Positions 1 to 64,000 of a stretch of 64,000 nt of DNA are shown piece after piece. This stretch comes from Streptantibioticus cattleyicolor NRRL 8057 = DSM 46488. GTDB taxonomy: Bacteria > Actinomycetota > Actinomycetes > Streptomycetales > Streptomycetaceae. The position numbers and the translations under genes are program-made. The stretch spans positions 5,593,228 to 5,657,227 of the forward strand of contig NC_017586.1 in assembly GCF_000240165.1 (NCBI RefSeq). Direction: 5' to 3'. Under the pieces are notes generated by a model, which made no database searches, was not told where the DNA came from, and was given only the letters and a program-made list of their open reading frames with translations. Position 1 is the stretch's first letter, and each line of letters begins with the position of its first letter.

Positions 1-2
1 AG

Positions 3-554
3 CCGCGCATCCCGGCCCACGAGCCCGCCTTCGAGCCGCTGATGCTCGCCGCCCGCGACCGCCGCCCGGTCACCTTCGAGTACCGCAAGGCCAACGCGGT
101 GCGCCCGCAGACCCGGCAGGTCGAGCCGTGGGCGCTGGAGTGCTGGCGCGGCCACTGGTACCTGGCTGGCTGGGACCGGGACCGTAAGGCACGCCGGGTC
201 TTCCGGCTCAGCCGGATCGTCGGCCGGGTGCGGTCCCGTTCCGGCGGCTTCACCGCCGAGGTCCCCGACCACGTGGACGTCCGGCAGACCGTGGAGACCT
301 GGGCCGGCGAGGGGGCCACCAGCACCGCCCGGATCCGGCTGCGCCGCGGCGCCGGCTACCCGCTGCGTGCCCGCGCGGTGGAGACGGTGCCCGCGCCCGG
401 GGAGTGGGCCGCCGACTGGGACGAGCTGGAGATCCCCTACGGCCACGGACTCGACGCCTGGCTGGTGGAGTTCGGCCCGGACGTGGTCGTGCTGGGGCCG
501 CAGGAGTTGCGGGCCGACGTGATCGAGCGGCTGCGCGCGGTGGCCAAGGGCTGA
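3..554 (+). CDS. pafB: PafB-type WYL-domain transcriptional regulator, C-terminal part
   Basis: The 5' end lies outside the window; the open frame runs from the first bases and ends with TGA at 554. The visible 183 residues contain the WYL region: a stretch reading VTFEYRK, then WALECWRGHWYLAGWDRDR and RVFRLSRI, which is the beta-barrel WYL fold thought to sense a ligand such as single-stranded DNA. The C-terminal extension ends LRADVIERLRAVAKG. It is followed 14 bases later by a second WYL gene, the arrangement of pafB-pafC, whose products act together to activate the SOS-independent DNA-damage regulon in mycobacteria. The N-terminal winged helix is not visible. The family call is secure; the name rests on the tandem pair and the tatC/helicase context. 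Confidence 0.85.
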   Translation, partial: PRIPAHEPAFEPLMLAARDRRPVTFEYRKANAVRPQTRQVEPWALECWRGHWYLAGWDRDRKARRVFRLSRIVGRVRSRSGGFTAEVPDHVDVRQTVETWAGEGATSTARIRLRRGAGYPLRARAVETVPAPGEWAADWDELEIPYGHGLDAWLVEFGPDVVVLGPQELRADVIERLRAVAKG

Positions 555-568
555 GGGGAACGACGACC

Positions 569-1519
569 ATGTCCAACGCGATCGACCAGACCCGGCGGAT
601 GCTCTCGCTCGTCACCTACCTGCGCGAGCGCCCCGGCGCCCGGGTCGCCGAGGTGGCCCGCGCCTTCGGCGTCACCGAGGAGGTCCTCATCGGCGACCTC
701 AACGTGCTGCCGATGTGCGGCACCAGCTTCCGCGGCGGCGACCTGCTCGACATCGACACCGACGGCGACCGCATCTGGTGGCACAACGTCGACGACGTCG
801 CCCAGCCGCTGCGGCTCGCCGCCGACGAGGCCACCGCGCTGCTGGTGGCCGCCCGCGCGGTGGCCACCCTGCCGGGGCTGCGGGAGGGCGACCGGCAGGC
901 GCTCCAGCGGGCCTGCGCCAAGCTGGAGGCGGCGGCCGGGGAGGCCGCCGGGGCCAGCGCCCGGCTCTCGGTCACCTTCGAGTCCGAGGGGTCCGTCTTC
1001 GCCGACGTCGACCGGGCCATCGCGGAGCGCCGCCGGCTGTGGATCCGCTACTACTCGCCGGCCCGGGACGAACTCACCGAGCGCGAGGTCGACCCGATCC
1101 GGCTCTTCGCGGTGGGCCACACCTACTTCGAGGCCTGGTGCCGGCTCTCCGAGGACCGCCGGATCTTCCGCCTGGACCGGGTGGCCGAGATCCGCCTCCT
1201 CGACGAGCCCTCCGACCCGCCGCGGCTGGAGCCGCGCGACCTGTCCGCCGGGCTGGTGCAGCCGGCCGGCGACGACCCCGAGGTGGTCGTCGAGGTGGGC
1301 CCGGGCGGGCGCTGGGTGGCCGAGTACTACCCGCACGACACCGCCGAGGAACTGCCCGACGGCGGGCTGCGGATCACCCTGCGCACCCCCGACCCCGGCT
1401 CGCTGCGCCGGCTCGCGCTGCGGCTCGGCCCGGACGGCAGCATCGTCGTCCCCAAGGAGCTGGCCGACAGCGCCCGCCGGGCGGCCGAGCAGGCCCTGGC
1501 CGCCTACGGCGAACGGTGA
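569..1519 (+). CDS. pafC: PafC-type WYL-domain transcriptional regulator
   Basis: This 316-residue protein is the partner of the preceding WYL protein. An N-terminal winged helix (about residues 1-60, beginning MSNAIDQTRRMLSLV, with a recognition segment VAEVARAFGVTEEVLIGDL) is followed by a linker and a WYL domain at about residues 140-215 containing RRLWIRYYSPARDE and FEAWCRLSEDRRIFRLDR. The C-terminal WCX-like segment ends in a helix RRAAEQALAAYGER. I chose the ATG at 569 because it lies just after the pafB stop and gives the family N-terminus; the open frame itself extends upstream inside pafB. PafB and PafC form a heteromer-like regulator of the DNA-damage response in mycobacteria; the same role here is inference. 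Confidence 0.88.
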   Translation: MSNAIDQTRRMLSLVTYLRERPGARVAEVARAFGVTEEVLIGDLNVLPMCGTSFRGGDLLDIDTDGDRIWWHNVDDVAQPLRLAADEATALLVAARAVATLPGLREGDRQALQRACAKLEAAAGEAAGASARLSVTFESEGSVFADVDRAIAERRRLWIRYYSPARDELTEREVDPIRLFAVGHTYFEAWCRLSEDRRIFRLDRVAEIRLLDEPSDPPRLEPRDLSAGLVQPAGDDPEVVVEVGPGGRWVAEYYPHDTAEELPDGGLRITLRTPDPGSLRRLALRLGPDGSIVVPKELADSARRAAEQALAAYGER

Positions 1520-1529
1520 GGAGGGCCCC

Positions 1530-1763
1530 GTGACGATGACCCGGCACCCCGTGCTCTTCCGCGCCGCCTGCCCCGACTGCCGGGGCCGCTTCGAGCTGGC
1601 CGCGGCGGCGCTGCGGCTGGCCATCGGGCGCACCGCGCGCACCACGTTCTACTCGTTCACCTGCCCCGAGTGCGGTTCGGCGGTCCGCAAGCCGGCCGGC
1701 GAGCGGATCGTCCAACTGCTGACCGGTGGGGGAGTGCGCACCCTGCGGCTCCACGTAGGCTGA
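1530..1763 (+). CDS. Small zinc-ribbon protein of unknown function
   Basis: This 77-residue protein starts with GTG behind GAGGAGGG and lies 10 bases after pafC, so it is probably in the same transcript. Two CPxC knuckles, CPDC near residue 14 and CPEC near residue 48, are spaced as in a single zinc ribbon. No enzymatic motif is present. Its final residues (RTLRLHVG) suggest a complete small protein and not a fragment. A zinc-binding adaptor or nucleic-acid-binding role is possible, but I do not recognise a named family. Confidence 0.7.
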   Translation: MTMTRHPVLFRAACPDCRGRFELAAAALRLAIGRTARTTFYSFTCPECGSAVRKPAGERIVQLLTGGGVRTLRLHVG

Positions 1764-1788
1764 CCGCCCGCGGCACTAAGCTCACGGC

Positions 1789-2001
1789 ATGCTCTGGGTC
1801 TTCGTCTGCATCGGCGTCGCGTTCTGCGGCGTCGCCGTCCTCGGTGTCCTCGCCGTCCGCGTCTTCGTCGAGGTGCAACGGCTCGCACGGCGGATCGGGG
1901 AGAGCTCGCGGCGGCTGACCGAGGCCGCCGAGGAGTTCCAGCGGCACACCGAACCGCTGGCCGCGCGGGCCGGCGAGGTGGCGCGCGGCGTCCGGAAGTG
2001 A
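1789..2001 (+). CDS. Small single-pass membrane protein, hypothetical
   Basis: This 70-residue protein has one N-terminal membrane segment (about residues 3-26, LWVFVCIGVAFCGVAVLGVL) and then a charged amphipathic helix (EVQRLARRIGESSRRLTEAAEEF). No Shine-Dalgarno sequence precedes the ATG, but a TAAGCT element ends 6 bases upstream, which fits a leaderless transcript. The topology of one N-out helix plus an amphipathic helix resembles TatA/TatB, and the gene sits where tatA is normally found, just before tatC. However, it lacks the conserved FG hinge of TatA proteins. I treat it as a conserved small membrane protein and not as TatA. Confidence 0.6.
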   Translation: MLWVFVCIGVAFCGVAVLGVLAVRVFVEVQRLARRIGESSRRLTEAAEEFQRHTEPLAARAGEVARGVRK

Positions 2002-2150
2002 CCGGGGGCCGGGGCGCAGTCGACGGGGGATTGCCCGGCGTTCCCCACGGCACGTTACGATCGCTGTTGCCCCCGGACCGGCGCGGGCCGCGTCGGCCGG
2101 TACTCACCGCAGCCGACGACGACGGCTACCGCACGAGATGAGGACGTGGG

Positions 2151-3113
2151 TTGCTCAAGTCCGCCCGCAAGCCGAAGGACCCCGAGGGGCGGATGCCGCT
2201 CGGGGATCACCTGCGTGAACTGCGCAACCGCCTGCTGAAGGCACTGCTGGCGGTGGGGGTGATCACCGGTGTCTCGTTCGCGTACTACGAGCCGATCACC
2301 AACTTCCTCACCGCTCCGCTGCGCGAGTCCGTCGGCTGCGTGGTCGGCATGGGCTTCACGCCCAAGCCCGGTCAGCACTGCGCGCAGCTCAACATCAACG
2401 GCCTGCTCGGGCCGTTCAGCCTCATGCTCAAGGTGGGGCTGATGTCCGGTGTGGTGATCGCCTCGCCGATCTGGCTCTACCAGCTGTGGGCGTTCCTCGC
2501 GCCGGGGCTGCACCGCAACGAGAAGAAGTACGCGCTCAGCTTCGTCGGCGCCGGCTTCCCGCTCTTCATCGGCGGCGCCTGCTTCGCCTACCTGCTGCTG
2601 CCGACCACCGCGCACACGCTGATCGGCCTCACCCCGGACCACGTCACCAACCTGGTGCCGCTCGACGGCTACCTGGACCTGCTGACCCGCATGGTGCTGG
2701 TCTTCGGGTTCTCCTTCGAACTGCCGCTGCTGCTGGTGCTGCTCAACTTCGGCGGCATCCTCACCGGCCGGCGGATGCTCGGCTGGTGGCGGTGGATGGT
2801 GATGGGGATCACCGTCTTCGCCGCGATCGCCACCCCCAGCAGCGACCCGCTGACCATGCTCGCGCTGGCCGCGCCGATCACCGCGCTGTTCTTCCTGGCG
2901 GTCGGCATCGCGCTCTTCAACGATCGCCGCCGGGCCCGCCGCGCCGGGGAGGAGCTCGACCCCGACGAGGCATCCGAGCTCGACCTGACGCCCGAGGCGC
3001 TGCCGGAGATCGAGTCGGTGGGCGCCCCCGCGCTGCCCGAGCAGCCCAGCCGCATGGACGACGGCCCGTCGGCCACCGGGGCCCGCGGCGACGGCTTCGA
3101 CGACGCCACCTGA
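2151..3113 (+). CDS. tatC: Sec-independent (Tat) translocase subunit TatC
   Basis: This 320-residue polytopic protein is the receptor for twin-arginine signal peptides. The TTG start at 2151 has GAGG eight bases upstream. The family hallmarks are present: HLRELRNRLL near the N-terminus (the Glu conserved for signal binding), YQLWAFLAPGLHRNEKK in the first cytoplasmic loop, and six hydrophobic segments ending about residue 255. A long acidic, proline-rich C-terminal tail follows (residues 260-320), as is usual in Streptomyces. No tatA precedes it, unlike the usual tatA-tatC pair. Clients of the pathway occur in this window, for example the Tat-type signal of the glycoside hydrolase near 37,000. 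Confidence 0.95.
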   Translation: MLKSARKPKDPEGRMPLGDHLRELRNRLLKALLAVGVITGVSFAYYEPITNFLTAPLRESVGCVVGMGFTPKPGQHCAQLNINGLLGPFSLMLKVGLMSGVVIASPIWLYQLWAFLAPGLHRNEKKYALSFVGAGFPLFIGGACFAYLLLPTTAHTLIGLTPDHVTNLVPLDGYLDLLTRMVLVFGFSFELPLLLVLLNFGGILTGRRMLGWWRWMVMGITVFAAIATPSSDPLTMLALAAPITALFFLAVGIALFNDRRRARRAGEELDPDEASELDLTPEALPEIESVGAPALPEQPSRMDDGPSATGARGDGFDDAT

Positions 3114-3202
3114 TCCGCCGTCCCGGGCCCGGCCCGCCCGCCGGGCCCCGGCGGAAATGATCACGCCGACTGTCGTACCCGGCCGGTAGGCTCGTAAGCA
3201 CA

Positions 3203-6046
3203 ATGACGGACGAGATCCTCTCACCAGCCGAGCGCTACGCCGCCGCCCGCCGCCGGGCGGCCGAGCAGGCCACCGCCCTCGGGACCTTCCGTGAGCTGTA
3301 CGACTTCGCACTGGATCCGTTCCAGATCGAGGCGTGCCAGGCCATGGAGGCGGGCAAGGGCGTACTGGTCGCCGCCCCGACCGGTTCCGGCAAGACCATC
3401 GTCGGCGAATTCGCCGTCCACCTCGCGCTGCGCGCCGGCCGCAAGTGCTTCTACACCACGCCGATCAAGGCGCTGTCCAACCAGAAATACGCCGACCTGG
3501 TCAAACGCTACGGACCCGGCAAGGTCGGTCTGCTCACCGGGGACAACAGCGTCAACGCCGATGCCCCGGTGGTGGTGATGACCACCGAGGTCCTGCGCAA
3601 CATGCTGTACGCGGGCTCCCAGGCGCTCTCCGGCCTCGGCTACGTGGTCATGGACGAGGTGCACTACCTCTCCGACCGGTTCCGCGGCGCGGTCTGGGAG
3701 GAGGTCATCATCCACCTGCCGGAGTCGGTGACCCTGGTCTCGCTGTCGGCCACCGTCTCCAACGCCGAGGAGTTCGGCGACTGGCTGGACACGGTGCGCG
3801 GCGACACCGAGGTGATCGTCTCCGAGCACCGCCCGGTGCCGCTGTGGCAGCACGTGCTCGCCGGGCGGCGGATGTACGACCTGTTCGAGGAGAAGTCGGC
3901 CGCCCCGGACGCCGCCGTGCGCCCCGGCAAGCTGGACGTCAACCCCGACCTGCTGCGGTTGGCCCGCACCCAGAACACGCTCGGCTACAACCCCCGGGAC
4001 CGCCGCCGCCGCGGCTACGAGGCCGACCGGGAGCGCGAACGCAGGCAGCGCAACCGGATCTGGACCCCGGGCCGCCCCGAGGTGATCGAGCGGCTGGACG
4101 CCGAGGGGCTGCTGCCGGCGATCACCTTCATTTTCAGCCGGGCCGGCTGCGAGGCCGCGGTGCAGCAGTGCCTCCACGCCGGCCTGCGGCTCAACGACGA
4201 CGAGGCCCGGGCCAAGGTGCGGGCCATCGCCGAGGAGCGCACCGCCGCCATCGCCGACGAGGACCTGCACGTCCTGGGGTACTTCGAGTGGCTGGAGGGA
4301 CTGGAGCGGGGCATCGCCGCCCACCACGCCGGGATGCTCCCCACCTTCAAGGAGGTCGTCGAGGAGCTCTTCGTCCGCGGCCTGGTCAAGGCGGTCTTCG
4401 CCACCGAGACGCTGGCGCTGGGCATCAACATGCCGGCCCGCTCGGTGGTGCTGGAGAAGCTCGTCAAGTGGAACGGCGAGACCCACGCCGACATCACCCC
4501 GGGCGAGTACACCCAGCTCACCGGGAGGGCCGGGCGCCGCGGCATCGACGTCGAGGGCCACGCGGTGGTGCTGTGGCAGCGCGGCCTCGACCCGGTCGCG
4601 CTGGCCGGGCTGGCCGGCACCCGCACCTATCCGCTGCGCTCCTCGTTCCGGCCGTCGTACAACATGGCGGTCAACCTGGTCGGTCAGTTCGGCCGGCACC
4701 GCTCGCGCGAGCTGCTGGAGACCTCCTTCGCCCAGTTCCAGGCGGACCGTTCGGTGGTCGGCATCACCCGCCAGGTGCAGCGCAACGAGGAGGGGCTGGC
4801 CGGCTACCGCGAGGGGATGACCTGCCACCTCGGCGACTTCGAGGAGTACGGGCGGCTGCGCCGGGAGCTGAAGGACCGCGAGTCCGCACTGTCCAGGCAG
4901 GGCGCCGCGCAGCACCGGGCCGCCGCCGCCGACGCGCTGGAGAAGCTCAAGCCGGGCGACATCATCCACGTGCCCGCCGGCAAGTTCGCCGGCCTCGCCC
5001 TCGTCCTCGACCCGGGCATACCCGCCGGCCGCAGCCCCGGCCGCCCGCACCAGCGTTACCTGGCCGAGGACGGTCCGCGCCCGCTGGTGCTCACCGCGGA
5101 ACGCCAGGTCAAGCGGCTGGCGCCGATGGACTTCCCGGTGCCGGTGGAGGCGCTGGAGCGGATGCGGATCCCGCGCGGCTTCAACCCGCGCAGCCCGCAG
5201 TCCCGCCGCGACCTCGCCTCCGCGATGCGTTCCAAGGCCGGCACCGCCGGGATCCACGCCCCGGGGCGCCGTCGCAAGCAGCGCTCGGCCGCCGCCGACG
5301 ACGCCGAACTGGCCCGGCTGCGCACCGAGATCCGCGCCCATCCCTGCCACGGCTGCGACGAGCGCGAGGACCACGCCCGCTGGGCCGAACGCTACTGGCG
5401 GCTCCAGCGCGACACCCAGGCGCTCCAGCGCCGCATCGAGGGCCGTACCAACACCATCGCCCGCACCTTCGACCGGATCTGCGGCCTCCTGACCGAACTG
5501 GGCTACCTCGACGGCGACACCGTCACCGAGCACGGCCGCCGCCTCGCCCGCCTCTACGGCGAACTGGACCTGCTGGCCAGCGAATGCCTGCGGGAAGGCG
5601 TCTGGAACGGCCTGGGCCCGGCCGAACTGGCCGCCTGCGCCTCGGCGTTGGTCTACGAGTCCCGGTCCGCCGACGACATGCTGGCGCCCAAGCTGCCCGG
5701 CGGCAACGCCCGTCACGCGCTCGGCGAGATGGTCCGCATCTGGGGGCGGCTGGACGCCCTGGAGGACGAGCACCGCATCAAGCAGTCCGAGGGCGTCGGC
5801 CAGCGCGAGCCCGACCTGGGCTTCGCCTGGGCCGCCCACCGCTGGGCCTCCGGCCACGGCCTGGACGCGGTGCTGCGCGACGCCGACATGCCGGCCGGCG
5901 ACTTCGTCCGCTGGACCAAGCAACTGATCGACGTGCTCGGCCAGATCGCCGAGGCCGCGCCGCAGGACAGCCCGGTGCGTGCCAATGCCCGCAAGGCGGT
6001 GGACAAGCTGCTGCGCGGTGTGGTGGCCTACTCGTCGCTGGGCTGA
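3203..6046 (+). CDS. Ski2/Mtr4-like DEAD/DEAH-box RNA helicase
   Basis: This 947-residue superfamily 2 helicase follows tatC, as I recall it doing in other Streptomyces. Motif I is APTGSGKT (residues 58-65), motif II is DEVH (151-154), motif III is SAT (182-184), and the second RecA domain has HHAGMLP and TGRAGRRGID. The C-terminal third carries a DSHCT-type domain (ARLYGELDLLASECLREGVW and following), placing it with Mtr4/HelY-like enzymes that unwind structured RNA. No clear ribosome-binding site precedes the ATG, while a TAGGCT hexamer lies about 10 bases upstream, so the mRNA may be leaderless or nearly so. The substrate RNA cannot be read from the sequence. Confidence 0.93.
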   Translation: MTDEILSPAERYAAARRRAAEQATALGTFRELYDFALDPFQIEACQAMEAGKGVLVAAPTGSGKTIVGEFAVHLALRAGRKCFYTTPIKALSNQKYADLVKRYGPGKVGLLTGDNSVNADAPVVVMTTEVLRNMLYAGSQALSGLGYVVMDEVHYLSDRFRGAVWEEVIIHLPESVTLVSLSATVSNAEEFGDWLDTVRGDTEVIVSEHRPVPLWQHVLAGRRMYDLFEEKSAAPDAAVRPGKLDVNPDLLRLARTQNTLGYNPRDRRRRGYEADRERERRQRNRIWTPGRPEVIERLDAEGLLPAITFIFSRAGCEAAVQQCLHAGLRLNDDEARAKVRAIAEERTAAIADEDLHVLGYFEWLEGLERGIAAHHAGMLPTFKEVVEELFVRGLVKAVFATETLALGINMPARSVVLEKLVKWNGETHADITPGEYTQLTGRAGRRGIDVEGHAVVLWQRGLDPVALAGLAGTRTYPLRSSFRPSYNMAVNLVGQFGRHRSRELLETSFAQFQADRSVVGITRQVQRNEEGLAGYREGMTCHLGDFEEYGRLRRELKDRESALSRQGAAQHRAAAADALEKLKPGDIIHVPAGKFAGLALVLDPGIPAGRSPGRPHQRYLAEDGPRPLVLTAERQVKRLAPMDFPVPVEALERMRIPRGFNPRSPQSRRDLASAMRSKAGTAGIHAPGRRRKQRSAAADDAELARLRTEIRAHPCHGCDEREDHARWAERYWRLQRDTQALQRRIEGRTNTIARTFDRICGLLTELGYLDGDTVTEHGRRLARLYGELDLLASECLREGVWNGLGPAELAACASALVYESRSADDMLAPKLPGGNARHALGEMVRIWGRLDALEDEHRIKQSEGVGQREPDLGFAWAAHRWASGHGLDAVLRDADMPAGDFVRWTKQLIDVLGQIAEAAPQDSPVRANARKAVDKLLRGVVAYSSLG

Positions 6047-6061
6047 GCCCGGTTCAGGCGG

Positions 6062-6093
6062 CCGGGGCCGGGGCCGTGCGGGCCCGGCCCCGG
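6062..6093. terminator. Bidirectional hairpin terminator between convergent genes
   Basis: Fourteen bases (CCGGGGCCGGGGCC) pair with GGGCCCGGCCCCGG across a GTGC loop, with one mismatch. The hairpin sits between the helicase stop and the convergent acetyltransferase stop. There is no U-tract, which is normal for Streptomyces terminators. Confidence 0.7.
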
Positions 6094-6098
6094 ACGTC

Positions 6099-6578
6099 TC
6101 ACAGCGCCTTGTCGAACGGCAGCGGACCGATCGTCTCCGGATCCGCCGCCAGGTCGAACAACGGGCGGTAGCCGCACGCCAGATAGAGCCCCCTGGCCTC
6201 CGGCTGACGCGGCCCGGTGGTCAGGTAGACCCTGCGGTACCCCTGCCGCACCGCCTCCGCCTCCAGCGCCGCCACCACCCGGCGGGCGAGCCCGCGCCGC
6301 CGGTGCGCCGAGGACGTCCAGATGCGTTTCAGCTCCGCCGTCTCCGCGTCGTGACGGCGGAAGGCGCCGCCCGCCACCGGCTCGTCCCCGTCGAGCAGCA
6401 GCAGGAAGGCCCCGCCCTCGTCCGGGGTGAACTGCCCGGCCGGGTAACGCGTCAGCTCGCCGTCGGCGGAACGGCCGTAGCGGCTGACGTACTCGTACTC
6501 CAGCTCCGCCAGCAGCGGACGGGCGGCCGGGTCGGTGATGGTGGTGTGCCGCAGCCGGAAGGGCGGTGCCACCGTCAT
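6099..6578 (-). CDS. GNAT family N-acetyltransferase
   Basis: This 159-residue GNAT protein has the acetyl-CoA binding motif A as RIWTSSAHRRRGLARRVVAALE (R-x-x-G-x-A core), preceded by the beta strand with AGGAFRRHD and followed by RVYLTTGPRQPEARGLYLACGY, the family's C-terminal half. Its ATG overlaps the stop of the upstream flavin monooxygenase gene by four bases (ATGA), so the two are translationally coupled. The acceptor substrate is not predictable. Because the monooxygenase upstream is interrupted by a stop codon, coupling to full-length translation may be lost unless the 3' part is translated independently. Confidence 0.85.
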   Translation of the reverse strand: MTVAPPFRLRHTTITDPAARPLLAELEYEYVSRYGRSADGELTRYPAGQFTPDEGGAFLLLLDGDEPVAGGAFRRHDAETAELKRIWTSSAHRRRGLARRVVAALEAEAVRQGYRRVYLTTGPRQPEARGLYLACGYRPLFDLAADPETIGPLPFDKAL

Positions 6579-7687
6579 ACGGCAGCCGCCCGGCGCCCGC
6601 CCGCCGCGTCGCGCTTGGCGACCTCCTCGCGCACGATCGGGATGACGTGGCGGCCGAAGTCGATCGCGTCGTCCAGCAGGTCGTAGCCGCGGGCGGAGAG
6701 GATCTCCACGCCGATGTCGTAGTAGTCCAGCAGCGCCTGGGCCACCGTCTCCGGGGTGCCGACCAGGGCGGTGGAGTTGCCGGCCCCGCCGGTCTCGGCG
6801 GCGGTCGGGGTCCACAGCGCCCGGTCGTGGCGTTCCCCCTCGGCGGCCACCGCCAGCAGCCGCTGGGAGCCGGCGTTCTCCGGGGCGGTGAGCGGATGGC
6901 GGCGGGTGAGCGGCCCGGCCCCCTTGCGTGCCCGGATCCGTTCCAGGGTGCGGTGGGCCTTCTCCCAGGCCAGCTCCTCGGTGGGCGCGATGATCGGCCG
7001 GAACGCCACCTAGATGCGGGGGACGTCGGTACGTCCGGCGGCCCGCGCCGCCGCCTTCACCGAGGCGATCTGCTCGGCGGTGCGCTCCAGCGGCTCGCCC
7101 CACAGGCAGTAGACGTCGGCCTCGGCGCCCCCGGCGGCGTACGCGGCGGGGGAGGAGCCGCCGAACGAGACCAGCGGGTACGGCTGTTGGACGGGAAAGG
7201 TGTCGCTGACGAAGTCGTGGAACCGGTAGTGGTCGCCCTCGTGGTCGAAGGGCTCGTGCGAGGTCCACGCCTTCTTGACGATCCGGATGTACTCGCGGGT
7301 GCGGGCGTAGCGCTCGTCCTTGGGGTGGAAGTCGCCCTCGCGCCGCTGTTCGTGGTCGTTGCCGCCGGTGATGAAGTGGACCCCGAGGCGACCGTCGCTG
7401 ATGTGGTCGAGGGTGGCGAAGGTCTTGGCGGCGAAGGTCGGGTAGGAGACGTTGGGCCGGTGGGCCACCAGCAGCTGGATGGTGTCGGTCCGCGCGGCGA
7501 CGTACGCGGCGGCCGGGGACGGGTCGGGGGAGCCGGAGCCGTAGGCGAACAGGATCCGGTCCCAGCCGTACTCCTCGTGGGCCCGGGCCAGCCGCAGCGT
7601 GTACCCCTTGTCGAAGGAGGCACCGGAACGCGGGGTGACTTCGGAGCCGTCGTTGGTGGCGGCTATGCCGAGGAATTCGACGGGCAT
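6575..7687 (-). pseudogene. LLM-class flavin-dependent monooxygenase interrupted by an in-frame TAG
   Basis: The reading frame encodes a bacterial-luciferase-like, FMNH2-dependent monooxygenase related to the SsuD/sulfonate group: residues 1-60 read FLGIAATNDGSEV and later EYGWDRILFAYGSGSPDPS, with the barrel motif LDHISDGRLGVHFITGG. Codon 226 is TAG (7010-7012) and the frame then continues for 144 codons with clear homology (AFRPIIAPTEELAWEKAH). Relatives have tryptophan at the corresponding point (I-W-V/I-x-F-R-P), so a single TGG to TAG change explains it. There is no start codon with a ribosome site right after the stop, so the locus is probably inactive or the base is a sequencing error. 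Upstream lies a cysteine-rich leader peptide typical of sulfur genes, supporting a role in sulfur scavenging when intact. Confidence 0.85.
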
Positions 7688-7861
7688 GGGTGGGCCTCTT
7701 CTCGTCGTGGGACGCGGCACGGCGCACCGGGCCCCGGACACGGGGACGCCGGAGCGGCGAAGCGGAGGGCAAGGAAGCCGCGCGGCGACGCAAGAGGCGG
7801 CGCGGCCGGAAGCGGCGGGCGCCCGCACCGCGCGGATACGCGGGGGCGCCGGGCCGTCAGG

Positions 7862-7939
7862 TCAGCGGCAACACGAGGCGGACCACACCCGACCGAGGTC
7901 GATGTGGCCGCGGGTGACCAGCCGCTGCCGAGGACGCAT
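7862..7939 (-). CDS. Cysteine-containing leader peptide upstream of the monooxygenase
   Basis: This 25-codon ORF (ATG at 7939, TGA at 7862) lies 174 bases before the monooxygenase start on the same strand. It contains the family signature RLVTRGHIDL followed by a valine/alanine stretch and ends SASCCR. Short peptides of this pattern, with tandem cysteines next to the stop, precede many sulfur-metabolism genes in Streptomyces and mycobacteria. In mycobacteria such uORFs mediate cysteine-responsive control of the downstream genes. The peptide itself probably has no function beyond ribosome stalling or release. The match to the pattern is seen; the regulatory mechanism here is inferred. Confidence 0.75.
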   Translation of the reverse strand: MRPRQRLVTRGHIDLGRVWSASCCR

Positions 7940-8007
7940 ACGCCTAGTGGAACAGGAACCGCGCACAGCGTCAACCAGCCTTTGCCACACGTCCGTTGGA
8001 AGACCCA

Positions 8008-8035
8008 CGGGCCCGCCGCCACCTCGGCGGGCCCG
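8008..8035 (-). terminator. Hairpin terminator after the siderophore-interacting protein gene
   Basis: An 11-bp perfect stem, CGGGCCCGCCG paired with CGGCGGGCCCG across a 6-base loop, lies 12 bases past the stop codon of the siderophore-interacting protein gene. It separates that transcript from the leader-peptide transcript further along the same strand. Confidence 0.75.
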
Positions 8036-8046
8036 CGGCACCGGGC

Positions 8047-8895
8047 TCAGGCGACCGGTGTGCCTTCCTGCTCCTGCTCGATCCGGGCGTTCCACTCCCG
8101 CTTCGACGCCTGCCAGCCGTCCTCGTCGGCGCCGCGCCGCCAGTAGCCGGAGATGGAGAGCCGGTCCCGGTCCAGGCCGCGTTCGACCCGCAGGTAACGG
8201 CGGAGTTCCTTGACGAAGTTGGCCTCGCCGTGCACGAAGACGTGCGGGGTGCCGGCCGGGAACTCCAGCGCGCGCACCGCCTCGACCAGGGCGTCGCCGA
8301 TCTGCCGGCCGTCGCGGTGCAGCCAGTGCACGGTGGTGCCGGCCGGCACGGTCAGCGGCAGTTCCTCGGCGGCGTCGGCGACCTCGACGAACGCCTCGGC
8401 GCGGGCGCCGTCCGGGATCCGCTCCAGCGCCGCCGCGATGGCCGGCAGCGCGCTCTCGTCACCGGCGAGCAGATGCCAGTCGGCGGCCGGGTCGGGGGCG
8501 TAGGCGCCGCCGGGGCCCATGAAGTGGATCTCCTCGCCGGGGCGCACCCGGGCGGCCCACGGCCCGGCCAGCCCCTCGTCGCCGTGGCCCACGAAGTCCA
8601 GCCACAGCTCGCGGGCGTCCGCGTCCCACCGCCGGACGGTGTAGGTGCGGGTGCGCGGCCACTGCTCGCGCGGCAGCTCGGCGCGGATCCGCTCGATGTC
8701 GAACGGCTCGGGGTAGGTCACCCCCTCCGGCGGGAAGAGCAGCTTGACGTAGTGGTCGCTGTACTCACCGGCGGTGAAGCCCTCCAGCCCGGGGCCGCCG
8801 AGCACCACCCGGACCAGATGCGGGGTCAGCCGCTCCACGCGCAGTACGCGGGCCCGGATGACATGTCGTTTCCTGCGCTGCGGAGCCTCCGCCAT
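8047..8895 (-). CDS. Siderophore-interacting protein (FAD-dependent ferric reductase family)
   Basis: This 282-residue cytoplasmic flavoprotein of the ViuB/SIP family reduces ferric siderophores to release iron. The N-terminal FAD-binding barrel holds RTYTVRRWD (the R-x-Y-T/S flavin motif) and GPWAARVRPGEEIHFMGPGG. The C-terminal NAD(P)H domain follows with LLAGDESALPAIAAALE and FVHGEANFVKELRRYL. The ATG at 8895 is preceded by GGGGAACG; the longer frame upstream lacks this spacing. About 70 bases upstream lies a good match to the DmdR1/IdeR iron box, so expression is expected to rise under iron limitation. It is monocistronic in this window. Confidence 0.92.
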   Translation of the reverse strand: MAEAPQRRKRHVIRARVLRVERLTPHLVRVVLGGPGLEGFTAGEYSDHYVKLLFPPEGVTYPEPFDIERIRAELPREQWPRTRTYTVRRWDADARELWLDFVGHGDEGLAGPWAARVRPGEEIHFMGPGGAYAPDPAADWHLLAGDESALPAIAAALERIPDGARAEAFVEVADAAEELPLTVPAGTTVHWLHRDGRQIGDALVEAVRALEFPAGTPHVFVHGEANFVKELRRYLRVERGLDRDRLSISGYWRRGADEDGWQASKREWNARIEQEQEGTPVA

Positions 8896-8961
8896 CGGCG
8901 TTCCCCTGTCCCTCGGATGTCCCTTGAACGGTGTTCCTCGAACCAATGATCGCACTATGAC

Positions 8962-8980
8962 TTAGGGAAGCCTAACCAAG
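8962..8980. promoter_or_regulatory. Iron box (DmdR1/IdeR-type operator)
   Basis: TTAGGGAAGCCTAACCAAG matches 14 of 19 positions of the actinobacterial iron-box consensus (TTAGGTTAGGCTAACCTAA), including both TTAGG and CTAACC half-sites. It lies 67-85 bases upstream of the siderophore-interacting protein start. An iron-loaded DtxR-family repressor would bind here; that occupancy is inferred from the sequence match. Confidence 0.8.
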
Positions 8981-9037
8981 GGTGCGGGGCAACCGTGACC
9001 CCCGGGCCCGACACGCCGCGCCGCGCGGGGCCCCGGC

Positions 9038-9973
9038 TCACCCGGCCAGCGCCTCCAGCAGCCGTTGCGCCGAGCCGCCCAGCCCCCACCGCCGCACCAG
9101 CTCCGCCAGCGCCTCCGGGTCCCGCGGCGCGCGCGGCACCGCGGTCTCCACCGGCGGCAGCGGCACGTCGTCGGCGACCTTGACCACCTTCGGGGCCACC
9201 GCCAGGTACGGGCGGGCCTCGGTCAGCCGGCGGCGCTGGGCCGGGGTGAGCGCGGAGGCCGGGTCGTCGACCGCGGCGAGGATGCCGGCCAGGTCCCCGA
9301 AGGAGTCCACCAGCTTGGCCGCCGTCTTCTCGCCGATGCCCGCCACCCCCGGCAGCCCGTCGCTGGGGTCGCCGCGCAGCAGCGCCAGCACCGCGTAACC
9401 GGGGCCGTCCACCCCGTACTTGGCGCGCAGCACCACCTCGTCGGTGGCCTGGAGCGTGCCCACGCCCTTGACCGGGTAGAGCACCCGCACCCCGCGGGCG
9501 TCGTCCACCAGCTGGAACAGGTCGCGGTCGCCGGTGACGATGTCGACCGGGCCGGCCGCGCGGGCGGTGAAGGTGCCGATCACGTCGTCGGCCTCGTAAC
9601 CGGCCACCCCGGCACGGGCGATGCCCACCGCGTCCAGCACCTGCTCGATCACCGGCACCTGCGGCGAGAGGGTGTCCGGGACCTCCTCCACGTCCGGCTC
9701 GCCGCCGGCGGTCTCCTCGGCCACCCGGTGCGCCTTGTAGGTGGGGATCAGATCCACCCGCCACTGTGGCCGCCAGTCGGCGTCCATGCAGGCCACCAGG
9801 TCGTCGGGGGAGTGGTCGGCGACCAGCCGCGCGATGAAGTCCAGCAGCCCGCGCACGGCGTTGACCGGCGTGCCGTCCGGTGCCCGCACCGAGTCGGGCA
9901 CGCCGTAGTACGCGCGGAAGTACAGGCTCGCGGTGTCGAGAAGCATCAGGCGTCGGCTCACCCGCCCGATCAT
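9038..9973 (-). CDS. 5'-3' exonuclease (polymerase I exonuclease-domain homologue)
   Basis: This stand-alone 311-residue FEN-like nuclease resembles the N-terminal domain of DNA polymerase I. The metal-binding core is visible: MLLDTASLYFRAYYG at the N-terminus, DADWRPQWR (acidic pair with the conserved basic patch), YEADDVIGTF, and VTGDRDLFQLV. A helix-hairpin-helix DNA-binding motif, GLPGVAGIGEKTAAKLV, follows. I selected the ATG at 9973 (MIGRVSRRLMLLD); a GTG four codons later or the ATG nine codons later are alternatives. It would remove RNA primers or flaps in replication or repair. No partner gene is adjacent; the divergent neighbour is the betaine transporter. Confidence 0.88.
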   Translation of the reverse strand: MIGRVSRRLMLLDTASLYFRAYYGVPDSVRAPDGTPVNAVRGLLDFIARLVADHSPDDLVACMDADWRPQWRVDLIPTYKAHRVAEETAGGEPDVEEVPDTLSPQVPVIEQVLDAVGIARAGVAGYEADDVIGTFTARAAGPVDIVTGDRDLFQLVDDARGVRVLYPVKGVGTLQATDEVVLRAKYGVDGPGYAVLALLRGDPSDGLPGVAGIGEKTAAKLVDSFGDLAGILAAVDDPASALTPAQRRRLTEARPYLAVAPKVVKVADDVPLPPVETAVPRAPRDPEALAELVRRWGLGGSAQRLLEALAG

Positions 9974-10136
9974 GCCGCACCGGACGTGCGCCGAACCCGA
10001 CCGGGTACCCGTTCGCAAGGTCATGTCACTGTGATCCGGGTCACTCTTCTGTTTGGTCCGTCCGCCCCCGGGCAGCAGCCCGCCCGGAGCTGACCCGACG
10101 TACGACGGGTCGTTCGGACCGACCCGGAGGTACACA

Positions 10137-11441
10137 GTGTCAACCCTGGAAGGCGATCACCTGTTCAAGGTGTTCGGACGCCGCCCCGAGGAAGCCGTGA
10201 CGGCGCTGAGAGCCGGCGTGGACCGTGCCGAACTGCGCGCCGCCGGCACCACGGCGGCCGTCATCGACGCCTCGTTCACCGTCGGGTCGGGCGAGATCTT
10301 CGTGGTGATGGGGCTCTCCGGGTCGGGCAAGTCCACGTTGCTGCGGATGCTCAACGGTCTCCTCGAACCCACCAGCGGACGCGTCCTCTTCGACGGCCAG
10401 GACCTCACCGCCCTGGAGCCGCGCGAGCTGCGCCGGGTGCGCTCGCACCACATCAGCATGGTCTTCCAGCACTTCGCGCTCTTCCCGCACCGCAGCGTGC
10501 TGGAGAACGCCGGCTACGGGCTGGAGGTCCAAGGCGTGGGCCGCGCCGAGCGGTTGGAGCGGGCCGCCGAGGCGCTCGCCCTGGTCGGGCTGGCCGGCTG
10601 GGAGAAGTCCTGGCCCGACGAGCTCTCCGGCGGCATGCAGCAACGCGTCGGCCTGGCCCGCGCGTTGGCCACCGACGCCGACGTGCTGCTGATGGACGAG
10701 TCCTTCAGCGCCCTCGACCCGCTGATCCGCCGCGACATGCAGGACCAGCTGCTGGAACTCCAGGCGACGCTGCGCAAGACCATCGTCTTCATCACCCACG
10801 ACCTCAACGAGGCCATGCGCCTCGGCGACCGCATCGCCGTGATGCGCGACGGACGCATCGTGCAGATCGGCACCGCCGAGGAGATCCTGGTCGACCCGGC
10901 CGACGACTACGTGGCCTCCTTCGTCCAGGACGTGGACCGCTCCCGGGTGCTCACCGCCCGCACCATCATGTCCGAGCCGCGCGTCGTGCTCGCCCCCGGA
11001 ACCTCCGCCGGGTCGGCGGTGCGCACGCTGCGCAGCAGCCACGCCGACGGCGGCTACGTGGTCGAGGGCGGCCGGCGGCTGGTGGGCGCGGTCACCGAGG
11101 AGGCGGTGGCGGCCGTCGCCGACCGGCCCAAGGCGGTGGTGGGCGACCTGATGGACGGCGAACCGGTCACCGTGGACGCCGACACCCCGCTGGCCGACCT
11201 GTTCACCCCCTGCTCGCTCAGCGGCCTGCCGGTCGCCGTCACCGACGAGCAGGACCGGCTGGTCGGGGTCGTCCCCCGGGAGGCGCTGCTGGCCGCGCTC
11301 GGCGACGAGCCCAAGGCCGTGGTCAGCCTCGACCGGCACCGCCAGGCCCGCGCGGCCAAGACCGCCCCGGCCCCCGCCGCCCCGTCGGACGCCGCCGCCC
11401 CGGCCGCGCCCGCCGCCCGCAAGGAGGCCGCCGGTGCCTAG
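10137..11441 (+). CDS. Glycine betaine/choline ABC transporter ATP-binding subunit (OpuAA/ProV type)
   Basis: This 434-residue ATPase powers uptake of compatible solutes. Walker A is GLSGSGKST (about residues 59-67), the signature is [15 protein letters not shown], Walker B is [13 protein letters not shown], and the switch is ITHDLNEAM. Two CBS motifs occupy roughly residues 280-390 ([15 protein letters not shown] and [16 protein letters not shown]), the module that senses ionic strength in OpuA transporters. A low-complexity Ala/Pro tail follows. The GTG start at 10137 has CGGAGG six bases upstream; the open frame extends further upstream without a ribosome site. It overlaps the permease gene by 8 bases, forming a two-gene operon. 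Confidence 0.93.
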
Positions 11442-14064
11442 GCTCCCGCTCGGCGACTGGGTCGACTCCGCCGTCGCCTTCCTCCAGCACCATCTCGCCT
11501 GGCTCTTCGACGCCGTCTCCACCGTCGTCTCCGCCATGTACAACGGCCTGGACGCGGTGCTCTCCGCCCCCGCCCCGCTGCTGATGGCCGGCATCCTCGC
11601 GGTGCTGGCGCTGTGGCTGCGCGGGGTGACCGCGGCGGTGCTCACCTTCGCCGGCTTCGCGCTGGTGGACTCGGTGGAGCAGTGGGGTCCGGCCATGCAG
11701 ACGCTGTCGCTGGTGCTGGTCGCCACCGTGATCACCGTGGTGCTCGCGGTGCCGCTGGGCATCTGGGCCGCCCGCAGGTCCGGCGTCTCCGCGGTGCTGC
11801 GCCCGGTGCTGGACTTCATGCAGACCATGCCGGCCTTCGTCTACCTCATCCCCGGCATCTTCTTCTTCGGCGTCGGCACCGTCCCCGGCATCATCGCCAC
11901 CATCGTCTTCGCCATGCCGCCCGGGGTGCGCATGACCGAGCTGGGGATCCGCCAGGTCGACGGCGAACTCGTCGAGGCCGCCGAGGCGTTCGGCACCACC
12001 TCCCGCAACACCCTGCTGCGGGTCCAGCTGCCGCTGGCGCTCCCCACCATCCTGGCCGGCATCAACCAGGTGATCATGCTGGCGCTCTCCATGGTCGTCA
12101 TCGCCGGCATGGTCGGCGGCGGCGGTCTGGGCGCCTCGGTCTTCACCGCGATCAGCCAGGTCAACGTGGGGCTGGGCTTCGAAGGCGGCATCGCGGTGGT
12201 CATCCTGGCGATGTACCTGGACCGGATGACCGGCGCGCTGGGCAGCCAGGTCTCCCCGCTGGGCCGCCGCGCCCTCGCCAAGGCCGCCGCCACCGCCGGC
12301 CGCGGCGCCCGGATCTTCCGCTACCGCCCGCACACCGCGGTGGCCGTGGTCGGCGTCGTCGCCCTCGCCCTGGTGGCCGGCGGCATGCACCTGGCCGACC
12401 GCCCCGGCGGCACCCAGGCCGCGGCCGGGTCCGACGTCGGCAAGGGACGCACCATCCACCTCGGCTACATCTCCTGGGACGAGGGCGTCGCCACCAGCTT
12501 CCTGTGGAAGGAGATCCTGGAACGCCGCGGCTACCACGTGGACGCGGCCACCTACGACGTCGGCGCCCTCTACACCGGCATGGCCGACGGCCGCGTCGAC
12601 TTCGAGACCGACTCCTGGCTGCCCACCACCCACGCCCAGTACTGGCAGCGGTACGGCAAGGACCTCGCCGACCTGGGCTCCTGGTACGGGCCCACGTCGC
12701 TGGAGGTCAGCGTCCCCTCCTACGTCAAGGACGTCCACTCGCTGGCCGACCTGAAGGGCAGGGCGTCGCAGTTCGGCGGCCGGATCATCGGCATCGAACC
12801 CGGCGCCGGCGAGATGAACCTGCTCAAGTCCAAGGTGCTGCCCGCCTACGGACTCGACAAGGAATACCAGCTCACCACCGGCTCCACCGCCTCCATGCTG
12901 GCCCAGCTGGCCCGTTCCTACGCCAAGCACGAGCCGGTGGCCGTGGTGCTGTGGTCGCCGCACTGGGCGTACAGCAAGTACCAGCTGACCAAACTCGCCG
13001 ACCCCAAGGGCGCGTTCGGCACCGGTGACCGCCTGCACACCCTGGCCGCCAAGGGCTTCCCCGCCAAGGAGCCGGTGGTGGCCGGCTGGCTGAAGAAGTT
13101 CCACCTCGGCGAGGCCGACCTGTCCAGCCTGGAGGCCGCCGTCCAGGACGCCGGGCAGGGCCATGAGCAGCAGGGCGTGCGCACCTGGCTGGACAAGCAC
13201 CCCGGCCTGGTGGACGAGCTGGCCCCGGTGCCCGGCGCCGCCCCCGCCCACGGCAAGGACGCCGGCGAGGCCGTCAGCCTCGGCTACTTCCCCTGGGACG
13301 AGTCGGTGGCCACCACCTACCTGTGGAAGGACGTGCTCCAGGCCCGCGGCTACCGGCCGCGCGTCCAGCAGTACGACGTCGGCGCGATGTTCACCGCCAT
13401 GGCCGGCGGACAGATCGACATGGAGACCGACGGCTGGCTGCCCAACGCCCAGAAGCAGTACTGGGACCGGTACCACGACGACCTCACCGACCTCGGCGCC
13501 TGGTACGACCGCACCTCGCTGGAGATCAGCGTCCCCTCCTACGTCAAGGACGTCCACTCGCTGGCCGACCTGAAGGGCAGGGCGTCGCAGTTCGGCGGCC
13601 GGATCATCGGCATCGAACCCGGCACGGGGGAGATGAACCTGCTCAAGTCCAAGGTGCTGCCCGCCTACGGACTCGACAAGGAGTACACCGTCACCGAGGG
13701 CAGCTCGCCGAGCATGCTCGCCCAGCTGGCCCGTTCCTACGCCAAGCACGAGCCGGTGGCCGTGGTGCTGTGGTCGCCGCACTGGGCGTACAGCAAGTAT
13801 CAGCTGACCAAACTCGCCGATCCCAAGGGCGCGTTCGGTGACACCAACCAGATCCACGCGCTGGCGCACACCGGCTTCGAGCGGAAGTTCCCCGAGCTGA
13901 ACGGCTGGCTGCGCCACTGGCACATGAGCGAGGCGCAGCTCGGCGGCCTGGAGAAGCAGATCCAGGAGGCCGGTCCCGGCCACGAGGAACAGGCCGTCAA
14001 GGCGTGGATCGACGCCCACCCGGGCATCGTCGACGAGATGGCCCCGGTCGGCGCCACGGCGTGA
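11434..14064 (+). CDS. Betaine/choline ABC permease fused to two tandem substrate-binding domains
   Basis: This 876-residue protein combines the membrane subunit (residues 1-330, several hydrophobic segments, coupling motif [22 protein letters not shown]) with two ProX/OpuAC-type binding domains, about residues 337-605 and 606-876. Each begins with a W-D-E motif ([18 protein letters not shown] and [18 protein letters not shown]) and contains an SPHWAY segment near the end; their conserved Trp/Tyr residues suit quaternary-ammonium ligands. The GTG start has AAGGAGG upstream inside the ATPase gene. The two domains differ at their ends but share blocks that are identical even at the DNA level (see repeats), implying recent conversion. 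Osmoprotectant import is the expected role. Confidence 0.92.
12709..12979 (+). repeat. Intragenic direct repeat, copy 1 (first substrate-binding domain)
   Basis: The first 96 bases (12709-12804) are identical to 13528-13623, at an offset of 819 bases (273 codons). A second block (12811-12863) and a third (12901-12979) are also identical to their counterparts, with diverged sequence between and outside them. Confidence 0.9.
13528..13798 (+). repeat. Intragenic direct repeat, copy 2 (second substrate-binding domain)
   Basis: This is the partner of 12709-12979. Synonymous third positions are shared across the identical blocks, whereas flanking parts of the two domains differ in protein and DNA. 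The pattern indicates gene conversion and not conserved codon choice. Confidence 0.9.
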
Positions 14065-14071
14065 CCCCGCC

Positions 14072-14099
14072 CGGCCCCGGACCGCGCGGTCCGGGGCCG
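14072..14099 (+). terminator. Hairpin terminator of the betaine transporter operon
   Basis: A 12-bp perfect stem (CGGCCCCGGACC with its complement) closes a GCGC loop, starting 8 bases after the permease stop codon. Confidence 0.8.
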
Positions 14100-14121
14100 C
14101 CACCCGCTTCGGAGGAGCCCC

Positions 14122-15444
14122 ATGCGCGTCGTCTCCCTGGTGCCCTCGCTCACCGAGGCGGTCGCCGTAACCGCCCCCGGGCTGCTGGTCGCCGCCACCG
14201 ACTGGTGCACCCACCCGGCCGGGCTCGACGTGGTGCGCGTCGGCGGCACCAAGAACCCCGACACCGCGCGCATCACCGCCCTCGCCCCCGACCTGGTGAT
14301 CGCCAACGAGGAGGAGAACCGGCCCGCCGACCTCGCCGCGCTGCGTGCCGCCGGGCTGACCGTCCTCGTCACCGAGGTACGCACCCTCGACCAGGGCTTC
14401 GCCGAACTCCACCGGGTGCTCACCGAAGGCTGCGGCCTGGACCGCCCCGGCTGGCTGGACGAGGCCGAGGCGGCCTGGCGCGACCTGCCCGCCCCGCACC
14501 GCCGCGTCCGCGCGGTGATCCCCGTCTGGCGCCGCCCCTGGATGGTGCTGGGCCGCGCCACCTTCGCCGGTGACCTGCTGGCCCGGCTCGGCGTGGACAA
14601 CCTCTACGCCGGCCACCCCGACCGCTACCCGAAGGCGGGCATCGGCGAACTGCGCGCGTCCGGCGCCGAGTTGGTGGTGCTCCCGGACGAGCCCTACCGC
14701 TTCACCGCCGACGACGGCCCGGAAGCCTTCCCCGGGCTGCCCGCCGCCCTGGTCGGCGGACGCCACCTGACCTGGTACGGCCCCTCGCTGCGGCAGGCCC
14801 CCGAGGTCCTCGGCGCGGCCCTGGCGGCGGCGCGCAAGACGGTCAGCCGGCCGGGGCGGTGCGGGCGGACGCGTACTCCACGGCCGCCGTCACCAACGCC
14901 CGCACCACGCCGTGGTCCTCGCCCCGCTCCGGATGCCACTGGACCCCCACGGCGAAGCCGGGGCCGGGGTGTTCGAGGGCTTCCACGGTGCCGTCGGGGG
15001 CGTGGGCGGTGGCGGTCAGCCCGTGGCCGAGGCGGTCGACGGCCTGGTGGTGATGGGTGGCCACCAGGGCGCCGTCGGCAACCAGCCGGGCGGTACGGGT
15101 GCCGGGCACCGGGGTCACCTGGTGCTCGTCGAAGACACCGGCGACCGGGTTGTGCCCGACGTGGCCCACCCGGTCCGGCAGGTGTTGCAGCAAGGTGCCG
15201 CCGGCGTGCACGTTCATCAGCTGCATGCCCCGGCAGATGCCGAGCACCGGCACCTCGCGCTCCAACGCGGCGGCCAGCAGCGCCAGTTCCCAGGCGTCCC
15301 GCTCCGGCACCGGCGTGCCGCAACTCGGGTGGGGTTCCTGGCCGTACAGCGCCGGGTCCAGGTCCTCGCCGCCGGCCAGGATCAGCCCGTCGAGCCGGGC
15401 CACCACCGCCCCGGCCGCGTCCGGGGCGTCCGGCGGCAGCATGA
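14122..15444 (+). CDS. Cobalamin-type helical-backbone metal-receptor protein without a normal stop
   Basis: About the first 240 residues match the cytoplasmic BtuF-like family: VVSLVPSLTEAVA at the N-terminus, TDWCTHPAGL, RVGGTKNPDTARITALAPDLVIANEEEN, then VIPVWRRPWMVLGRATFAGDLLARLGVDNLY and a closing WYGPSLRQAPEVLGAALAAA. There is no signal peptide. The ATG is preceded by GGAGGAG. After about base 14,845 the frame stays open for 600 bases on the antisense of the amidotransferase gene, giving an Arg/Pro-rich tail that looks non-natural. The ancestral stop seems to have been lost near the convergent gene's end, or a frameshift hides it. Ligand binding (B12 or metal) is inferred from the family. 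Confidence 0.7.
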   Translation: MRVVSLVPSLTEAVAVTAPGLLVAATDWCTHPAGLDVVRVGGTKNPDTARITALAPDLVIANEEENRPADLAALRAAGLTVLVTEVRTLDQGFAELHRVLTEGCGLDRPGWLDEAEAAWRDLPAPHRRVRAVIPVWRRPWMVLGRATFAGDLLARLGVDNLYAGHPDRYPKAGIGELRASGAELVVLPDEPYRFTADDGPEAFPGLPAALVGGRHLTWYGPSLRQAPEVLGAALAAARKTVSRPGRCGRTRTPRPPSPTPAPRRGPRPAPDATGPPRRSRGRGVRGLPRCRRGRGRWRSARGRGGRRPGGDGWPPGRRRQPAGRYGCRAPGSPGARRRHRRPGCARRGPPGPAGVAARCRRRARSSAACPGRCRAPAPRAPTRRPAAPVPRRPAPAPACRNSGGVPGRTAPGPGPRRRPGSARRAGPPPPRPRPGRPAAA

Positions 15445-15574
15445 CCACCAGGCCGCCGGCGCCCTGCACGTACCGGGGATAGAGGGTCGGCAGCAGCGCG
15501 GCCGGCAACCGCCAGACCGCCCAGCGGGCCTCGGCGACGTAGGTGGTGACACCGATCAGCGGTGGGCTTGGCAC
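14843..15574 (-). CDS. Class I glutamine amidotransferase, gamma-glutamyl hydrolase (PuuD-like)
   Basis: This 243-residue peptidase C26 protein has the nucleophile Cys114 in GICRGMQL, the oxyanion region LILAGGEDLDP, and the catalytic His-Glu pair in WHPE (214-216). PuuD-type enzymes cleave gamma-glutamyl amides, for example gamma-Glu-GABA. Here it lies next to a FadR-like regulator and a glutamine-synthetase-like ligase that makes gamma-glutamyl amides, so it probably removes the glutamyl group at the end of the pathway. A CATACCTT half-site identical to half of the regulator's operator lies about 56 bases upstream, suggesting shared control. The gene overlaps the stop-less extension of the convergent BtuF-like gene. 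Confidence 0.88.
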   Translation of the reverse strand: MPSPPLIGVTTYVAEARWAVWRLPAALLPTLYPRYVQGAGGLVVMLPPDAPDAAGAVVARLDGLILAGGEDLDPALYGQEPHPSCGTPVPERDAWELALLAAALEREVPVLGICRGMQLMNVHAGGTLLQHLPDRVGHVGHNPVAGVFDEHQVTPVPGTRTARLVADGALVATHHHQAVDRLGHGLTATAHAPDGTVEALEHPGPGFAVGVQWHPERGEDHGVVRALVTAAVEYASARTAPAG

Positions 15575-15629
15575 CCTTCGTTCCTTCCCTCCGGGATTCC
15601 GGCCGACACGTTCCGCAATGGATCGCGGT

Positions 15630-15643
15630 CATACCTTTACCTG
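15630..15643. promoter_or_regulatory. Half-site of the FadR-like regulator's operator before the gamma-glutamyl hydrolase gene
   Basis: CATACCTTTACCTG shares CATACCTT with the palindrome at 16479-16498 and adds a second TACC. It lies 56-69 bases upstream of the amidotransferase start on the minus strand, a normal operator position. Confidence 0.45.
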
Positions 15644-15674
15644 CCGGACGGCGGCGGGCAAGACCCCGGCCGGG

Positions 15675-16436
15675 TCAGCTCAGGAAGCCGCGCAGCAACG
15701 CCGCCGTCCCCGCGCAGTGCTCACGCATCACCTCGCGCGCCCCCTCCGCGTCCCCCTCCAGCACGGCGTCCACCAGCGCGGCGTGCTGCGCCTGCGAGTG
15801 CTCCAGGTTGCGCACCAGCAGCGGGATGGCGTCCAGCAGGTCGTTGACCTGGGCCCGCACCGAGGCGTAGGCGGCGGCCAGGGACGGTGAGCCGGACAGC
15901 TCGGCCAGCGTCAGATGGAGCCGGGTGTCCAGCCGGCGGTACTCGCCCAGCGGCGCGGCACCGGTGGCGGCGAACGCCTCCCGCAGCCGCTCGCGCTCCC
16001 CCCGCGCCAACTCCCGCGCCGCGCACTGCTCGGCCGCCCCCACCTCCAGCACCTCGCGAAAGCGCAGCACGTCCGCCAGGTCCACCCGGGCGATGCGGCG
16101 CCGCAGTTCGTCCCGGCCGCCGGGGCCGGCCACGGGGTCCACGCCGCCCGCCCGGTACCGCACGAAGGTGCCGCCGTACCGGCCGCGCCGGGACTCCACC
16201 AGCCCCTCGTCCTGGAGCACCTTGAGCACCTCGCGCAGCGTCACCCGGCTGATCCGCAGCCGCTCGGCCAACTCCCGCTCCGGCGGCAGCCGTTCACCGT
16301 AGGCCACCAGGCCCAGCCGCAGCACCTGGAGTATCTGCTCCAGCGCCTCCTCGAAACCGCTGCCCGCCCGCACCGGACGCAGCCCCGGCACCACCGGTCC
16401 GGCCGCGCCGGGCCCCCGCTCCCGCGACCCGCTCAC
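15675..16436 (-). CDS. epuRII: FadR/GntR-family repressor, EpuRII-like
   Basis: This 253-residue regulator has an N-terminal winged helix (YGERLPPERELAERLRISRVTLREVLKVLQDEGLVESRRGRYGGTFV) and a C-terminal FCD all-helical ligand domain (RFREVLEVGAAEQ, then histidines in LHLTLAELSG and the REHC region that usually bind metal). I chose the GTG at 16436, which has GGAGGG six bases upstream; the ATG two codons earlier is too close to it. It is divergent from a glnA4-like gene, with a perfect palindrome between them, matching the S. coelicolor epuRII/glnA4 pair in which the FadR-like protein represses gamma-glutamylethanolamide synthesis. The name is by context. Confidence 0.82.
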   Translation of the reverse strand: MSGSRERGPGAAGPVVPGLRPVRAGSGFEEALEQILQVLRLGLVAYGERLPPERELAERLRISRVTLREVLKVLQDEGLVESRRGRYGGTFVRYRAGGVDPVAGPGGRDELRRRIARVDLADVLRFREVLEVGAAEQCAARELARGERERLREAFAATGAAPLGEYRRLDTRLHLTLAELSGSPSLAAAYASVRAQVNDLLDAIPLLVRNLEHSQAQHAALVDAVLEGDAEGAREVMREHCAGTAALLRGFLS

Positions 16437-16478
16437 CGGCATCCCTCCGCGACGTCTCCCGCGCCCTCTTCCCAACCA

Positions 16479-16498
16479 AAGGTACGAGCCCATACCTT
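16479..16498. promoter_or_regulatory. Palindromic operator between the regulator and glnA4
   Basis: AAGGTA and TACCTT form a perfect 6-bp inverted repeat with an 8-base spacer, lying 36-55 bases before glnA4 and 43-62 before the divergent regulator. FadR-type proteins bind short palindromes of this sort, so the regulator likely controls both its own gene and glnA4 here. Confidence 0.65.
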
Positions 16499-16533
16499 AG
16501 GCCCCCCGGCCCACCGACAGGGAGGCTCACCCC

Positions 16534-17901
16534 GTGGCCCAGCGCACACCGCCGCTGACGACGCCGGAGCTAGGGCGGCTCGTGGAATCCGGCGAGCTCG
16601 ACACCGTCGTCCTGGCCTTCACCGACATGCAGGGCCGCCTCCAGGGCAAGCGCTTCGCGGCCCGGTTCTTCCTCGACGAGGTCCTCACCGGCGGCACCGA
16701 GGGGTGCAACTACCTGCTCGCGGTGGACGCCGACATGAACACCGTCGACGGCTACGCGATGTCCTCCTGGGAACGCGGCTACGGCGACTTCGCCCTGCGC
16801 CCCGACCCCGCCACCGCCCGCCGCACCCCCTGGCACCCCGGCACCGCCCTGGTCCTGGCCGACCTCGCCTGGCACGACGGCACCCCGGTCGCCGCCTCCC
16901 CCCGGCAGATCCTGCGCCGCCAGCTCGACCGCCTCGCCGCACGCGGCTGGAGCGCCCAGGTCGGCACCGAGCTGGAGTTCATCGTCTTCAACGACACCTA
17001 CGAGGACGCCTGGCGCGACGGCTACCGCGGACTGCACCCGGCCAACCAGTACAACGTCGACTACTCCGTCCTCGGCACCGGACGCGTCGAACCCCTGCTG
17101 CGCCGCGTCCGCAACGAGATGGCCGCCGCCGGGATGACCGTGGAGTCCGCCAAGGGCGAGTGCAACCTCGGCCAGCACGAGATCACCTTCCGCTACGACG
17201 ACGCGCTGACCACCTGCGACCAGCACGTGATCTACAAGACCGGGGCCAAGGAGATCGCCGCCCAGGAAGGCAAGGCGCTCACCTTCATGGCCAAGTACGA
17301 CCAACGCGAGGGCAACTCCTGCCACATCCACCTCTCGCTCCGCGACGACTCCGGCGCACCCGTCCTCGCCGACCCCGGCGGCGAGCACGGCATGTCCGCC
17401 ACGATGCGCCACTTCCTGGCCGGACAGCTCGCCGCACTGCGCGAGTTCACCCTGCTGTACGCCCCCAACATCAACTCCTACAAGCGCTACCGCCCCGGCT
17501 CCTTCGCCCCCACCGCGGTGGCCTGGGGGCCGGACAACCGCACCTGCGCGCTGCGCGTCGTCGGCCACGGCCCCTCGCTGCGCTTCGAGAACCGGGTGCC
17601 CGGCGGCGACGTCAACCCCTACCTCGCCGTCGCCGGGATGATCGCGGCCGGGCTGCACGGCGTCGACCACCGACTCCCGCTGCCGCCCGCCTGCACCGGC
17701 AACGCCTACCGTGGCGACGCCGACCACGTACCCGCCACGCTGCGCGAGGCCGCCGCCCTGTGGCAGGGCAGCGCCCTGGCCCGGGACGCCTTCGGCGACG
17801 AGGTCGTCGACCACTACACCACCATGGCCCGCGTCGAACAGGACGCCTTCGACGCGGCCGTCACCGACTGGGAACGCTACCGATCCTTCGAGCGCATGTG
17901 A
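16534..17901 (+). CDS. glnA4: Glutamine-synthetase-like gamma-glutamylethanolamide synthetase
   Basis: This 455-residue GS-I-fold ligase has the beta-Grasp N-terminus with FTDMQGRLQGKR, the metal-binding GTELEF near residue 145, GNSCHIHLSL, and the active-site segment LRFENRVPGGDVNPYLAVAGM. The tyrosine-adenylylation region of true glutamine synthetase is not recognisable, as in the GlnA2/3/4 group. Start is GTG at 16534 with GGGAGG upstream. It heads an operon with an aldehyde dehydrogenase (8 bases later) and an SDR (3 bases later). With the EpuRII-like repressor and PuuD-like hydrolase this fits the ethanolamine pathway described for S. coelicolor GlnA4; other monoamines are possible substrates. 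Confidence 0.87.
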   Translation: MAQRTPPLTTPELGRLVESGELDTVVLAFTDMQGRLQGKRFAARFFLDEVLTGGTEGCNYLLAVDADMNTVDGYAMSSWERGYGDFALRPDPATARRTPWHPGTALVLADLAWHDGTPVAASPRQILRRQLDRLAARGWSAQVGTELEFIVFNDTYEDAWRDGYRGLHPANQYNVDYSVLGTGRVEPLLRRVRNEMAAAGMTVESAKGECNLGQHEITFRYDDALTTCDQHVIYKTGAKEIAAQEGKALTFMAKYDQREGNSCHIHLSLRDDSGAPVLADPGGEHGMSATMRHFLAGQLAALREFTLLYAPNINSYKRYRPGSFAPTAVAWGPDNRTCALRVVGHGPSLRFENRVPGGDVNPYLAVAGMIAAGLHGVDHRLPLPPACTGNAYRGDADHVPATLREAAALWQGSALARDAFGDEVVDHYTTMARVEQDAFDAAVTDWERYRSFERM

Positions 17902-17909
17902 GGACGCAC

Positions 17910-19286
17910 GTGCCCGACCACCCCACCGAGCACCAGGTGCTCGACCCGGCCACCGAGGACGTCATCGCCACCGTCCCCGCCACCACCCCCCACGAGGTCG
18001 ACCGGGCCGTCACCCGGGCGGCCCGCGCCCAGCGCGACTGGGCCGCCGCCGCCCCCGCCGACCGGGCCCGGCTGCTGCGCCGCTTCGCCGCCACCGTCGA
18101 CCAACACCTCGAAGAACTGGCCCGGTTGGAGGTCCGCGAGGCCGGCCACCCGGTCGGCAACGCCCGCTGGGAGGCGGGCAACGTCCGCGACCTGCTGGAC
18201 TACGCGGCCGGCGGCGTCGAACGGCTCACCGGCGCCCAGATCCCCGTCCCCGGCGGCCTCGACGTCACCTTCCACGAACCCATCGGCGTCGTCGGCGTCA
18301 TCGCCCCCTGGAACTTCCCCATGCCCATCGCCGCCTGGGCCACCGCGCCGGCGCTCGCGGCCGGCAACGCCGTCCTGCTCAAACCCGCCGAGACCACCCC
18401 GCTGACCGCCCTGCGGCTGGCCGCGCTCGCCCTGGACGCGGGACTTCCCGAGGACCTGTTCCAGGTGCTCCCCGGCGCCGGACCGGTCACCGGCACCGCG
18501 CTCGTCGACCACCCCGGCGTCGCCAAGATCGTCTTCACCGGCTCCACCGCCGTCGGCAAGGAGGTCATGGCCCGCTGCGCCGCCCGGGTCAAACGCGTCA
18601 CCCTCGAACTGGGCGGCAAGTCCCCCAACATCGTCTTCGCCGACGCCGACCTGGAACGGGCCGCCGCCACCGCCCCGATGTCGTTCCTGGACAACACCGG
18701 CCAGGACTGCTGCGCCCGCAGCCGCATCCTGGTGCAGGCATCCGTCCACGACCGCTTCCTGGAACTCCTCGAACCCCACGTGAAGTCCGTCACCGTGGGC
18801 GACCCCGCCGACCCGGCCACCGATCTCGGCCCGCTGATCTCCGCCGCCCACCGCGAACGGGTACGCGGCTACGTCCCCGAGGACGCTCCGGCCGCCATCC
18901 GCGGCACCGCGCCCGCCGGACCCGGCTTCTGGTACCCGCCCACCGTGCTCACCGGGGTGGCCGAGGACGCCCCCGCCGCCACCGAGGAGATCTTCGGCCC
19001 GGTCGCCGTCGTCCTCCCGTTCGCGGACGAGGCCGACGCGGTACGGCTGGCCAACGCCACCGCTTACGGCCTCGCCGGCTCGCTGTGGACCCGCGACGTC
19101 GGCCGGGCCGTCCGGGTCGCCCGCGCGGTCACCGCCGGCAACCTGTCGGTCAACTCCCACAGTGCGGTGCGCTACTGGACCCCCTTCGGCGGCTTCGGCC
19201 ACTCCGGACTCGGCCGGGAACTCGGCCCCGGCGCCCTCGCCGCCTTCACCGAGACCAAGAACGTCTTCATCAGCACGGAGGGATGA
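17910..19286 (+). CDS. Aldehyde dehydrogenase (NAD-dependent) of the GlnA4 pathway
   Basis: This 458-residue ALDH superfamily enzyme shows the oxyanion Asn in PWNF (135), the general base Glu233 in LELGGKSPN, and the nucleophilic Cys267 in GQDCCARS, followed by EEIFGPV and the terminal GFGHSGLGRELG. The GTG start at 17910 follows the glnA4 stop by 8 bases with AGGACG as ribosome site; the open frame also extends far upstream but that part is antisense to the regulator and overlaps glnA4 in another frame. It probably oxidises gamma-glutamyl-acetaldehyde, produced after deamination of gamma-glutamylethanolamide, to the acid, which the PuuD-like hydrolase would then split. The substrate is inferred from context. 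Confidence 0.9.
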   Translation: MPDHPTEHQVLDPATEDVIATVPATTPHEVDRAVTRAARAQRDWAAAAPADRARLLRRFAATVDQHLEELARLEVREAGHPVGNARWEAGNVRDLLDYAAGGVERLTGAQIPVPGGLDVTFHEPIGVVGVIAPWNFPMPIAAWATAPALAAGNAVLLKPAETTPLTALRLAALALDAGLPEDLFQVLPGAGPVTGTALVDHPGVAKIVFTGSTAVGKEVMARCAARVKRVTLELGGKSPNIVFADADLERAAATAPMSFLDNTGQDCCARSRILVQASVHDRFLELLEPHVKSVTVGDPADPATDLGPLISAAHRERVRGYVPEDAPAAIRGTAPAGPGFWYPPTVLTGVAEDAPAATEEIFGPVAVVLPFADEADAVRLANATAYGLAGSLWTRDVGRAVRVARAVTAGNLSVNSHSAVRYWTPFGGFGHSGLGRELGPGALAAFTETKNVFISTEG

Positions 19287-19289
19287 CCC

Positions 19290-20081
19290 ATGCCCCACCC
19301 CACCGACGAGGCCGTCTGCCGCCGGCTGCCCGGCCGCACCGCCGTGATCACCGGCGCCGGCAGCGGCATCGGCCTGGCCACCGCCCGCCGGCTCGCCTCC
19401 GAGGGCGCCAACGTGGTCTGCGCCGACATCGACGAGACCGCGGGCAAAGCCGCCGCCGCCGAGACCGGCGGACTCTACGTCAAGGCCGACGTCACCGACG
19501 CCGACCAGGTCGAGGCGATGTTCCAGGCCGCCCACGACACCTACGGCTCGGTCGACATCGCCTTCAACAACGCGGGCGTCTCACCCCCCGACGACGACTC
19601 CATCCTCACCACCGGCATCGACGCCTGGCGCCGCGTCCAGGAGGTCAACCTCACCTCCGTCTACCTGTGCTGCAAGGCCGTCCTGCCCTACATGCGCCGG
19701 CAGCGCCGCGGCTCCATCATCAACACCGCCTCCTTCGTCGCCGTGATGGGCGCCGCCACCTCGCAGATCTCCTACACCGCCTCCAAGGGCGGCGTGCTCG
19801 CCATGAGCCGCGAACTGGGCGTGCAGTTCGCCCGCGAGGGCATCCGGGTCAACGCCCTGTGCCCCGGGCCGGTCGACACCCCGCTGCTGCGCGAACTCTT
19901 CGCCAAGGACCCGGAACGCGCCGCCCGCCGCCTGGTGCACATCCCGCTCGGCCGGTTCGCCGAAGCCTCCGAGATCGCCGCCGCCGTCGCCTTCCTCGCC
20001 AGCGACGACTCCTCGTTCATCACCGGCTCGGAGTTCCTGGTCGACGGCGGCATCTCCGGCGCCTACGTCACCCCGCTGTAG
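19290..20081 (+). CDS. Short-chain dehydrogenase/reductase of the GlnA4 operon
   Basis: This 263-residue classical SDR has the nucleotide-binding motif TGAGSGIG (21-28), NNAG at 93-96, and the catalytic Ser148, Tyr162, Lys166 (YTASK). The acidic residue after the second beta strand (CADIDE) indicates NAD preference. It starts three bases after the aldehyde dehydrogenase stop, so it is co-translated with it. In this setting it could interconvert an alcohol and aldehyde intermediate of the ethanolamine-derived pathway. The closing segment SSFITGSEFLVDGG is typical of the family. It converges with the D-serine dehydratase-like gene at a 4-base spacing. Confidence 0.88.
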   Translation: MPHPTDEAVCRRLPGRTAVITGAGSGIGLATARRLASEGANVVCADIDETAGKAAAAETGGLYVKADVTDADQVEAMFQAAHDTYGSVDIAFNNAGVSPPDDDSILTTGIDAWRRVQEVNLTSVYLCCKAVLPYMRRQRRGSIINTASFVAVMGAATSQISYTASKGGVLAMSRELGVQFAREGIRVNALCPGPVDTPLLRELFAKDPERAARRLVHIPLGRFAEASEIAAAVAFLASDDSSFITGSEFLVDGGISGAYVTPL

Positions 20082-20085
20082 TGGG

Positions 20086-21285
20086 TCACAGGAAGGTGCG
20101 GCCCTCGCCCCGGTAGGTGGGCACCGTCTCCGCCACCCGGTCGCCGTCCACCAGGTGCAACGCGGCGAACCGCTCGCACAGTTCGCCCGCCTTGGCGTGC
20201 CGGAACCACACCCGGTCACCGATGAGCAGATCGTCCGCCGCCGACCCCAGCAGCGGCGTCTGCACCTCGCCGGCGCCCTCCCGCGGGTCGTACCGCAGCC
20301 CCGGCGGCAGATACGGCTGCGGCAGCCGGTCGCGCCCCGGCACCCCGGAGGCCGGGTAGCCGCCGCCGAGCACGGTCACCACACCCACCCCGGGGTGGCG
20401 CACCACCGGCAGCGCGAACAGGGCGGCCGGCGACCCGCGGAACGCCGTGTAGTGGTCGAACAGCCGCGGCATGAACAGCCCCGACCCCGCGGCCACCTCG
20501 GTCACCGCCGCCTCCGCCGCCGTCCGCTCCACGCTGCCGGTGCCGCCGCCGTTGACGAACTCCAGCTCCGGCACGACCTCGCGCACCGCCCGTACCGCCG
20601 CCGCCCGGCGCACCGCCAGCTCCCGCGAGGCCGCCGCCTGCATCGCCCGCACCACCCGGGAACGCACCGGCCGCCCGGCCACCGCGTCCCCCACCCCGGC
20701 CACATGGCCCTCGTACGCCATCAGCCCCACCAGCCGGAACCCCGGCCGCCGGGCCACCGCCCGGGCCAGCTCCGCCAGCGCCGCCGGATCCCACAGCGGC
20801 GAACGGCGCGGGCCCACCCGCAGCTTGCCGCCCAGCGGGCGCCAACTGGTGTCCAGCTCCAGGCAGACCCGGATCTCCTCGCCGCCACCGCCCCGCGCCG
20901 CGTCGATCAGGTCGAGCTGCGCCGGATCGTCCACCATCACCGTCACCGCGCCCGCCGCCTTGGCGTCACCGGCCAGCTCCGCGTACCCCGCCCGGTCGGC
21001 CGACGGGTACGCCAGCAGCACGTCCGCGAACCCGGCCCGGGCCAGCCACAGCGACTCGGCGAGCGTGAACGCCATCACGCCGGCGAAACCGTCCCGTTCC
21101 AGCACCCGTTCCAGCAGCGCGCGGCAGCGCACCGACTTGCTCGCCACCCGTACCGGCTTGCCACCCGCCCGCCGCACCAGGTCCGCGGCGTTGGCGTCGA
21201 ACGCGGCGAGGTCCACCACGGCGAGCGGCGCGTCGAGATGTGCGGTGGCCCGGTCGTAGCGGGCCCGGTCTGCGGCCGAAGACAT
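20086..21285 (-). CDS. D-serine/D-threonine dehydratase-like PLP protein (alanine racemase N-terminal fold)
   Basis: This 399-residue fold type III PLP enzyme has an N-terminal barrel with PLP lysine in VRVASKSVRCRALL, the FAGVMAFTLAESLWLARAGFADVLLAYP segment, and NGGGTGSVERTA; its C-terminal part has PGVGVVTVLGGGYPASG, the D-serine dehydratase-like domain, with the DRVWFRHAKAGELCERF metal-binding region (His and Cys). Members act as D-threonine aldolases or D-serine deaminases. Start is the ATG at 21285; the longer open frame upstream is antisense to the next gene. It is convergent with the SDR and divergent from the membrane protein gene, so it appears to be transcribed alone. Confidence 0.85.
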   Translation of the reverse strand: MSSAADRARYDRATAHLDAPLAVVDLAAFDANAADLVRRAGGKPVRVASKSVRCRALLERVLERDGFAGVMAFTLAESLWLARAGFADVLLAYPSADRAGYAELAGDAKAAGAVTVMVDDPAQLDLIDAARGGGGEEIRVCLELDTSWRPLGGKLRVGPRRSPLWDPAALAELARAVARRPGFRLVGLMAYEGHVAGVGDAVAGRPVRSRVVRAMQAAASRELAVRRAAAVRAVREVVPELEFVNGGGTGSVERTAAEAAVTEVAAGSGLFMPRLFDHYTAFRGSPAALFALPVVRHPGVGVVTVLGGGYPASGVPGRDRLPQPYLPPGLRYDPREGAGEVQTPLLGSAADDLLIGDRVWFRHAKAGELCERFAALHLVDGDRVAETVPTYRGEGRTFL

Positions 21286-21448
21286 GCGGGCAGCTTGCCC
21301 GCTGCGCGGCCGGGCGACAAGACCCGAACCGGGGCACGCGCGCCCGCCCGGAACCCGTAGAGTGACGTCCGGGAACCGGGATCCGCCGCGCGGACCCGGT
21401 GTGTTGACCACATGACGCGCACACGCGCCGGCCAGGAGGGGGCACCGG

Positions 21449-22354
21449 GTGGGAACCGGAGTCGGCGGCGAGACACCACCCCCGCCCGCCGCCCCGCCCG
21501 CCCCGTACGGCGCCTTCGGCGACGCCCCGCCCTGGGCCACGGCCGCCGCCCCGGCACCGCAGCGGCCCGGCCGCCGGTTCGGCGCGGGCGCCGCCGCCGG
21601 ACTCTGCCTGGTGCTCGGCGTCGGACTGCTCGGCGGCGCCGCCGCCGGACGCCTGCTCGGCGGCGACCCGGCCGCCGCCAGCTCCGCCCGGGACACCGCC
21701 GCCCGCGCCTACGCCGACGCCCGCACGGTGTGGCACAGCGTCCCGGTCGACACCCTCTTCCCCCCGGTCGTCACCGGCCGCGCGGCCGGACCCGGCGGCG
21801 CCGACCGCTCCTGGACGCGCGTCGGGGTGGCCCCCGACAGCGACTGCGCCGGAGCCTTCGACCCCGCCCTCGCCCGGGCGCTGGCCCCCCTCGGCTGCGC
21901 CCGGCTGCTGCGCGCCACCTACGCCGACTCCACCTCCAGCGACGTCACCACCGTCGGCGTGGTCGTCACCACCGCGGACGCCGCCTCCTGCGCCGCGCTG
22001 CGGGACCACTGGAACACCCAACGGCTTGGCTCCCGGCGGGAGTTGATGCCCCGTCCGGTGGCCTTCCCCGGCACCCTGTCGGCCGGCTTCGGCCCCGCCC
22101 AGCGGGCCAGCTGGACGGTACGCATATCCGGCACCCTGCCGTTCGTGGTCTACGCGGTCAGCGGCTTCGCCGACGCACGCCCCGTCACCGACCCGCAGCC
22201 CGCCGCCGCGGCCACCGCCGAGCGGGCGACCTCGGTGGCCGCCCAGGCCGGACTCGGCCACGACGCGCAGGGGCTGGCCGACGCCGTCTCCCGGACGTTC
22301 GGCGACGCGGTCCAGGCCGCCGCGGACCGGAGCACCCTCGGAGCGCGCCGGTGA
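21449..22354 (+). CDS. Membrane-anchored hypothetical protein paired with a mycosin
   Basis: This 301-residue protein has a proline-rich cytoplasmic N-terminus, one membrane segment at about residues 46-68 (AGAAAGLCLVLGVGLLGGAAAG) and an extracytoplasmic domain with four cysteines (for example DSDCAGAF, LGCARLL, SCAALRDHW) that could form disulfides. The GTG start at 21449 has AGGAGGGGG upstream. Its stop overlaps the GTG of the mycosin-like protease by four bases, so the two are coupled. I do not recognise a named family; a partner or substrate of the protease at the membrane is plausible. Confidence 0.75.
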   Translation: MGTGVGGETPPPPAAPPAPYGAFGDAPPWATAAAPAPQRPGRRFGAGAAAGLCLVLGVGLLGGAAAGRLLGGDPAAASSARDTAARAYADARTVWHSVPVDTLFPPVVTGRAAGPGGADRSWTRVGVAPDSDCAGAFDPALARALAPLGCARLLRATYADSTSSDVTTVGVVVTTADAASCAALRDHWNTQRLGSRRELMPRPVAFPGTLSAGFGPAQRASWTVRISGTLPFVVYAVSGFADARPVTDPQPAAAATAERATSVAAQAGLGHDAQGLADAVSRTFGDAVQAAADRSTLGARR

Positions 22355-23532
22355 CCGTACGCCCCCACCGCGCGCTCACCGCGCTGCTCGCCGCCCTCGC
22401 CCTCGTGCTGCTGCCCGTCGCCGCCGTCCACGCCGACCCCATCCGGGACCAGCAGTGGCCGTTGCAGACCCTGGACGCCCAGGCCGCCTGGGAGACCACC
22501 CGGGGCGCCGGCGTCACCGTCGCCGTCCTCGACACCGGCGTCGACGCCACCCACCCCGACCTGACCGGCAACGTGCTCGACGGCACCGACCTGGTCGGCT
22601 TCGGCGCCCGGCGCGGCGACACCTCCTGGGCCCGGCACGGCACCGCGATGGCCGGGATCATCGCCGGCCACGGCCACGGGCCCGGCCACGACAGCGGGGT
22701 GATGGGCATCGCCCCGCAGGCCCGGATCCTGCCGGTACGGGTGATCCTGGAGGACAGCGACCCGCAGCGCCGCCAGGCCCGCTCCACCCGCGGCGGCGCC
22801 CTCGCCCAGGGCATCCGCTGGGCCGTCGACCACGGCGCCGACGTCATCAACCTCTCGCTCGGCGACGACAGCGACTCCGCCCACCCCGACGCCGCCGAGG
22901 ACGACGCCGTGCAGTACGCGCTCGGCAAGGGCGTCGTCCTGGTGGCCTCGGCCGGCAACGGCGGCGAGGACGGCAGCCCCGTCTCCTACCCGGCCGCCTA
23001 CCCCGGCGTCATCGCGGTGGCCGCGGTCGACCGGCACGGCCGCCGGGCCGCCTTCTCCACCCGCCGCTGGTACGCCGCGGTCGGCGCGCCCGGGGTGGAC
23101 GTGGTCATCGCCGACCCGGACCGCCGCTACTACGAGGGGTGGGGCACCAGCGCCGCCGCCGCCTACGTCTCCGGCACCGCCGCGCTGCTCCGCTCCGCCT
23201 ACCCCCGGCTCAGCCCCGCCCAGGTCAAACAGGTGCTGGAGTCGACCACCCAGGACGCCCCGGCGGACGGGCGCGACGACGCGGTGGGCACCGGCATGAT
23301 CGACCCGCCCGCCGCGCTGGCCGCCGCGGCCCGGCTCACCGCGGCGGCGCCGACCCCGCCGGTCGCCCGCTACGCCCGGCGGTACTTCGGCCCCGGCCCG
23401 CAGGCCGCGCCGCCCGCCGCCCGGCCCGCCTCCGGCACCGGCGCGCTCGCCACGGCGGGCGCGCTGGCCGGGCTGGCGCTGCTGGTGGCCGCCGGAATCC
23501 TGCGCGCGGTGGCGGCCGGCCGGCGGCGCTGA
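22351..23532 (+). CDS. Mycosin-like subtilisin protease (S8), membrane anchored
   Basis: This 393-residue protein has a signal peptide (residues 1-28, cleaved near VHADP), the subtilase triad Asp61 (VAVLDTGVD), His96 (RHGTAMAG) and Ser267 (WGTSAAAAYVSG), and a C-terminal membrane helix (ALATAGALAGLALLVAAGIL) followed by a basic tail. This layout is that of type VII secretion-associated mycosins. No EccB/C/D or WXG100 gene is nearby in the window, so it is either a stray mycosin or a stand-alone membrane protease. It is coupled by a GTGA overlap to the upstream membrane protein, its likely functional partner. Confidence 0.88.
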   Translation: MTVRPHRALTALLAALALVLLPVAAVHADPIRDQQWPLQTLDAQAAWETTRGAGVTVAVLDTGVDATHPDLTGNVLDGTDLVGFGARRGDTSWARHGTAMAGIIAGHGHGPGHDSGVMGIAPQARILPVRVILEDSDPQRRQARSTRGGALAQGIRWAVDHGADVINLSLGDDSDSAHPDAAEDDAVQYALGKGVVLVASAGNGGEDGSPVSYPAAYPGVIAVAAVDRHGRRAAFSTRRWYAAVGAPGVDVVIADPDRRYYEGWGTSAAAAYVSGTAALLRSAYPRLSPAQVKQVLESTTQDAPADGRDDAVGTGMIDPPAALAAAARLTAAAPTPPVARYARRYFGPGPQAAPPAARPASGTGALATAGALAGLALLVAAGILRAVAAGRRR

Positions 23533-23587
23533 ACCTCCCGTCCGCCCCCGTCCCCGGCCCGCGACGCCCGGCCGATACGCTCGTGCG

Positions 23588-24322
23588 GTGGCTGACAAGA
23601 ACATCCCGGACCCCGGTTTCGCCGACGACGACGGCAGCGCCGACCCGAAGCTCGCGGCGGCGCTGACCGCGTACGCGGCGGACCGCGGCGCCGAGGCGCG
23701 GGTGGTCGCGGCGCTGCGCGGGGCCCGGCTGCTGGTGCCGGTGGTGGCGGTGCTCGGCGAGGCGGAGCAGGGCCCCGACGGGCTGCGCCGGGAGAAGTCC
23801 AGCGAGATGGCGGTGCCCACCATCCAGGCGCCCGACGGACGCAAGGCGCTGCCCGCGTTCACCTCGACGCAGACACTGGCCCGCTGGCGCCCCGACGCCC
23901 GCCCGGTGGCCGTCCCGCTGGGCCAGGCGCTCCAGGCGCTCGCCCACGAGGGGGCCGACACGCTGCTGATCGACATGGCCGGACCGGTGCCCTACGCGCT
24001 GGCCGGCCCGGCGCTGCGGGCGCTGGCCGCCGGCCGCGACCGCCTCGACCCGCTCACCGACCCCGAGGTCGGCCGGGCGGTACGGGAGGTGATCGCCGCG
24101 CAGTCCGCGGTGGTCCGCGCCTACCTCGTCCCCGCCAAGGACAGCGACGGCACCGTCGGCCTGGTGCTGGCCGAGGGTGCCGAGCCCGGCCCGGTCGCCC
24201 AGTCGGTGGCCACCGCGCTCGCCGCCGACGAGACGCTGCGCGGCCGGCTGGTGCGCGGCCTGGACCTGGCCCTGCTGCCGCCCGGCGTCACCGTCCCCGG
24301 CGAACCGCTCTTCACCCGCTGA
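23588..24322 (+). CDS. SseB-family protein
   Basis: This 244-residue protein contains an SseB N-terminal domain (PKLAAALTAY ... LLVPVVAVLGE, then PAFTSTQTLARWRP and ADTLLIDMAGPVPYAL) and a C-terminal enhancer-like half (LVPAKDSDGTVGLVLAEGA). In Streptomyces it commonly sits beside the infC-rpmI-rplT region, as here. The GTG start has no Shine-Dalgarno sequence; a TACGCT hexamer seven bases upstream suggests a leaderless mRNA. Function in actinobacteria is unknown; the E. coli name refers to a protein affecting serine sensitivity, which is weak guidance. Confidence 0.8.
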   Translation: MADKNIPDPGFADDDGSADPKLAAALTAYAADRGAEARVVAALRGARLLVPVVAVLGEAEQGPDGLRREKSSEMAVPTIQAPDGRKALPAFTSTQTLARWRPDARPVAVPLGQALQALAHEGADTLLIDMAGPVPYALAGPALRALAAGRDRLDPLTDPEVGRAVREVIAAQSAVVRAYLVPAKDSDGTVGLVLAEGAEPGPVAQSVATALAADETLRGRLVRGLDLALLPPGVTVPGEPLFTR

Positions 24323-24423
24323 GCCGCCGGCGGTCCCGCGCGCCGGGGTCCGCCGAGATGTGGGGGTGGCCGGGCTGACCGAGACTGGCGGATGACCATG
24401 CCGCCCGTCCCCGGGAGACGCCC

Positions 24424-25170
24424 ATGGACCGCCCCGCGGTAGCCGGTGAGTTCCTCGGCACCCTGCTGCTCGTCTTCGTCGCCGTCGGCGCCGCCGTGCT
24501 GGCCGGCGAGTACATCGGCACCCTCGGCATCGCGCTGGCCTTCGGGCTGACGCTGCTGGCGCTGGGGTACGTCGTCGGCCCGGTCTCCGGCTGCCACCTG
24601 AACCCGGCGGTCACCCTGGGCACGCTGCTCGCCGGGCGGCTGGACGTGCGCCGGGCGGCCGGCTACTGGGGCGCGCAACTGCTCGGGGCCGTCACCGGCG
24701 CCGCGCTGCTGTACCTGGTCGTCCGCCAGGTGCCCGGTCTGCGCACCCAGGGCGCCTTCGGCAGCAACGGCTACGCGGACCGCTCCGCGGTGGGGATCGG
24801 CGCCGGCGGGGCCTTCCTGGCCGAGCTGGTGCTGACCTTCCTGCTGGTGTACGTGGTGCTGGCGGTCACCCGGCGGACCACGCTGACCGGGTCGGCCGTG
24901 CTGCCCTACGCCGCCGCGCTGGCCGCCGTCCACCTGGTCGGCGCCCCGCTGACCGGCACCTCGGTCAACCCGGCGCGCAGTCTGGGCCCCGCGCTCTTCG
25001 CGGGCGGGGCGGCGCTGACGCAGTTGTGGCTGTTCGTGGTGGCCCCGCTGGCCGGCGCGGCGCTGGCGGCGCTGGCGTACCGGACGGCCTGCTCCTGGCA
25101 GGCGGCGCGGGACGGGGGAGGGGGAGCGGGGGTCGCCGGGACGGTGGCCGCCGACGAGGCGCCCCGCTGA
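24424..25170 (+). CDS. Aquaporin (MIP family, AqpZ-like)
   Basis: This 248-residue channel has six membrane helices and both half-helix motifs, HLNPAVT and SVNPARS. Selectivity-filter positions look water-type: His in AAVHLVGAP and Arg in NPARS, with a Phe in LAFGLT, as in AqpZ, and not the wider glycerol filter. A Cys immediately before the first NPA region (SGCHLNPA) would be expected to confer mercury sensitivity. The ATG follows CGGGAGACGCCC. A short glycine-rich tail ends the protein. Water flux at the plasma membrane is the expected role. Confidence 0.9.
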   Translation: MDRPAVAGEFLGTLLLVFVAVGAAVLAGEYIGTLGIALAFGLTLLALGYVVGPVSGCHLNPAVTLGTLLAGRLDVRRAAGYWGAQLLGAVTGAALLYLVVRQVPGLRTQGAFGSNGYADRSAVGIGAGGAFLAELVLTFLLVYVVLAVTRRTTLTGSAVLPYAAALAAVHLVGAPLTGTSVNPARSLGPALFAGGAALTQLWLFVVAPLAGAALAALAYRTACSWQAARDGGGGAGVAGTVAADEAPR

Positions 25171-25180
25171 GGCGGCGCGG

Positions 25181-25552
25181 TCAGCCCAGGACCGGGCCGG
25201 TGTACTTCTCGCCGGGGCCCTGGCCCGGCTCGTCGGGGACCACGGAGGCCTCCCGGAAGGCGAGCTGGAGCGACTTCAGGCCGTCCCGCAGCGGGGCGGC
25301 GTGGTAGGAGCCGATCTCGGTGGCGCCGGCGGTCACCAGCCCGGCCAGCGCGGTGATCAGCTTGCGGGCCTCGTCCAGGTCCTTGTGGTCGGCGCCGTCC
25401 TCGGCGAGCCCCAGATTGACCGCCGCGGCGCTCATCAGGTGCACGGCGACGGTGGTGATCACCTCGACCGCGGGCACGTCCGCGATGTCACGCGTCATGG
25501 TGTCGAAGTCCGGTTCGACGGACTCGGGGGCCGGGGAGATCGGGTCGCTCAT
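25181..25552 (-). CDS. DUF1844 protein
   Basis: This 123-residue protein carries the DUF1844 core: VPAVEVITTVAVHLMSAAAVNLGL followed by DLDEARKLITALAGLVTAG. It is adjacent to infC, the usual actinobacterial location. There is no ribosome site; TATCGT on the minus strand lies about 8-13 bases before the ATG, so it is probably leaderless. It is divergent from infC, with the infC promoter located in the shared intergenic region. The function of the family is unknown. Confidence 0.85.
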   Translation of the reverse strand: MSDPISPAPESVEPDFDTMTRDIADVPAVEVITTVAVHLMSAAAVNLGLAEDGADHKDLDEARKLITALAGLVTAGATEIGSYHAAPLRDGLKSLQLAFREASVVPDEPGQGPGEKYTGPVLG

Positions 25553-25614
25553 GAGGCCCACGATAGGCCCAGAGCCGTTCGGGTGTGCGACCGGGCGGCG
25601 GGCCGGACCGGCGA

Positions 25615-25644
25615 TTGGGGGCCACGCCGGGTCACTGCTATGCT
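25615..25644 (+). promoter_or_regulatory. Promoter of the infC-rpmI-rplT operon
   Basis: TTGGGG at 25615-25620 and TATGCT at 25639-25644 are separated by 18 bases, a housekeeping-type promoter. The predicted transcript starts near 25650 and leaves a leader of about 280 bases before the infC start. Confidence 0.65.
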
Positions 25645-25649
25645 TGGAG

Positions 25650-25929
25650 ATCGACCGGCCGGTCACACCATGTGTCCGGCCCGCAAGTGGAGCTCCCCTC
25701 CCACCTGACCGGCCTTCGGGTCGGCGGGTTCCGGTCAGGCAGTCGGCGCCGCGTGCGCCCAAGCTGCCGATGCGCCCCGCGGAACAAACGCGGCGGTGCT
25801 CCCGGTTGTACGGAGCCCCGCCTGTGTCCGTCCGGGGCGTTTCGTGCGTTCCGGGGGCGGGGTCGAGACGAAGACTTGAAGGGCGCGGCTGTCCGCCAGA
25901 CGGCCGCGTGGTGCAACCGAGGAGGCCCC
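25650..25929 (+). promoter_or_regulatory. Structured infC leader RNA with two hairpins
   Basis: No gene is credible here. Two hairpins stand out: CCTGACCGG (25704-25712) pairs perfectly with CCGGTCAGG (25731-25739), and GCCCCG (25815-25820) pairs with CGGGGC (25833-25838) followed by GTTT, resembling a weak attenuator. Leaders of IF3/L35/L20 operons are autoregulated in several bacteria, by L20 or through IF3 start-codon discrimination. A cis-regulatory role here is inferred from length and folding only. Confidence 0.55.
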
Positions 25930-26550
25930 ATCAGCGCCGAGCCCCGCATCAACGACCGGATTCGCGTCCCCGAGGTGCGACTCGTCGGTCCCAGTGGCGA
26001 GCAGGTCGGCATCGTGCCGCTTGCCAAGGCCCTGGAGCTCGCACAGGAGTACGACCTGGACCTGGTCGAGGTCGCGGCTACCGCCCGACCCCCCGTGTGC
26101 AAGCTCATGGACTACGGGAAGTTCAAGTACGAGTCGGCCATGAAGGCCCGTGAGGCGCGCAAGAACCAGGCGCACACGGTCATCAAGGAGATGAAGCTCC
26201 GGCCGAAGATCGACCCGCACGACTACGACACCAAGAAGGGTCACGTCGTCCGGTTCCTCAAGCAGGGCGACAAGGTCAAGATCACGATCATGTTCCGTGG
26301 CCGTGAGCAGTCCCGCCCCGAGCTGGGCTACCGGCTGCTCCAGCGGCTCGCGGAGGACGTCCAGGATCTCGGCTTCGTGGAGTCCAACCCGAAGCAGGAC
26401 GGCCGGAACATGATCATGGTTCTCGGTCCGCACAAGAAGAAGACCGAGGCGATGGCCGAGGCCCGCGAGGCGCAGGCCGCCCGCAAGGCCGGTCGCCAGC
26501 CGCAGCAGGAGGAGGAGGCGTCCGAGGACGCCCCGGCCGACGCCGGCTGA
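25930..26550 (+). CDS. infC: Translation initiation factor IF-3 (AUC start)
   Basis: This 206-residue factor binds the 30S subunit and discriminates initiation codons. The N-domain starts [24 protein letters not shown]; the linker and C-domain contain [42 protein letters not shown] Gln/Glu-rich tail follows. The start appears to be ATC at 25930: GAGGAGG lies a few bases upstream, homology begins at once, and there is no ATG, GTG or TTG in a sensible position. A rare start codon is the basis of IF3 autoregulation in E. coli (AUU). rpmI and rplT follow in the same operon. Confidence 0.93.
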
Positions 26551-26667
26551 GGTCCGTACGAATCCCGGGGTCCCGCATCCCGGGTCACGCAAAAGCATGC
26601 AGTTCTGACGCTCTCCGCCCGTTCTGACGGCGGGCGGGAGGGCCAGCGACGAGGAGACTACGGCGCC

Positions 26668-26862
26668 ATGCCGAAGAACAAGACGCACAGCGGTGCGAGC
26701 AAGCGGTTCAAGATCACCGGCTCCGGCAAGGTGCTGCGTGAGCGCGCCGGCAAGCGCCACCTGCTCGAGCGCAAGTCGTCCACCCTGACGCGCCGCCTGA
26801 CCGGCACGACCGAGATGGCCCCGGCCGACGCCAAGAAGATCAAGAAGCTTCTCGGCAAGTGA
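26668..26862 (+). CDS. rpmI: 50S ribosomal protein L35
   Basis: This is a complete 64-residue L35, with the typical start [20 protein letters not shown], the basic central helix [11 protein letters not shown] and the end [11 protein letters not shown]. It lies 117 bases after infC and 97 before rplT, the universal infC-rpmI-rplT order. GAGGAG precedes the ATG. Confidence 0.98.
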
Positions 26863-26959
26863 CGGCCGCGCCCCGCACCGGGGCGCGCCCAGCAGACCGG
26901 GACCGACAACGTTTCGGACCGCGTGAGTACCCCCGCGGTCCCATCCAAGGAGTAACCAA

Positions 26960-27343
26960 GTGGCACGCGTCAAGCGGGCAGTGAACGCCCACAAGAAGCG
27001 CCGGGCAATCCTCGAGCAGGCCAGCGGCTACCGTGGCCAGCGCTCCCGCCTGTACCGCAAGGCGAAGGAGCAGGTCACCCACTCACTCGTCTACAACTAC
27101 AACGACCGCAAGAAGCGCAAGGGCGACTTCCGGCAGCTGTGGATCCAGCGGATCAACGCCGCCGCCCGCGCCAACGGCATGACCTACAACCGCTTCATCC
27201 AGGGTCTGAAGGCCGCCGGCGTCGAGGTGGACCGCAAGATCCTCGCCGAGCTGGCGGTCAACGACGCGGGCGCGTTCGCCGCTCTGGTCGAGGTGGCCCA
27301 GAAGGCGCTGCCGAGCGACGTCAACGCCCCCAAGGCCGCCTGA
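26960..27343 (+). CDS. rplT: 50S ribosomal protein L20
   Basis: This 127-residue early assembly protein of the large subunit has the N-terminal basic extension ([23 protein letters not shown]) and globular C-terminal domain ([23 protein letters not shown]). AAGGAG precedes the GTG start. It ends the infC operon; a strong hairpin follows 20 bases later. In other bacteria L20 represses its own operon by binding the leader, which makes the structured infC leader here a candidate target. Confidence 0.98.
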
Positions 27344-27362
27344 CCCACCCAGGCGCTCCTTC

Positions 27363-27392
27363 CGGACCCGCAGGCATCCGCCTGCGGGTCCG
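27363..27392 (+). terminator. Terminator of the infC-rpmI-rplT operon
   Basis: A 13-bp perfect stem (CGGACCCGCAGGC and its complement) closes an ATCC loop 20 bases after the rplT stop. Confidence 0.85.
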
Positions 27393-27426
27393 TGTGCTGT
27401 CCGCCCGGCGCCACCGCCCCCGCCCC

Positions 27427-27462
27427 GTACTCCGTCCGCACCGAGTACTCCGTCCGACCCGA
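27427..27462 (+). repeat. Two tandem 18-bp repeats before the SpoU gene
   Basis: GTACTCCGTCCGCACCGA is followed at once by GTACTCCGTCCGACCCGA (16 of 18 positions equal). The pair ends 14 bases before the methyltransferase ATG. It could be a binding site or replication slippage; nothing else distinguishes these. Confidence 0.6.
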
Positions 27463-27476
27463 AACGAGCACCCCGC

Positions 27477-28313
27477 ATGGCGAGCCCCGAGCTGACCTCG
27501 TTGCGATCCCCCCGCGTCACCGCCGCCCGCAGGCTGGCCAAGCGCAGCTTCCGCGGCAAGGAGCGCCGGTTCATCGCCGAGGGTCCGCAGGCCGTCCGGG
27601 AGGCCGCCGGCCACCTGGTCGAGGTCTACGCCACCCCCGAGGCCGCCGAACGCCACGCGGACGTGGTCGACGCCGCCCGGGCGGCCGGCGTCCCGGTGCT
27701 CACCGCCACCGAACAGGTGGTCGCCGCCATCTGCGACACGGTCACCCCGCAGGGCATCGTCGGCCTGTGCCGCTTCCTCGACGTCCCCTTCGAGCGCATC
27801 CTGGACGCCCGGCCGCGCCTGGTGGCCGTCCTCGCCCACGTCCGCGACCCCGGCAACGCCGGAACGGTGCTGCGCTGCGCCGACGCGGCCGGCGCCGACG
27901 CGGTGGTGCTCACCGACGCCTCGGTGGACCTGTACAACCCCAAGGCGGTCCGCGCCTCCGTGGGCAGCCTGTTCCACCTGCCGGTGGCGGTCGGGGTGCC
28001 GGTGGAGCGGGCGGTCGCCGGGCTGCGCGCCGCCGGGGTGCGGCTGCTGGCCGCCGACGGCGCCGGCGACCGCGACCTCGACGCCGAGCTCGACCGGGGC
28101 GCCATGGGCGGCCCCACCGCCTGGATCTTCGGCAACGAGGCGTGGGGGCTGCCGCAGCAGACCCGGGACCTCGCCGACGAGGTGGTGCGCGTCCCCATCC
28201 ACGGGCGCGCCGAGAGCCTCAACCTGGCCACCGCCGCCGCCGTGTGCCTGTACGCCTCCGCGCGCGCCCAGCGCGCCCCCGGAGGGTGCCGCACCGTCCC
28301 CTCCGCCCGGTAG
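27477..28313 (+). CDS. SpoU/TrmH-family RNA 2'-O-methyltransferase
   Basis: This 278-residue enzyme has an N-terminal L30e-like RNA-binding region (RSPRVTAARRLAKRSFRGKERRFIAEGPQAVREA) and the trefoil-knot SPOUT domain with its three motifs: HVRDPGNAGTVLRCADAAGADAVV, GNEAWGLPQQ, and IPIHGRAESLNLATAAAVCLY (here VPIHGRAESLN). The knot binds S-adenosylmethionine and the Asn/Arg of motif 1 are catalytic. It probably modifies 23S rRNA or tRNA. It sits between rplT and a histidine kinase, as I recall in S. coelicolor. Confidence 0.92.
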   Translation: MASPELTSLRSPRVTAARRLAKRSFRGKERRFIAEGPQAVREAAGHLVEVYATPEAAERHADVVDAARAAGVPVLTATEQVVAAICDTVTPQGIVGLCRFLDVPFERILDARPRLVAVLAHVRDPGNAGTVLRCADAAGADAVVLTDASVDLYNPKAVRASVGSLFHLPVAVGVPVERAVAGLRAAGVRLLAADGAGDRDLDAELDRGAMGGPTAWIFGNEAWGLPQQTRDLADEVVRVPIHGRAESLNLATAAAVCLYASARAQRAPGGCRTVPSAR

Positions 28314-28415
28314 GGTGGCGGCCCGAGGCGGACGCCCAGGGAGCGGCACCGGCCGCGGCCGAAGCGGGGCCGAGCCCGACCTGCGAGGCCGGCCCGAGAG
28401 GGGGTACGCACGGGG

Positions 28416-29525
28416 ATGGACGTCACAACACCGCTGACCGTGCCGGTGGTGCCGTACGCCGCGCCGGGCGGCCTCGCCGTGCACCCCGACGACCTGCCGG
28501 ACGGCCTGGTGGTCGCCGACGAGCACGGCCGGGTGGTCTGCTTCAACGCCGCCGCCGCCCGGATCACCGCGCTGCGCCCCTCCGACGTGGTGGGCCGCCC
28601 GCTGGAGAGCGCGCTGCCCCTGGAGGACCTGGAGGGACGCCGCTGGTGGCCGCTGACCGACCCGTACCGCGGGCTGGCCATCCGGATCGGCCACCCGGAA
28701 CGCAACCTGCTGCTCCCCGGCGGCCGGGAGGTCCTGGTCTCCGCCCGCTACGTGCGCGAACGCCCCACCGGGCCGGTCCGCCAGGTCGTCGTCGCGCTGC
28801 GCGGCACCGAGGCCCGGCGGCGCACCGAACGCAGCCACGCCGAGCTGATCGCCACCGTCGCCCATGAACTGCGCTCCCCGCTGACCTCCGTCAAGGGGTT
28901 CACCGCCACCCTGCTGGCCAAGTGGGAGCGGTTCACCGACGACCAGAAGAAGGTGATGCTGGAAACGGTGGACGCCGACGCCAACCGGGTCACCCGGCTG
29001 ATCGCCGAACTCCTCGACATCTCCCGCATCGACTCCGGCCGCCTGGAGGTGCGCCGCCAGCCGGTGGAGATCGCCGCCGCGGTCCGGCGCAACGTGGAGG
29101 CGCAGATCGCCGCCGGCGCCGCCGCGGACCGCTTCCGGATCCGGGTGGCCGGCGAACTGCCGGTGCTGTGGGCCGACCCCGACAAGATCCAGCAGGTGCT
29201 CGGCAACCTGCTGGAGAACGCGGTGCGCCACGGCGAGGGGACCGTCACCATCGACCTGGCGCCCTGCCCGCCCCAGGAGCGGGGCCGGCCGGGCACGTCC
29301 GTGACCGTCAGCGACGAGGGGCCGGGGATCCCGGAGGAGTCGATGAACCGCGTCTTCACCCGCTTCTGGCGGGGCAACAAGCGCGGCGGCACCGGGCTTG
29401 GCCTGTACATCGTCAAGGGCATCGTCGAGGCGCACGGCGGCACCATCACCGTCGGCCGGGCCCCCGGCGGCGGCGCCCAGTTCCGATTCGTCCTGCCCGC
29501 CGGGGCGCCCGCCTTCATGTCCTGA
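28416..29525 (+). CDS. Soluble PAS-domain sensor histidine kinase
   Basis: This 369-residue kinase has no membrane segment. A PAS domain (about residues 24-110, LPDGLVVADEHGRVVCFNAAAARITAL) precedes the HisKA dimerisation helix with His150 (ATVAHELRSPLTSVKGF) and a HATPase domain containing the N box (NLLENAVRHGEG), G1 (SDEGPGIPEE), F box (VFTRFWRGN) and G2 (GTGLGLYIVKGI). No response regulator is adjacent, so it is an orphan kinase that likely senses a cytoplasmic signal. Its position between the SpoU gene and pheS is one I associate with Streptomyces in general. Confidence 0.9.
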   Translation: MDVTTPLTVPVVPYAAPGGLAVHPDDLPDGLVVADEHGRVVCFNAAAARITALRPSDVVGRPLESALPLEDLEGRRWWPLTDPYRGLAIRIGHPERNLLLPGGREVLVSARYVRERPTGPVRQVVVALRGTEARRRTERSHAELIATVAHELRSPLTSVKGFTATLLAKWERFTDDQKKVMLETVDADANRVTRLIAELLDISRIDSGRLEVRRQPVEIAAAVRRNVEAQIAAGAAADRFRIRVAGELPVLWADPDKIQQVLGNLLENAVRHGEGTVTIDLAPCPPQERGRPGTSVTVSDEGPGIPEESMNRVFTRFWRGNKRGGTGLGLYIVKGIVEAHGGTITVGRAPGGGAQFRFVLPAGAPAFMS

Positions 29526-29604
29526 CGGCACCGGACCCGGCGGGCGCCCGGCGGAAGGCGGCCCGGCCCCCGCCGGGTCCGGCGCCGCCCGCCCGGCCCA
29601 GTAG

Positions 29605-30806
<1,202 letters not shown>

Positions 30807-30807
<1 letters not shown>

Positions 30808-33335
30808 TGCGGGCGCCGCTTTCGTGGCTCCGGGAGTACGTCGACCTGCCGGCCGGTGAGACCGGGCGGGACGTGCAGGCCAAGCTGGTCTCGGCCGGCC
30901 TGGAGGTCGAGCGGGTGGAACAGCTCGGCGCCGGCCTCAAGGGCCCGCTGGTGGTGGGCCGGGTGCTCGCCATCGAGGAGCTGTCCGGCTTCAAGAAGCC
31001 GATCCGCTACTGCCAGGTGGACGTCGGCGACGCGGGGGGCACCTCCCAGGCCGGAGGCTCTGGGGGAGGGACCGGCGAGCCGCAGAACATCGTCTGCGGT
31101 GCCACCAACTTCGCCGTCGGCGACAAGGTCGTGGTGATCCTGCCGGGCGGCGTGCTCCCCGGCGACTTCCAGATCTCCTCGCGCAAGACCTACGGCAAGG
31201 TCTCCGAGGGCATGATCTGCTCCGCCCGCGAGCTGGGCATGGGCGACGACCACGACGGCATCATCGTGCTGCCGCCGGAGTACGAGCCCGGCACCGACGC
31301 CATCGAGCTGCTGGAGCTGGTGGACGAGGTCCTCGACATCGCCGTCACCCCGGACCGCGGCTACTGCCTGTCCATGCGCGGCGTCGCCCGGGAGACCGCG
31401 ATCGCCTACGGGCTGCCGCTGCGCGACCCGGCGCTGCTGGACGTGCCCGCCCCCAACTCCTTCGGCCACCCGGTGGCCGTCGCCGACCCGATCGGCTGCG
31501 ACCGCTTCACCGCCCGCACGGTGACCGGCCTGGACCCGCAGGCCCGCTCCCCGATCTGGCTCCAGCGCCGGCTCCAGAAGGCCGGCATGCGCCCGGTCTC
31601 GCTCACCGTCGACGTCACCAACTACGTGATGCTCGAACTCGGCCAGCCGCTGCACGCCTACGACCGCGGCCGGCTCGACGGCCCGATCGGGGTGCGCCGG
31701 GCGCAGCCGGGCGAGAAGCTCACCACCCTCGACGGCGCCCAGCGCACGCTGGACCCCGAGGACCTGGTGATCACCGACAACACCGGGCCGATCGGCCTGG
31801 CCGGGGTGATGGGCGGCGCCGGCACCGAGATCGACGACCACGGCGCCAGCACCGAGGTGGTCATCGAGGCGGCCCACTTCGACCCGGTCGCCATCGCCCG
31901 TACCTCCCGCCGGCACAAGCTCTCCTCCGAGGCCGCCCGGCGCTTCGAGCGCGGCACCGACCCGCAGGCCGCCTCGGCCGCCGCGCAGCGCACCGTCGAC
32001 CTGCTGGTGCTGTTGGCCGGCGGCACCGCGGACAGCGGCGTCACCGAGGTCATCTCGCCCTCCGCGCCACGCACCATCACCATCCCCGCCGACCACCCCG
32101 ACCGGGTCGCCGGTGCCGTCTACGGCCGCGAGACCGTGGTGCGCCGGCTCCAGGAGATCGGCTGCGACGTCTACGGCACCGACGAACTCCTCGTCACCGT
32201 GCCGAGCTGGCGCCCCGACCTGCGCGACCCCAACGACCTGGCCGAAGAGGTCATCCGGCTGGAGGGCTACGAGAACCTGCCCTCGACCCTGCCGCAGCTG
32301 CCGACCGGCCGTGGGCTGACCGGCTCGCAGCTGCTGCACCGCCGCGTCGGTCGCGCGCTGGCCGGCGCGGGTTACGTCGAGACGCTCAACTACCCGTTCC
32401 TCGGCGACGCCGTCCTCGACCAGCTCGGCCTGGAGCCGGACGACCCGCGTCGCCGCACCGTGCGCCTGGTCAACCCGCTCTCCGACGAGGAGCCGGGGCT
32501 GCGCACCACGCTGCTGCCGGGGCTGCTGTCGGCGCTGCGCCGCAACGACGGGCGTGGCTCGCACGACCTGGCGCTCTTCGAGACCGGCCTGGTTTTCCGG
32601 CCCACCGGCCAGGAGCCGCTGCCGCCCAGGCTCTCGGTCGAGCACCGCCCCTCGGACGAGGAGATCGCCGCCCTCGACGCGGCGCTGCCGGCCCAGCCGC
32701 GGCACGTCGCCGTGGTGCTCGCCGGTGCCCGCGAGCGGGCCGGCTGGTGGGGCAAGGGCACCCCGGCGACCTGGGCGGACGCCGTGGAGGCGGCCCGCAC
32801 CGTGGCCCGCGAGGCCCAGGTCGAACTCACCGTCCGCCAGGCCCAGTACGCCCCCTGGCACCCCGGGCGGTGCGCCGCGCTGAGCGCCGTGGTCGACGGC
32901 GCGGAGGTCGTCCTCGGGCACGCCGGAGAGCTCCACCCGCGGGTGGTCAAGGCCCTCGGCCTGCCGGAGCGCACCTGCGCCATGGAGCTCGACCTGGAGC
33001 TGCTGGAGAGCGCCGCCGGCGGACCGCTGACGGCGCCCCGGGTCTCCACCTTCCCGGTGGCCACCCAGGACGTCGCCCTGGTGGTGGACGCCGCCGTCCC
33101 GGCCGGAGAGGTCGAGGCCGCGCTGCGCGCCGGAGCCGGTGAACTCCTGGAGGACCTGCGGCTGTTCGACGTCTTCACCGGCGAGCAGATCGGCGAGGGC
33201 CGCAAGTCGCTGGCGTACGCGCTGCGGTTCCGGTCGCCCGAGCGCACGCTGACCGCCGAGGAGGCCACCGCGGCCCGGGACGCGGCGGTGGCCGAGGCCG
33301 GCCGCCGGGTGAACGCGGTGCTCCGCGGGGCGTAG
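30807..33335 (+). CDS. pheT: Phenylalanine-tRNA ligase beta subunit with a repeat-derived loop
   Basis: This 842-residue beta subunit has an N-terminal B1 region ([13 protein letters not shown]), the EMAP-II-like OB fold ([12 protein letters not shown] ... [22 protein letters not shown]), B3/B4 editing domain, B5 ([25 protein letters not shown]) and the C-terminal ferredoxin-like anticodon domain ([20 protein letters not shown]). Inside the OB fold a Gly/Ser-rich loop of about ten extra residues ([12 protein letters not shown]) is encoded by a palindromic Streptomyces repeat. The normally conserved RGDCLS is RGYCLS here. Otherwise the gene is intact and should be essential. A strong terminator follows. 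Confidence 0.96.
31037..31070 (+). repeat. Palindromic REP-like element inserted in frame in pheT
   Basis: CCTCCCAG (31042-31049) can pair with CTGGGGGAGG (31060-31069) around a GC-rich centre, preceded by GGGGGGCA. Short palindromes beginning GGGCACCTCCCAG and ending CTGGGGGAGG are, to my knowledge, scattered through Streptomyces genomes. Here it adds about ten codons without breaking the frame. Confidence 0.7.
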
Positions 33336-33370
33336 GACCCGCTGCCGCAGCACGTCGGCACCACGGTCGG

Positions 33371-33405
33371 CGAAGGAGCCCGGGGGCAAACCCCGGGCTC
33401 CTTCG
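33371..33405 (+). terminator. Intrinsic terminator of pheST
   Basis: A 15-bp perfect stem (CGAAGGAGCCCGGGG and its complement) closes a GCAAA loop and is followed by CTTTC. It starts 36 bases after the pheT stop. Confidence 0.88.
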
Positions 33406-33515
33406 CTTTCACTCGTTAGGGTGAATTGCCTACGCAGCGTATTCGCTCCGCTGCATACCGTCGTAAGAATCGGTCCCACGCATCAGGTAACCGGCTGCGA
33501 GGGGGAGCCGTCGGA

Positions 33516-34742
33516 ATGATCCCGACCAGCAGCGCGACCGGGGTGTGCGACGAGGACGGGGCCGGGCCGGGGACGAGGGCCGGCCGGTGGCGGGGGTGGC
33601 TGCGGGCCGTGCCGGTGGCATGGATCGCCGTGGTGGTGGCGCTGGAGGCGGTGGCCCCCGGCGGTGACCGCCTGGTGCCGCTGCTCGCGGTGGCGCCGGC
33701 GATGGCCTGCGTCGGCGGTGGCCGCCGGCACTGCGCGGTGCTCGCCGCGGGGTGCGCGGTGCTCGCCCTGGTGCCGCTCCGTCCCACCGTGCCCTACGAG
33801 GCGGCCTCCCGGATCGGCACGGCGCTCACCGTGGTGGCCGTGATCACCGCGCACTTCCTGATCGCCGGCCGACGGGCGCGGCTGGTGGGCGAGTTGGAGC
33901 GCACCAGGGAGATCGCCGCCGCCGCCCAGCAGGCGGTGCTGCGCCCGCTGCCGGGGCGGCTGGAGGGGCTCGCGGTGGCCGGCGACTACCTGTCGGCGAG
34001 CCGTGGCGCCCAGGTCGGCGGCGACCTGTACGAGGTGCTGTCCACGCCCTACGGGGTGCGGGCCGTCCTCGGCGACGTCCGCGGCCACGGCCTCGCCGCG
34101 ATCGGCACGGTGGCCGCCCTGCTCGGCAGCTTCCGGGAGGCCGCCCACGACGAGGCCGACCTCGGCGGCGTGCTGGCCAGGCTCGACCGGGCCTTCGCCC
34201 GCCATCTGCGCGAGCGGACGCACGACGGGGCTGCCGAGTCCACCGCCGAGGAGTTCGCCACCCTCCTGCTGCTGGAGGTGGGCTCCGACGGCGCCCTGTC
34301 GGTACTCAACTGCGGCCACCCCTGGCCCTATCTGATCGGCGGCGGCCACGGCCCGGCGCCCTGGGTGGTGCCGCTCTCCACCGCCGAACCGCACCCCCCG
34401 CTCGGCCTGTGCGAGCTGCGCGCGGCCCGTATGGCGGCCGAACGCGGACGCCTCGCCCTGGGCCAGGCGCTCTTCCTGCACACCGACGGCGCGGTGGAGG
34501 CCCGGGACGCCTCGGGGGCGTTCTTCCCGCTCCACCGCGAACTGGCCGCCGCCGCCCCGGCCGCCTTCCGGCACGGCGCCCTCTCCCCACCGCTGCTGGT
34601 GGAGGCGGTACGCGCCGCCCTGCTGCGGCACGCCGCCGGACGCCTCGCGGACGACGTGGCGGTGCTGGTGCTCAGCCGCGACGTCCGGGTGCCCGCGCAG
34701 AGCAGGGCCGCCCCGCTGCTGCCGCACCGGTACCGGGTCTGA
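33516..34742 (+). CDS. Membrane-anchored PP2C (SpoIIE-type) protein phosphatase
   Basis: This 408-residue protein has three hydrophobic segments in the first 125 residues (around VAWIAVVVALEAVAP, LVPLLAVAPAMACVGG and ALTVVAVITAHFLIAG), then a PP2C/SpoIIE domain: LPGRLEGLAVAGDYLSAS, GAQVGGDLYEVL (first metal Asp), AVLGDVRGHGLAAIGTVA (second), NCGHPWPYLIGG, FLHTDGAVEARD and ADDVAVLVL. All metal-binding Asp positions look intact. Such phosphatases usually act on anti-anti-sigma proteins. The ATG at 33516 has GGGGGAG upstream. No sigma or anti-sigma gene is adjacent, so its target is elsewhere. Confidence 0.88.
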   Translation: MIPTSSATGVCDEDGAGPGTRAGRWRGWLRAVPVAWIAVVVALEAVAPGGDRLVPLLAVAPAMACVGGGRRHCAVLAAGCAVLALVPLRPTVPYEAASRIGTALTVVAVITAHFLIAGRRARLVGELERTREIAAAAQQAVLRPLPGRLEGLAVAGDYLSASRGAQVGGDLYEVLSTPYGVRAVLGDVRGHGLAAIGTVAALLGSFREAAHDEADLGGVLARLDRAFARHLRERTHDGAAESTAEEFATLLLLEVGSDGALSVLNCGHPWPYLIGGGHGPAPWVVPLSTAEPHPPLGLCELRAARMAAERGRLALGQALFLHTDGAVEARDASGAFFPLHRELAAAAPAAFRHGALSPPLLVEAVRAALLRHAAGRLADDVAVLVLSRDVRVPAQSRAAPLLPHRYRV

Positions 34743-34859
34743 CGACCGGGTCGCGCCCAGGGTGACGTGGTGACGCCGTTTGCGGTGCGCCGGAGCGCCG
34801 AACCGCCGCCGCGTTGGTAGATGTAGGGCAAACCCCTCACATCACCGGAAAGGGTGCGT

Positions 34860-35180
34860 ATGGCTACAGCTCTCGGGGTCGGCCCGGCCCTCGGCCCGGC
34901 ACCGTCCGTCTCCCCGGCCGGGGCGGAACTGCTGGTGGTCGTCGGCCCGGCGGGGCCGGCCCGCACCGCCCTGCTCCACGCGCTCGGCGGCACCGGCGCC
35001 CACCGGGTGGAGGCCCCGCAGCGCCCCGGCCCCTGCTGGGCCGCCCTGCGGGCGCTCGCCGACACCGGCACCCCCGTGGTCGCCGCCTGCGACGGCACCG
35101 ACCCGGCCATGGACGCCGTCGCCCACCGGGTCGTCCTCCTCCCCGTGGCCGACGGCCTCGGCGCCGGTCAGTACGGGTAG
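34860..35180 (+). CDS. Hypothetical protein with a degenerate P-loop-like segment
   Basis: This 106-residue protein is preceded by GGAAAGGG. The N-terminal half contains LLVVVGPAGPARTALLHALGG, which is laid out like a Walker A loop but has Arg where the nucleotide-binding Lys is expected; later VVAACDGTDPAMDAVAHRVVLLPVADGLG has the feel of a P-loop fold's following strands. The gene is short for an NTPase and may be a decayed fragment or a small non-binding relative. Its 3' end overlaps the convergent dehydrogenase by 13 bases. I do not recognise a named family. Confidence 0.6.
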   Translation: MATALGVGPALGPAPSVSPAGAELLVVVGPAGPARTALLHALGGTGAHRVEAPQRPGPCWAALRALADTGTPVVAACDGTDPAMDAVAHRVVLLPVADGLGAGQYG

Positions 35181-36103
35181 AACCCGGCCCCCGACTTGCG
35201 GCCCAGCCGGCCCGCCTCCACCATGCGCTGGAGCAGCGGGGGAGCGGCGTACAGCGGCTCCTTGTACTCGTGGTACATGCTGTCCGCGATCGCCGCGATG
35301 GTGTCCAGGCCGATCAGGTCGGCGAGCTTGAGCGGGCCCATCGGGTGGGCGCACCCCAGCTCCATGCCGTTGTCGATGTCCTCCCGGGTGGCGATGCCCG
35401 ACTCGAACATCCGGATCGCCGAGAGGAGATACGGCACCAGCAGCGCGTTGACCACGAAACCGGAACGGTCCTGGGCGCGGATGGCGTGCTTGCCCAGGGT
35501 GTCGGTGACCAGCTTCTCGGCGCGCAGCAGGGCCTGCTCACCGGTGGTCAGCGCCGGGATCAGCTCCACCAGCCGCTGCACCGGCGCCGGGTTGAAGAAG
35601 TGGATGCCCATCACATGGTCCGGCCGCGAGGTGGCGACGGCCAGCTTGACCAGCGGGATGGAGGAGGTGTTGGAGGCCAGGATGGCGTCCGGCCGGGTCA
35701 CCACCTGGTCGAGCACCTGGAAGATCTCGGTCTTGACCTGCTCGTTCTCCACCACGGCCTCGATCACCAGATCGCGGTCGGCGAACTCGCCGAGGTCGGT
35801 GGTGAACGACAGCCGGTCCAGGGTGGCGTCCCGCTCGGCGACGGTGATCTTGCCGCGTTCCGCCGCGCGCTCCAGGGAGTTGATCAGCCGGGTGCGGCCC
35901 AGCTCCAGGGCCTCGCCGGTGGTCTCGGCGACCATGACCTCAAGACCGGCCCGGGCGCACACCTCGGCGATGCCGGCGCCCATCTGCCCGCAGCCCACGA
36001 CACCCACGTTCCGGATGTCCCCGCCCGGGGGCTCCGCACCGCCCTGCGGCGTCGCGTGCGCCGCGGTCGGCCGCGGTCCGGCGGCCTGGCCTGCCTCGCT
36101 CAT
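35168..36103 (-). CDS. 3-hydroxybutyryl-CoA dehydrogenase
   Basis: This 311-residue enzyme oxidises 3-hydroxyacyl-CoA with NAD+. After a disordered 30-residue N-terminus the Rossmann domain begins NVGVVGCGQMGAGIAEV; catalytic features are the Ser/Asn of ASNTSSIP, the His of GIHFFNPAPVQRLVELI and the NALLVPYLLSAIRMFE/GPLKLADLIGLD C-terminal helices. GGAG precedes the ATG. It could work in fatty-acid degradation, butyrate metabolism or the ethylmalonyl-CoA pathway. It stands alone between the hypothetical gene and DUF6314 gene. Confidence 0.94.
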   Translation of the reverse strand: MSEAGQAAGPRPTAAHATPQGGAEPPGGDIRNVGVVGCGQMGAGIAEVCARAGLEVMVAETTGEALELGRTRLINSLERAAERGKITVAERDATLDRLSFTTDLGEFADRDLVIEAVVENEQVKTEIFQVLDQVVTRPDAILASNTSSIPLVKLAVATSRPDHVMGIHFFNPAPVQRLVELIPALTTGEQALLRAEKLVTDTLGKHAIRAQDRSGFVVNALLVPYLLSAIRMFESGIATREDIDNGMELGCAHPMGPLKLADLIGLDTIAAIADSMYHEYKEPLYAAPPLLQRMVEAGRLGRKSGAGFYPY

Positions 36104-36213
36104 GACTGATCTCTCCTTCGAGCTCTGCCGCCCCGGTCATGGGGTGGACGAAGGACGGTCCGCCGCGTGGGCCCCGGCCGCCCGGGGCCGACCCTACCGC
36201 ACGGTAGCCGGGG

Positions 36214-36681
36214 TCAGATCCGGTCGTGCCAGGTCGCCAGGGAGAGCCGTTTGGCGGGTCCGGCCACCGTCCACACCACCCGCCAGCGGTCCGGCCCCAG
36301 CACCTCGAACTCGCCCCGGTACAGGTCGGCGGAGCACGGGTGATCGGCGGTCCACCGGCCCTCGCGCAGGTCCAGCGGGTGGAACGGACGCCCGTCGGCG
36401 AAGCACACCAGGGCCGTGCCGTCCGGACCCGGCTCGAAGCGGTGCCCACGGTACGCCGGACGGGTGACCCCGCCCCAGGTGAACTCGCCGGACTCGGAGT
36501 GCGTCAGCGCCCCGCCCGGTGCCTCGCGGACGAACACCCCCGTGCCGCGGAAGACCCCGGTGGCGCCCGCGTCCAGGTCCCGCACCTCGCGCTCCACCCG
36601 CCAGCGCCCCTCCAGATACCCCAGGACGTCCGCCACCGGATACCCCGGGCCGCCCTCGTACCCCCGCGCCGCCACCGCCAT
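36214..36681 (-). CDS. DUF6314 family protein
   Basis: This 155-residue protein appears to be a single lipocalin-like/calycin beta-barrel: YLEGRWRVEREVRD at the N-terminus, FRGTGVFVRE, GHRFEPGPDGTALVCFADGRPFHPLDLREGRW, then HPCSADLYRGEFEVLGPDRWRVVW. These features fit the DUF6314 family. GAGGTG precedes the ATG at 36681. Function unknown; small hydrophobic ligand binding is possible. It is on the same strand as the dehydrogenase but separated from it by 110 bases. Confidence 0.75.
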   Translation of the reverse strand: MAVAARGYEGGPGYPVADVLGYLEGRWRVEREVRDLDAGATGVFRGTGVFVREAPGGALTHSESGEFTWGGVTRPAYRGHRFEPGPDGTALVCFADGRPFHPLDLREGRWTADHPCSADLYRGEFEVLGPDRWRVVWTVAGPAKRLSLATWHDRI

Positions 36682-36802
36682 CACCTCGCCTCCCGCACCG
36701 AGCCTAACCGCCCGGCGCGACGCGCCCCGTGCCGTACCACCGCCCGGCCCCCGCCGCGGCCCTACCATCGGCACACCACCGTGCCCGCCGCGCCCGGACC
36801 CC

Positions 36803-36970
36803 CTGGTGCCGCGTCAGCCAGGGTTTGCCCCGTCGCGACGCCCGGCACGGCGCCTCGCGGCGTTGCCGGACCGACCGAGTAGGCCCACTACGAGGTCGAT
36901 CCGGCGCCTTGCGACGCGCCGCACCGGACGCCGCTCCTCACCGGGCAAACCCCGGCTGACGCGGCACCAG
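36803..36970. mobile_element. MITE-like element 1 with 28-bp terminal inverted repeats
   Basis: The 168-bp segment has no ORF of its own. Its left end reads CTGGTGCCGCGTCAGCC, A, GGGTTTGCCC; the right end read in reverse is the same except G for the A, so 27 of 28 positions match. The next bases also show GC-rich inverted symmetry (CGTCGCGACG, and GGACGCC toward the right end). A shorter relative lies at 40206-40313. No clear target-site duplication is visible. It ends 25 bases before the glycoside hydrolase start and may supply that gene's upstream region. Confidence 0.75.
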
Positions 36971-36994
36971 GAACCGGTCGCGAGGGACGCCGAC

Positions 36995-38266
36995 ATGACG
37001 CCACGTCAGGGGGCTGACATGCACGACACCGGCACGGCCCGTACCCGTCCGATCGACCGCCGGCGCTTCGCCACCGCCGCGGCGGCCACCCTGCTGGCCG
37101 CCGCGGGGCCGGCACCCGAGGCGTCGGCCGCCCGCCACCGCCGGTGGCCCGAGCAGTTCCGCGGCATGTGGGTCGCCACCGTCGCCAACATCGACTGGCC
37201 CTCCGCGCCCGGACTGCCCGCCCACCGCCAGCGCGCCGAACTCGACACCCTCCTCGACACCGCGCTCACCCGCCGGCTCAACGCGGTGATCCTCCAGGTC
37301 AGACCCGCCGCCGACGCCTTCTGGCCGTCCCGGTACGAGCCCTGGTCGCGGTATCTGACCGGTACCCAGGGGCGCGACCCGGGGTGGGACCCACTGGGGT
37401 ACGCGGTGCGCGCCGCCCACGACCGCGGGCTGGAACTGCACGCCTGGTTCAACCCGTACCGCGTCGCCAACACCGCCGACGCCGGCGCCCTCGTCCCCTG
37501 GCACCCGGCCCGCCGCCACCCCGACTGGGTGGTCGCCTACGGCGGCGGGCTGTACTACAACCCCGGGCTCCCCGAGGTCCGCCGGTTCGTCGAGGACGCC
37601 ATGCTGGACGCGGTGGCCCGCTACCCGCTCGACGCCGTCCACTGGGACGACTACTTCTACCCCTACCCGGTCGCCGGCCGGCCCTTCGACGACGACGCCG
37701 CGTACGCCGCGTACGGCGGGGACTTCCCGGACCGGGCGAGCTGGCGGCGGCACAACACCGACCTGCTGGTACGCGAGACCGCCGAACGCATCCGCCGCAC
37801 CCGCCCCGGCACCCGCTTCGGCATCAGCCCGTTCGGCGTGTGGCGCAACCGCTCCAGCGACCCGCTCGGCTCGGCCACCACCGCGGGCGTCCAGTCCTAC
37901 GACGACCTGTACGCCGACACCCGCACCTGGGTGCGGCAGGGCTGGATCGACTACATCTGCCCGCAGTTGTACTGGAGCATCGGGCCCGGCGCCGCCGACT
38001 ACGCGGTGCTCGTCCCGTGGTGGGCGCGGACCGTCGAGGGCACCCGGACGCACCTGTACATCGGTGAGGCGCTCTACAAACAGGGCGGCTCCGGCGCCTG
38101 GAGCGACCCGGCCGAACTCACCCGCCACCTCGACCTGGACGCCCGCTACCCGCAGGTCCGCGGCAACGCCTACTTCTCCGCCAAGGACGTGGCCGCCGAC
38201 CCCACCGGCGCGCTGCGCCGCGTGGTGCGCGACCACTACCCGACCCGGGCCCGGGTGCCGCGCTGA
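36995..38266 (+). CDS. Tat-exported GHL10/DUF187-family glycoside hydrolase
   Basis: This protein of about 423 residues has a twin-arginine-type signal (IDRRRFATAAAATLLAAA) ending near EASAA. The mature part is a TIM-barrel glycoside hydrolase of the family-10-like GHL10/YngK group: FRGMWVATVANIDWPS, VILQVRPAADAFW, LELHAWFNPYRVAN, DAVHWDDYFYPYP and FGISPFGVWRN, with WIDYICPQLYWSI near the end. The acidic pairs in HWDDYFYP and CPQLYW surroundings are the likely active site. I used the ATG at 36995 (GAGGGA seven bases upstream); the ATG at 37019 is an alternative. It probably acts on cell-wall or extracellular glycans outside the cell. Confidence 0.88.
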   Translation: MTPRQGADMHDTGTARTRPIDRRRFATAAAATLLAAAGPAPEASAARHRRWPEQFRGMWVATVANIDWPSAPGLPAHRQRAELDTLLDTALTRRLNAVILQVRPAADAFWPSRYEPWSRYLTGTQGRDPGWDPLGYAVRAAHDRGLELHAWFNPYRVANTADAGALVPWHPARRHPDWVVAYGGGLYYNPGLPEVRRFVEDAMLDAVARYPLDAVHWDDYFYPYPVAGRPFDDDAAYAAYGGDFPDRASWRRHNTDLLVRETAERIRRTRPGTRFGISPFGVWRNRSSDPLGSATTAGVQSYDDLYADTRTWVRQGWIDYICPQLYWSIGPGAADYAVLVPWWARTVEGTRTHLYIGEALYKQGGSGAWSDPAELTRHLDLDARYPQVRGNAYFSAKDVAADPTGALRRVVRDHYPTRARVPR

Positions 38267-38276
38267 CGTGCCGGAC

Positions 38277-38304
38277 GCCGGGGAAGGCTCCCACCGTCCC
38301 CGGC
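38277..38304 (+). terminator. Possible terminator after the glycoside hydrolase
   Basis: GCCGGGGA pairs perfectly with TCCCCGGC across a 12-base loop, 11 bases after the stop codon and just before the convergent DUF1918 gene. Confidence 0.5.
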
Positions 38305-38311
38305 GCCGCGG

Positions 38312-38524
38312 TCAGCCGGTGGTGGGGGTGCCCACCCCGGGGGCGGGGTGGCGGACCACGGAATCGGGGCCGGGGGAGACCACGCCTTCGTGCCCGTCCT
38401 CGAACTTGACCCGGTACGGCGGTTCGCCTCCGGTACCCAGGACCTCGACGATCTTGCCGACGTGGTCCCGCTGCCCCACGACCCTGCCGTGCTGGAGCAG
38501 CTCGTCGCCCTGCTGCGCCTTCAT
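38312..38524 (-). CDS. DUF1918 small protein
   Basis: This 70-residue protein matches DUF1918: GDELLQHGRVVGQRDHVGKIVEVLG followed by PPYRVKFEDGHEGVVSPGPDS, an SH3-like beta fold. The family is common in actinobacteria, often in several copies. The ATG is preceded by AGGTCCTCTC on the coding strand, a weak ribosome site. Function is unknown. Confidence 0.85.
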   Translation of the reverse strand: MKAQQGDELLQHGRVVGQRDHVGKIVEVLGTGGEPPYRVKFEDGHEGVVSPGPDSVVRHPAPGVGTPTTG

Positions 38525-38649
38525 GAGAGGACCTCCCGCCTGTTACGAGAACTGTGTCAAGGCGTACGTCCGTCGCGATATCCCAGTCTATCCACGTGGC
38601 CACCGGGTGCACCCGGCGCGCGGGCGGCGGTCCGGGACCCGCGCCGCCG

Positions 38650-39549
38650 TCAGCCGCGCAGCCGGGCCGCCAGTGCCGCCAGCCGCTCCCGCCAGGCGGC
38701 CAGCGCCGCGTCCCGCGCTTCCGGCACCGCCGCCGGGCCGCACTGGGTGAGCACCAGCCGGGCGCCCGGCCGGCTGCCCGGGGCGAGCCGCCAGCGCACC
38801 CGCCCGGCCGGCTCGCCGGACCCGTCCCGCCACAGGTATTCGAGGACCGCGGGCGGTTCGCACGCGGTGACCGGACCGGGCACCACACCAGGCGCGGTGA
38901 ACCCCTCCGGCGGCTCCGCGCCGACCGGCGGCGCCCCCTCGGCGGAACCGCCGAGCACCGCCCACACCGCCGCCGTGGGACGGGTCAGCTGCCGCTCGAA
39001 GCAGACCAGCCACCCGTCCGTGTCCTCCCGCACCCGCCCCGCGTCCAGCCCGAACCGGGTCAGGTACGCGTCGTGCAGCTCCGGCGGCACCGGATCCGGC
39101 GCGGGGCCGGCCCCGGGACGCCCGTCCACCAGCGCGGCCAGCGCGTCCACGGCACGCTCCCACACCGCGGCGTAGCCGGCCGCCGCGTACCGGTCGTCGA
39201 AGAGGTGGGTGAGGACCAGCAGCGTGCCCCGCGCCCCTTCCCGCAGCAGGTCGAAACGGATCCGGCCCTCGCCCTCCCGGGGCATCGTCGGCGGGGTGCG
39301 CACCCGCAACTCCAGCGAACGGGGCGGATCCAACTCGTCCACGACCGCGCTGAACCCCGCCCCGCGCCCGGCGTCGAACCGGAAGACACCGCCGGTCCGC
39401 GGCTCGGCCACCAGGACCCGGAACGGATACCACCGGCTGAGCCGGTCGGCCTCGGTCAGCGCCGGCCACACCTCCTGCGGCGGACGGTCCAGCCGCCGCG
39501 CCATCCGCAGCGCCGGGCGGCCGTCCCGGGTGGTCAACGTGGCGTCCAT
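38650..39549 (-). CDS. Tandem SRPBCC (AHSA1-like) domain protein
   Basis: This 299-residue protein contains two helix-grip START-like domains. The first (about 1-150) begins LRMARRLDRPPQEVWPALTEADRLSRWYPFRVLV and continues FDAGRGAGFSAVVDELDPPRSLELRV; the second (about 160-299) begins CFERQLTRPTAAVWAVLGG and ends with a long helix ARDAALAAWRERLAALAARLR. This two-domain form is common among Streptomyces activators of Hsp90 ATPase-like proteins, which are often paired with ArsR regulators; none is adjacent here. Ligand and function unknown. Confidence 0.82.
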   Translation of the reverse strand: MDATLTTRDGRPALRMARRLDRPPQEVWPALTEADRLSRWYPFRVLVAEPRTGGVFRFDAGRGAGFSAVVDELDPPRSLELRVRTPPTMPREGEGRIRFDLLREGARGTLLVLTHLFDDRYAAAGYAAVWERAVDALAALVDGRPGAGPAPDPVPPELHDAYLTRFGLDAGRVREDTDGWLVCFERQLTRPTAAVWAVLGGSAEGAPPVGAEPPEGFTAPGVVPGPVTACEPPAVLEYLWRDGSGEPAGRVRWRLAPGSRPGARLVLTQCGPAAVPEARDAALAAWRERLAALAARLRG

Positions 39550-39612
39550 GGCGTCGTCCTCCCGGAGCGTCGGTGGCCTCCGCCCGCCGGGTACCCCGTT
39601 TCCGTCATCCGC

Positions 39613-40167
39613 TCATAGCGACCGCACCACCCGGGCCGGGTTGCCCACCGCCAGCACCCGCGGCGGCAGATCGCGGGTGACCACCGATCCGGCGCCCACC
39701 ACGGTGTCGGCGCCGATGGTCACCCCGGGGCAGACGATCACGCCGCCGCCCAGCCAGACGTTGTCCCCGATGGTCACCGGCACCCCCTTCTCCCACCCCT
39801 CCCGGCGCCGCGCCGGATCCATCTCGTGCACCGGGGTGAGCACCTGCACGTTGGGTCCGATCTGCACGTCGGCCCCGATCGTGATCCGCCCGGTGTCCAG
39901 GAAGACCGCGCCGAAATTGACGAACGTGCCCGACCCGATGGTGATGTTGTAACCGAAGTCGCAGCGGAACGGCGCCCGCACCCGCACCCCCTCGCCCACC
40001 GACCCCAGCAACTCCCGCAGGATCTCCTCCCGCCGGGCCGCGTCCGCCGGCGCCACCGCCTCGTACGCCGCGCACAACTCGGCCCGCCGAAGCGACTCCG
40101 CCGCCAGCTCCGGGTCGTCCGGCAGATACCACTCACCGGCCAGCATCCGCTTCTTCTGCTCGCCCAC
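39613..40167 (-). CDS. Maltose/sugar O-acetyltransferase (left-handed beta-helix)
   Basis: This 184-residue hexapeptide-repeat acetyltransferase starts with the family's helical MAC domain (EQKKRMLAGEWYLPDDPELAAESLRRAELC), followed by hexapeptide coils (VRVRAPFRCDFGYNITIGSGTFVNFGAVFLD, IGADVQIGPNVQVLTP) with catalytic His in LTPVHEMD, ending VIVCPGVTIGADTVVGAGSVVTRDLPP. It transfers acetyl from acetyl-CoA to maltose, galactoside or similar sugars. The GTG at 40167 with AAGGGGAG upstream is the likely start. The open frame continues upstream into MITE 2, which therefore lies in the 5' region. Confidence 0.88.
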   Translation of the reverse strand: MGEQKKRMLAGEWYLPDDPELAAESLRRAELCAAYEAVAPADAARREEILRELLGSVGEGVRVRAPFRCDFGYNITIGSGTFVNFGAVFLDTGRITIGADVQIGPNVQVLTPVHEMDPARRREGWEKGVPVTIGDNVWLGGGVIVCPGVTIGADTVVGAGSVVTRDLPPRVLAVGNPARVVRSL

Positions 40168-40205
40168 GGTCTCCCCTTCGTCGGTAGCGTCCGGGCCGGA
40201 GCCCG

Positions 40206-40313
40206 GTGCCGCGTCAGCCAGGGTCCGCCCCGTCACGACGCCCGTCACGACGCCTCGCGACGCACCGCGCCGGACGCCGCTCCTCACCGGGCGAACCTTG
40301 ACTGACGCGGCAC
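40206..40313. mobile_element. MITE-like element 2, internally deleted relative of element 1
   Basis: This 108-bp segment starts GTGCCGCGTCAGCCAGGGTC and ends, read in reverse, GTGCCGCGTCAGTCAAGGTT, both followed by CGCCC. Inside it repeats element 1's CACGACGCC and GGACGCCGCTCCTCACCGGG but lacks about 50 central bases of it. It lies between the divergent acetyltransferase and Cds1-like genes and must contribute to or displace their promoters. No ORF, no obvious target duplication. Confidence 0.72.
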
Positions 40314-40325
40314 TAGGGTGCCGTC

Positions 40326-41402
40326 ATGACCGTGGTGGACGTCAACTCCTGGGCCGCGCGGGCGATCCGGCGGCTGCACGCCGAGGGCGGCGGCGCGCAG
40401 ACCCCGTTGCGCCGGCTGCCGCTGCCCGCCGGATGGCACGTCGAGGTGTACCTCAAGGACGAGTCCGCGCACCCCACCGGCACCGTCAAGCACCGCCTGG
40501 TACGCGCGCTGTACTGCCACGCGATCGCCTCCGGGCGGATCGGCCCGGAGACCGAGGTGGTCACGGGCACCGGCGGCCCGGTCGCGGTGGCCGGGGCGTA
40601 CTTCGCGCGGCTGCTGGGGCTGTCGTTCACCGCGGTGCTGCCGGCGCGGACCCCGGCGGCCGTACGGGACGGCGTCGAGCGGTACGGCGGACGGTGGCAC
40701 ACCGCCGAGCAGCCGCCCGCCGCCCTCCAGCGGGAGGCCGCCCAGGTCGCCGAAGGCCTCGGCGGCCACGCCCTGGACCACTTCGCCGACGCCGCGCAGG
40801 CCGTGCTGGGCTGCGGCGCGCCGACCGTCGCCGACGAGATCTTCGACCAACTGCGCGGCACCGGGCACCCGGTGCCGCGCTGGATCGTCACCGGCGCCGG
40901 AACCGGGGCCACCTCCGCGACGACCGGCCGCCATCTGCGCCGGCACGGGTACGACGCCCGGCTCGCCGTGGTGGACCCGGAGGGCTCGGCCTACTTCCCC
41001 GGCTGGACCCTCGGCCGCCGCGACTACACCACCGGGCTGCCCTCCCGCATCCCCGGCATCGGCCGCCCCCGTGTCGAGCCCGCCTTCGAACCGGGCGTGG
41101 TCGACCTGGTGATCCCCGTCCCGGACGCGGCGAGCCCGGCGGCGGTACGGTGGCTCGCCCGGACCGCCGGCCTCGCCGCCGGCCCGGCCACCGGCACCGT
41201 CCTGTGGGGCCTGTGCCACCTGGTGGCCGGCCTGGTCGAGCGGGGCACCCCCGGCAGCGTCGTCGCCGTCGCCGGTGACGGCGCCCGCCCCGACGACACC
41301 GTGCCCGCCGCCCGGTCCCACGCCCCCGACCCGTACGAGGCCGCCCTCGACCGCTTCCTGTCCACGGCCCGTAGCCCGGTCGTGGACGGCGGGGTGGGGT
41401 AA
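40326..41402 (+). CDS. Cysteine synthase-fold PLP enzyme, Cds1 (L-cysteine desulfhydrase)-like
   Basis: This 358-residue fold type II PLP protein has the Schiff-base Lys55 in HPTGTVKHRLVRAL, where Mtb Cds1 has HPTGSLKHR. The phosphate-binding loop is GAGTGATSATTG. The neighbouring VTGTGGPVAVAGAYFARLLGL corresponds to the substrate carboxylate loop, which in Cds1/cysteine synthases usually reads S-S/G-G-N/S-T; here the Ser/Asn/Thr pattern is altered. Cds1 converts cysteine to pyruvate, ammonia and sulfide. The altered loop may change substrate or activity. Its ATG is 12 bases after MITE 2, without a clear ribosome site. Confidence 0.78.
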   Translation: MTVVDVNSWAARAIRRLHAEGGGAQTPLRRLPLPAGWHVEVYLKDESAHPTGTVKHRLVRALYCHAIASGRIGPETEVVTGTGGPVAVAGAYFARLLGLSFTAVLPARTPAAVRDGVERYGGRWHTAEQPPAALQREAAQVAEGLGGHALDHFADAAQAVLGCGAPTVADEIFDQLRGTGHPVPRWIVTGAGTGATSATTGRHLRRHGYDARLAVVDPEGSAYFPGWTLGRRDYTTGLPSRIPGIGRPRVEPAFEPGVVDLVIPVPDAASPAAVRWLARTAGLAAGPATGTVLWGLCHLVAGLVERGTPGSVVAVAGDGARPDDTVPAARSHAPDPYEAALDRFLSTARSPVVDGGVG

Positions 41403-41754
41403 GGGAGTCGGGCCGGTTGCACCCGTAGCCCTGCCGTGGACGGCTGCACGGCGTAGGGGGTCAGCGGCGCGCGACGGGTCGTGGCCGCCGTCGACCGGTC
41501 CCCGGGCGCCGCCCGCGTCCCCGTCACCGAACACGGTCTCCCGTAAGGGAGTCGGCGGCTCGCGGAACCCTCCGGGACCCACGCGGGACCCTCCCGGCAG
41601 GGGCCGGGGGCCGTACCCGTAGTCCTTGGGAGCTACGTGGCGGGTGGGCTCCGGAGCGGGGCGCGGGGGACGGGGCGGGGTCCGTAGCGTCCGTGGCCGC
41701 CGGTCGTTGTCGCGAGCGGTGTCGGAGTTCCCGGTACGGAAGGACCACACAAGC
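41403..41754. other. Gene-poor stretch with short degenerate repeats
   Basis: No credible gene on either strand. The 3' end of the preceding gene is partly duplicated: CCCGTAGCCCGGTCGTGGACGG at 41369-41390 recurs as CCCGTAGCCCTGCCGTGGACGG at 41421-41442, each time followed by a stop-like TAA/TAG, and GTAAGGGAGTCGG occurs at both 41400 and 41543. The last 100 bases should hold the promoter of the secreted hydrolase operon, but I see no convincing consensus. Confidence 0.55.
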
Positions 41755-42738
41755 ATGGTGTCCCGCTCTCGCGGTGGCCGGTTGGGCCGTGCGTTGCTCG
41801 CCGCGTCGGTCATCGGGTCGGTGGCCGTTCCGGTGGCGGGGGCGGCGCGTCCCTCGGCCGTGCCGGCGCCCGCCCCGGCCGCGTCGCCGTTCGTCGCGGC
41901 GGCCACCCCCGCGCTCCTCGACGCGCGGTACGCCGCCGGCCGCCAGGCCGTGCTGGACGCCGAGCGGGCCGCCACCGGCCACGGCGACCGGGCCCGGGCC
42001 GCGAAGCTGGCCGCCATGGCCGCCCCCGGCCGGCACTTCCTGTCGTTCGACGGACGGGACGGCGGCCGGAGCGTCGAGGTCTTCGGCGACTTGGCGCACG
42101 CCCGGCGGATCGCCGTACTGGTGCCGGGCACCGACACCGGGATCGACACCTACCAGCGGTTCGCGGCCGACGCGCGGGCGCTCCAGGGGCGGCTCGACGC
42201 GGCCGGGAGCGGCGCGGCCGTGGTGGCCTGGCTCGGCTACCGGCCGCCCGCCATGATCAGCCTGCGGGTGCTCGGCCCCGCCCCGGCGCGGCGGGCGGCT
42301 CCCGCGCTGCGGGGGTTCGTCGGCCGGCTGGCATCCGTCCTGCCCGCCGCGCGGATCACCGTGGTCTGCCACTCCTACGGCTCGCTCGTCTGCGCGCAGG
42401 CCGCCGACGGGATCCGGGCCGCCGCCATCGTGCTGTTCGGCAGCCCCGGCACCGGCGGCACCGGGCGCCCGCACACAACAGCGCAGTTGTGGGCGGGACG
42501 CAGCACCGGCGACTGGATCTCCGGCGTACCGCACGTGCGGCTGCGGCTGCCGTTCGGCACCCTGGGCCTGGGGGAGGACCCCATGTCACCCCGGTTCGGC
42601 GCCCGGCTGTTCGACGCCGGCCACGGCAGCCACGCCGGATACCTGCGGCCGGGGTCGCCGGCGCTGGAGAACATCGCCCGGATCGTCACCGGCGCCACCC
42701 CCACCGCGCCCACCACCGGGCAGGCCCGCCATGCGTGA
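41755..42738 (+). CDS. Secreted DUF1023-type alpha/beta hydrolase
   Basis: This 327-residue protein has a signal peptide (about residues 1-30, ending VAGAARP) and an Ala-rich spacer. The hydrolase core shows VLVPGTDTGIDTYQRFAADARAL, then the nucleophile elbow VVCHSYGSLVCAQAA (Ser) and GSPGTGG; near the C-terminus DAGHGSHAGYLRPGSPALENIARIV provides the His. This matches DUF1023 proteins. GGAAGG precedes the ATG. It begins an operon with an acyltransferase and a two-component system, each overlapping the next by 4-8 bases, so all four probably share one function at the cell envelope. Confidence 0.85.
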   Translation: MVSRSRGGRLGRALLAASVIGSVAVPVAGAARPSAVPAPAPAASPFVAAATPALLDARYAAGRQAVLDAERAATGHGDRARAAKLAAMAAPGRHFLSFDGRDGGRSVEVFGDLAHARRIAVLVPGTDTGIDTYQRFAADARALQGRLDAAGSGAAVVAWLGYRPPAMISLRVLGPAPARRAAPALRGFVGRLASVLPAARITVVCHSYGSLVCAQAADGIRAAAIVLFGSPGTGGTGRPHTTAQLWAGRSTGDWISGVPHVRLRLPFGTLGLGEDPMSPRFGARLFDAGHGSHAGYLRPGSPALENIARIVTGATPTAPTTGQARHA

Positions 42739-43897
42739 CCTCGTCCGGCGTATCGACGCCGCCACCCCGCCCGACCGCGACCGGGCCCTGGACGCGCTGC
42801 GTGCCCTGGCCATCTGCGGGGTCGTCCTCGGCCACTGGCTGGTGACCGCCCTGGTCGCCGACAGCGGCACCCTGCACGGCGAGAGCCCGCTCGCCCGCCT
42901 GCCGCAACTCACCCCGATCTCCTGGGTGTTGCAGACCCTCGCCGTCTTCTTCCTGGTCTCCGGCCGGGTCGCGGCGGCCGGTTACGTCACGCACCGGGCC
43001 CGGGGCGGCGGCTACCGGCGGTGGCTCGGCGCCCGGCTGGTCCGGCTGTCCCGGCCGGTGGTCGCGGTGGTGGCGGTGTGGACGGTGGTGGCCGGGGTGC
43101 TGCTCGCCGCGGGCGTGCCGGTGGCCACCGTGCACACGCTGGTGAAGCTGGTGCTCTCGCCGCTGTGGTTTTTGCTGGTGCTCGCCGGGCTGACCGCGCT
43201 CACCCCGCTGGTGGTCCGGTTGCACCCGGGGTGGCCGGCGGCCGTGGTGGCGGCGGTGGACGTGTGCCGGTTCGCCCTCGGCGGCCCCGGCTGGCTCGGC
43301 TGGGTCAACGTGGCCGCGGGGTGGCTCGTCCCGTACTGCCTGGGCGCGGCGTGGGCGCGCGGACGGCTGGCCGGACGCGGCACCGGGTGGGCGCTGTTGT
43401 GCGGCGGGGCGGCGGCCACCGTCTGCCTGGTGTGCTGGGCCGGTTACCCCGCGGCCATGGTGGGGGTCAACGGCGCCGCGGTCTCCAACCTGAACCCGCC
43501 CACCCTGGCCGCGGTCACCTTCGGGCTCACCCAGTGCGGGGCGGCTCTGCTGCTGCTCGGCGGGCTGCGGCGGCTGACGGCCCGTCCGGTGGTGTGGGCG
43601 GTGGTGGCGGTGGCCAACCTCTACGCGATGACGGTCTTCCTGTGGCACCAGACCGCGATGATGGCGGTCACCGCCGTCGGGCTGTCGGCCGGCCACCCGC
43701 TGCCCGGACTGCACACCCGGCCCGACGGATACGGCTGGGTGCTCGCCCGGCTCGCCTGGCTGCCGGTGTTCGCGACGGCGCTGCTGTTCTGCTGGGCCGC
43801 CTTCCACCGCTGGGAGCAGTCCGGCCGCCGCCGTGGCGGTGCGGTGGTGGTGCGCCAGGGATGCCCCACGGCCGCGGGGGCGGTGCGCGATGCCTAG
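42731..43897 (+). CDS. Acyltransferase-3-like integral membrane protein
   Basis: This 388-residue protein has about ten hydrophobic helices. The first bears the acyltransferase-3 pattern RALDALRALAICGVVLGHWLVTAL, with the conserved Arg and His; later PISWVLQTLAVFFLVSGRVAAAGY and VFLWHQTAMMAV are also family features. Such proteins acetylate or acylate extracytoplasmic sugars or lipids. Its ATG overlaps the 3' end of the secreted hydrolase gene by 8 bases and its stop overlaps the histidine kinase start by 8. An esterase plus acyltransferase pair suggests acyl-group addition and removal on an exported product. Confidence 0.85.
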   Translation: MRDLVRRIDAATPPDRDRALDALRALAICGVVLGHWLVTALVADSGTLHGESPLARLPQLTPISWVLQTLAVFFLVSGRVAAAGYVTHRARGGGYRRWLGARLVRLSRPVVAVVAVWTVVAGVLLAAGVPVATVHTLVKLVLSPLWFLLVLAGLTALTPLVVRLHPGWPAAVVAAVDVCRFALGGPGWLGWVNVAAGWLVPYCLGAAWARGRLAGRGTGWALLCGGAAATVCLVCWAGYPAAMVGVNGAAVSNLNPPTLAAVTFGLTQCGAALLLLGGLRRLTARPVVWAVVAVANLYAMTVFLWHQTAMMAVTAVGLSAGHPLPGLHTRPDGYGWVLARLAWLPVFATALLFCWAAFHRWEQSGRRRGGAVVVRQGCPTAAGAVRDA

Positions 43898-45236
43898 GCT
43901 GACCGCCGTGAGACGGGACGACGTGGTGCGACGGCTGGCGCGCGGGGTGCGGGAACTGCCGCGGACCCTGGTCGAGGATCTGTGGACGAACGCGGCCCAG
44001 CCGCTGCCGCGTGTCGGCCGGCCGCGCTGGCTCGACTGGCGTCCGGCGTACGTGGTGCTGGTGGCGATGTGCGCGGTCCTGCTGTTCATCCCGTTGACCA
44101 ACCGGTACATCGTGGGGTTCGGGATGGGCGTGGTGGTCGCGGTCGTGCTCGCCGGGGTCCAGGCGTCCGGGCTGGTCCTGGCGTTGTTCCGCCCGGTGCT
44201 CGCCTGGTGGGCGTCGACCGGCGCGGCGGCGCTCGGGGCGTGGACGGCGACGGTCACCCGCGTCCCCTGGCACGGCATCGGGCGCTGGGGCGAACCCGGC
44301 GCGTGGAACGGCCCCGGACTCGCCACGCAGGCCGGGGTGGTCTTCCTGGTGGCGTTGCTGACCCGGCCCAGGGTCGCCGTCGAGGTGCTGGTGATCAGCG
44401 TGCTGCTGGTGACGGCGTGGGACCGGCTGCACCTGGCCGGCGCCGGCTTCGACCACAACCTGGCCTACGAGGTGCTGGTGATCGCCGTGATCGTCGGCGC
44501 CGCGCTGCGCAGCCGCGGGGTGGCCCGTACCCAGCTCGTCGTCCAGGCGGAGCTGACCGCCGAGGAACGGGGCCGGCGCACCCTGCTGGAGGAACGCAAC
44601 CGCATCGCCCGCGAACTGCACGACGTGGTGGCCCACCACATGTCCGTCATCTCCATCCAGGCCCAGGTCGCCCCGCACCTGGTGGAAGCGCCCTCCGCGG
44701 AGCTGACCGAGAACCTGGCCGGCATCCGGCAGAACGCGGTCGAGGCGCTGGCGGAACTGCGCCGGGTGCTCGGCGTGCTGCGTTCCGAGGACGCGCTCGC
44801 CGAGGGGCTGCGCCACGCCCCGCAGCCCACCCTGGCCCGGCTGGACGAACTGGTCGGCAACGTCCGCGGGGCCGGGCTCGCGGTCACCACACGCACCACC
44901 GGGCAACCGCGACCGCTGCCGCCCGGCGTGGAGCTGTCGGCCTTCCGCATCGTGCAGGAGGCGCTGAGCAACGCCATGCGGCACGCCCCCGGGGCCGGGG
45001 TACGGGTCGCCCTCGGCTACCACGACACCACGCTCACCGTGCGGGTGACCAACACCGCGCCGGAACGGGCCGCGTCCCCCTCGCCGGGCGTCGGCCACGG
45101 CCTGCTCGGCATGCGGGAACGGGCCGCCATGCTCGGCGGCGAACTGGCCACCGGACCCACCCCCGACGGCGGTTACGAGGTCTCCGCCATACTGCCGGTC
45201 CAAGCTCCGCCGACCCGCACCGAGGACCGCCCATGA
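43890..45236 (+). CDS. NarL-type sensor histidine kinase
   Basis: This 448-residue membrane kinase has five or six hydrophobic segments between residues 52 and 205, then HisKA_3 with His244 (RIARELHDVVAHHMSVISIQAQ) and a HATPase domain (EALSNAMRHAPGAGVRVAL, GHGLLGMRERAAMLGG). It begins inside the acyltransferase gene (ATG at 43890); a GTG at 43908 is an alternative. Its stop overlaps the response-regulator ATG (ATGA). The short loops between helices suggest it senses a membrane or envelope signal. It is probably the specific partner of the next gene and may control its own operon. Confidence 0.9.
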   Translation: MPRLTAVRRDDVVRRLARGVRELPRTLVEDLWTNAAQPLPRVGRPRWLDWRPAYVVLVAMCAVLLFIPLTNRYIVGFGMGVVVAVVLAGVQASGLVLALFRPVLAWWASTGAAALGAWTATVTRVPWHGIGRWGEPGAWNGPGLATQAGVVFLVALLTRPRVAVEVLVISVLLVTAWDRLHLAGAGFDHNLAYEVLVIAVIVGAALRSRGVARTQLVVQAELTAEERGRRTLLEERNRIARELHDVVAHHMSVISIQAQVAPHLVEAPSAELTENLAGIRQNAVEALAELRRVLGVLRSEDALAEGLRHAPQPTLARLDELVGNVRGAGLAVTTRTTGQPRPLPPGVELSAFRIVQEALSNAMRHAPGAGVRVALGYHDTTLTVRVTNTAPERAASPSPGVGHGLLGMRERAAMLGGELATGPTPDGGYEVSAILPVQAPPTRTEDRP

Positions 45237-45904
45237 CGCCCATCCGCGTACTGATCGCCGACGACCAGATGATGGTCCGCCAGGGGTTCACCGTGCTGCT
45301 CAACGCCGAACCCGGCATCGAGGTCGTCGGCCAGGCCGTGGACGGCGCCGAAGCGGTCGCCCGGACCGCCGAACTCGCCCCCGACGTCGTGCTGATGGAC
45401 ATCCGCATGCCCGGCGTCGGCGGCATCGAGGCCACCCGCCGCATCACCGAACCGCCGGACGCCACCGCGAAGGTGCTGGTGCTGACCACCTTCGACCTCG
45501 ACGAGTACGTCTACGAGGCGCTGCGCGCGGGCGCCTCCGGCTTCCTGCTCAAGGACGCCTCGGCCGCCGAACTCGCCCACGCGGTACGGGTGGTGGCGGC
45601 CGGCGAGGCGCTGCTCGCCCCCAACATCACCAAGCGGCTGATCGCCGAGTTCTCCCGGATGACCGGCGCCCCCCGCGCCCCGCTGAAGGCACGGGCGGGC
45701 ACCCTCACCGAACGGGAGACCGAGGTGCTGGCGCTCATCGCGCACGGCCTGTCCAACGCCGAGATCGCCGAACGCCTCGTGGTGGCCGAGCAGACCGTCA
45801 AGACCCACGTCGGCCGCATCCTGCTCAAGCTCAACCTGCGCGACCGCACCCAGGCGGCGGTCTTCGCCTACGACACCGGACTGGTGCGCCCGGCCGGCTA
45901 CTGA
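45233..45904 (+). CDS. NarL/LuxR-family response regulator
   Basis: This 223-residue regulator has a receiver domain with acidic pocket (LIADDQMMV), phosphoacceptor Asp56 (VLMDIRMPG), Thr in VLTTFDLDEY and Lys in FLLKDAS; the LuxR-type HTH is LTERETEVLALIAHGLSNAEIAERLVVAEQTVKTHVGRILLKL. It is translationally coupled to the preceding kinase. The end of the gene overlaps the convergent SRPBCC gene by 7 bases, an unusually tight tail-to-tail junction without room for a terminator. Confidence 0.94.
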   Translation: MTPIRVLIADDQMMVRQGFTVLLNAEPGIEVVGQAVDGAEAVARTAELAPDVVLMDIRMPGVGGIEATRRITEPPDATAKVLVLTTFDLDEYVYEALRAGASGFLLKDASAAELAHAVRVVAAGEALLAPNITKRLIAEFSRMTGAPRAPLKARAGTLTERETEVLALIAHGLSNAEIAERLVVAEQTVKTHVGRILLKLNLRDRTQAAVFAYDTGLVRPAGY

Positions 45905-46350
45905 CCCCGCCGGGCCAGTGCCTTCTCCGCGGTCCGCAGGATGTTGCGGAACGTACCCGTCAGCACCGGCCGCACCAGCAGCCGGGTCAGCGGGGCGCCC
46001 AGCACCGGCAGACGCATCTCGGCACGGGTCGTCCAGCACACCCGGGTGCCGCCGTCCACCTCGGTGAAGGTCATCCGGCCCAGCTCGTGCCGGGACGGCG
46101 GCAGGCTGCGCTCGACCACGTACTCGGTGGCGTACGGCGGGTCGTAGTGGGTGATGCGTTCCCGGAACCAGCCCATCACCCACAGATGGCTGCGCACCGC
46201 GCCCACCCCGTAGGGCGCCCGCGCGCCGCGCCGGGCCAGACGGCACCGCAACACCAGCGGGGAGCCGGTGTAGTTGGTGGTCGTGGTCAGCCAGGCGAAC
46301 ACCTCGCCGATCGGGGCGTCGATGACGTGCTCCACGGTCATGGTCTCCAC
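45898..46350 (-). CDS. SRPBCC family protein
   Basis: This protein of about 150 residues has one START-like helix-grip domain: VEHVIDAPIGEVFAWLTTTTNYTGSPLVLRCRLA, a middle WVMGWFRERITHYDPPYATEYVVERSLPP, and VDGGTRVCWTTRAEMRLPVLGAPLTRLLVRPVL with a C-terminal helix. The GTG at 46350, with AGGAGGA eight bases upstream, is preferred over the ATG three codons later. It probably binds a small hydrophobic ligand; no specific role can be assigned. It converges with the response-regulator gene. Confidence 0.78.
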   Translation of the reverse strand: METMTVEHVIDAPIGEVFAWLTTTTNYTGSPLVLRCRLARRGARAPYGVGAVRSHLWVMGWFRERITHYDPPYATEYVVERSLPPSRHELGRMTFTEVDGGTRVCWTTRAEMRLPVLGAPLTRLLVRPVLTGTFRNILRTAEKALARRGQ

Positions 46351-46483
46351 CGCTGGTCTCCTCCTCGCGTCGGGTGCGCGGGCGCGGCCCGGCCGGACCG
46401 CCGCCCTCGTACACCAGTGGAGACAACGGGTGGGTGGCGGAGTGTGACACCGGGCCGTGGTGACGCCGGTCACCCCGGGCGGG

Positions 46484-47482
46484 TCAGCGGGCGGCGAGGA
46501 GTTCGAGGGTGTCGATCACGCGGTTGGAGAAGCCCCACTCGTTGTCGTACCAGGCGACCACCTTGACGTGGCGGCCGTCGACGCGGGTGAGGGCCGAGTC
46601 GAAGACGGCGGAGGCGGGGTTGCCCGTGATGTCGGAGGAGACCAGCGGGTCCTCGGAGTATTCGAGGATGCCGGCCAGCGGCCCTTCGGCGGCGGCGCGG
46701 TAGGCCGCCAGGACGTCCTCGCGCGTCACGTCGCGGGCGACGGTGGTGTTGAGTTCGACGATCGAGCCCACCGGGACCGGCACCCGGATCGAGTCGCCCG
46801 ACAGCTTGCCGTCCAGGCCCGGCAGCACCAGGCCGATCGCCTTGGCGGCGCCGGTGGTCGTCGGCACGATGTTGACGGCGGCGGCCCGGGCGCGGCGGGC
46901 GTCGCGGTGCGGACCGTCCTGGAGGTTCTGCTCCTGGGTGTAGGCGTGCACCGTCGTCATGAAACCGTGCTCGATCACGGCGAGTCGGTCGAGCACCGCG
47001 GCCAGCGGGGCGAGGGCGTTGGTGGTGCACGAGGCGTTGGAGACCACGGTGTGCGCGGCCGGGTCGTAGGCGTCGGTGTTGACCCCGTACGCCAGCGTGA
47101 CGTCGGCGCCCTCCGACGGCGCGCTGACCAGCACCTTCCGAGCACCGGCGGTGAGGTGGGCGCGGGCCGCGGCGGCCGAGGTGAAGCGGCCGGTGGCCTC
47201 CAGCACGAGGTCCACGCCGAGCCCGGCCCACGGCAGCCGCGCCGGTTCCCGCTCGGCGAGCACCGTGACGCGCCGGCCGTCGACGACCAGGGCGTCCCCG
47301 TCGGCGGTCACCGGACGGCCGAGCCGCCCGGCCGTGGTGTCGTAGGCGAGCAGCCGCGCGAGGGTGGCCGGGTCGGTGAGGTCGTTGACGGCGACGACCT
47401 CCAGGTCGCTGCCGCGCTCCAGCAGCGCGCGCAGCACGTTGCGTCCGATGCGGCCGAATCCGTTGATGGCGATACGAGTCAT
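46484..47482 (-). CDS. Glyceraldehyde-3-phosphate dehydrogenase, type I, probable second copy
   Basis: This 332-residue enzyme begins IAINGFGRIGRNVLRALLER (NAD site) and contains Cys152 (SNASCTTN), His179 (MTTVHAYT), the phosphate-site Thr/Arg (TTTGAAKAIG, RVPVP) and the terminal WYDNEWGFSNRVIDT. The usual central-glycolysis gap lies with pgk and tpi, so this one beside an AraC-family regulator is likely an accessory isozyme. Accessory GAPDHs in Streptomyces include forms insensitive to self-made inhibitors such as pentalenolactone; no such biosynthetic genes are visible here. Same strand as the regulator, 42 bases downstream of it. Confidence 0.92.
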   Translation of the reverse strand: MTRIAINGFGRIGRNVLRALLERGSDLEVVAVNDLTDPATLARLLAYDTTAGRLGRPVTADGDALVVDGRRVTVLAEREPARLPWAGLGVDLVLEATGRFTSAAAARAHLTAGARKVLVSAPSEGADVTLAYGVNTDAYDPAAHTVVSNASCTTNALAPLAAVLDRLAVIEHGFMTTVHAYTQEQNLQDGPHRDARRARAAAVNIVPTTTGAAKAIGLVLPGLDGKLSGDSIRVPVPVGSIVELNTTVARDVTREDVLAAYRAAAEGPLAGILEYSEDPLVSSDITGNPASAVFDSALTRVDGRHVKVVAWYDNEWGFSNRVIDTLELLAAR

Positions 47483-47524
47483 CGATGGTGTCCCTTCGGT
47501 TCGCCATCACTGTCGCCCGCCGCG

Positions 47525-48526
47525 TCAGCCCAGGCCAGCGGCGTGATCGCCACCGTTCGAAAGGATGTCGCCACCCCCGGCGGCGAAGGTGCGCCGGTAC
47601 TCGCTCGGCGTGGTGCCCAGGATGCGCTGGAAGTGCGTGCGCAGGTTGGCGCCGGTGCCGAGGCCGACGTCGGCGGCGATCCGCTCGACGCTGCGCGCGG
47701 AACGTTCCAGCAGCTCGCGGGCGAGGTCGACGCGGGCCCGCATGACCCATTGCATCGGCGTGTACCCGGTGTCCTCGACGAAGCGCCGCGAGAACGTCCG
47801 CGGCGACACCGCGGCGTGCCGGGCGAGCGCCTCCAGGGTGAGCGGCTCGCCGAGCCGGTGGAGCGCCCACTCGCGGGTGGCGGCGAACCGTTCGCCGAGC
47901 GGCTCGGGCACGCTGCGCGGCACGTACTGCGCCTGGCCGCCGCTGCGGTACGGGGCCGCGACCAGGCGCCGGGCCGCGTGGTTGGAGGCGGCCACCCCGA
48001 GGTCGCCGCGGAGGATGTGCAGGCACAGGTCGATGCCGGAGGCGGCGCCGGCCGACGTCAGCACGGTGCCTTCGTCGACGAACAGGACGTTCTCGTCGAC
48101 CCGCACGCGCGGGTGCCTGCGCGCGAGCGCCCGCGTGTAGTGCCAGTGCGTGGTGGCCCGCCTGCCGTCGAGCAGCCCCGTGGCGGCGAGCGCGAAGGCA
48201 CCCGTCGAGATCGCCGCGAGCCGCGCGCCCCCCGCGTGGGCGGCGACCAGGGCGTCGACCACGGCCCGCGGCGGGTCCTCTCGGTCCGGGAACCGGTAGC
48301 CCGGGATGAAGACGATGTCCGCCCACCCGAGCGCGTCGAGCCCGTGCGCGACGTCGTACGACAACCCGTCCCCGCCGGCCACCCGCCCCGGCGCCGCCCC
48401 GCACACCCGCACCTCGTACGGCATGCTCGCCCGGGTCGTGAACACCTGCGCCGGAATCCCCACGTCCAGCGGCTTCGCCCCCTCCAGCACGAGAACGGCG
48501 ACACGACGCAGACGGGACGCTGACAC
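47525..48526 (-). CDS. GlxA-like regulator: DJ-1/PfpI domain plus AraC HTH
   Basis: This 333-residue regulator has an N-terminal DJ-1/PfpI domain (RRVAVLVLEGAKPLDVGIPAQVF to LTSAGAASGIDLCLHILRG, with the elbow AISTGAFALAATGLLDGRRATTHW where Ser-Thr-Gly replaces a Cys nucleophile) and C-terminal double AraC HTH (LTLEALARHAAVSPRTFSRRFVEDTGYTPMQWVMRARVDLA; VERIAADVGLGTGANLRTHFQRILGTTPSEYRR). The GTG start at 48526 lacks a clear ribosome site; TAGTCT about 11 bases upstream suggests a leaderless mRNA. It precedes the GAPDH gene on the same strand and may regulate it. Confidence 0.9.
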   Translation of the reverse strand: MSASRLRRVAVLVLEGAKPLDVGIPAQVFTTRASMPYEVRVCGAAPGRVAGGDGLSYDVAHGLDALGWADIVFIPGYRFPDREDPPRAVVDALVAAHAGGARLAAISTGAFALAATGLLDGRRATTHWHYTRALARRHPRVRVDENVLFVDEGTVLTSAGAASGIDLCLHILRGDLGVAASNHAARRLVAAPYRSGGQAQYVPRSVPEPLGERFAATREWALHRLGEPLTLEALARHAAVSPRTFSRRFVEDTGYTPMQWVMRARVDLARELLERSARSVERIAADVGLGTGANLRTHFQRILGTTPSEYRRTFAAGGGDILSNGGDHAAGLG

Positions 48527-48564
48527 GGCCCCGAGACTACGCGGACCCCTCCCGCGAGCACGGC

Positions 48565-49155
48565 TCAGGGGGCTCGCGGTGATCGCCGCGGCATCGCGGC
48601 CGGGCGCAACCCGTACGCGGCCAGCCACCCCAGCACGTCGTCACGGGAGGCACCGACAAGGCGTCCACCCGTGAAGCGGGCGTCGTCGGTCACCTCCGCC
48701 ACGCACTGGGGAGGGGGAACGAAGGCCCGCGCCTCCTCGTCGGTGGCGAACTCGGCCTCCGCCAGGACCAGGCCCCGCAGGTGACCGTCGAAGACGTCGA
48801 CGCCCAACGGGGGCACGCTCAGCCGCGTCTTGCGCAGCACCGCGGCCGGCAGCGTGGCCATCAGGTCGTACTCCGCCTGCGACAAGTAGGTGTTGGTGAT
48901 CAGACCCTGCACCGCGCCCGGCCGGGGAATCGGTACCTTCTGGGTGAGTTTCAACTCCCGTGTACCGTCGGCGAGTACGGCCTGCCGCAACCGCAGACGT
49001 GTTCCCGTCAGATACCGGTCGGTGATCACCCGGGTGACCGTCACCGACGACGGTGCCGGCGGCCCGGCGAGCAGGAACCGCCTCTCCCGCTCGACGCGCG
49101 CGTACTTCCCCGGGAGAACCGAGCGGCCGTGGACCCCACCGGTCTTGTCCGTCAT
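48565..49155 (-). CDS. CYTH-domain protein (triphosphate tunnel metalloenzyme-like)
   Basis: This 196-residue protein contains the CYTH signature near the N-terminus as VERERRFLLAG (E-x-E-R-K/R-like), followed by VTRVITDRYLTGTRLRLRQAV, RELKLTQKVP and LGVDVFDGHLRGLVLAEAEFATDEEARAF, strands that line a triphosphate-binding tunnel. Family members hydrolyse tripolyphosphate, thiamine triphosphate or make cAMP. The final acidic strand and Arg/Lys pairs look retained. It starts 9 bases after the VOC gene stop on the same strand, so the two form an operon. Confidence 0.8.
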   Translation of the reverse strand: MTDKTGGVHGRSVLPGKYARVERERRFLLAGPPAPSSVTVTRVITDRYLTGTRLRLRQAVLADGTRELKLTQKVPIPRPGAVQGLITNTYLSQAEYDLMATLPAAVLRKTRLSVPPLGVDVFDGHLRGLVLAEAEFATDEEARAFVPPPQCVAEVTDDARFTGGRLVGASRDDVLGWLAAYGLRPAAMPRRSPRAP

Positions 49156-49164
49156 GACCGGCCC

Positions 49165-49905
49165 TCAGGACAGCGCGCAGACGCAGAACTCGTGGCCCTC
49201 CGGGTCGGCCAGGCACGTCCACGGGACGTCGCCCTGGCCGACGTCGAGGTCGGCGGCGCCGAGGGCCCGCAGTCGGGCCACCTCCGCCGCCTTGTCGTCA
49301 CCGGGGTACGGCAGCAGGTCGAGGTGGACGCGGTCGGGCCCGGTCGGCGCGCCGGGCGTGCGGAGGAATTCCAGGTACGGGCCGGTGCCCGTGGCGGAAC
49401 GCAACACCGCGCGGTCGTCGGTGACTTCGCGCACGGTCCAGTCCACCGCCTCGCCCCAGAACCGGGCCGTCGCCCACGGGTCCGCGCAGTCGACCACCAC
49501 CGCGGCGATCGGCCCGGTGTCCCGGTAGACCTCCCGTGGCTCCAGCACGCAGAACTCGTTGCCCTCCGGATCCGCCAGAACCGTCCACGGCACGTCACCC
49601 TGGCCGATGTCGGCCGGGGTCGCGCCGAGGGACCTCAGGCGCGCGACCAACTCCTCCTGATGTGCCGCGGTGTTGGTGGCGAGATCGATGTGCACACGGT
49701 TCTTGGCCGCCGTCTTCGCCTCCGGGACGGGAACGACGTCGATGCCGAGACCGTCCCGTTCCGGCCAGACGAGACCGCCGCCGGGTCCGGTGTAGGTGGT
49801 CACGCCGGTGTTGTGGGCACCCCACCCGAGCGCCTGCGCCCAGAACCGGCCGACCGTGGAGGGGTCGAGTGCCTTGATGTTCACCTGAACAGGTCGCAGT
49901 GGCAT
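49165..49905 (-). CDS. Two-domain VOC (glyoxalase-like) protein
   Basis: This 246-residue protein consists of two repeats of the beta-alpha-beta-beta-beta VOC unit. Each ends with a GQGDVPWTxLADPEGxEFCV motif (at about residues 104-121 and 223-241), and each contains a VHIDL/VHLDL strand. Typical VOC metal ligands are His in VHIDL and Glu in NEFCV/HEFCV. Such proteins can be dioxygenases, antibiotic-binding proteins or non-catalytic. It leads a short operon with the CYTH gene. Its start lies 33 bases from the left direct repeat of the adjacent island. Confidence 0.85.
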   Translation of the reverse strand: MPLRPVQVNIKALDPSTVGRFWAQALGWGAHNTGVTTYTGPGGGLVWPERDGLGIDVVPVPEAKTAAKNRVHIDLATNTAAHQEELVARLRSLGATPADIGQGDVPWTVLADPEGNEFCVLEPREVYRDTGPIAAVVVDCADPWATARFWGEAVDWTVREVTDDRAVLRSATGTGPYLEFLRTPGAPTGPDRVHLDLLPYPGDDKAAEVARLRALGAADLDVGQGDVPWTCLADPEGHEFCVCALS

Positions 49906-49937
49906 GGCGGTGATCCTATGCGCCGGCTCAGCGTTGA

Positions 49938-49969
49938 CATCCGGCGTCGCCGTGCGGTGCCGTGGGACC
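49938..49969. repeat. Island-flanking direct repeat, left copy (putative att site)
   Basis: These 32 bases (beginning CATCCGGCGTCGCC, ending GTGCCGTGGGACC) are identical and in the same orientation to 53799-53830. Upstream similarity continues imperfectly (CGCCGGCTC in both). At the right copy the sequence encodes the C-terminus of an alpha/beta hydrolase; here it is non-coding. Confidence 0.8.
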
Positions 49970-50019
49970 CCGCCGCGCCGACGTTCGGGCGTAGCGGGGT
50001 CCGTGGCCGGACGAGCGAG

Positions 50020-50235
50020 TCAGACGGTGCCGAACTCCCCAGTCTTGACGCCCGCCACGAAGGCAGTGAACGCGTCGGCGGGGAAGTGCAGAACCGCTCC
50101 GCTCGGGTCCTTGGAGTCACGGACGGGGACCACGCCGCGCGAGGCGACGAGGTTGGCGGCGACCTCGATGCAGGAACCACCGTTGCCGCTGTATGAAGAC
50201 TTGAACCAGGTGAGGGGGAGGGAGTCGGTCGTCAC
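50020..50235 (-). CDS. DUF397 protein
   Basis: This 71-residue DUF397 protein has the hallmark TWFKSSYSGNGGSCIEVA, then VPVRDSKDPSGAVLHFPADAFTAFVAGVK. DUF397 genes in Streptomyces nearly always sit beside an XRE/DUF5753 regulator (as in the whiJ and abaA-like loci) and the pair behaves like a regulator with a small cognate partner. Here the ATG overlaps the stop of the XRE gene by four bases. It is the leftmost gene of the repeat-flanked island. Confidence 0.92.
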   Translation of the reverse strand: MTTDSLPLTWFKSSYSGNGGSCIEVAANLVASRGVVPVRDSKDPSGAVLHFPADAFTAFVAGVKTGEFGTV

Positions 50236-51071
50236 AGGGTGCCCTTTCGTACCTGCTCGATCATGGCCACTGAATCCGCCTGGGAGAGCGCTTCGGCCTG
50301 TAGTTGATGGTAGGCCCTCACCAGCGGCAGTACGGATGTGATCTCGCGCTCCAAGTGCCCGTGGGTTTCGGACTCGACGTAGGAGAGCACCGAGCGGTCC
50401 GGCAGGGTCAGCAGATTCACCAGCCGGTTGAACGGACGCCGTTCGCCTATCGAGTAGGGCGCCAACTGGAGTGTGGTGTGTGGTTGGTCGGCGAACTCCA
50501 CCAGGCGTGCCAGTTGGGCGTCCATGACTGCGGGTCCGCCAACGGGCCGGCGGATGCAGCTCTCATCCAAGATCACGGCCACGAGAGGCGGTGTCCGTCG
50601 AACCAAAGCCGCCTGCCGTTCCGCCAGAAACTCGACTCGCTCTGACGCTTGTTCAGGGCTGAGCGTCCCCCGCTTTACGTTGCCCTCTTCCACGGCTCTT
50701 GCGTACTCCGGTGTCTGGAGCAGCCCGGGGATGACCCCGACTTCGAACATTCGGATCTCTGCCGCGCGAGCCTCTAGCTTCAGGTATTCCGGGAAGCCTT
50801 CCAACAGGCTGCCGTTCCGGATCTCCCCCCACGCGCGTTCGAACGACTCGGCGGACCCGGTGAGTCCGAGGGCGGTGTCCAAACTCCGCGAGAAACGACG
50901 AGTTGGCGGTTTGCGGCTTGTTTCCACAGCCGAAACATGCCTCCCTGAGTAACCCGTCCGCTCCGCCAACTCGTCCTGGGTCCAGCCGCGCGCCTCGCGA
51001 AAGCTGCGCAGACGCGCGCCGTAGGCCGCCTGTGGTGAGGCGTCCGGGTTCAACGCCTTCACGTTTACCAA
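50232..51071 (-). CDS. XRE-family regulator with C-terminal DUF5753
   Basis: This 279-residue regulator has an N-terminal helix-turn-helix (LRSFREARGWTQDELAERTGYSGRHVSAVETSRKPPT) and a C-terminal DUF5753 domain (IPGLLQTPEYARAV, ERVEFLAERQAAL, VILDESCIRRPVGGPAVM, PFNRLVNLLTLPD, VESETHGHLE). The TTG start at 51071 has GGAGGG five bases upstream. A possible -10 (TAGAGT on the minus strand, 51108-51113) lies in the 93-base divergent region shared with the small-ORF operon, so it probably regulates both. WhiJ-like members control development; the target here is unknown. Confidence 0.92.
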   Translation of the reverse strand: MVNVKALNPDASPQAAYGARLRSFREARGWTQDELAERTGYSGRHVSAVETSRKPPTRRFSRSLDTALGLTGSAESFERAWGEIRNGSLLEGFPEYLKLEARAAEIRMFEVGVIPGLLQTPEYARAVEEGNVKRGTLSPEQASERVEFLAERQAALVRRTPPLVAVILDESCIRRPVGGPAVMDAQLARLVEFADQPHTTLQLAPYSIGERRPFNRLVNLLTLPDRSVLSYVESETHGHLEREITSVLPLVRAYHQLQAEALSQADSVAMIEQVRKGTL

Positions 51072-51164
51072 TGTGCCCTCCGTTACTGGAACGTTGAAGA
51101 CACACCGACTCTAGGCCACGCTGAACCACCTGGGTAGTGGAACCGCTACGGAGAGGAGTGGCCG

Positions 51165-51419
51165 TTGTCCGGCGAGATTGACCCTGCGGAGCGCCAGGAA
51201 CCCCGAAACCTTCCGCCCGTCGGCATACTCCTGGTGGACGCGCACAACCGTGTCGGCGAGTTCCGCGGTGAGTGGTGCGGACTGTGGTCCCTGCGCCCCG
51301 TCGCGGGCGGTGTCGAGTGGACCGTCGCCCCCGAGGACGTGCGCCCGGCGAGCCCGGAACAGCGGTTGCGCGCCGAGCTGGTGCGCGCGAACGCGCGGAG
51401 CCGGGGTGAGTGTCTGTGA
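51165..51419 (+). CDS. Conserved small protein of DUF397/XRE cassettes
   Basis: This 84-residue protein starts with TTG behind GAGAGGAG. It has a single compact domain (VGILLVDAHNRVGEFRGEWCGLWSLRPVAGGVEWTVAPEDVRPASPEQRL) ending LVRANARSRGECL. I recall similar small proteins with V-G-E, L-R-P-x-G-G-G-x-E-W and V-R-P-A patterns near Streptomyces XRE regulators. No enzymatic signature. It begins a chain of overlapping genes; the next gene starts with a GTGA overlap. Function unknown. Confidence 0.72.
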   Translation: MSGEIDPAERQEPRNLPPVGILLVDAHNRVGEFRGEWCGLWSLRPVAGGVEWTVAPEDVRPASPEQRLRAELVRANARSRGECL

Positions 51420-51562
51420 CTCGCGCACGGTTCCGGTTCTTCAAGTGCTTCGAGCCTGCCCGGGACTGGACGTTCGAGCACTTGAAGGCGAACCCCGAGC
51501 ACGTCAGCTACGAACAGGTGGTGCGCCGCCCCTGGGGCATGGTGCGGGGGGAGCCGGTATGA
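51416..51562 (+). CDS. 48-residue hypothetical protein in the small-ORF chain
   Basis: The GTG start overlaps the previous stop (GTGA) and its TGA overlaps the next ATG (ATGA), so translation is coupled on both sides. The product begins TRARFRFFKCFEPARDWTFEHL and ends VVRRPWGMVRGEPV; it is aromatic-rich and basic. I do not recognise it. Tight coupling and conserved order argue that it is a real gene despite its size. Confidence 0.6.
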   Translation: MTRARFRFFKCFEPARDWTFEHLKANPEHVSYEQVVRRPWGMVRGEPV

Positions 51563-51930
51563 GCACCGCGGCGGATTGGGCCCGCGGTTACTGGTGCCAA
51601 GTGATCTACGACCAACTACGCGAGGGCGCCCCCTTCACTCTCGTCACGACCGATCCCACGGGCCGGTACGTGCTCGTCGCGTGGTCCGCGGACGTTCCCT
51701 GTCCGGCTGCCGCGTACTCCGCTGTCTGCGCGACGGTCGGCAGCCGACCGGCTGTCCCACGCACAGCAAGAGGAGAACAGCCATGGGCAAGGCGAAGAAC
51801 ACCGTTTCCGCCGCGAAGAACGCCATCAGGCGGGACACCGGGAAGCTCGCAGTGCAATCCCAACTTGGACGGCAGCGATTGTGCGCCCGCCGAGACACCC
51901 GCTTGTGACCCTTCCATTGAAGAAAGCTAG
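51559..51930 (+). CDS. Small hypothetical protein; the frame runs into a Cys-rich end
   Basis: This 123-codon frame begins MSTAADWARGYWCQVIYDQL with an ATGA overlap to the previous gene. The first 70 residues look like a small folded domain (PFTLVTTDPTGRYVLVAWSADVPCPAAAYSAV). After about residue 72 the frame turns Arg/Pro-rich where it overlaps another small ORF, then ends in a short Cys/Thr/Ser-rich stretch, SQCNPNLDGSDCAPAETPAC, before TAG. The true stop of the domain may have been lost, or the 3' part may be read from another start. I am unsure which frame is used after 51,780. Confidence 0.5.
   Translation: MSTAADWARGYWCQVIYDQLREGAPFTLVTTDPTGRYVLVAWSADVPCPAAAYSAVCATVGSRPAVPRTARGEQPWARRRTPFPPRRTPSGGTPGSSQCNPNLDGSDCAPAETPACDPSIEES
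51783..51908 (+). CDS. 41-residue basic peptide directly before the methyltransferase, candidate precursor
   Basis: The ATG at 51783 has a good ribosome site (AGAGGAG, eight bases upstream), the best in this chain. The product starts MGKAKNTVSAAKNAIRRD and ends LGRQRLCARRDTRL. The stop lies 27 bases before the methyltransferase ATG. Codon third positions look coding in the first half and less so after residue 24, exactly where the +1 frame offers the Cys-rich sequence noted for the overlapping ORF. A frameshift, programmed or as an error, would join the two. It could be the substrate peptide of the methyltransferase; this is inference from position and size. Confidence 0.55.
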   Translation: MGKAKNTVSAAKNAIRRDTGKLAVQSQLGRQRLCARRDTRL

Positions 51931-51935
51931 GCACC

Positions 51936-53081
51936 ATGGATTGGCAGAGCAGAGCGAACGCGCTCGCGGACCAGGTGACCGACCCCGATTCCCGGTGGCT
52001 CGTCCCCGTCGCCGACGTTCCCCGTCACGAGCTGGTCCCGCGCTGGTGGGAACGGGACGGCTCCGGGGCGTGGGAACTCCGTGACGGGCCGAGCGACCCG
52101 GAGGCGTGGGCGGAAGCGGCCTACGCGGACCGCTCGTTGGTCACCAGGGTGGGCCCGCTCCACGCCGACCAGGCCGAACCCGGCGACCGTCCCGAGGGAC
52201 GGCCCACGTCGTCCGCCACGCTGCCGAGCCTGGTCGTGCGCATGCTGCGGCACGGCCGACTCGGCGACGGACTCTCCCTGCTCGACCTGGGCACGGGGGC
52301 CGGCGGGCTCGCCGCGTACGCCTGTCACCGGCTCGGGGACGCGTGCGTGACGAGTCTGGACATCGACCCCTACCTGGTCAGTGCGGCAGGGGAACGGCTC
52401 GCCGGCATGGGCTTCCACCCGACCCTGATCACCGCGGACGCCACCAAGGAAGTACCCGGAACGTACGACCGCATCGTGTCCACGGTCGCGTTCCCGCCCG
52501 GCCGGGGGCTCCAACCAGTATTGAGAGCACTGGAATTCGGGGGGCGGATCGCCACCACCCTGGCCCGCACTTCCTTCATCGTCACCGGGTGGAAGGACCG
52601 GCACGGGGACGTGGTGGGCCGGGTGGAACGAGAGTGGGCCGGGTTCATGGCAACTCGGTCCGGCGAGGACTACCCGCCCGCTCTTGACGACCTGTTCGCG
52701 CTCGCCCGCGAAGCGGACGGAGAACAGACCAGGACCGGCCGCTACCCCGTGGTGGACGTGGGCAACGCGTGGGAACTCCGGTCCATGCTGGAAGTCACCG
52801 TCCCCGGCATCGAGTCGGACTACGAGACCAGCGGACGGCAACGCACCGCCTACCTCGCGCACCCCGATGGTTCCTGGGCGCGCGCCTCCGCCGAGCGCAC
52901 CGACCCGCCCGAAGTACACCAAAGCGGCCCGCAACGACTCTGGGACGCCCTGGAACGCATCCGCCACCGGCTCAACGCGGAAGGGAGTCTGCCCCTCTAC
53001 GGTGCACACGTCCGCATCACGCCCGACGGGGTAGTCCACCTGTCCCGCGGAAAGTGGCGTGCGTCCATGGGCGCGCGATAG
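51936..53081 (+). CDS. PCMT-like SAM methyltransferase of RiPP (ATP-grasp/FxLD) type
   Basis: This 381-residue methyltransferase has an N-terminal VPVADVPRHELVPRWW and a TSSATLPSLVVRML segment like protein-isoaspartate methyltransferases, SAM motif I LSLLDLGTGAGGLAAYACHRLG (residues 113-134), the acidic strand end VTSLDIDPYLVSAA, and VSTVAFPP. The C-terminal 160 residues are family-specific. This arrangement resembles the methyltransferases of ATP-grasp or FxLD peptide systems, which modify an Asp/Glu of a ribosomal peptide. No ATP-grasp or lanthionine enzyme is present in the window. The target may be the small peptide just upstream. A hairpin follows downstream. Confidence 0.78.
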   Translation: MDWQSRANALADQVTDPDSRWLVPVADVPRHELVPRWWERDGSGAWELRDGPSDPEAWAEAAYADRSLVTRVGPLHADQAEPGDRPEGRPTSSATLPSLVVRMLRHGRLGDGLSLLDLGTGAGGLAAYACHRLGDACVTSLDIDPYLVSAAGERLAGMGFHPTLITADATKEVPGTYDRIVSTVAFPPGRGLQPVLRALEFGGRIATTLARTSFIVTGWKDRHGDVVGRVEREWAGFMATRSGEDYPPALDDLFALAREADGEQTRTGRYPVVDVGNAWELRSMLEVTVPGIESDYETSGRQRTAYLAHPDGSWARASAERTDPPEVHQSGPQRLWDALERIRHRLNAEGSLPLYGAHVRITPDGVVHLSRGKWRASMGAR

Positions 53082-53165
53082 ACCCCGGCACGGACCCCCG
53101 TTCATCCGTGCCGGACCGTGGCACCCCCGACCGGACCAGCCCCGAGCACGGGCAGACGTGCCCAA

Positions 53166-53185
53166 CCTGAGCTGACGGGCTCAGG
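53166..53185 (+). terminator. Hairpin after the methyltransferase
   Basis: CCTGAGC pairs with GCTCAGG across a 6-base loop, about 85 bases past the stop codon. The rest of the 178-base gap before the next gene contains no further gene. Confidence 0.5.
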
Positions 53186-53238
53186 CTCCGGCCCCGGTCC
53201 GCCCCTTCACTGGGGTGCCGCTCCCGTTGGAGCGGTGA

Positions 53239-53251
53239 GGGTGTCACACCC
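53239..53251. promoter_or_regulatory. Short perfect palindrome before the small zinc-type gene pair
   Basis: GGGTGTCACACCC is a perfect inverted repeat centred on one base, about 10 bases before the GTG at 53260. With a one-base loop it cannot form an RNA hairpin, so a dimeric repressor site is more likely. Nothing shows which protein binds. Confidence 0.3.
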
Positions 53252-53259
53252 CCGCCCGT

Positions 53260-53532
53260 GTGCTGTTTTCCCGTGGCACGCGGGCGGGGCTCCCTCTTCT
53301 CCGGCAGCAAGGGACCCCCTGTGCGACAGTGCCCCGCCACGGCCGAACTGCCCCCGCTGATCTACTTCTTGCGATCCTCATCGGACAACCACGAGTCACG
53401 TGGGAACTGCGACTCCGACAGGAACGGCGGCGCGCGGTCGCCCTCGCCACCATGGGCGTGGACTACCCGTACACCTACGAGGGCGCACCCTTCCCGCGCT
53501 CAGCGTTCGCGGCATCGGGGGTGAGCGCATGA
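53260..53532 (+). CDS. Small conserved hypothetical protein
   Basis: The C-terminal part reads WELRLRQERRRAVALATMGVDYPYTYEGAPFPRSAF, a pattern (Y-P-Y-T-Y-x-G-A-P-F-P) I associate with small Streptomyces and phage-borne hypothetical proteins. The start is uncertain: GTG at 53260 gives 90 residues, GTG at 53329 gives 67. The stop overlaps the next ATG by four bases. No function can be given. Confidence 0.55.
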   Translation: MLFSRGTRAGLPLLRQQGTPCATVPRHGRTAPADLLLAILIGQPRVTWELRLRQERRRAVALATMGVDYPYTYEGAPFPRSAFAASGVSA

Positions 53533-53726
53533 CCGCCGAGGAACTGTTCCCCGACGTGCTGTCCGGCCACGTGGCAGTGTGCATCGAGTGCAAGGCTCTG
53601 ACGCGCGCCCCGGTCCCCGTGCGGTGGATCCAGAGCACCAGCGGCCCCGGAACGACCCTCTACGCCTGCCCTGACCACGTCGTGGAACTCGGCGTGGGGC
53701 CGACCCCGGACGACGTGATCCGGTAA
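53529..53726 (+). CDS. Small Cys-containing conserved hypothetical protein
   Basis: This 65-residue protein begins MTAEELFPDVLSGHVAVCIECKALT and has CIEC, then YACPDH, a C-x-x-C plus C-x-x-H set that could bind one zinc ion. The middle reads PVRWIQSTSGPGTTLYACPDH. Coupled to the previous gene by ATGA. Similar proteins occur with small regulators and mobile elements in Streptomyces as I recall. Function unknown. It is the last gene of the island; the right direct repeat begins 72 bases later. Confidence 0.65.
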   Translation: MTAEELFPDVLSGHVAVCIECKALTRAPVPVRWIQSTSGPGTTLYACPDHVVELGVGPTPDDVIR

Positions 53727-53797
53727 CCCCGTGGACCAGCCTCACCAGCCCTGTTCGGCAACCCGCTGAGCGGGGCTTTCGCGCCGGCTCGGCGACG

Positions 53798-54709
53798 TCA
53801 TCCGGCGTCGCCGTGCGGTGCCGTGGGACCGCGGCTGTCACTGGCGCTCCGCCAGAACGCGCGCAGGGCGGTGACGAGCGCTTCGGGCGCGTCTTCCGCG
53901 ATGTGGTGTCCGGAGTCGATCGGGCCGCCGTCCAACCGGTCGCCGGTCCAGTCCCGCCATACGCCGAGCACGTCTCCGTGGAGGTCGGCCATGTCGTCGC
54001 GGGTGGCCCACAGCACCTGCACCGGGCAGGTGATGCGTCGGCCGGCCCGGCGGTCGGTGTCGTCGTGCTCCCGGTCGATGCCGAGGCCGGCGCGGTAGTC
54101 CTCGCACATGGCGTGCACGGTGGCCGGGTCGTGGATGGCGCGTTGGTAGTCCTGGTACGCCTCGGCGCCCATCTGCTCGGGTGTGGCCCTGTACCAGGCG
54201 TCGGGGTCGGCGTTGATGACGCGTTCGGCGGCCTTGTCGGTCTGGCCGAGGAAGAACCAGTGCCACCATCGCGCGGCGAAGACGGCGTCGCAGCGCCGCA
54301 ACGCCTCCCCGATGGGCACGGCGTCCAGCACGGTGAGGGCGGACACGGCCTGCGGGTGGTCCAGGGCGAGGCGGGTGGCCACGTACGCGCCCCGGTCGTG
54401 CCCGACGACCGCGAACCGTTCGTGCCCGAGGCGGCGCATCACCGCCAGGCAGTCGGCCGCCATGGCGCGCTTGGCGTACGGACGGTGCTCCGGATCGGTC
54501 GGGGGCTTGTCGGACCGGCCGTAGCCGCGCAGATCGGGGCAGACCACGGTGCGCCCGGACGCGGCCAGCAGCGGGGCGACGCGGTGCCAGGTCACGTGCG
54601 TGCGCGGGTGACCGTGCAGCAGCAACACCGCCGGTCCGTCGCCGCCGCGACGCACCCTCAGGTGGGCGCCGTCCCCCTCGCACCGCGTCAACGCGAAGCC
54701 GTCGAACAC
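53798..54709 (-). CDS. Alpha/beta hydrolase, fluoroacetate-dehalogenase-like
   Basis: This 303-residue hydrolase has the oxyanion HGHP (32-35), nucleophile Asp105 in VVGHDRGAY, the WHWFFLGQ segment whose His-Trp pair binds halide in fluoroacetate dehalogenase, and the C-terminal SGHHIAEDAP with the catalytic His. The dehalogenase carboxylate clamp has Arg at HDRGGR; here the second Arg is replaced (HDRGAY), so activity on fluoroacetate is doubtful. An epoxide hydrolase or other haloacid enzyme is possible. The 3' end is the right copy of the 32-bp repeat flanking the island, so insertion occurred at this gene's end without disrupting it. Confidence 0.87.
   Translation of the reverse strand: MFDGFALTRCEGDGAHLRVRRGGDGPAVLLLHGHPRTHVTWHRVAPLLAASGRTVVCPDLRGYGRSDKPPTDPEHRPYAKRAMAADCLAVMRRLGHERFAVVGHDRGAYVATRLALDHPQAVSALTVLDAVPIGEALRRCDAVFAARWWHWFFLGQTDKAAERVINADPDAWYRATPEQMGAEAYQDYQRAIHDPATVHAMCEDYRAGLGIDREHDDTDRRAGRRITCPVQVLWATRDDMADLHGDVLGVWRDWTGDRLDGGPIDSGHHIAEDAPEALVTALRAFWRSASDSRGPTAPHGDAG
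53799..53830. repeat. Island-flanking direct repeat, right copy
   Basis: This is identical to 49938-49969. It encodes the last ten residues and the stop of the alpha/beta hydrolase, which suggests that this was the target sequence and that the left copy is the duplicate or displaced end. Confidence 0.8.
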
Positions 54710-54895
54710 GTGGCCTCCTTGCCCCGGACGTCGTGACCCACGTGCCCTGGTACCCGTTCCACGCGTCCGTACCCGGTCGACGGGCGGGTGCCGGTGGTGA
54801 CGCGGTGGCCGGCCCCCCGTGCGTTCCCGGCGAGGCCGGCCACCGCGGCGAACGCGACCGCCCGCGGGCAGGCGGTCCCGTTCACAAGGTGCCGC

Positions 54896-55345
54896 TTACG
54901 GCGCGGTGATCTCACGCTTCAGCTTCGAACTCCAGGGACACCACGTCGAATTGGGCAGGAGCGCACCGCCGACCTCGCTCAGGTGGTCGTTGACGTAGGC
55001 GATGCTCGCGTCGCACACCTCCACGGCCATGCTGAAGAACTTCACCGAGTCAGGGGCGAGTTGGTACTTCCAGGGCTTGTTGTACGGGGCCGGCGTCTTG
55101 ACGACGGTGCCCATGACGCCGACGTTCTCCTTGTCCACCCCGCTGATGATGTCGCGGGCCTGCTTGATTCTGGCGGGGTCGGTGAGCTGGAAGACGAAGG
55201 TGTCCTTGCCGTCGGTGAACTCGAAGTAGGCCGCGGGACGGGTGCCCGCTCCACCGCTCTGCGCCGCCTGCGCGGGCTGGGCCACGGCCAGGGCGAACAT
55301 CGAGACCGCCGCGAGGCTGCCGACCTTGGTGATGGTACGTCGCAT
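54896..55345 (-). CDS. Secreted BP74-like protein
   Basis: This 149-residue protein has a signal peptide (MRRTITKVGSLAAVSMFALA, cleavage after AQAA). The mature domain, YFEFTDGKDTFVFQLTDPARIKQARDII ... GTVVKTPAPYNKPWKYQLAPDSVKFFSMAVEVCDASIAYVNDHL ... STWCPWSSKL, matches the BP74 family, often annotated as calmodulin-binding in Streptomyces. Two Cys (VEVCDAS and TWCPWSS) probably form a disulfide. The signal shows export; the function is unknown. AGGAGG lies ahead of the ATG. The promoter must be in the 519-base gap upstream. Confidence 0.8.
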   Translation of the reverse strand: MRRTITKVGSLAAVSMFALAVAQPAQAAQSGGAGTRPAAYFEFTDGKDTFVFQLTDPARIKQARDIISGVDKENVGVMGTVVKTPAPYNKPWKYQLAPDSVKFFSMAVEVCDASIAYVNDHLSEVGGALLPNSTWCPWSSKLKREITAP

Positions 55346-55864
55346 GGTTCAGACCTCCTGTGCTCCTCGGGTCACTTCCGCGCCCGTCTGCGGCAAACGT
55401 AGGTGAGAAACCAAAGAGACGGCATATCACTGGAAAAGATTGCCCCAAAGAACCCTCCAGGGCTTCCCAATGTGCCTTGACGGGCGGCTACTTGGCGGGT
55501 CGCGGAGGGCAGCCCTCTCTGGCCGTACGAGGGGTCGCCTTGTCGTGCACCCCCGGATAGCCGCCCTTCGGAGGGGTAGGCGGATGTCCTCACCGCGCGG
55601 GGGAGGAGGAATGGGGATGTGCCGCACACCCGATCGGGCGGAATCGCCCCAGATCTCGCGATGGCGGGGTAGGCGACTTCAGGTGAGGACCGACCACCGG
55701 GGAGGACTGTTGCCGTTTGACAATAATAGCCGTGAGGCAACAAAGTTGGCCGTGACGGACGTACGCGGGGAAGGGCCTGGAATGCTCCGGTGGACGGAGA
55801 CCCCTCCGCGTGCGGGCCGCGATCGTCGGCGGGCGACGATCGCGCGGGGATCGCGAACGGCGGT
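55346..55864. other. Long intergenic stretch with an AT-rich island and inverted repeat
   Basis: I see no gene on either strand. An AT-rich core at 55715-55731 (TTGACAATAATAGCC) is enclosed by a 6-bp inverted repeat, GTTGCC at 55709-55714 and GGCAAC at 55736-55741. Within it GACAATAATAGCC matches 9 of 13 positions of the perfect AGCAATAATTGCT found before rsbR, so the same MarR-type protein may bind both. The BP74 promoter is probably in this region on the minus strand. Confidence 0.5.
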
Positions 55865-56350
55865 TCAGGCGGTCCGGCTCCCCACGCCCGGCGCGTCATC
55901 GTGTATCTGCGTCGCCGCTGTGGCGCAGAACGCCTCCAGGCCCTCCAGGAGCGCGACGCGCTTGGCGGCGGGCATGTCCGCCAGTACCTTCCGCAACTCC
56001 TTCTCCCTGCGGACGCGCAGGTCGGCGAGGAAGGCCCGGCCCCGGCCGCTGAGGTGCAGCCGCACCTCGCGCCGCTGCTCCGGGCTGGTCACCCGCTCGA
56101 CGAAGCCGGCGGCCACGAGCCGGTCGCACAGCCGGCTGGTGGACGGTGGGGTGGAGGCCAGGTGCTCGGCGAGCGTGCGCAGGTTGATGCCGTCGTGGTG
56201 TTCCAGGATGTGCAGCACGCGCAGCTGGGACGCGGAGGTGGGTGCGGTGGAGGCCCGGCCCCACACGACTTCCAGCAGCTCGGCGGCCGTGGTGGTCACA
56301 CGTGCGACCTCTTCGGGCTCGGGGCGGCGGCGGAAAGCAGTCACGATCAC
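55865..56350 (-). CDS. MarR-family regulator (left flank of the stressosome locus)
   Basis: This 161-residue winged-helix regulator has the MarR core LRTLAEHLASTPPSTSRLCDRLVAAGFVERVTSPEQRREVRLHLSGRGRAFL, with N- and C-terminal dimerisation helices. It is paralogous to the MarR at 62453-62959 (shared SRLCDRL-x-AAG-x-x-ERV and RREV-x-L-x-L-(S/T)-G). It is divergent from the PP2C gene at 56489 and probably controls the locus. A single Cys near the C-terminus (EAFCATAAT) could serve in redox sensing, as in some MarR proteins; that is speculation. Confidence 0.88.
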   Translation of the reverse strand: MIVTAFRRRPEPEEVARVTTTAAELLEVVWGRASTAPTSASQLRVLHILEHHDGINLRTLAEHLASTPPSTSRLCDRLVAAGFVERVTSPEQRREVRLHLSGRGRAFLADLRVRREKELRKVLADMPAAKRVALLEGLEAFCATAATQIHDDAPGVGSRTA

Positions 56351-56488
56351 ACTCTCGCAGGCACTGGGGTGGCTGCCAGCGTACTAGGCGCATGCGCCGG
56401 CCACAGGTGCTTCGGGTGACCGACGTGGCACAAGCAAGGGTTTGACCTGGTAGGGGACGTCTGTCCGTTTATCTGGCGAAAGATTGAT

Positions 56489-57670
56489 ATGTTTCATAAT
56501 GTGAACAGATTCGAGGCCGCTGAACGCGCTCTGCGCACGGCGGCCCCCCACGAGTTGCTCGACGCCGTCCGGGCCGTACTGGTCGAGCGGTACGGCGCCA
56601 AGGAGGTCGAGCTGTTCATGGCCGACTACGGCCTGGCGGTGCTGCAACCGGTCTCGGAGCTGCCGCACACGCTGGATCCGGTGTCGGTGCACAACAGCCC
56701 GGCCGGCCGGGCCTTCGGGTCGCAGGAGCCGTACTGCGAGGACCTGCGGACGGGGGCGCGGCTGCATCTGCCGGTCAGCGTGCGCGGCGACCGGCTCGGG
56801 GTGCTGTCCGTCACGCTGCCCGACAGGGACGCCGCCCGGGACTGCGCGTCGGAACTGGCCCAGATCGCCGACGTGCTGGGCCACGAGGTGGTCGTCGCCG
56901 AACGCGACACCGACCTGTACCTCCAGGCGCGGCGCAAGGGGCGGCTCACGCTGGCCGCCGAGATGCAATGGCAGCTTCTGCCCGGCCGCTCCTGCTCGCG
57001 CCCCGAGTACGACCTCGGGGCCCAACTGGAGCCCGCCTACGCCATCTTCGGTGACAACTTCGACTGGTCGGCCACCGCCGACCGCCTGATGCTGTACGTC
57101 ACCAACGGCATGGGCGAGGGCATAGAGGCCTCCTTGCTGACGAACCTGGCCATCAACGCGCTGCGCAACGCCCGGCGCGCCGGTATCTCCATCGCCGACC
57201 AGGCGGCCCTGGCCGACCAGGCGGTCTACGCGCACTACCAGGGGCGCTGCTACCTGTCGGTCCTGATGTTCGACTTCGACCTGGCCACCGGACGGGCGAG
57301 CGTGGTGGACGCCGGCTCCCCGCAACTGCTGCGGATGCGGGACGGCGTCGTGGAGCGGATCACCTTCGACGCCCAGTTGCCGCTGGGGATGTTCGAGGAG
57401 ACCGACTACGTGGCGCAGGACTTCCAGGCCGAGCCCGGCGACCGGCTGGTCTTCGTCAGCGACGGCGTCCACGCGGTGGCCTCCCCGAAGGGCGAGGCGT
57501 ACGGGGAAGCGGCGCTCGCGCGGGCCATCCAGTCCACCCGCCTGCTGCCCGCCGCGGAGGTTCCGCGTGCCATCCTGCGGGAGTTGACCGGCCACCGCGG
57601 CGAGGCGCTGCCCGCCGATGACGCCCTGATCGTGTGCCTGGACTGGCGTGGCAGGCCGCTCGGCCACTGA
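56489..57670 (+). CDS. PP2C/SpoIIE-family protein with altered metal site
   Basis: This 393-residue protein has a GAF-like N-terminal half (ELLDAVRAVLVERYGAKEVELFMADYGLAVLQPV ... LHLPVSVRGDRLGVLSVTLP) and a PP2C/SpoIIE domain (AEMQWQLLPGRSC onward). The first metal motif is FGDNFDWS where active enzymes have GGDWYD, keeping both Asp. The second, normally GDVxGHG, is TNGMGEG, so its Asp is Asn. Later FVSDGVHAV and LPADDALIVCL retain Asp. Activity may be reduced or lost, leaving a regulatory pseudophosphatase. It lies between the MarR gene and rsbR, on the same strand as the stressosome operon. The ATG lacks a strong ribosome site. Confidence 0.83.
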   Translation: MFHNVNRFEAAERALRTAAPHELLDAVRAVLVERYGAKEVELFMADYGLAVLQPVSELPHTLDPVSVHNSPAGRAFGSQEPYCEDLRTGARLHLPVSVRGDRLGVLSVTLPDRDAARDCASELAQIADVLGHEVVVAERDTDLYLQARRKGRLTLAAEMQWQLLPGRSCSRPEYDLGAQLEPAYAIFGDNFDWSATADRLMLYVTNGMGEGIEASLLTNLAINALRNARRAGISIADQAALADQAVYAHYQGRCYLSVLMFDFDLATGRASVVDAGSPQLLRMRDGVVERITFDAQLPLGMFEETDYVAQDFQAEPGDRLVFVSDGVHAVASPKGEAYGEAALARAIQSTRLLPAAEVPRAILRELTGHRGEALPADDALIVCLDWRGRPLGH

Positions 57671-57734
57671 CCGGGGTTTGCGGTGATTGTGGCGATCGCG
57701 TGTTGTTCCGCCCATCCCCCTCGCGTTAACGTTT

Positions 57735-57761
57735 GCCATGTAGCAATAATTGCTTGATGGC
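57735..57761. promoter_or_regulatory. 27-bp palindromic operator upstream of rsbR
   Basis: GCCAT, two unpaired bases, AGCAAT, a central A, ATTGCT, two unpaired bases, ATGGC: 11 of 13 positions per arm are symmetrical. It is AT-rich amid GC-rich DNA and lies 42-68 bases before the rsbR start, a typical MarR-dimer operator. Two MarR genes flank the locus. Confidence 0.7.
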
Positions 57762-57802
57762 TTGCCACCCGGTGGGCCGACGGGCCTCGCGGCAGGGAGA
57801 CG

Positions 57803-58702
57803 ATGCAGGTGGCGGAGGAGCACGACATGGCCCCGGAGGTCGCGCGGGAACTGGGAGGCTTTCTGGAACAGCGCCGGGAGCAGATCGCCCAGCGGTGGGC
57901 GGACACCGCCCTGTTCCGTACGGTCTTCACCGTGTCCCGCGACGAGGCGGTGGAGGCGTGCAAGGCCGTGGTCGACGCCCTGGCGGTCGTGGCCCGCTCC
58001 GGACGGCTGGAGGACACCGAGGCGCCGGGCTTCGGCGCCGTGCGGGAACAGCTCGGCCGGATGGCCGCCTCCCGCGCCCAGGCCGGGTTCAGCACCTCCC
58101 AGGTCGCCGGCGAGGTCGCCCGCCTGCGGGAGCCGGCCACCGCTTTGCTGCGCGCCGAGTTCGACGACCCGTCCGGCGAGCCCGCGCACGCCTGCGCTCT
58201 CGCGCTCACGACGCTTCTCGGCACACTCCGCCTGGTCGTCATGGAGACCACCGTCAGCTCCGGTGAGGAACTGATCGCCCGGCAGCGCCAGCAGCTGCTG
58301 GAGGTGGCCACCCCGGTCATCAAGCTGTGGGAGAACATCGTCGCCGTACCGCTCATCGGCACCCTGGACAGCGCCCGCAGCCAGGTCGTGATGGAGAACC
58401 TGCTGGAGGCGATCGTGGACGAGCGGGCGCGGTACGCCATTCTCGACATCACCGGGGTCCCCACCGTCGACTCGCTCGTGGCGCAGCACCTGATGAAGAC
58501 GGTCGCCGCGGCCCGGCTGATGGGCGCCGAGTGCATCGTCTCCGGGATCCGGCCGGCGATCGCGCAGACCATCGTCCACCTCGGCATCGACCTGGGGACG
58601 ATCGTCACGCGAGCCGGTCTCGCCGACGCCCTGGCGTACGCGCTCGCCCAGCAGGGCATCGCCGTCTCCAACCGCCCGGCGGCGGGAGCGAGTTCGCGGT
58701 GA
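57803..58702 (+). CDS. Stressosome scaffold protein RsbR-like (STAS domain)
   Basis: This 299-residue protein has a helical N-terminal sensor half (LGGFLEQRREQIAQRWADTALFR ... AGFSTSQVAGEVARL, an RsbRD_N-like region) and a C-terminal STAS domain (ATPVIKLWENIVAVPLIGTLDSARSQ; ILDITGVPTVDSLVAQHL; GIRPAIAQTIVHLGIDL). The conserved Thr/Ser sites for RsbT phosphorylation lie in DITGVPTVDS. The ATG at 57803 follows GGGAG. With RsbS and RsbT, coupled directly downstream, it would form the stressosome core that holds RsbT until stress. Confidence 0.9.
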   Translation: MQVAEEHDMAPEVARELGGFLEQRREQIAQRWADTALFRTVFTVSRDEAVEACKAVVDALAVVARSGRLEDTEAPGFGAVREQLGRMAASRAQAGFSTSQVAGEVARLREPATALLRAEFDDPSGEPAHACALALTTLLGTLRLVVMETTVSSGEELIARQRQQLLEVATPVIKLWENIVAVPLIGTLDSARSQVVMENLLEAIVDERARYAILDITGVPTVDSLVAQHLMKTVAAARLMGAECIVSGIRPAIAQTIVHLGIDLGTIVTRAGLADALAYALAQQGIAVSNRPAAGASSR

Positions 58703-59118
58703 CCGCGTCCTCCGCCACCACCGCGAACCCGGTGCCGGTCCTGGCACTGGGCGACGTCCTGCTGGTGACCCTGCAAGGAGAACCGCACGACGGGGCGGCC
58801 GAACAACTGCACCACGACATCTCCCACCGCATCGCCCACAGCCCGGTGCCGGTGGGCGGTGTCGTGATCGACATCTCCGGTGTGGAGATCGTCGACTCCT
58901 TCCTCGGCCGGATCCTGGCCGAGATCGCCGCGACCGCCCGCCTGCTGGCCACCCGGACGGTGCTGGCCGGGATGCGTCCGGCGGTGGCCATCACCCTGGT
59001 CGAGCTGGGGCTCACCCTGCCCGGACTGGACACCGCCCTGGACGTCGGCAGGGCTCTGGCCCTGCTGGGCCGCGCCCCCGCGGCACCCTCACCCGCCCAC
59101 CCGGAAGAGGGTGCGTGA
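58699..59118 (+). CDS. rsbS: Stressosome protein RsbS-like (STAS domain)
   Basis: This 139-residue single STAS-domain protein has the RsbS phosphorylation motif VVIDISGVEIVDSFLGRILAEI (Ser67 in VDSF) and GMRPAVAITLVELGL, nearly as in Bacillus subtilis. The GTG start overlaps the rsbR stop (GTGA). It is phosphorylated by RsbT upon stress, releasing RsbT to activate a PP2C phosphatase. The C-terminal tail (APAAPSPAHPEE) is non-conserved. Confidence 0.93.
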   Translation: MTASSATTANPVPVLALGDVLLVTLQGEPHDGAAEQLHHDISHRIAHSPVPVGGVVIDISGVEIVDSFLGRILAEIAATARLLATRTVLAGMRPAVAITLVELGLTLPGLDTALDVGRALALLGRAPAAPSPAHPEEGA

Positions 59119-59561
59119 TGCATGCCCCACTCGCCCCGACCACGCGCCTGCCCATCGGCTCGGACGCCGACCTCGCCTGGGTACGCAGACAGGTACGCCA
59201 GGCCGCTGCCGACATCGGCTTCCGGCTGGTCCAGCAGACCAAGCTGGTCACCGCCGCCAGCGAACTCGCCCGCAACACGCTGGTGCACGGCGGCGGCGGG
59301 CATGTGGAGATGACGCTCCTGCGGGACGGGGGCGCCCGCGGCGTGCGGCTGTCCTTCATCGACTCCGGCCCCGGCATCCGGGACGTCGAGCTGGCCATGA
59401 CCGACGGCTACACCACCGGCGGCGGCCTCGGCCTGGGACTGAGCGGGGCCAAGCGGCTCGTGCGGGAACTCGTCGTCGACAGCCGTCCGGGCCAGGGCAC
59501 CACCGTCACCGTCACCGACTGGGCCACCGGCCTGCCCACGCCGCGCACAGGTGCGCCATGA
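59118..59561 (+). CDS. rsbT: Anti-sigma-type serine kinase RsbT-like
   Basis: This 147-residue GHKL kinase has the N box ASELARNTLVHGGGG, G1 FIDSGPGIRDVELAMTDGYTTGGGLGLGLSGAKRLV (G2 merged) and a final beta strand with RPGQGTTVTV. These match RsbT, which phosphorylates RsbR and RsbS and then stimulates RsbU-type phosphatases. The ATG at 59118 overlaps the rsbS stop by one base (a GTG at 59115 is the alternative). It is followed by an ATGA-coupled kinase/phosphatase fusion. Confidence 0.93.
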   Translation: MHAPLAPTTRLPIGSDADLAWVRRQVRQAAADIGFRLVQQTKLVTAASELARNTLVHGGGGHVEMTLLRDGGARGVRLSFIDSGPGIRDVELAMTDGYTTGGGLGLGLSGAKRLVRELVVDSRPGQGTTVTVTDWATGLPTPRTGAP

Positions 59562-60628
59562 GCAGGGTCTGGGACATCCCGGTCCAGGACTCCACCAGGA
59601 CCCGGGACGTCCGCGTGGCCGCGGAGGACGCCTGCGGCCACGCCGGTCTGGACGCCCACGCCACGGCGGCCACCGCGCTGGTCGCCACCGAGTTGGCGAC
59701 CAACCTCGTCAAGCACGCGAACGGGGGCCGCATCGTCATCAACCTGACCGCCCCCTGCGACACCCTGGCGGAGGCCGCGCCCTGCGTGCAGATCACCTCG
59801 CTCGACCACGGGCCGGGCATCGGCGACGTGCCGACGGCGCTGCGGGACGGATACACCACCGCCGCCTCCTCCCTCGGCGCGGGCCTGGGCACCTGCCGGC
59901 GCATCGCCACCGACTTCGACCTGCACAGCCGGACGGGGGCAGGCACCGTCGCCGTGGCCCGCACGAGCCCGGCACGGCCACCCGGCACCACGTCCCGGCC
60001 GGTCCGTTCGCGCCCGGGCACCCGGGCCGGAGGCATCACCACCGCGCTCGCGTACGCCGAGCACTCCGGCGACGCCTTCGCCTGGGTGCGTTCCGGCCCA
60101 ACGGTCACGCTGATGCTGACCGACGGGCTCGGACACGGGGCGAAGGCGGCGGAGGCGTCCGCCGCCGCCGTGCGGGAACTGCGCGGGAACGCCGGTCTTC
60201 CCCCGGCCGACATCCTGCGGCACCTGCACACCGCGCTGCGCGGCACGCGCGGTGCGGCCGTCGGCGTGGCACAACTGGACGAGGACACCAACCGGCTCTC
60301 CTTCGCGGGCGTCGGCAACATCGGCGCCCGGCTCCGCACCGGCGACGGCTGGCGCCCCCTCATCTCCCACCCGGGCATCGTCGGCGCCCACTTCCCCGCC
60401 ACCGTGCCCGTACAGCGGTCGCCCTGGCGGACGGAGAGCCTGCTCGTCCTGCACAGCGACGGGCTGCCGGGCCGCTGGGTGCCGCCGGACGACCCCGGAC
60501 TCGTCAGCCATGACCCGGCGGTGACCGCCGCGGTCGTCCTGCGCGACGCCGGCAGCGCCGCGCGCCCGCTGCGCGACGACACCACCGTGGCCGTCCTGGC
60601 CCCCGATCCACCGGACGGACGCCCATGA
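59558..60628 (+). CDS. Anti-sigma kinase domain fused to SpoIIE/RsbX-type phosphatase
   Basis: This 356-residue protein joins a GHKL ATPase (about residues 1-140: LVATELATNLVKHANGG, SLDHGPGIGDV, SSLGAGLGTCRRIATDF) to a compact PP2C domain (about 160-356: GDAFAWVRSGPTVTLMLTDGLGHGAKAAEAS, FAGVGNIGARL, LLVLHSDGLPGRW, DDTTVAVLAP). The phosphatase resembles B. subtilis RsbX, which resets the stressosome by dephosphorylating RsbR and RsbS. Having kinase and phosphatase in one chain is common in actinobacteria in this position. Coupled by ATGA to its neighbours. Confidence 0.9.
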   Translation: MSRVWDIPVQDSTRTRDVRVAAEDACGHAGLDAHATAATALVATELATNLVKHANGGRIVINLTAPCDTLAEAAPCVQITSLDHGPGIGDVPTALRDGYTTAASSLGAGLGTCRRIATDFDLHSRTGAGTVAVARTSPARPPGTTSRPVRSRPGTRAGGITTALAYAEHSGDAFAWVRSGPTVTLMLTDGLGHGAKAAEASAAAVRELRGNAGLPPADILRHLHTALRGTRGAAVGVAQLDEDTNRLSFAGVGNIGARLRTGDGWRPLISHPGIVGAHFPATVPVQRSPWRTESLLVLHSDGLPGRWVPPDDPGLVSHDPAVTAAVVLRDAGSAARPLRDDTTVAVLAPDPPDGRP

Positions 60629-62367
60629 CCGCACCCCCCGAGGTCTGGAAGATCGCGTCGGTCACCGACGCCGCACTGGCCCGCGCCGCCGTCGGCGCGA
60701 TCACCACCGCAGGCGGGTCCCCGGCCCTGGAACGGGCCCGCTTCCTCACCGCGCTCACCGCACGGCTGCGCCGCTGCCTGAACCAGGGCGGCGAGTGGGA
60801 ACTCCTGCTCCACCTCCGGCACGACACCGGCGCCCAGGACGGCCGGGTGGACGTCCTCCTGCGTCCGGTCGACGCGTCGTGGCCGAGCGCGGACGACGAG
60901 CCCGCCCTCACCTGCCCCCTGCCGCACCAGCCGGTCACAGGCCGCGTCCCGGCGCGAACGCCGCTGCCCGAGGCGCTGTTGCGCGCCGACGAGAACACCG
61001 CGGCCGTCCTGGACCTCCTCCAGGAACAAGAACGCCTCGTCCAACTGCACCGGGAGGAGCTGCACCACACCAACCAGGGCGTCCTGGCGCTCCACTCCCA
61101 CCTGGAGGCCGCCGCCCTGGCCCAGCGCGAACTGCTCGAAGCCGAGCGGGCCGCGCGCGCCGAGGCCGAGCGGGCCCGGCGCCTGCTGACCTTCCTCGGG
61201 GACGCCAGCGCCGCCATCACGGTCTCCCTCAGCCCCACGGCCATCCTGCGCCGCCTGTCCGACCTGCTGGTGCCGGAGTACGCCACCAGGCTCGACGTCT
61301 GGCTCTTCGACGAGGAGGACGCCCCCGGGCACGTACGCGAGCACGCGGCAGCCGCCGTGGTCGCCGCCCGCACCGGCCGCCCCCAGCACGCGGGCCCCCG
61401 ACCGGGAAACCTCCCCGGCATCGGTGACCTCCCGCCCTCCGCCCTCTCCCCGGAGCGGCCCCTGCTGGCCATCCCCCTCGGCGCACACCGCCTGCTGGGT
61501 GTCCTCACCCTCACCGCGCCCGGGCCGCGCTTCGACGCGGACACCTGCATCACGCTGGTCGAACTCGCCCGCCGCGTCGGCATCGCCCTGGACAACGCCC
61601 GCCGTTACGAGCAGTACCGCGACACCGCCGAGACCCTGCAACGCGCCCAGCTCACCGACCTGCCCGCCGTCCCCGGCCTGCTCCTGACCGCGCGCTACCT
61701 CCCCGCCACCTGGGGCCTGAACATCGGCGGCGACTGGTACGACGCCTTCCGCCAGCCCGACGGGAGCCTGCTCGTCGTCATAGGGGACGTCACCGGCCAC
61801 GGACTGCACGCCGCCGTCGTCATGGGCCAACTGCGCACCGCGCTGCGCGCCTACGCCATCGACGACACCAGCCCCGGTGAGATCCTCACCCAGCTCCACC
61901 GCATGCTCCGCCACCTACAACCCGAGCTGTACGCCACCGCGTTGATCGCCCGCATCCGGCCCGGTGAACCGCGGGTGGTGTGGGCGTCGGCCGGCCACCC
62001 GCCCGCCGTCGTCCGCGACGACGACGGCACCGTCCGCGTCCTGGACGGCAAACCGGGCGTCATGCTGGGCATACCGGCCGACCACACCTATACCGACCAG
62101 GTCACCCGCCTGCCGACCGGCTCGTCCCTGGTGCTGTACACCGACGGCCTGGTCGAACGCCGGGCGCGCGGCATCGACGCCGGCATCGAACGCCTCGCCC
62201 AGGCGCTCGCCGCGCTGCGTACCCCGGAGCTGGAACAGGACCTGGACGCGGGCGCCGACGCCGTGCTCAAGCACATCCTGCACGACTCCGAGCGCGACGA
62301 CGACGTGTGTCTGCTCGTGTGCCACAGGCTGACGGCGATCGCACAGGAGCCCCTTCCGTCCGCGTGA
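60625..62367 (+). CDS. GAF/coiled-coil PP2C phosphatase, RsbU-like effector
   Basis: This 580-residue protein has an N-terminal region of unclear fold, a coiled coil (about 122-190: LLQEQERLVQLHREELHH ... ERAARAEAERARRLL), a GAF domain (about 195-330) and a SpoIIE-type phosphatase with intact metal motifs: NIGGDWYDAF, VVIGDVTGHGLHAAVVM, SAGHPPAVV, LYTDGLVERR and RDDDVCLLV. RsbT released from the stressosome is the expected activator, and the phosphatase would dephosphorylate anti-sigma antagonists in the sigma-B-like cascade. Last gene of the coupled operon. No sigma factor is encoded next to it. Confidence 0.91.
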   Translation: MTAPPEVWKIASVTDAALARAAVGAITTAGGSPALERARFLTALTARLRRCLNQGGEWELLLHLRHDTGAQDGRVDVLLRPVDASWPSADDEPALTCPLPHQPVTGRVPARTPLPEALLRADENTAAVLDLLQEQERLVQLHREELHHTNQGVLALHSHLEAAALAQRELLEAERAARAEAERARRLLTFLGDASAAITVSLSPTAILRRLSDLLVPEYATRLDVWLFDEEDAPGHVREHAAAAVVAARTGRPQHAGPRPGNLPGIGDLPPSALSPERPLLAIPLGAHRLLGVLTLTAPGPRFDADTCITLVELARRVGIALDNARRYEQYRDTAETLQRAQLTDLPAVPGLLLTARYLPATWGLNIGGDWYDAFRQPDGSLLVVIGDVTGHGLHAAVVMGQLRTALRAYAIDDTSPGEILTQLHRMLRHLQPELYATALIARIRPGEPRVVWASAGHPPAVVRDDDGTVRVLDGKPGVMLGIPADHTYTDQVTRLPTGSSLVLYTDGLVERRARGIDAGIERLAQALAALRTPELEQDLDAGADAVLKHILHDSERDDDVCLLVCHRLTAIAQEPLPSA

Positions 62368-62452
62368 GGCGCGCGAGACGGCACACGCGGTGGTCGCCGG
62401 GCCGGACGAGCGCCACCCGGACCGGAACGGCCGCCGGGGCCGACGGCACCGG

Positions 62453-62959
62453 TTAAGGCTCAGGCCCGCGGTCCGCGCCCCTGGCGATGCCTTCCTGAGC
62501 GGCCATGAAGGCCCGCATGCCCTGGAGAAGCGCCTCCCGCTCCTCCGCCCGCATGACGGTGAGCACCGCGGCGAGCGCCTGGGACCGGCGCGCGGCCACC
62601 TCGCCGACGACCTGCCGGCCGGGCCCGGTGAGGTTCAGCTGCACCTCACGCCGCTTCTTGGGGTGGAGCACCCTCTCCAGCAGCCCCGCCGCCTCCAGCC
62701 GGTCGCACAGCCGACTGGCGGTCGGCATCCCTATGTCCATGCTCTCCGCGAGCCCGGTCAGATTGAGTCCGGGCGCGGCCTCCAGGATCCGCAGGGCCCG
62801 CAACTGGTGCGGCGACAATCTCAGCCGCGCCCCCTGTGCGGCGACCGACCACACGTTGGTCAGACTCTCCACGGCGTCGGCGATCCGCAGCGCGAGGGCT
62901 ACGGCATCACCGCCCGGTCCATCTGTCTGGTCGTCCCCGGAACCGCCGAGACCAGTCAC
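62453..62959 (-). CDS. MarR-family regulator (right flank of the stressosome locus)
   Basis: This 168-residue winged-helix regulator has RLSPHQLRALRILEAAPGLNLTGLAESMDIGMPTASRLCDRLEAAGLLERVLHPKKRREVQLNLTGPGRQV. The GTG start at 62959 is supported by homology more than by a ribosome site. It is the paralogue of the MarR at the other end of the stressosome locus and is convergent with that operon. One Cys in SRLCDRL is shared by both paralogues. Confidence 0.88.
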   Translation of the reverse strand: MTGLGGSGDDQTDGPGGDAVALALRIADAVESLTNVWSVAAQGARLRLSPHQLRALRILEAAPGLNLTGLAESMDIGMPTASRLCDRLEAAGLLERVLHPKKRREVQLNLTGPGRQVVGEVAARRSQALAAVLTVMRAEEREALLQGMRAFMAAQEGIARGADRGPEP

Positions 62960-63138
62960 TAAAACATCACTCTCAGTAAAAGCCTGCCCATGGGGGTACC
63001 GCCTTCATTCGGACGCGGTACCCGACGAGCCGCCGGACAAGCGCCCGAGGCCGGGCCGTCATGGGAACGCCGGCCGGGCGGGACCCGGCCCCATCTGCTC
63101 GGTCGTGGTGGCCGGGCCCCGCGGAACCGGGAACCTCA

Positions 63139-64000
<862 letters not shown>

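Follow-up and report, generated by a model that had tools for sequence, protein, structure and literature searches.

Methylation of an aspartate, followed by conversion to aspartimide and then to isoaspartate, is known for the peptide L-aspartyl O-methyltransferases (PAMTs) of lanthipeptides, lasso peptides, graspetides and imiditides/pamtides. The published imiditides and type I pamtides consist of a PAMT and a peptide alone (Cao et al. 2023; Lee et al. 2023; PMC13001092), and such PAMT-only RiPPs exist in Streptomyces. Type I precursors are Gly/Pro/Asp-rich peptides of ~45 aa, and the precursor of the type II pamtide/cysimiditide is a zinc ribbon of the form CxxCxGxG-D-CxxCxGxG. In graspimiditide (group 13 graspetide) clusters (TIGR04187/TIGR04188), the methyltransferase is accompanied by an ATP-grasp ligase. 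A further type was reported by Lee et al. 2023 (PMC10787088), who described 249 clusters composed of a radical-SAM enzyme (rSAM) and a PAMT, in which no precursor was found.

The locus considered here (Table 1) lies in a window of 64,000 nucleotides from Streptantibioticus cattleyicolor, whose genome of 8.1 Mb comprises two contigs; the window belongs to the one of 6.28 Mb. A preliminary description had proposed it as a candidate minimal RiPP-like cassette, in which a few coupled tiny genes lead to a methyltransferase in what may be a peptide-methylation system not described before. Its ORF coordinates, GTGA/ATGA overlaps and neighbours are all present in the sequence where it placed them. It is nevertheless highly probable that the locus arose by deletions from an rSAM-PAMT cassette under XRE/DUF397 control; the PAMT left in it may still methylate an Asp substrate.

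Table 1. Features of the locus, in coordinates of the window
Feature	Position	Strand	Basis or remark
DUF397 protein, 71 aa, partner of XRE regulator	50020..50235	-	PF04149 2e-22
XRE-family regulator, HTH_31 + DUF5753, 279 aa	50232..51071	-	PF13560, PF19054
Divergent promoter region and ORF1 ribosome-binding site	51072..51164	.	Sequence conserved among six loci
ORF1, intact small protein, 84 aa	51165..51419	+	TTG start; predicted beta-barrel and C-terminal helix
ORF2, DUF7848 protein with in-frame internal deletion	51410/51416..51562	+	50 aa, against 89 aa in related locus L046
ORF3	51559..51930	+	N-terminal part like the 163-aa ORF3 of L046 (GYWC.V motif)
ORF4, 41 aa	51783..51908	+	Good ribosome-binding site; first 22 codons of a 58-aa ORF of related locus L060
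3' end remnant of deleted radical-SAM/SPASM gene	51847..51930	+	SQCNPNLDGSDCAPAETPACDPSIEES and stop
PIMT-like peptide/protein L-aspartyl O-methyltransferase (PAMT), 381 aa, intact	51936..53081	+	TIGR04188, PF01135
Probable ORF5 remnant	53260..53532	+	3' part alone resembles ORF5 of L046 and L055; by eye, weak
ORF6, Cys/His-ribbon protein, 65 aa	53529..53726	+	54% to ORF6 of L046

The methyltransferase and its relatives

Judged by its sequence, the enzyme belongs among the PAMTs. The closest NCBIfam model is TIGR04188, the ATP-grasp peptide maturase methyltransferase, which matches residues 8-365 with 212.9 bits and thus far below its curated cut-off of 380 bits; the FxLD model TIGR04364 reached 41 bits (cut-off 320) and the canonical TIGR00080 15.9 bits (cut-off 159). 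The earlier assignment to a methyltransferase of ATP-grasp or FxLD systems is therefore retained as far as the peptide-maturase (PIMT-like, PAMT) kind is concerned and given up for FxLD. The best fold match of the predicted structure (pLDDT 85.8), aligned over nearly the whole model, is the Thermotoga PIMT 1DL5, a solved structure which Lee et al. 2023 (PMC10787088) placed in the PAMT clade. A PIMT fold and the PF01135 match would equally be expected of a housekeeping isoaspartyl-repair methyltransferase (canonical PIMT), but the C-terminal domain that the 381-aa enzyme shares with the PAMT clade, the full-length TIGR04188 match beside so low a TIGR00080 score, a patchy distribution (51 of 395 genomes) and the linkage to rSAM or ATP-grasp partners make such a housekeeping role extremely improbable. 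By analogy with characterised PAMTs, the enzyme would transfer a methyl group from SAM to the side chain of one specific Asp of a peptide or protein, and the methylated residue would form an aspartimide that opens to isoaspartate.

In a tree of 49 PAMTs the window protein is nested in an rSAM-linked clade, a starred set of 15 rows comprising both rSAM-intact and rSAM-remnant loci, and ATP-grasp-linked PAMTs form a separate clade. Most relatives 67-81% identical to it are preceded, within ~20 bases upstream, by a radical-SAM/SPASM enzyme of 288 aa (PF04055, PF13186; no NCBIfam equivalog) with a Cys-rich tail such as CPPDDSGDCDPANTEACDPAY. With identity thresholds set after the match lists had been seen and neighbouring genes called by a simple script, 17 of 19 PAMTs of at least 55% identity in 395 Streptomycetaceae genomes had an adjoining rSAM, which together with the tree places the window PAMT in the rSAM-linked lineage; of the two exceptions, G230 is an ATP-grasp locus and G205 carries a remnant of the rSAM tail. 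In the reciprocal search of the same genomes, all 25 rSAMs at least 50% identical to the L046 enzyme lay within 2.5 kb of a PAMT, and no close rSAM without a PAMT was found.

The window PAMT retains 78 of 79 near-invariant positions. It shares RLNAEGSLP with its rSAM-linked relatives, where the ATP-grasp-linked protein of L059 has HWLKHGELP; since this deviation is common to the rSAM-linked group, it is a group difference and no sign of decay. The earlier statement that no ATP-grasp gene lies beside the methyltransferase agrees with a tblastn search with an ATP-grasp query, which gave no match over window positions 45001-60000, and both this absence and the low TIGR04188 score set the locus apart from graspimiditide clusters. 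Elsewhere in the same genome (G000:C2; L003 at 564-2529 and L010 at 6406-8371) an ATP-grasp gene is paired with a related methyltransferase, probably a graspetide locus with a methyltransferase.

The radical-SAM remnant and the paralogous copy

The last ~25 codons of an rSAM gene end five bases before the start of the methyltransferase. Twelve Streptomyces loci (L043, L045, L046, L048, L051-L053, L055-L058 and L060) have an rSAM with a tail of this kind immediately ahead of the PAMT. In L046 the complete order is DUF397-XRE, divergent from ORF1-DUF7848-ORF3-rSAM-methyltransferase-ORF5-ORF6, with an ORF1 of 84 aa, an ORF2 (DUF7848) of 89 aa and an ORF3 of 163 aa; L048 and L055 are similar, ORF5 and ORF6 included. 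The closest rSAM-PAMT relatives have in common the XRE/DUF397 switch and as many as five small proteins, a context (XRE/DUF397, ORF1, DUF7848, ORF3) which, as far as the main text of Lee et al. (PMC10787088) was consulted, is not mentioned there, and which adds facts to the question of the substrate of rSAM-PAMT clusters.

In a piecewise comparison ORF1 is collinear with L046 and L048 as well as with a paralogue that this genome also carries, ORF2 lacks its middle, ORF3 is cut short, and the window retains the start of the L060-type 58-aa ORF and then the rSAM tail; at DNA level, positions 51467-51606 match L046 and positions 51718-51837 match L060 (74%). No rSAM homologue lies elsewhere in the genome, where the best match has just 31% identity over 140 residues. 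The window PAMT is homologous to those of the two-gene clusters (PMC10787088), and relatives at 75-81% identity have the pair, whereas the rSAM body is deleted in both the window and its paralogue. In place of an intact rSAM adjoining the PAMT, the 3' tail alone is left, and the locus is a derivative of the two-gene cluster and not a complete member of it.

The ancestral locus would have been an XRE/DUF397-controlled cassette with a core of a radical-SAM/SPASM enzyme followed by the PAMT. On this reading, deletions took away the body of the rSAM gene and the greater part of ORF4, cut off the end of ORF3 and excised the middle of ORF2. The rSAM 3' tail now abuts the intact PAMT, and XRE/DUF397, ORF1 and the PAMT, plus ORF6, remain expressible. 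With the rSAM deleted and the methyltransferase kept, the locus is no newly designed minimal peptide system: it is a leftover of a known pair, and that lead is closed. The word stripped-down applies literally, the missing partner being the radical-SAM enzyme. The suggestion of novelty fails as well, as both systems of a peptide and a methyltransferase (imiditides/pamtides) and rSAM-PAMT pairs have been published. The locus is best classed, as a derivative formed by deletion, under a known type of cluster that is still without an assigned substrate.

Remnants of rSAM before the PAMT also occur in L021, L035, L044, L047, L049 and L054, and in the PAMT tree the starred branches require three or more changes to account for the six rSAM-remnant loci labelled there. 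Repeated loss of the rSAM body with retention of the PAMT, against no close rSAM lacking its PAMT in the reciprocal search, would, if real, mean that the PAMT has a job independent of rSAM; given a small sample in which many loci were found via the methyltransferase, this asymmetry is only suggestive. In S. blattellae (L044:1-1900), transposase-like sequence was seen by eye to replace the 5' part of the rSAM gene, directly before an intact methyltransferase.

The paralogue is carried by the other contig, a megaplasmid of 1.81 Mb (C1). It keeps XRE/DUF397, ORF1, the rSAM tail remnant and the PAMT, and the interval from ORF1 to the tail is gone, so that rSAM was lost there via a different, larger deletion. 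Sequencing error as the source of the rSAM loss was rejected, since the deletion spans hundreds of bases and differs in the paralogue, whose arrangement agrees with an independent plasmid record (99.9%). The rSAM tail was also rejected as a retained substrate, as the tail of the paralogue lacks a start codon and has lost its stop.

The two PAMTs are 88% identical and both reading frames are intact. Over residues 116-381 dN/dS is 0.28, and 43 amino-acid changes separate the copies against 76.9+-4.2 under random placement of the same base changes; none of 5000 runs was as low as 43, and 70% of the runs with the observed number of changes carried a stop. Purifying selection on the PAMT is therefore clear. 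As its signal may partly predate the rSAM loss, a present function of the lone enzyme stays presumptive. The value of 0.28 is somewhat above the 0.14-0.23 of rSAM-bearing pairs, which fits relaxation. The first 115 codons (51936-52280, compared with the paralogue in L009) are nearly identical and the rest differs by ~14% at the DNA level, which suggests recent gene conversion between the chromosomal and megaplasmid copies.

Within the deletion history, the lone PAMT would either continue to modify its former substrate, the rSAM step being omitted, or be a relic in the course of being lost. A PAMT that is dead or drifting and no longer serves any function would suit the heavily deleted surroundings, the slightly raised dN/dS and the lack of an rSAM partner in the genome; set against full frames in both copies in spite of the frequent stops in simulation, amino-acid changes far below random, the conserved near-invariant positions and the apparent recent conversion, this reading is rather unlikely. 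We infer a continuing function.

Immediately downstream, the paralogue is followed by a different radical-SAM protein of 318 aa (G000:C1:656364-657317, minus strand; L009 at 6364-7317), then by a small ORF ending in ...VIVDDVESLTEGTTPGCNDDNPYR, which looks like a RiPP precursor, and by a protein of unknown family. This rSAM has common homologues, present in 48 of 200 family genomes; as they match it in two segments with a break near residue 155, the copy is probably internally deleted.

Small ORFs and the search for a precursor

The three or four tiny genes of the preliminary description, there made part of a candidate RiPP-like cassette, are present as ORFs, but they are not all complete genes. 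ORF2, which overlaps the ORF1 stop as GTGA (51416-51419), matches PF25232 only in the second half of the profile (positions 45-79 of 80), the middle of the domain being gone; a full-length DUF7848 protein is found elsewhere in the genome without the methyltransferase. ORF3, whose start overlaps the ORF2 stop as ATGA, continues beyond its N-terminal part as an open frame through ORF4-region DNA into the rSAM tail. ORF4 resembles the 58-aa ORF that is intact in L060 over 22 aa (64%) and then reads the rSAM tail out of frame, which makes it a product of the junction. No significant family was returned when ORF1, ORF3, ORF4 and ORF6 were scanned.

The predicted structure of ORF1 (pLDDT 85.7) is a compact barrel of five strands followed by a C-terminal helix, and a fold search with the model gave weak barrel-type matches only, none below E 0.001. 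Its paralogue, which starts with GTG instead of TTG, is 89% identical, with 9 amino-acid changes against 20.4 expected at random. Because the predicted fold argues against it, ORF1 is unlikely to be a precursor. ORF1-type proteins recur at 13 of 32 related loci, and many rSAM-PAMT loci lack one; in the same genome, an ORF1-type protein is divergent from another XRE/DUF397 pair with no PAMT-type methyltransferase adjoining. Besides XRE/DUF397, no cassette genes other than ORF1 and the PAMT have stayed intact in both copies, and Asp25 of ORF1, at a predicted strand end before a turn, is invariant in ten aligned proteins. On a very improbable reading, the cassette can do without the rSAM step and the substrate of the PAMT is a small folded protein, for which ORF1 with this Asp would be the most plausible candidate; if true, rSAM-PAMT clusters would gain their missing substrate.

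Downstream of the PAMT, tblastn with ORF5 gave no match at the position of its probable remnant, and the resemblance seen by eye is RRRAVALATMGVDYP. ORF6 has the same downstream place in L046, L048 and L055 and is the sole copy in the host genome; it has CxxC and CxxH, and neither a CxxCxGxG motif nor a conserved Asp in the hairpin.

All ORFs of 20-200 aa within 4.5 kb of the PAMT were compared all-against-all in 32 related loci, 31 of them with rSAM. Among the matches listed, those recurring were DUF397, XRE, ORF1-type, DUF7848, ORF3, ORF5/6, a GntR-type regulator and shadow frames, and no conserved precursor-like peptide was among them, in agreement with the finding of Lee et al. (PMC10787088). 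An acidic, precursor-like peptide of 49 aa just before the rSAM of L046 (L046:3803-3952, ending in GATASLGGYLLLIG) was rejected, as it is not conserved in L043, L045, L048 and L052.

A working PAMT-only system of the imiditide/pamtide type, with one of the small ORFs as its precursor, would draw on the intact and conserved PAMT, on the Streptomyces precedents, in which likewise no other modifying enzyme adjoins the PAMT, and on the intact ORF1 beside both PAMT copies. Beside the window PAMT there is, however, no precursor of the type I make-up, ORF4 being a fragment of 41 aa without Pro; the type II motif was absent from all window ORFs on inspection; ORF1 has a predicted fold and an occurrence independent of the PAMT; and the neighbourhood is of the rSAM type and not of the precursor type. 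Taken with the comparison of the 32 loci, this makes a PAMT-only system improbable. A small unrecognised precursor elsewhere in the genome is possible. The small ORFs are most likely accessory proteins of XRE/DUF397 loci or gene fragments, and a precursor role for them stays hypothetical.

The regulator pair and the upstream region

The methyltransferase is indeed divergent from an XRE/DUF397 pair, as first described, both proteins being recognised by their Pfam matches. The DUF397 gene has the same place in L046, L047, L048, L049, L052, L055 and the megaplasmid paralogue, and XRE homologues divergent from the cassette are 68% identical in L046 and 72% in the paralogue. In the intergenic region, DNA alignment A3 shows conserved blocks around CCACGCTGAAC...GGTAGT and CTACGGAGAGGAG. 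The pair would regulate the cassette; it is one of many, with 36 DUF397 matches in the host genome.

Like the XRE-DUF397 regulatory pairs of Streptomyces (BldB/WhiJ type), it is an intact divergent pair with DUF5753 and DUF397, whereas the adjoining genes of the window form, as far as found, no published regulon. Graspetides of groups 11 and 13 co-occur with DUF397/DUF5753 pairs too (PMC13097080), so an association of this kind was already known.

A small protein with a likely signal peptide is encoded at 54896-55345 on the minus strand of the window. By eye it resembles a protein at L071:1234-1581 (minus strand), which adjoins another XRE/DUF397/ORF1 locus of the same genome; the two, both near XRE/DUF397 pairs, share sequence of the type FF..A.EVCDA......HL.E.GGA.LP...WCPW.
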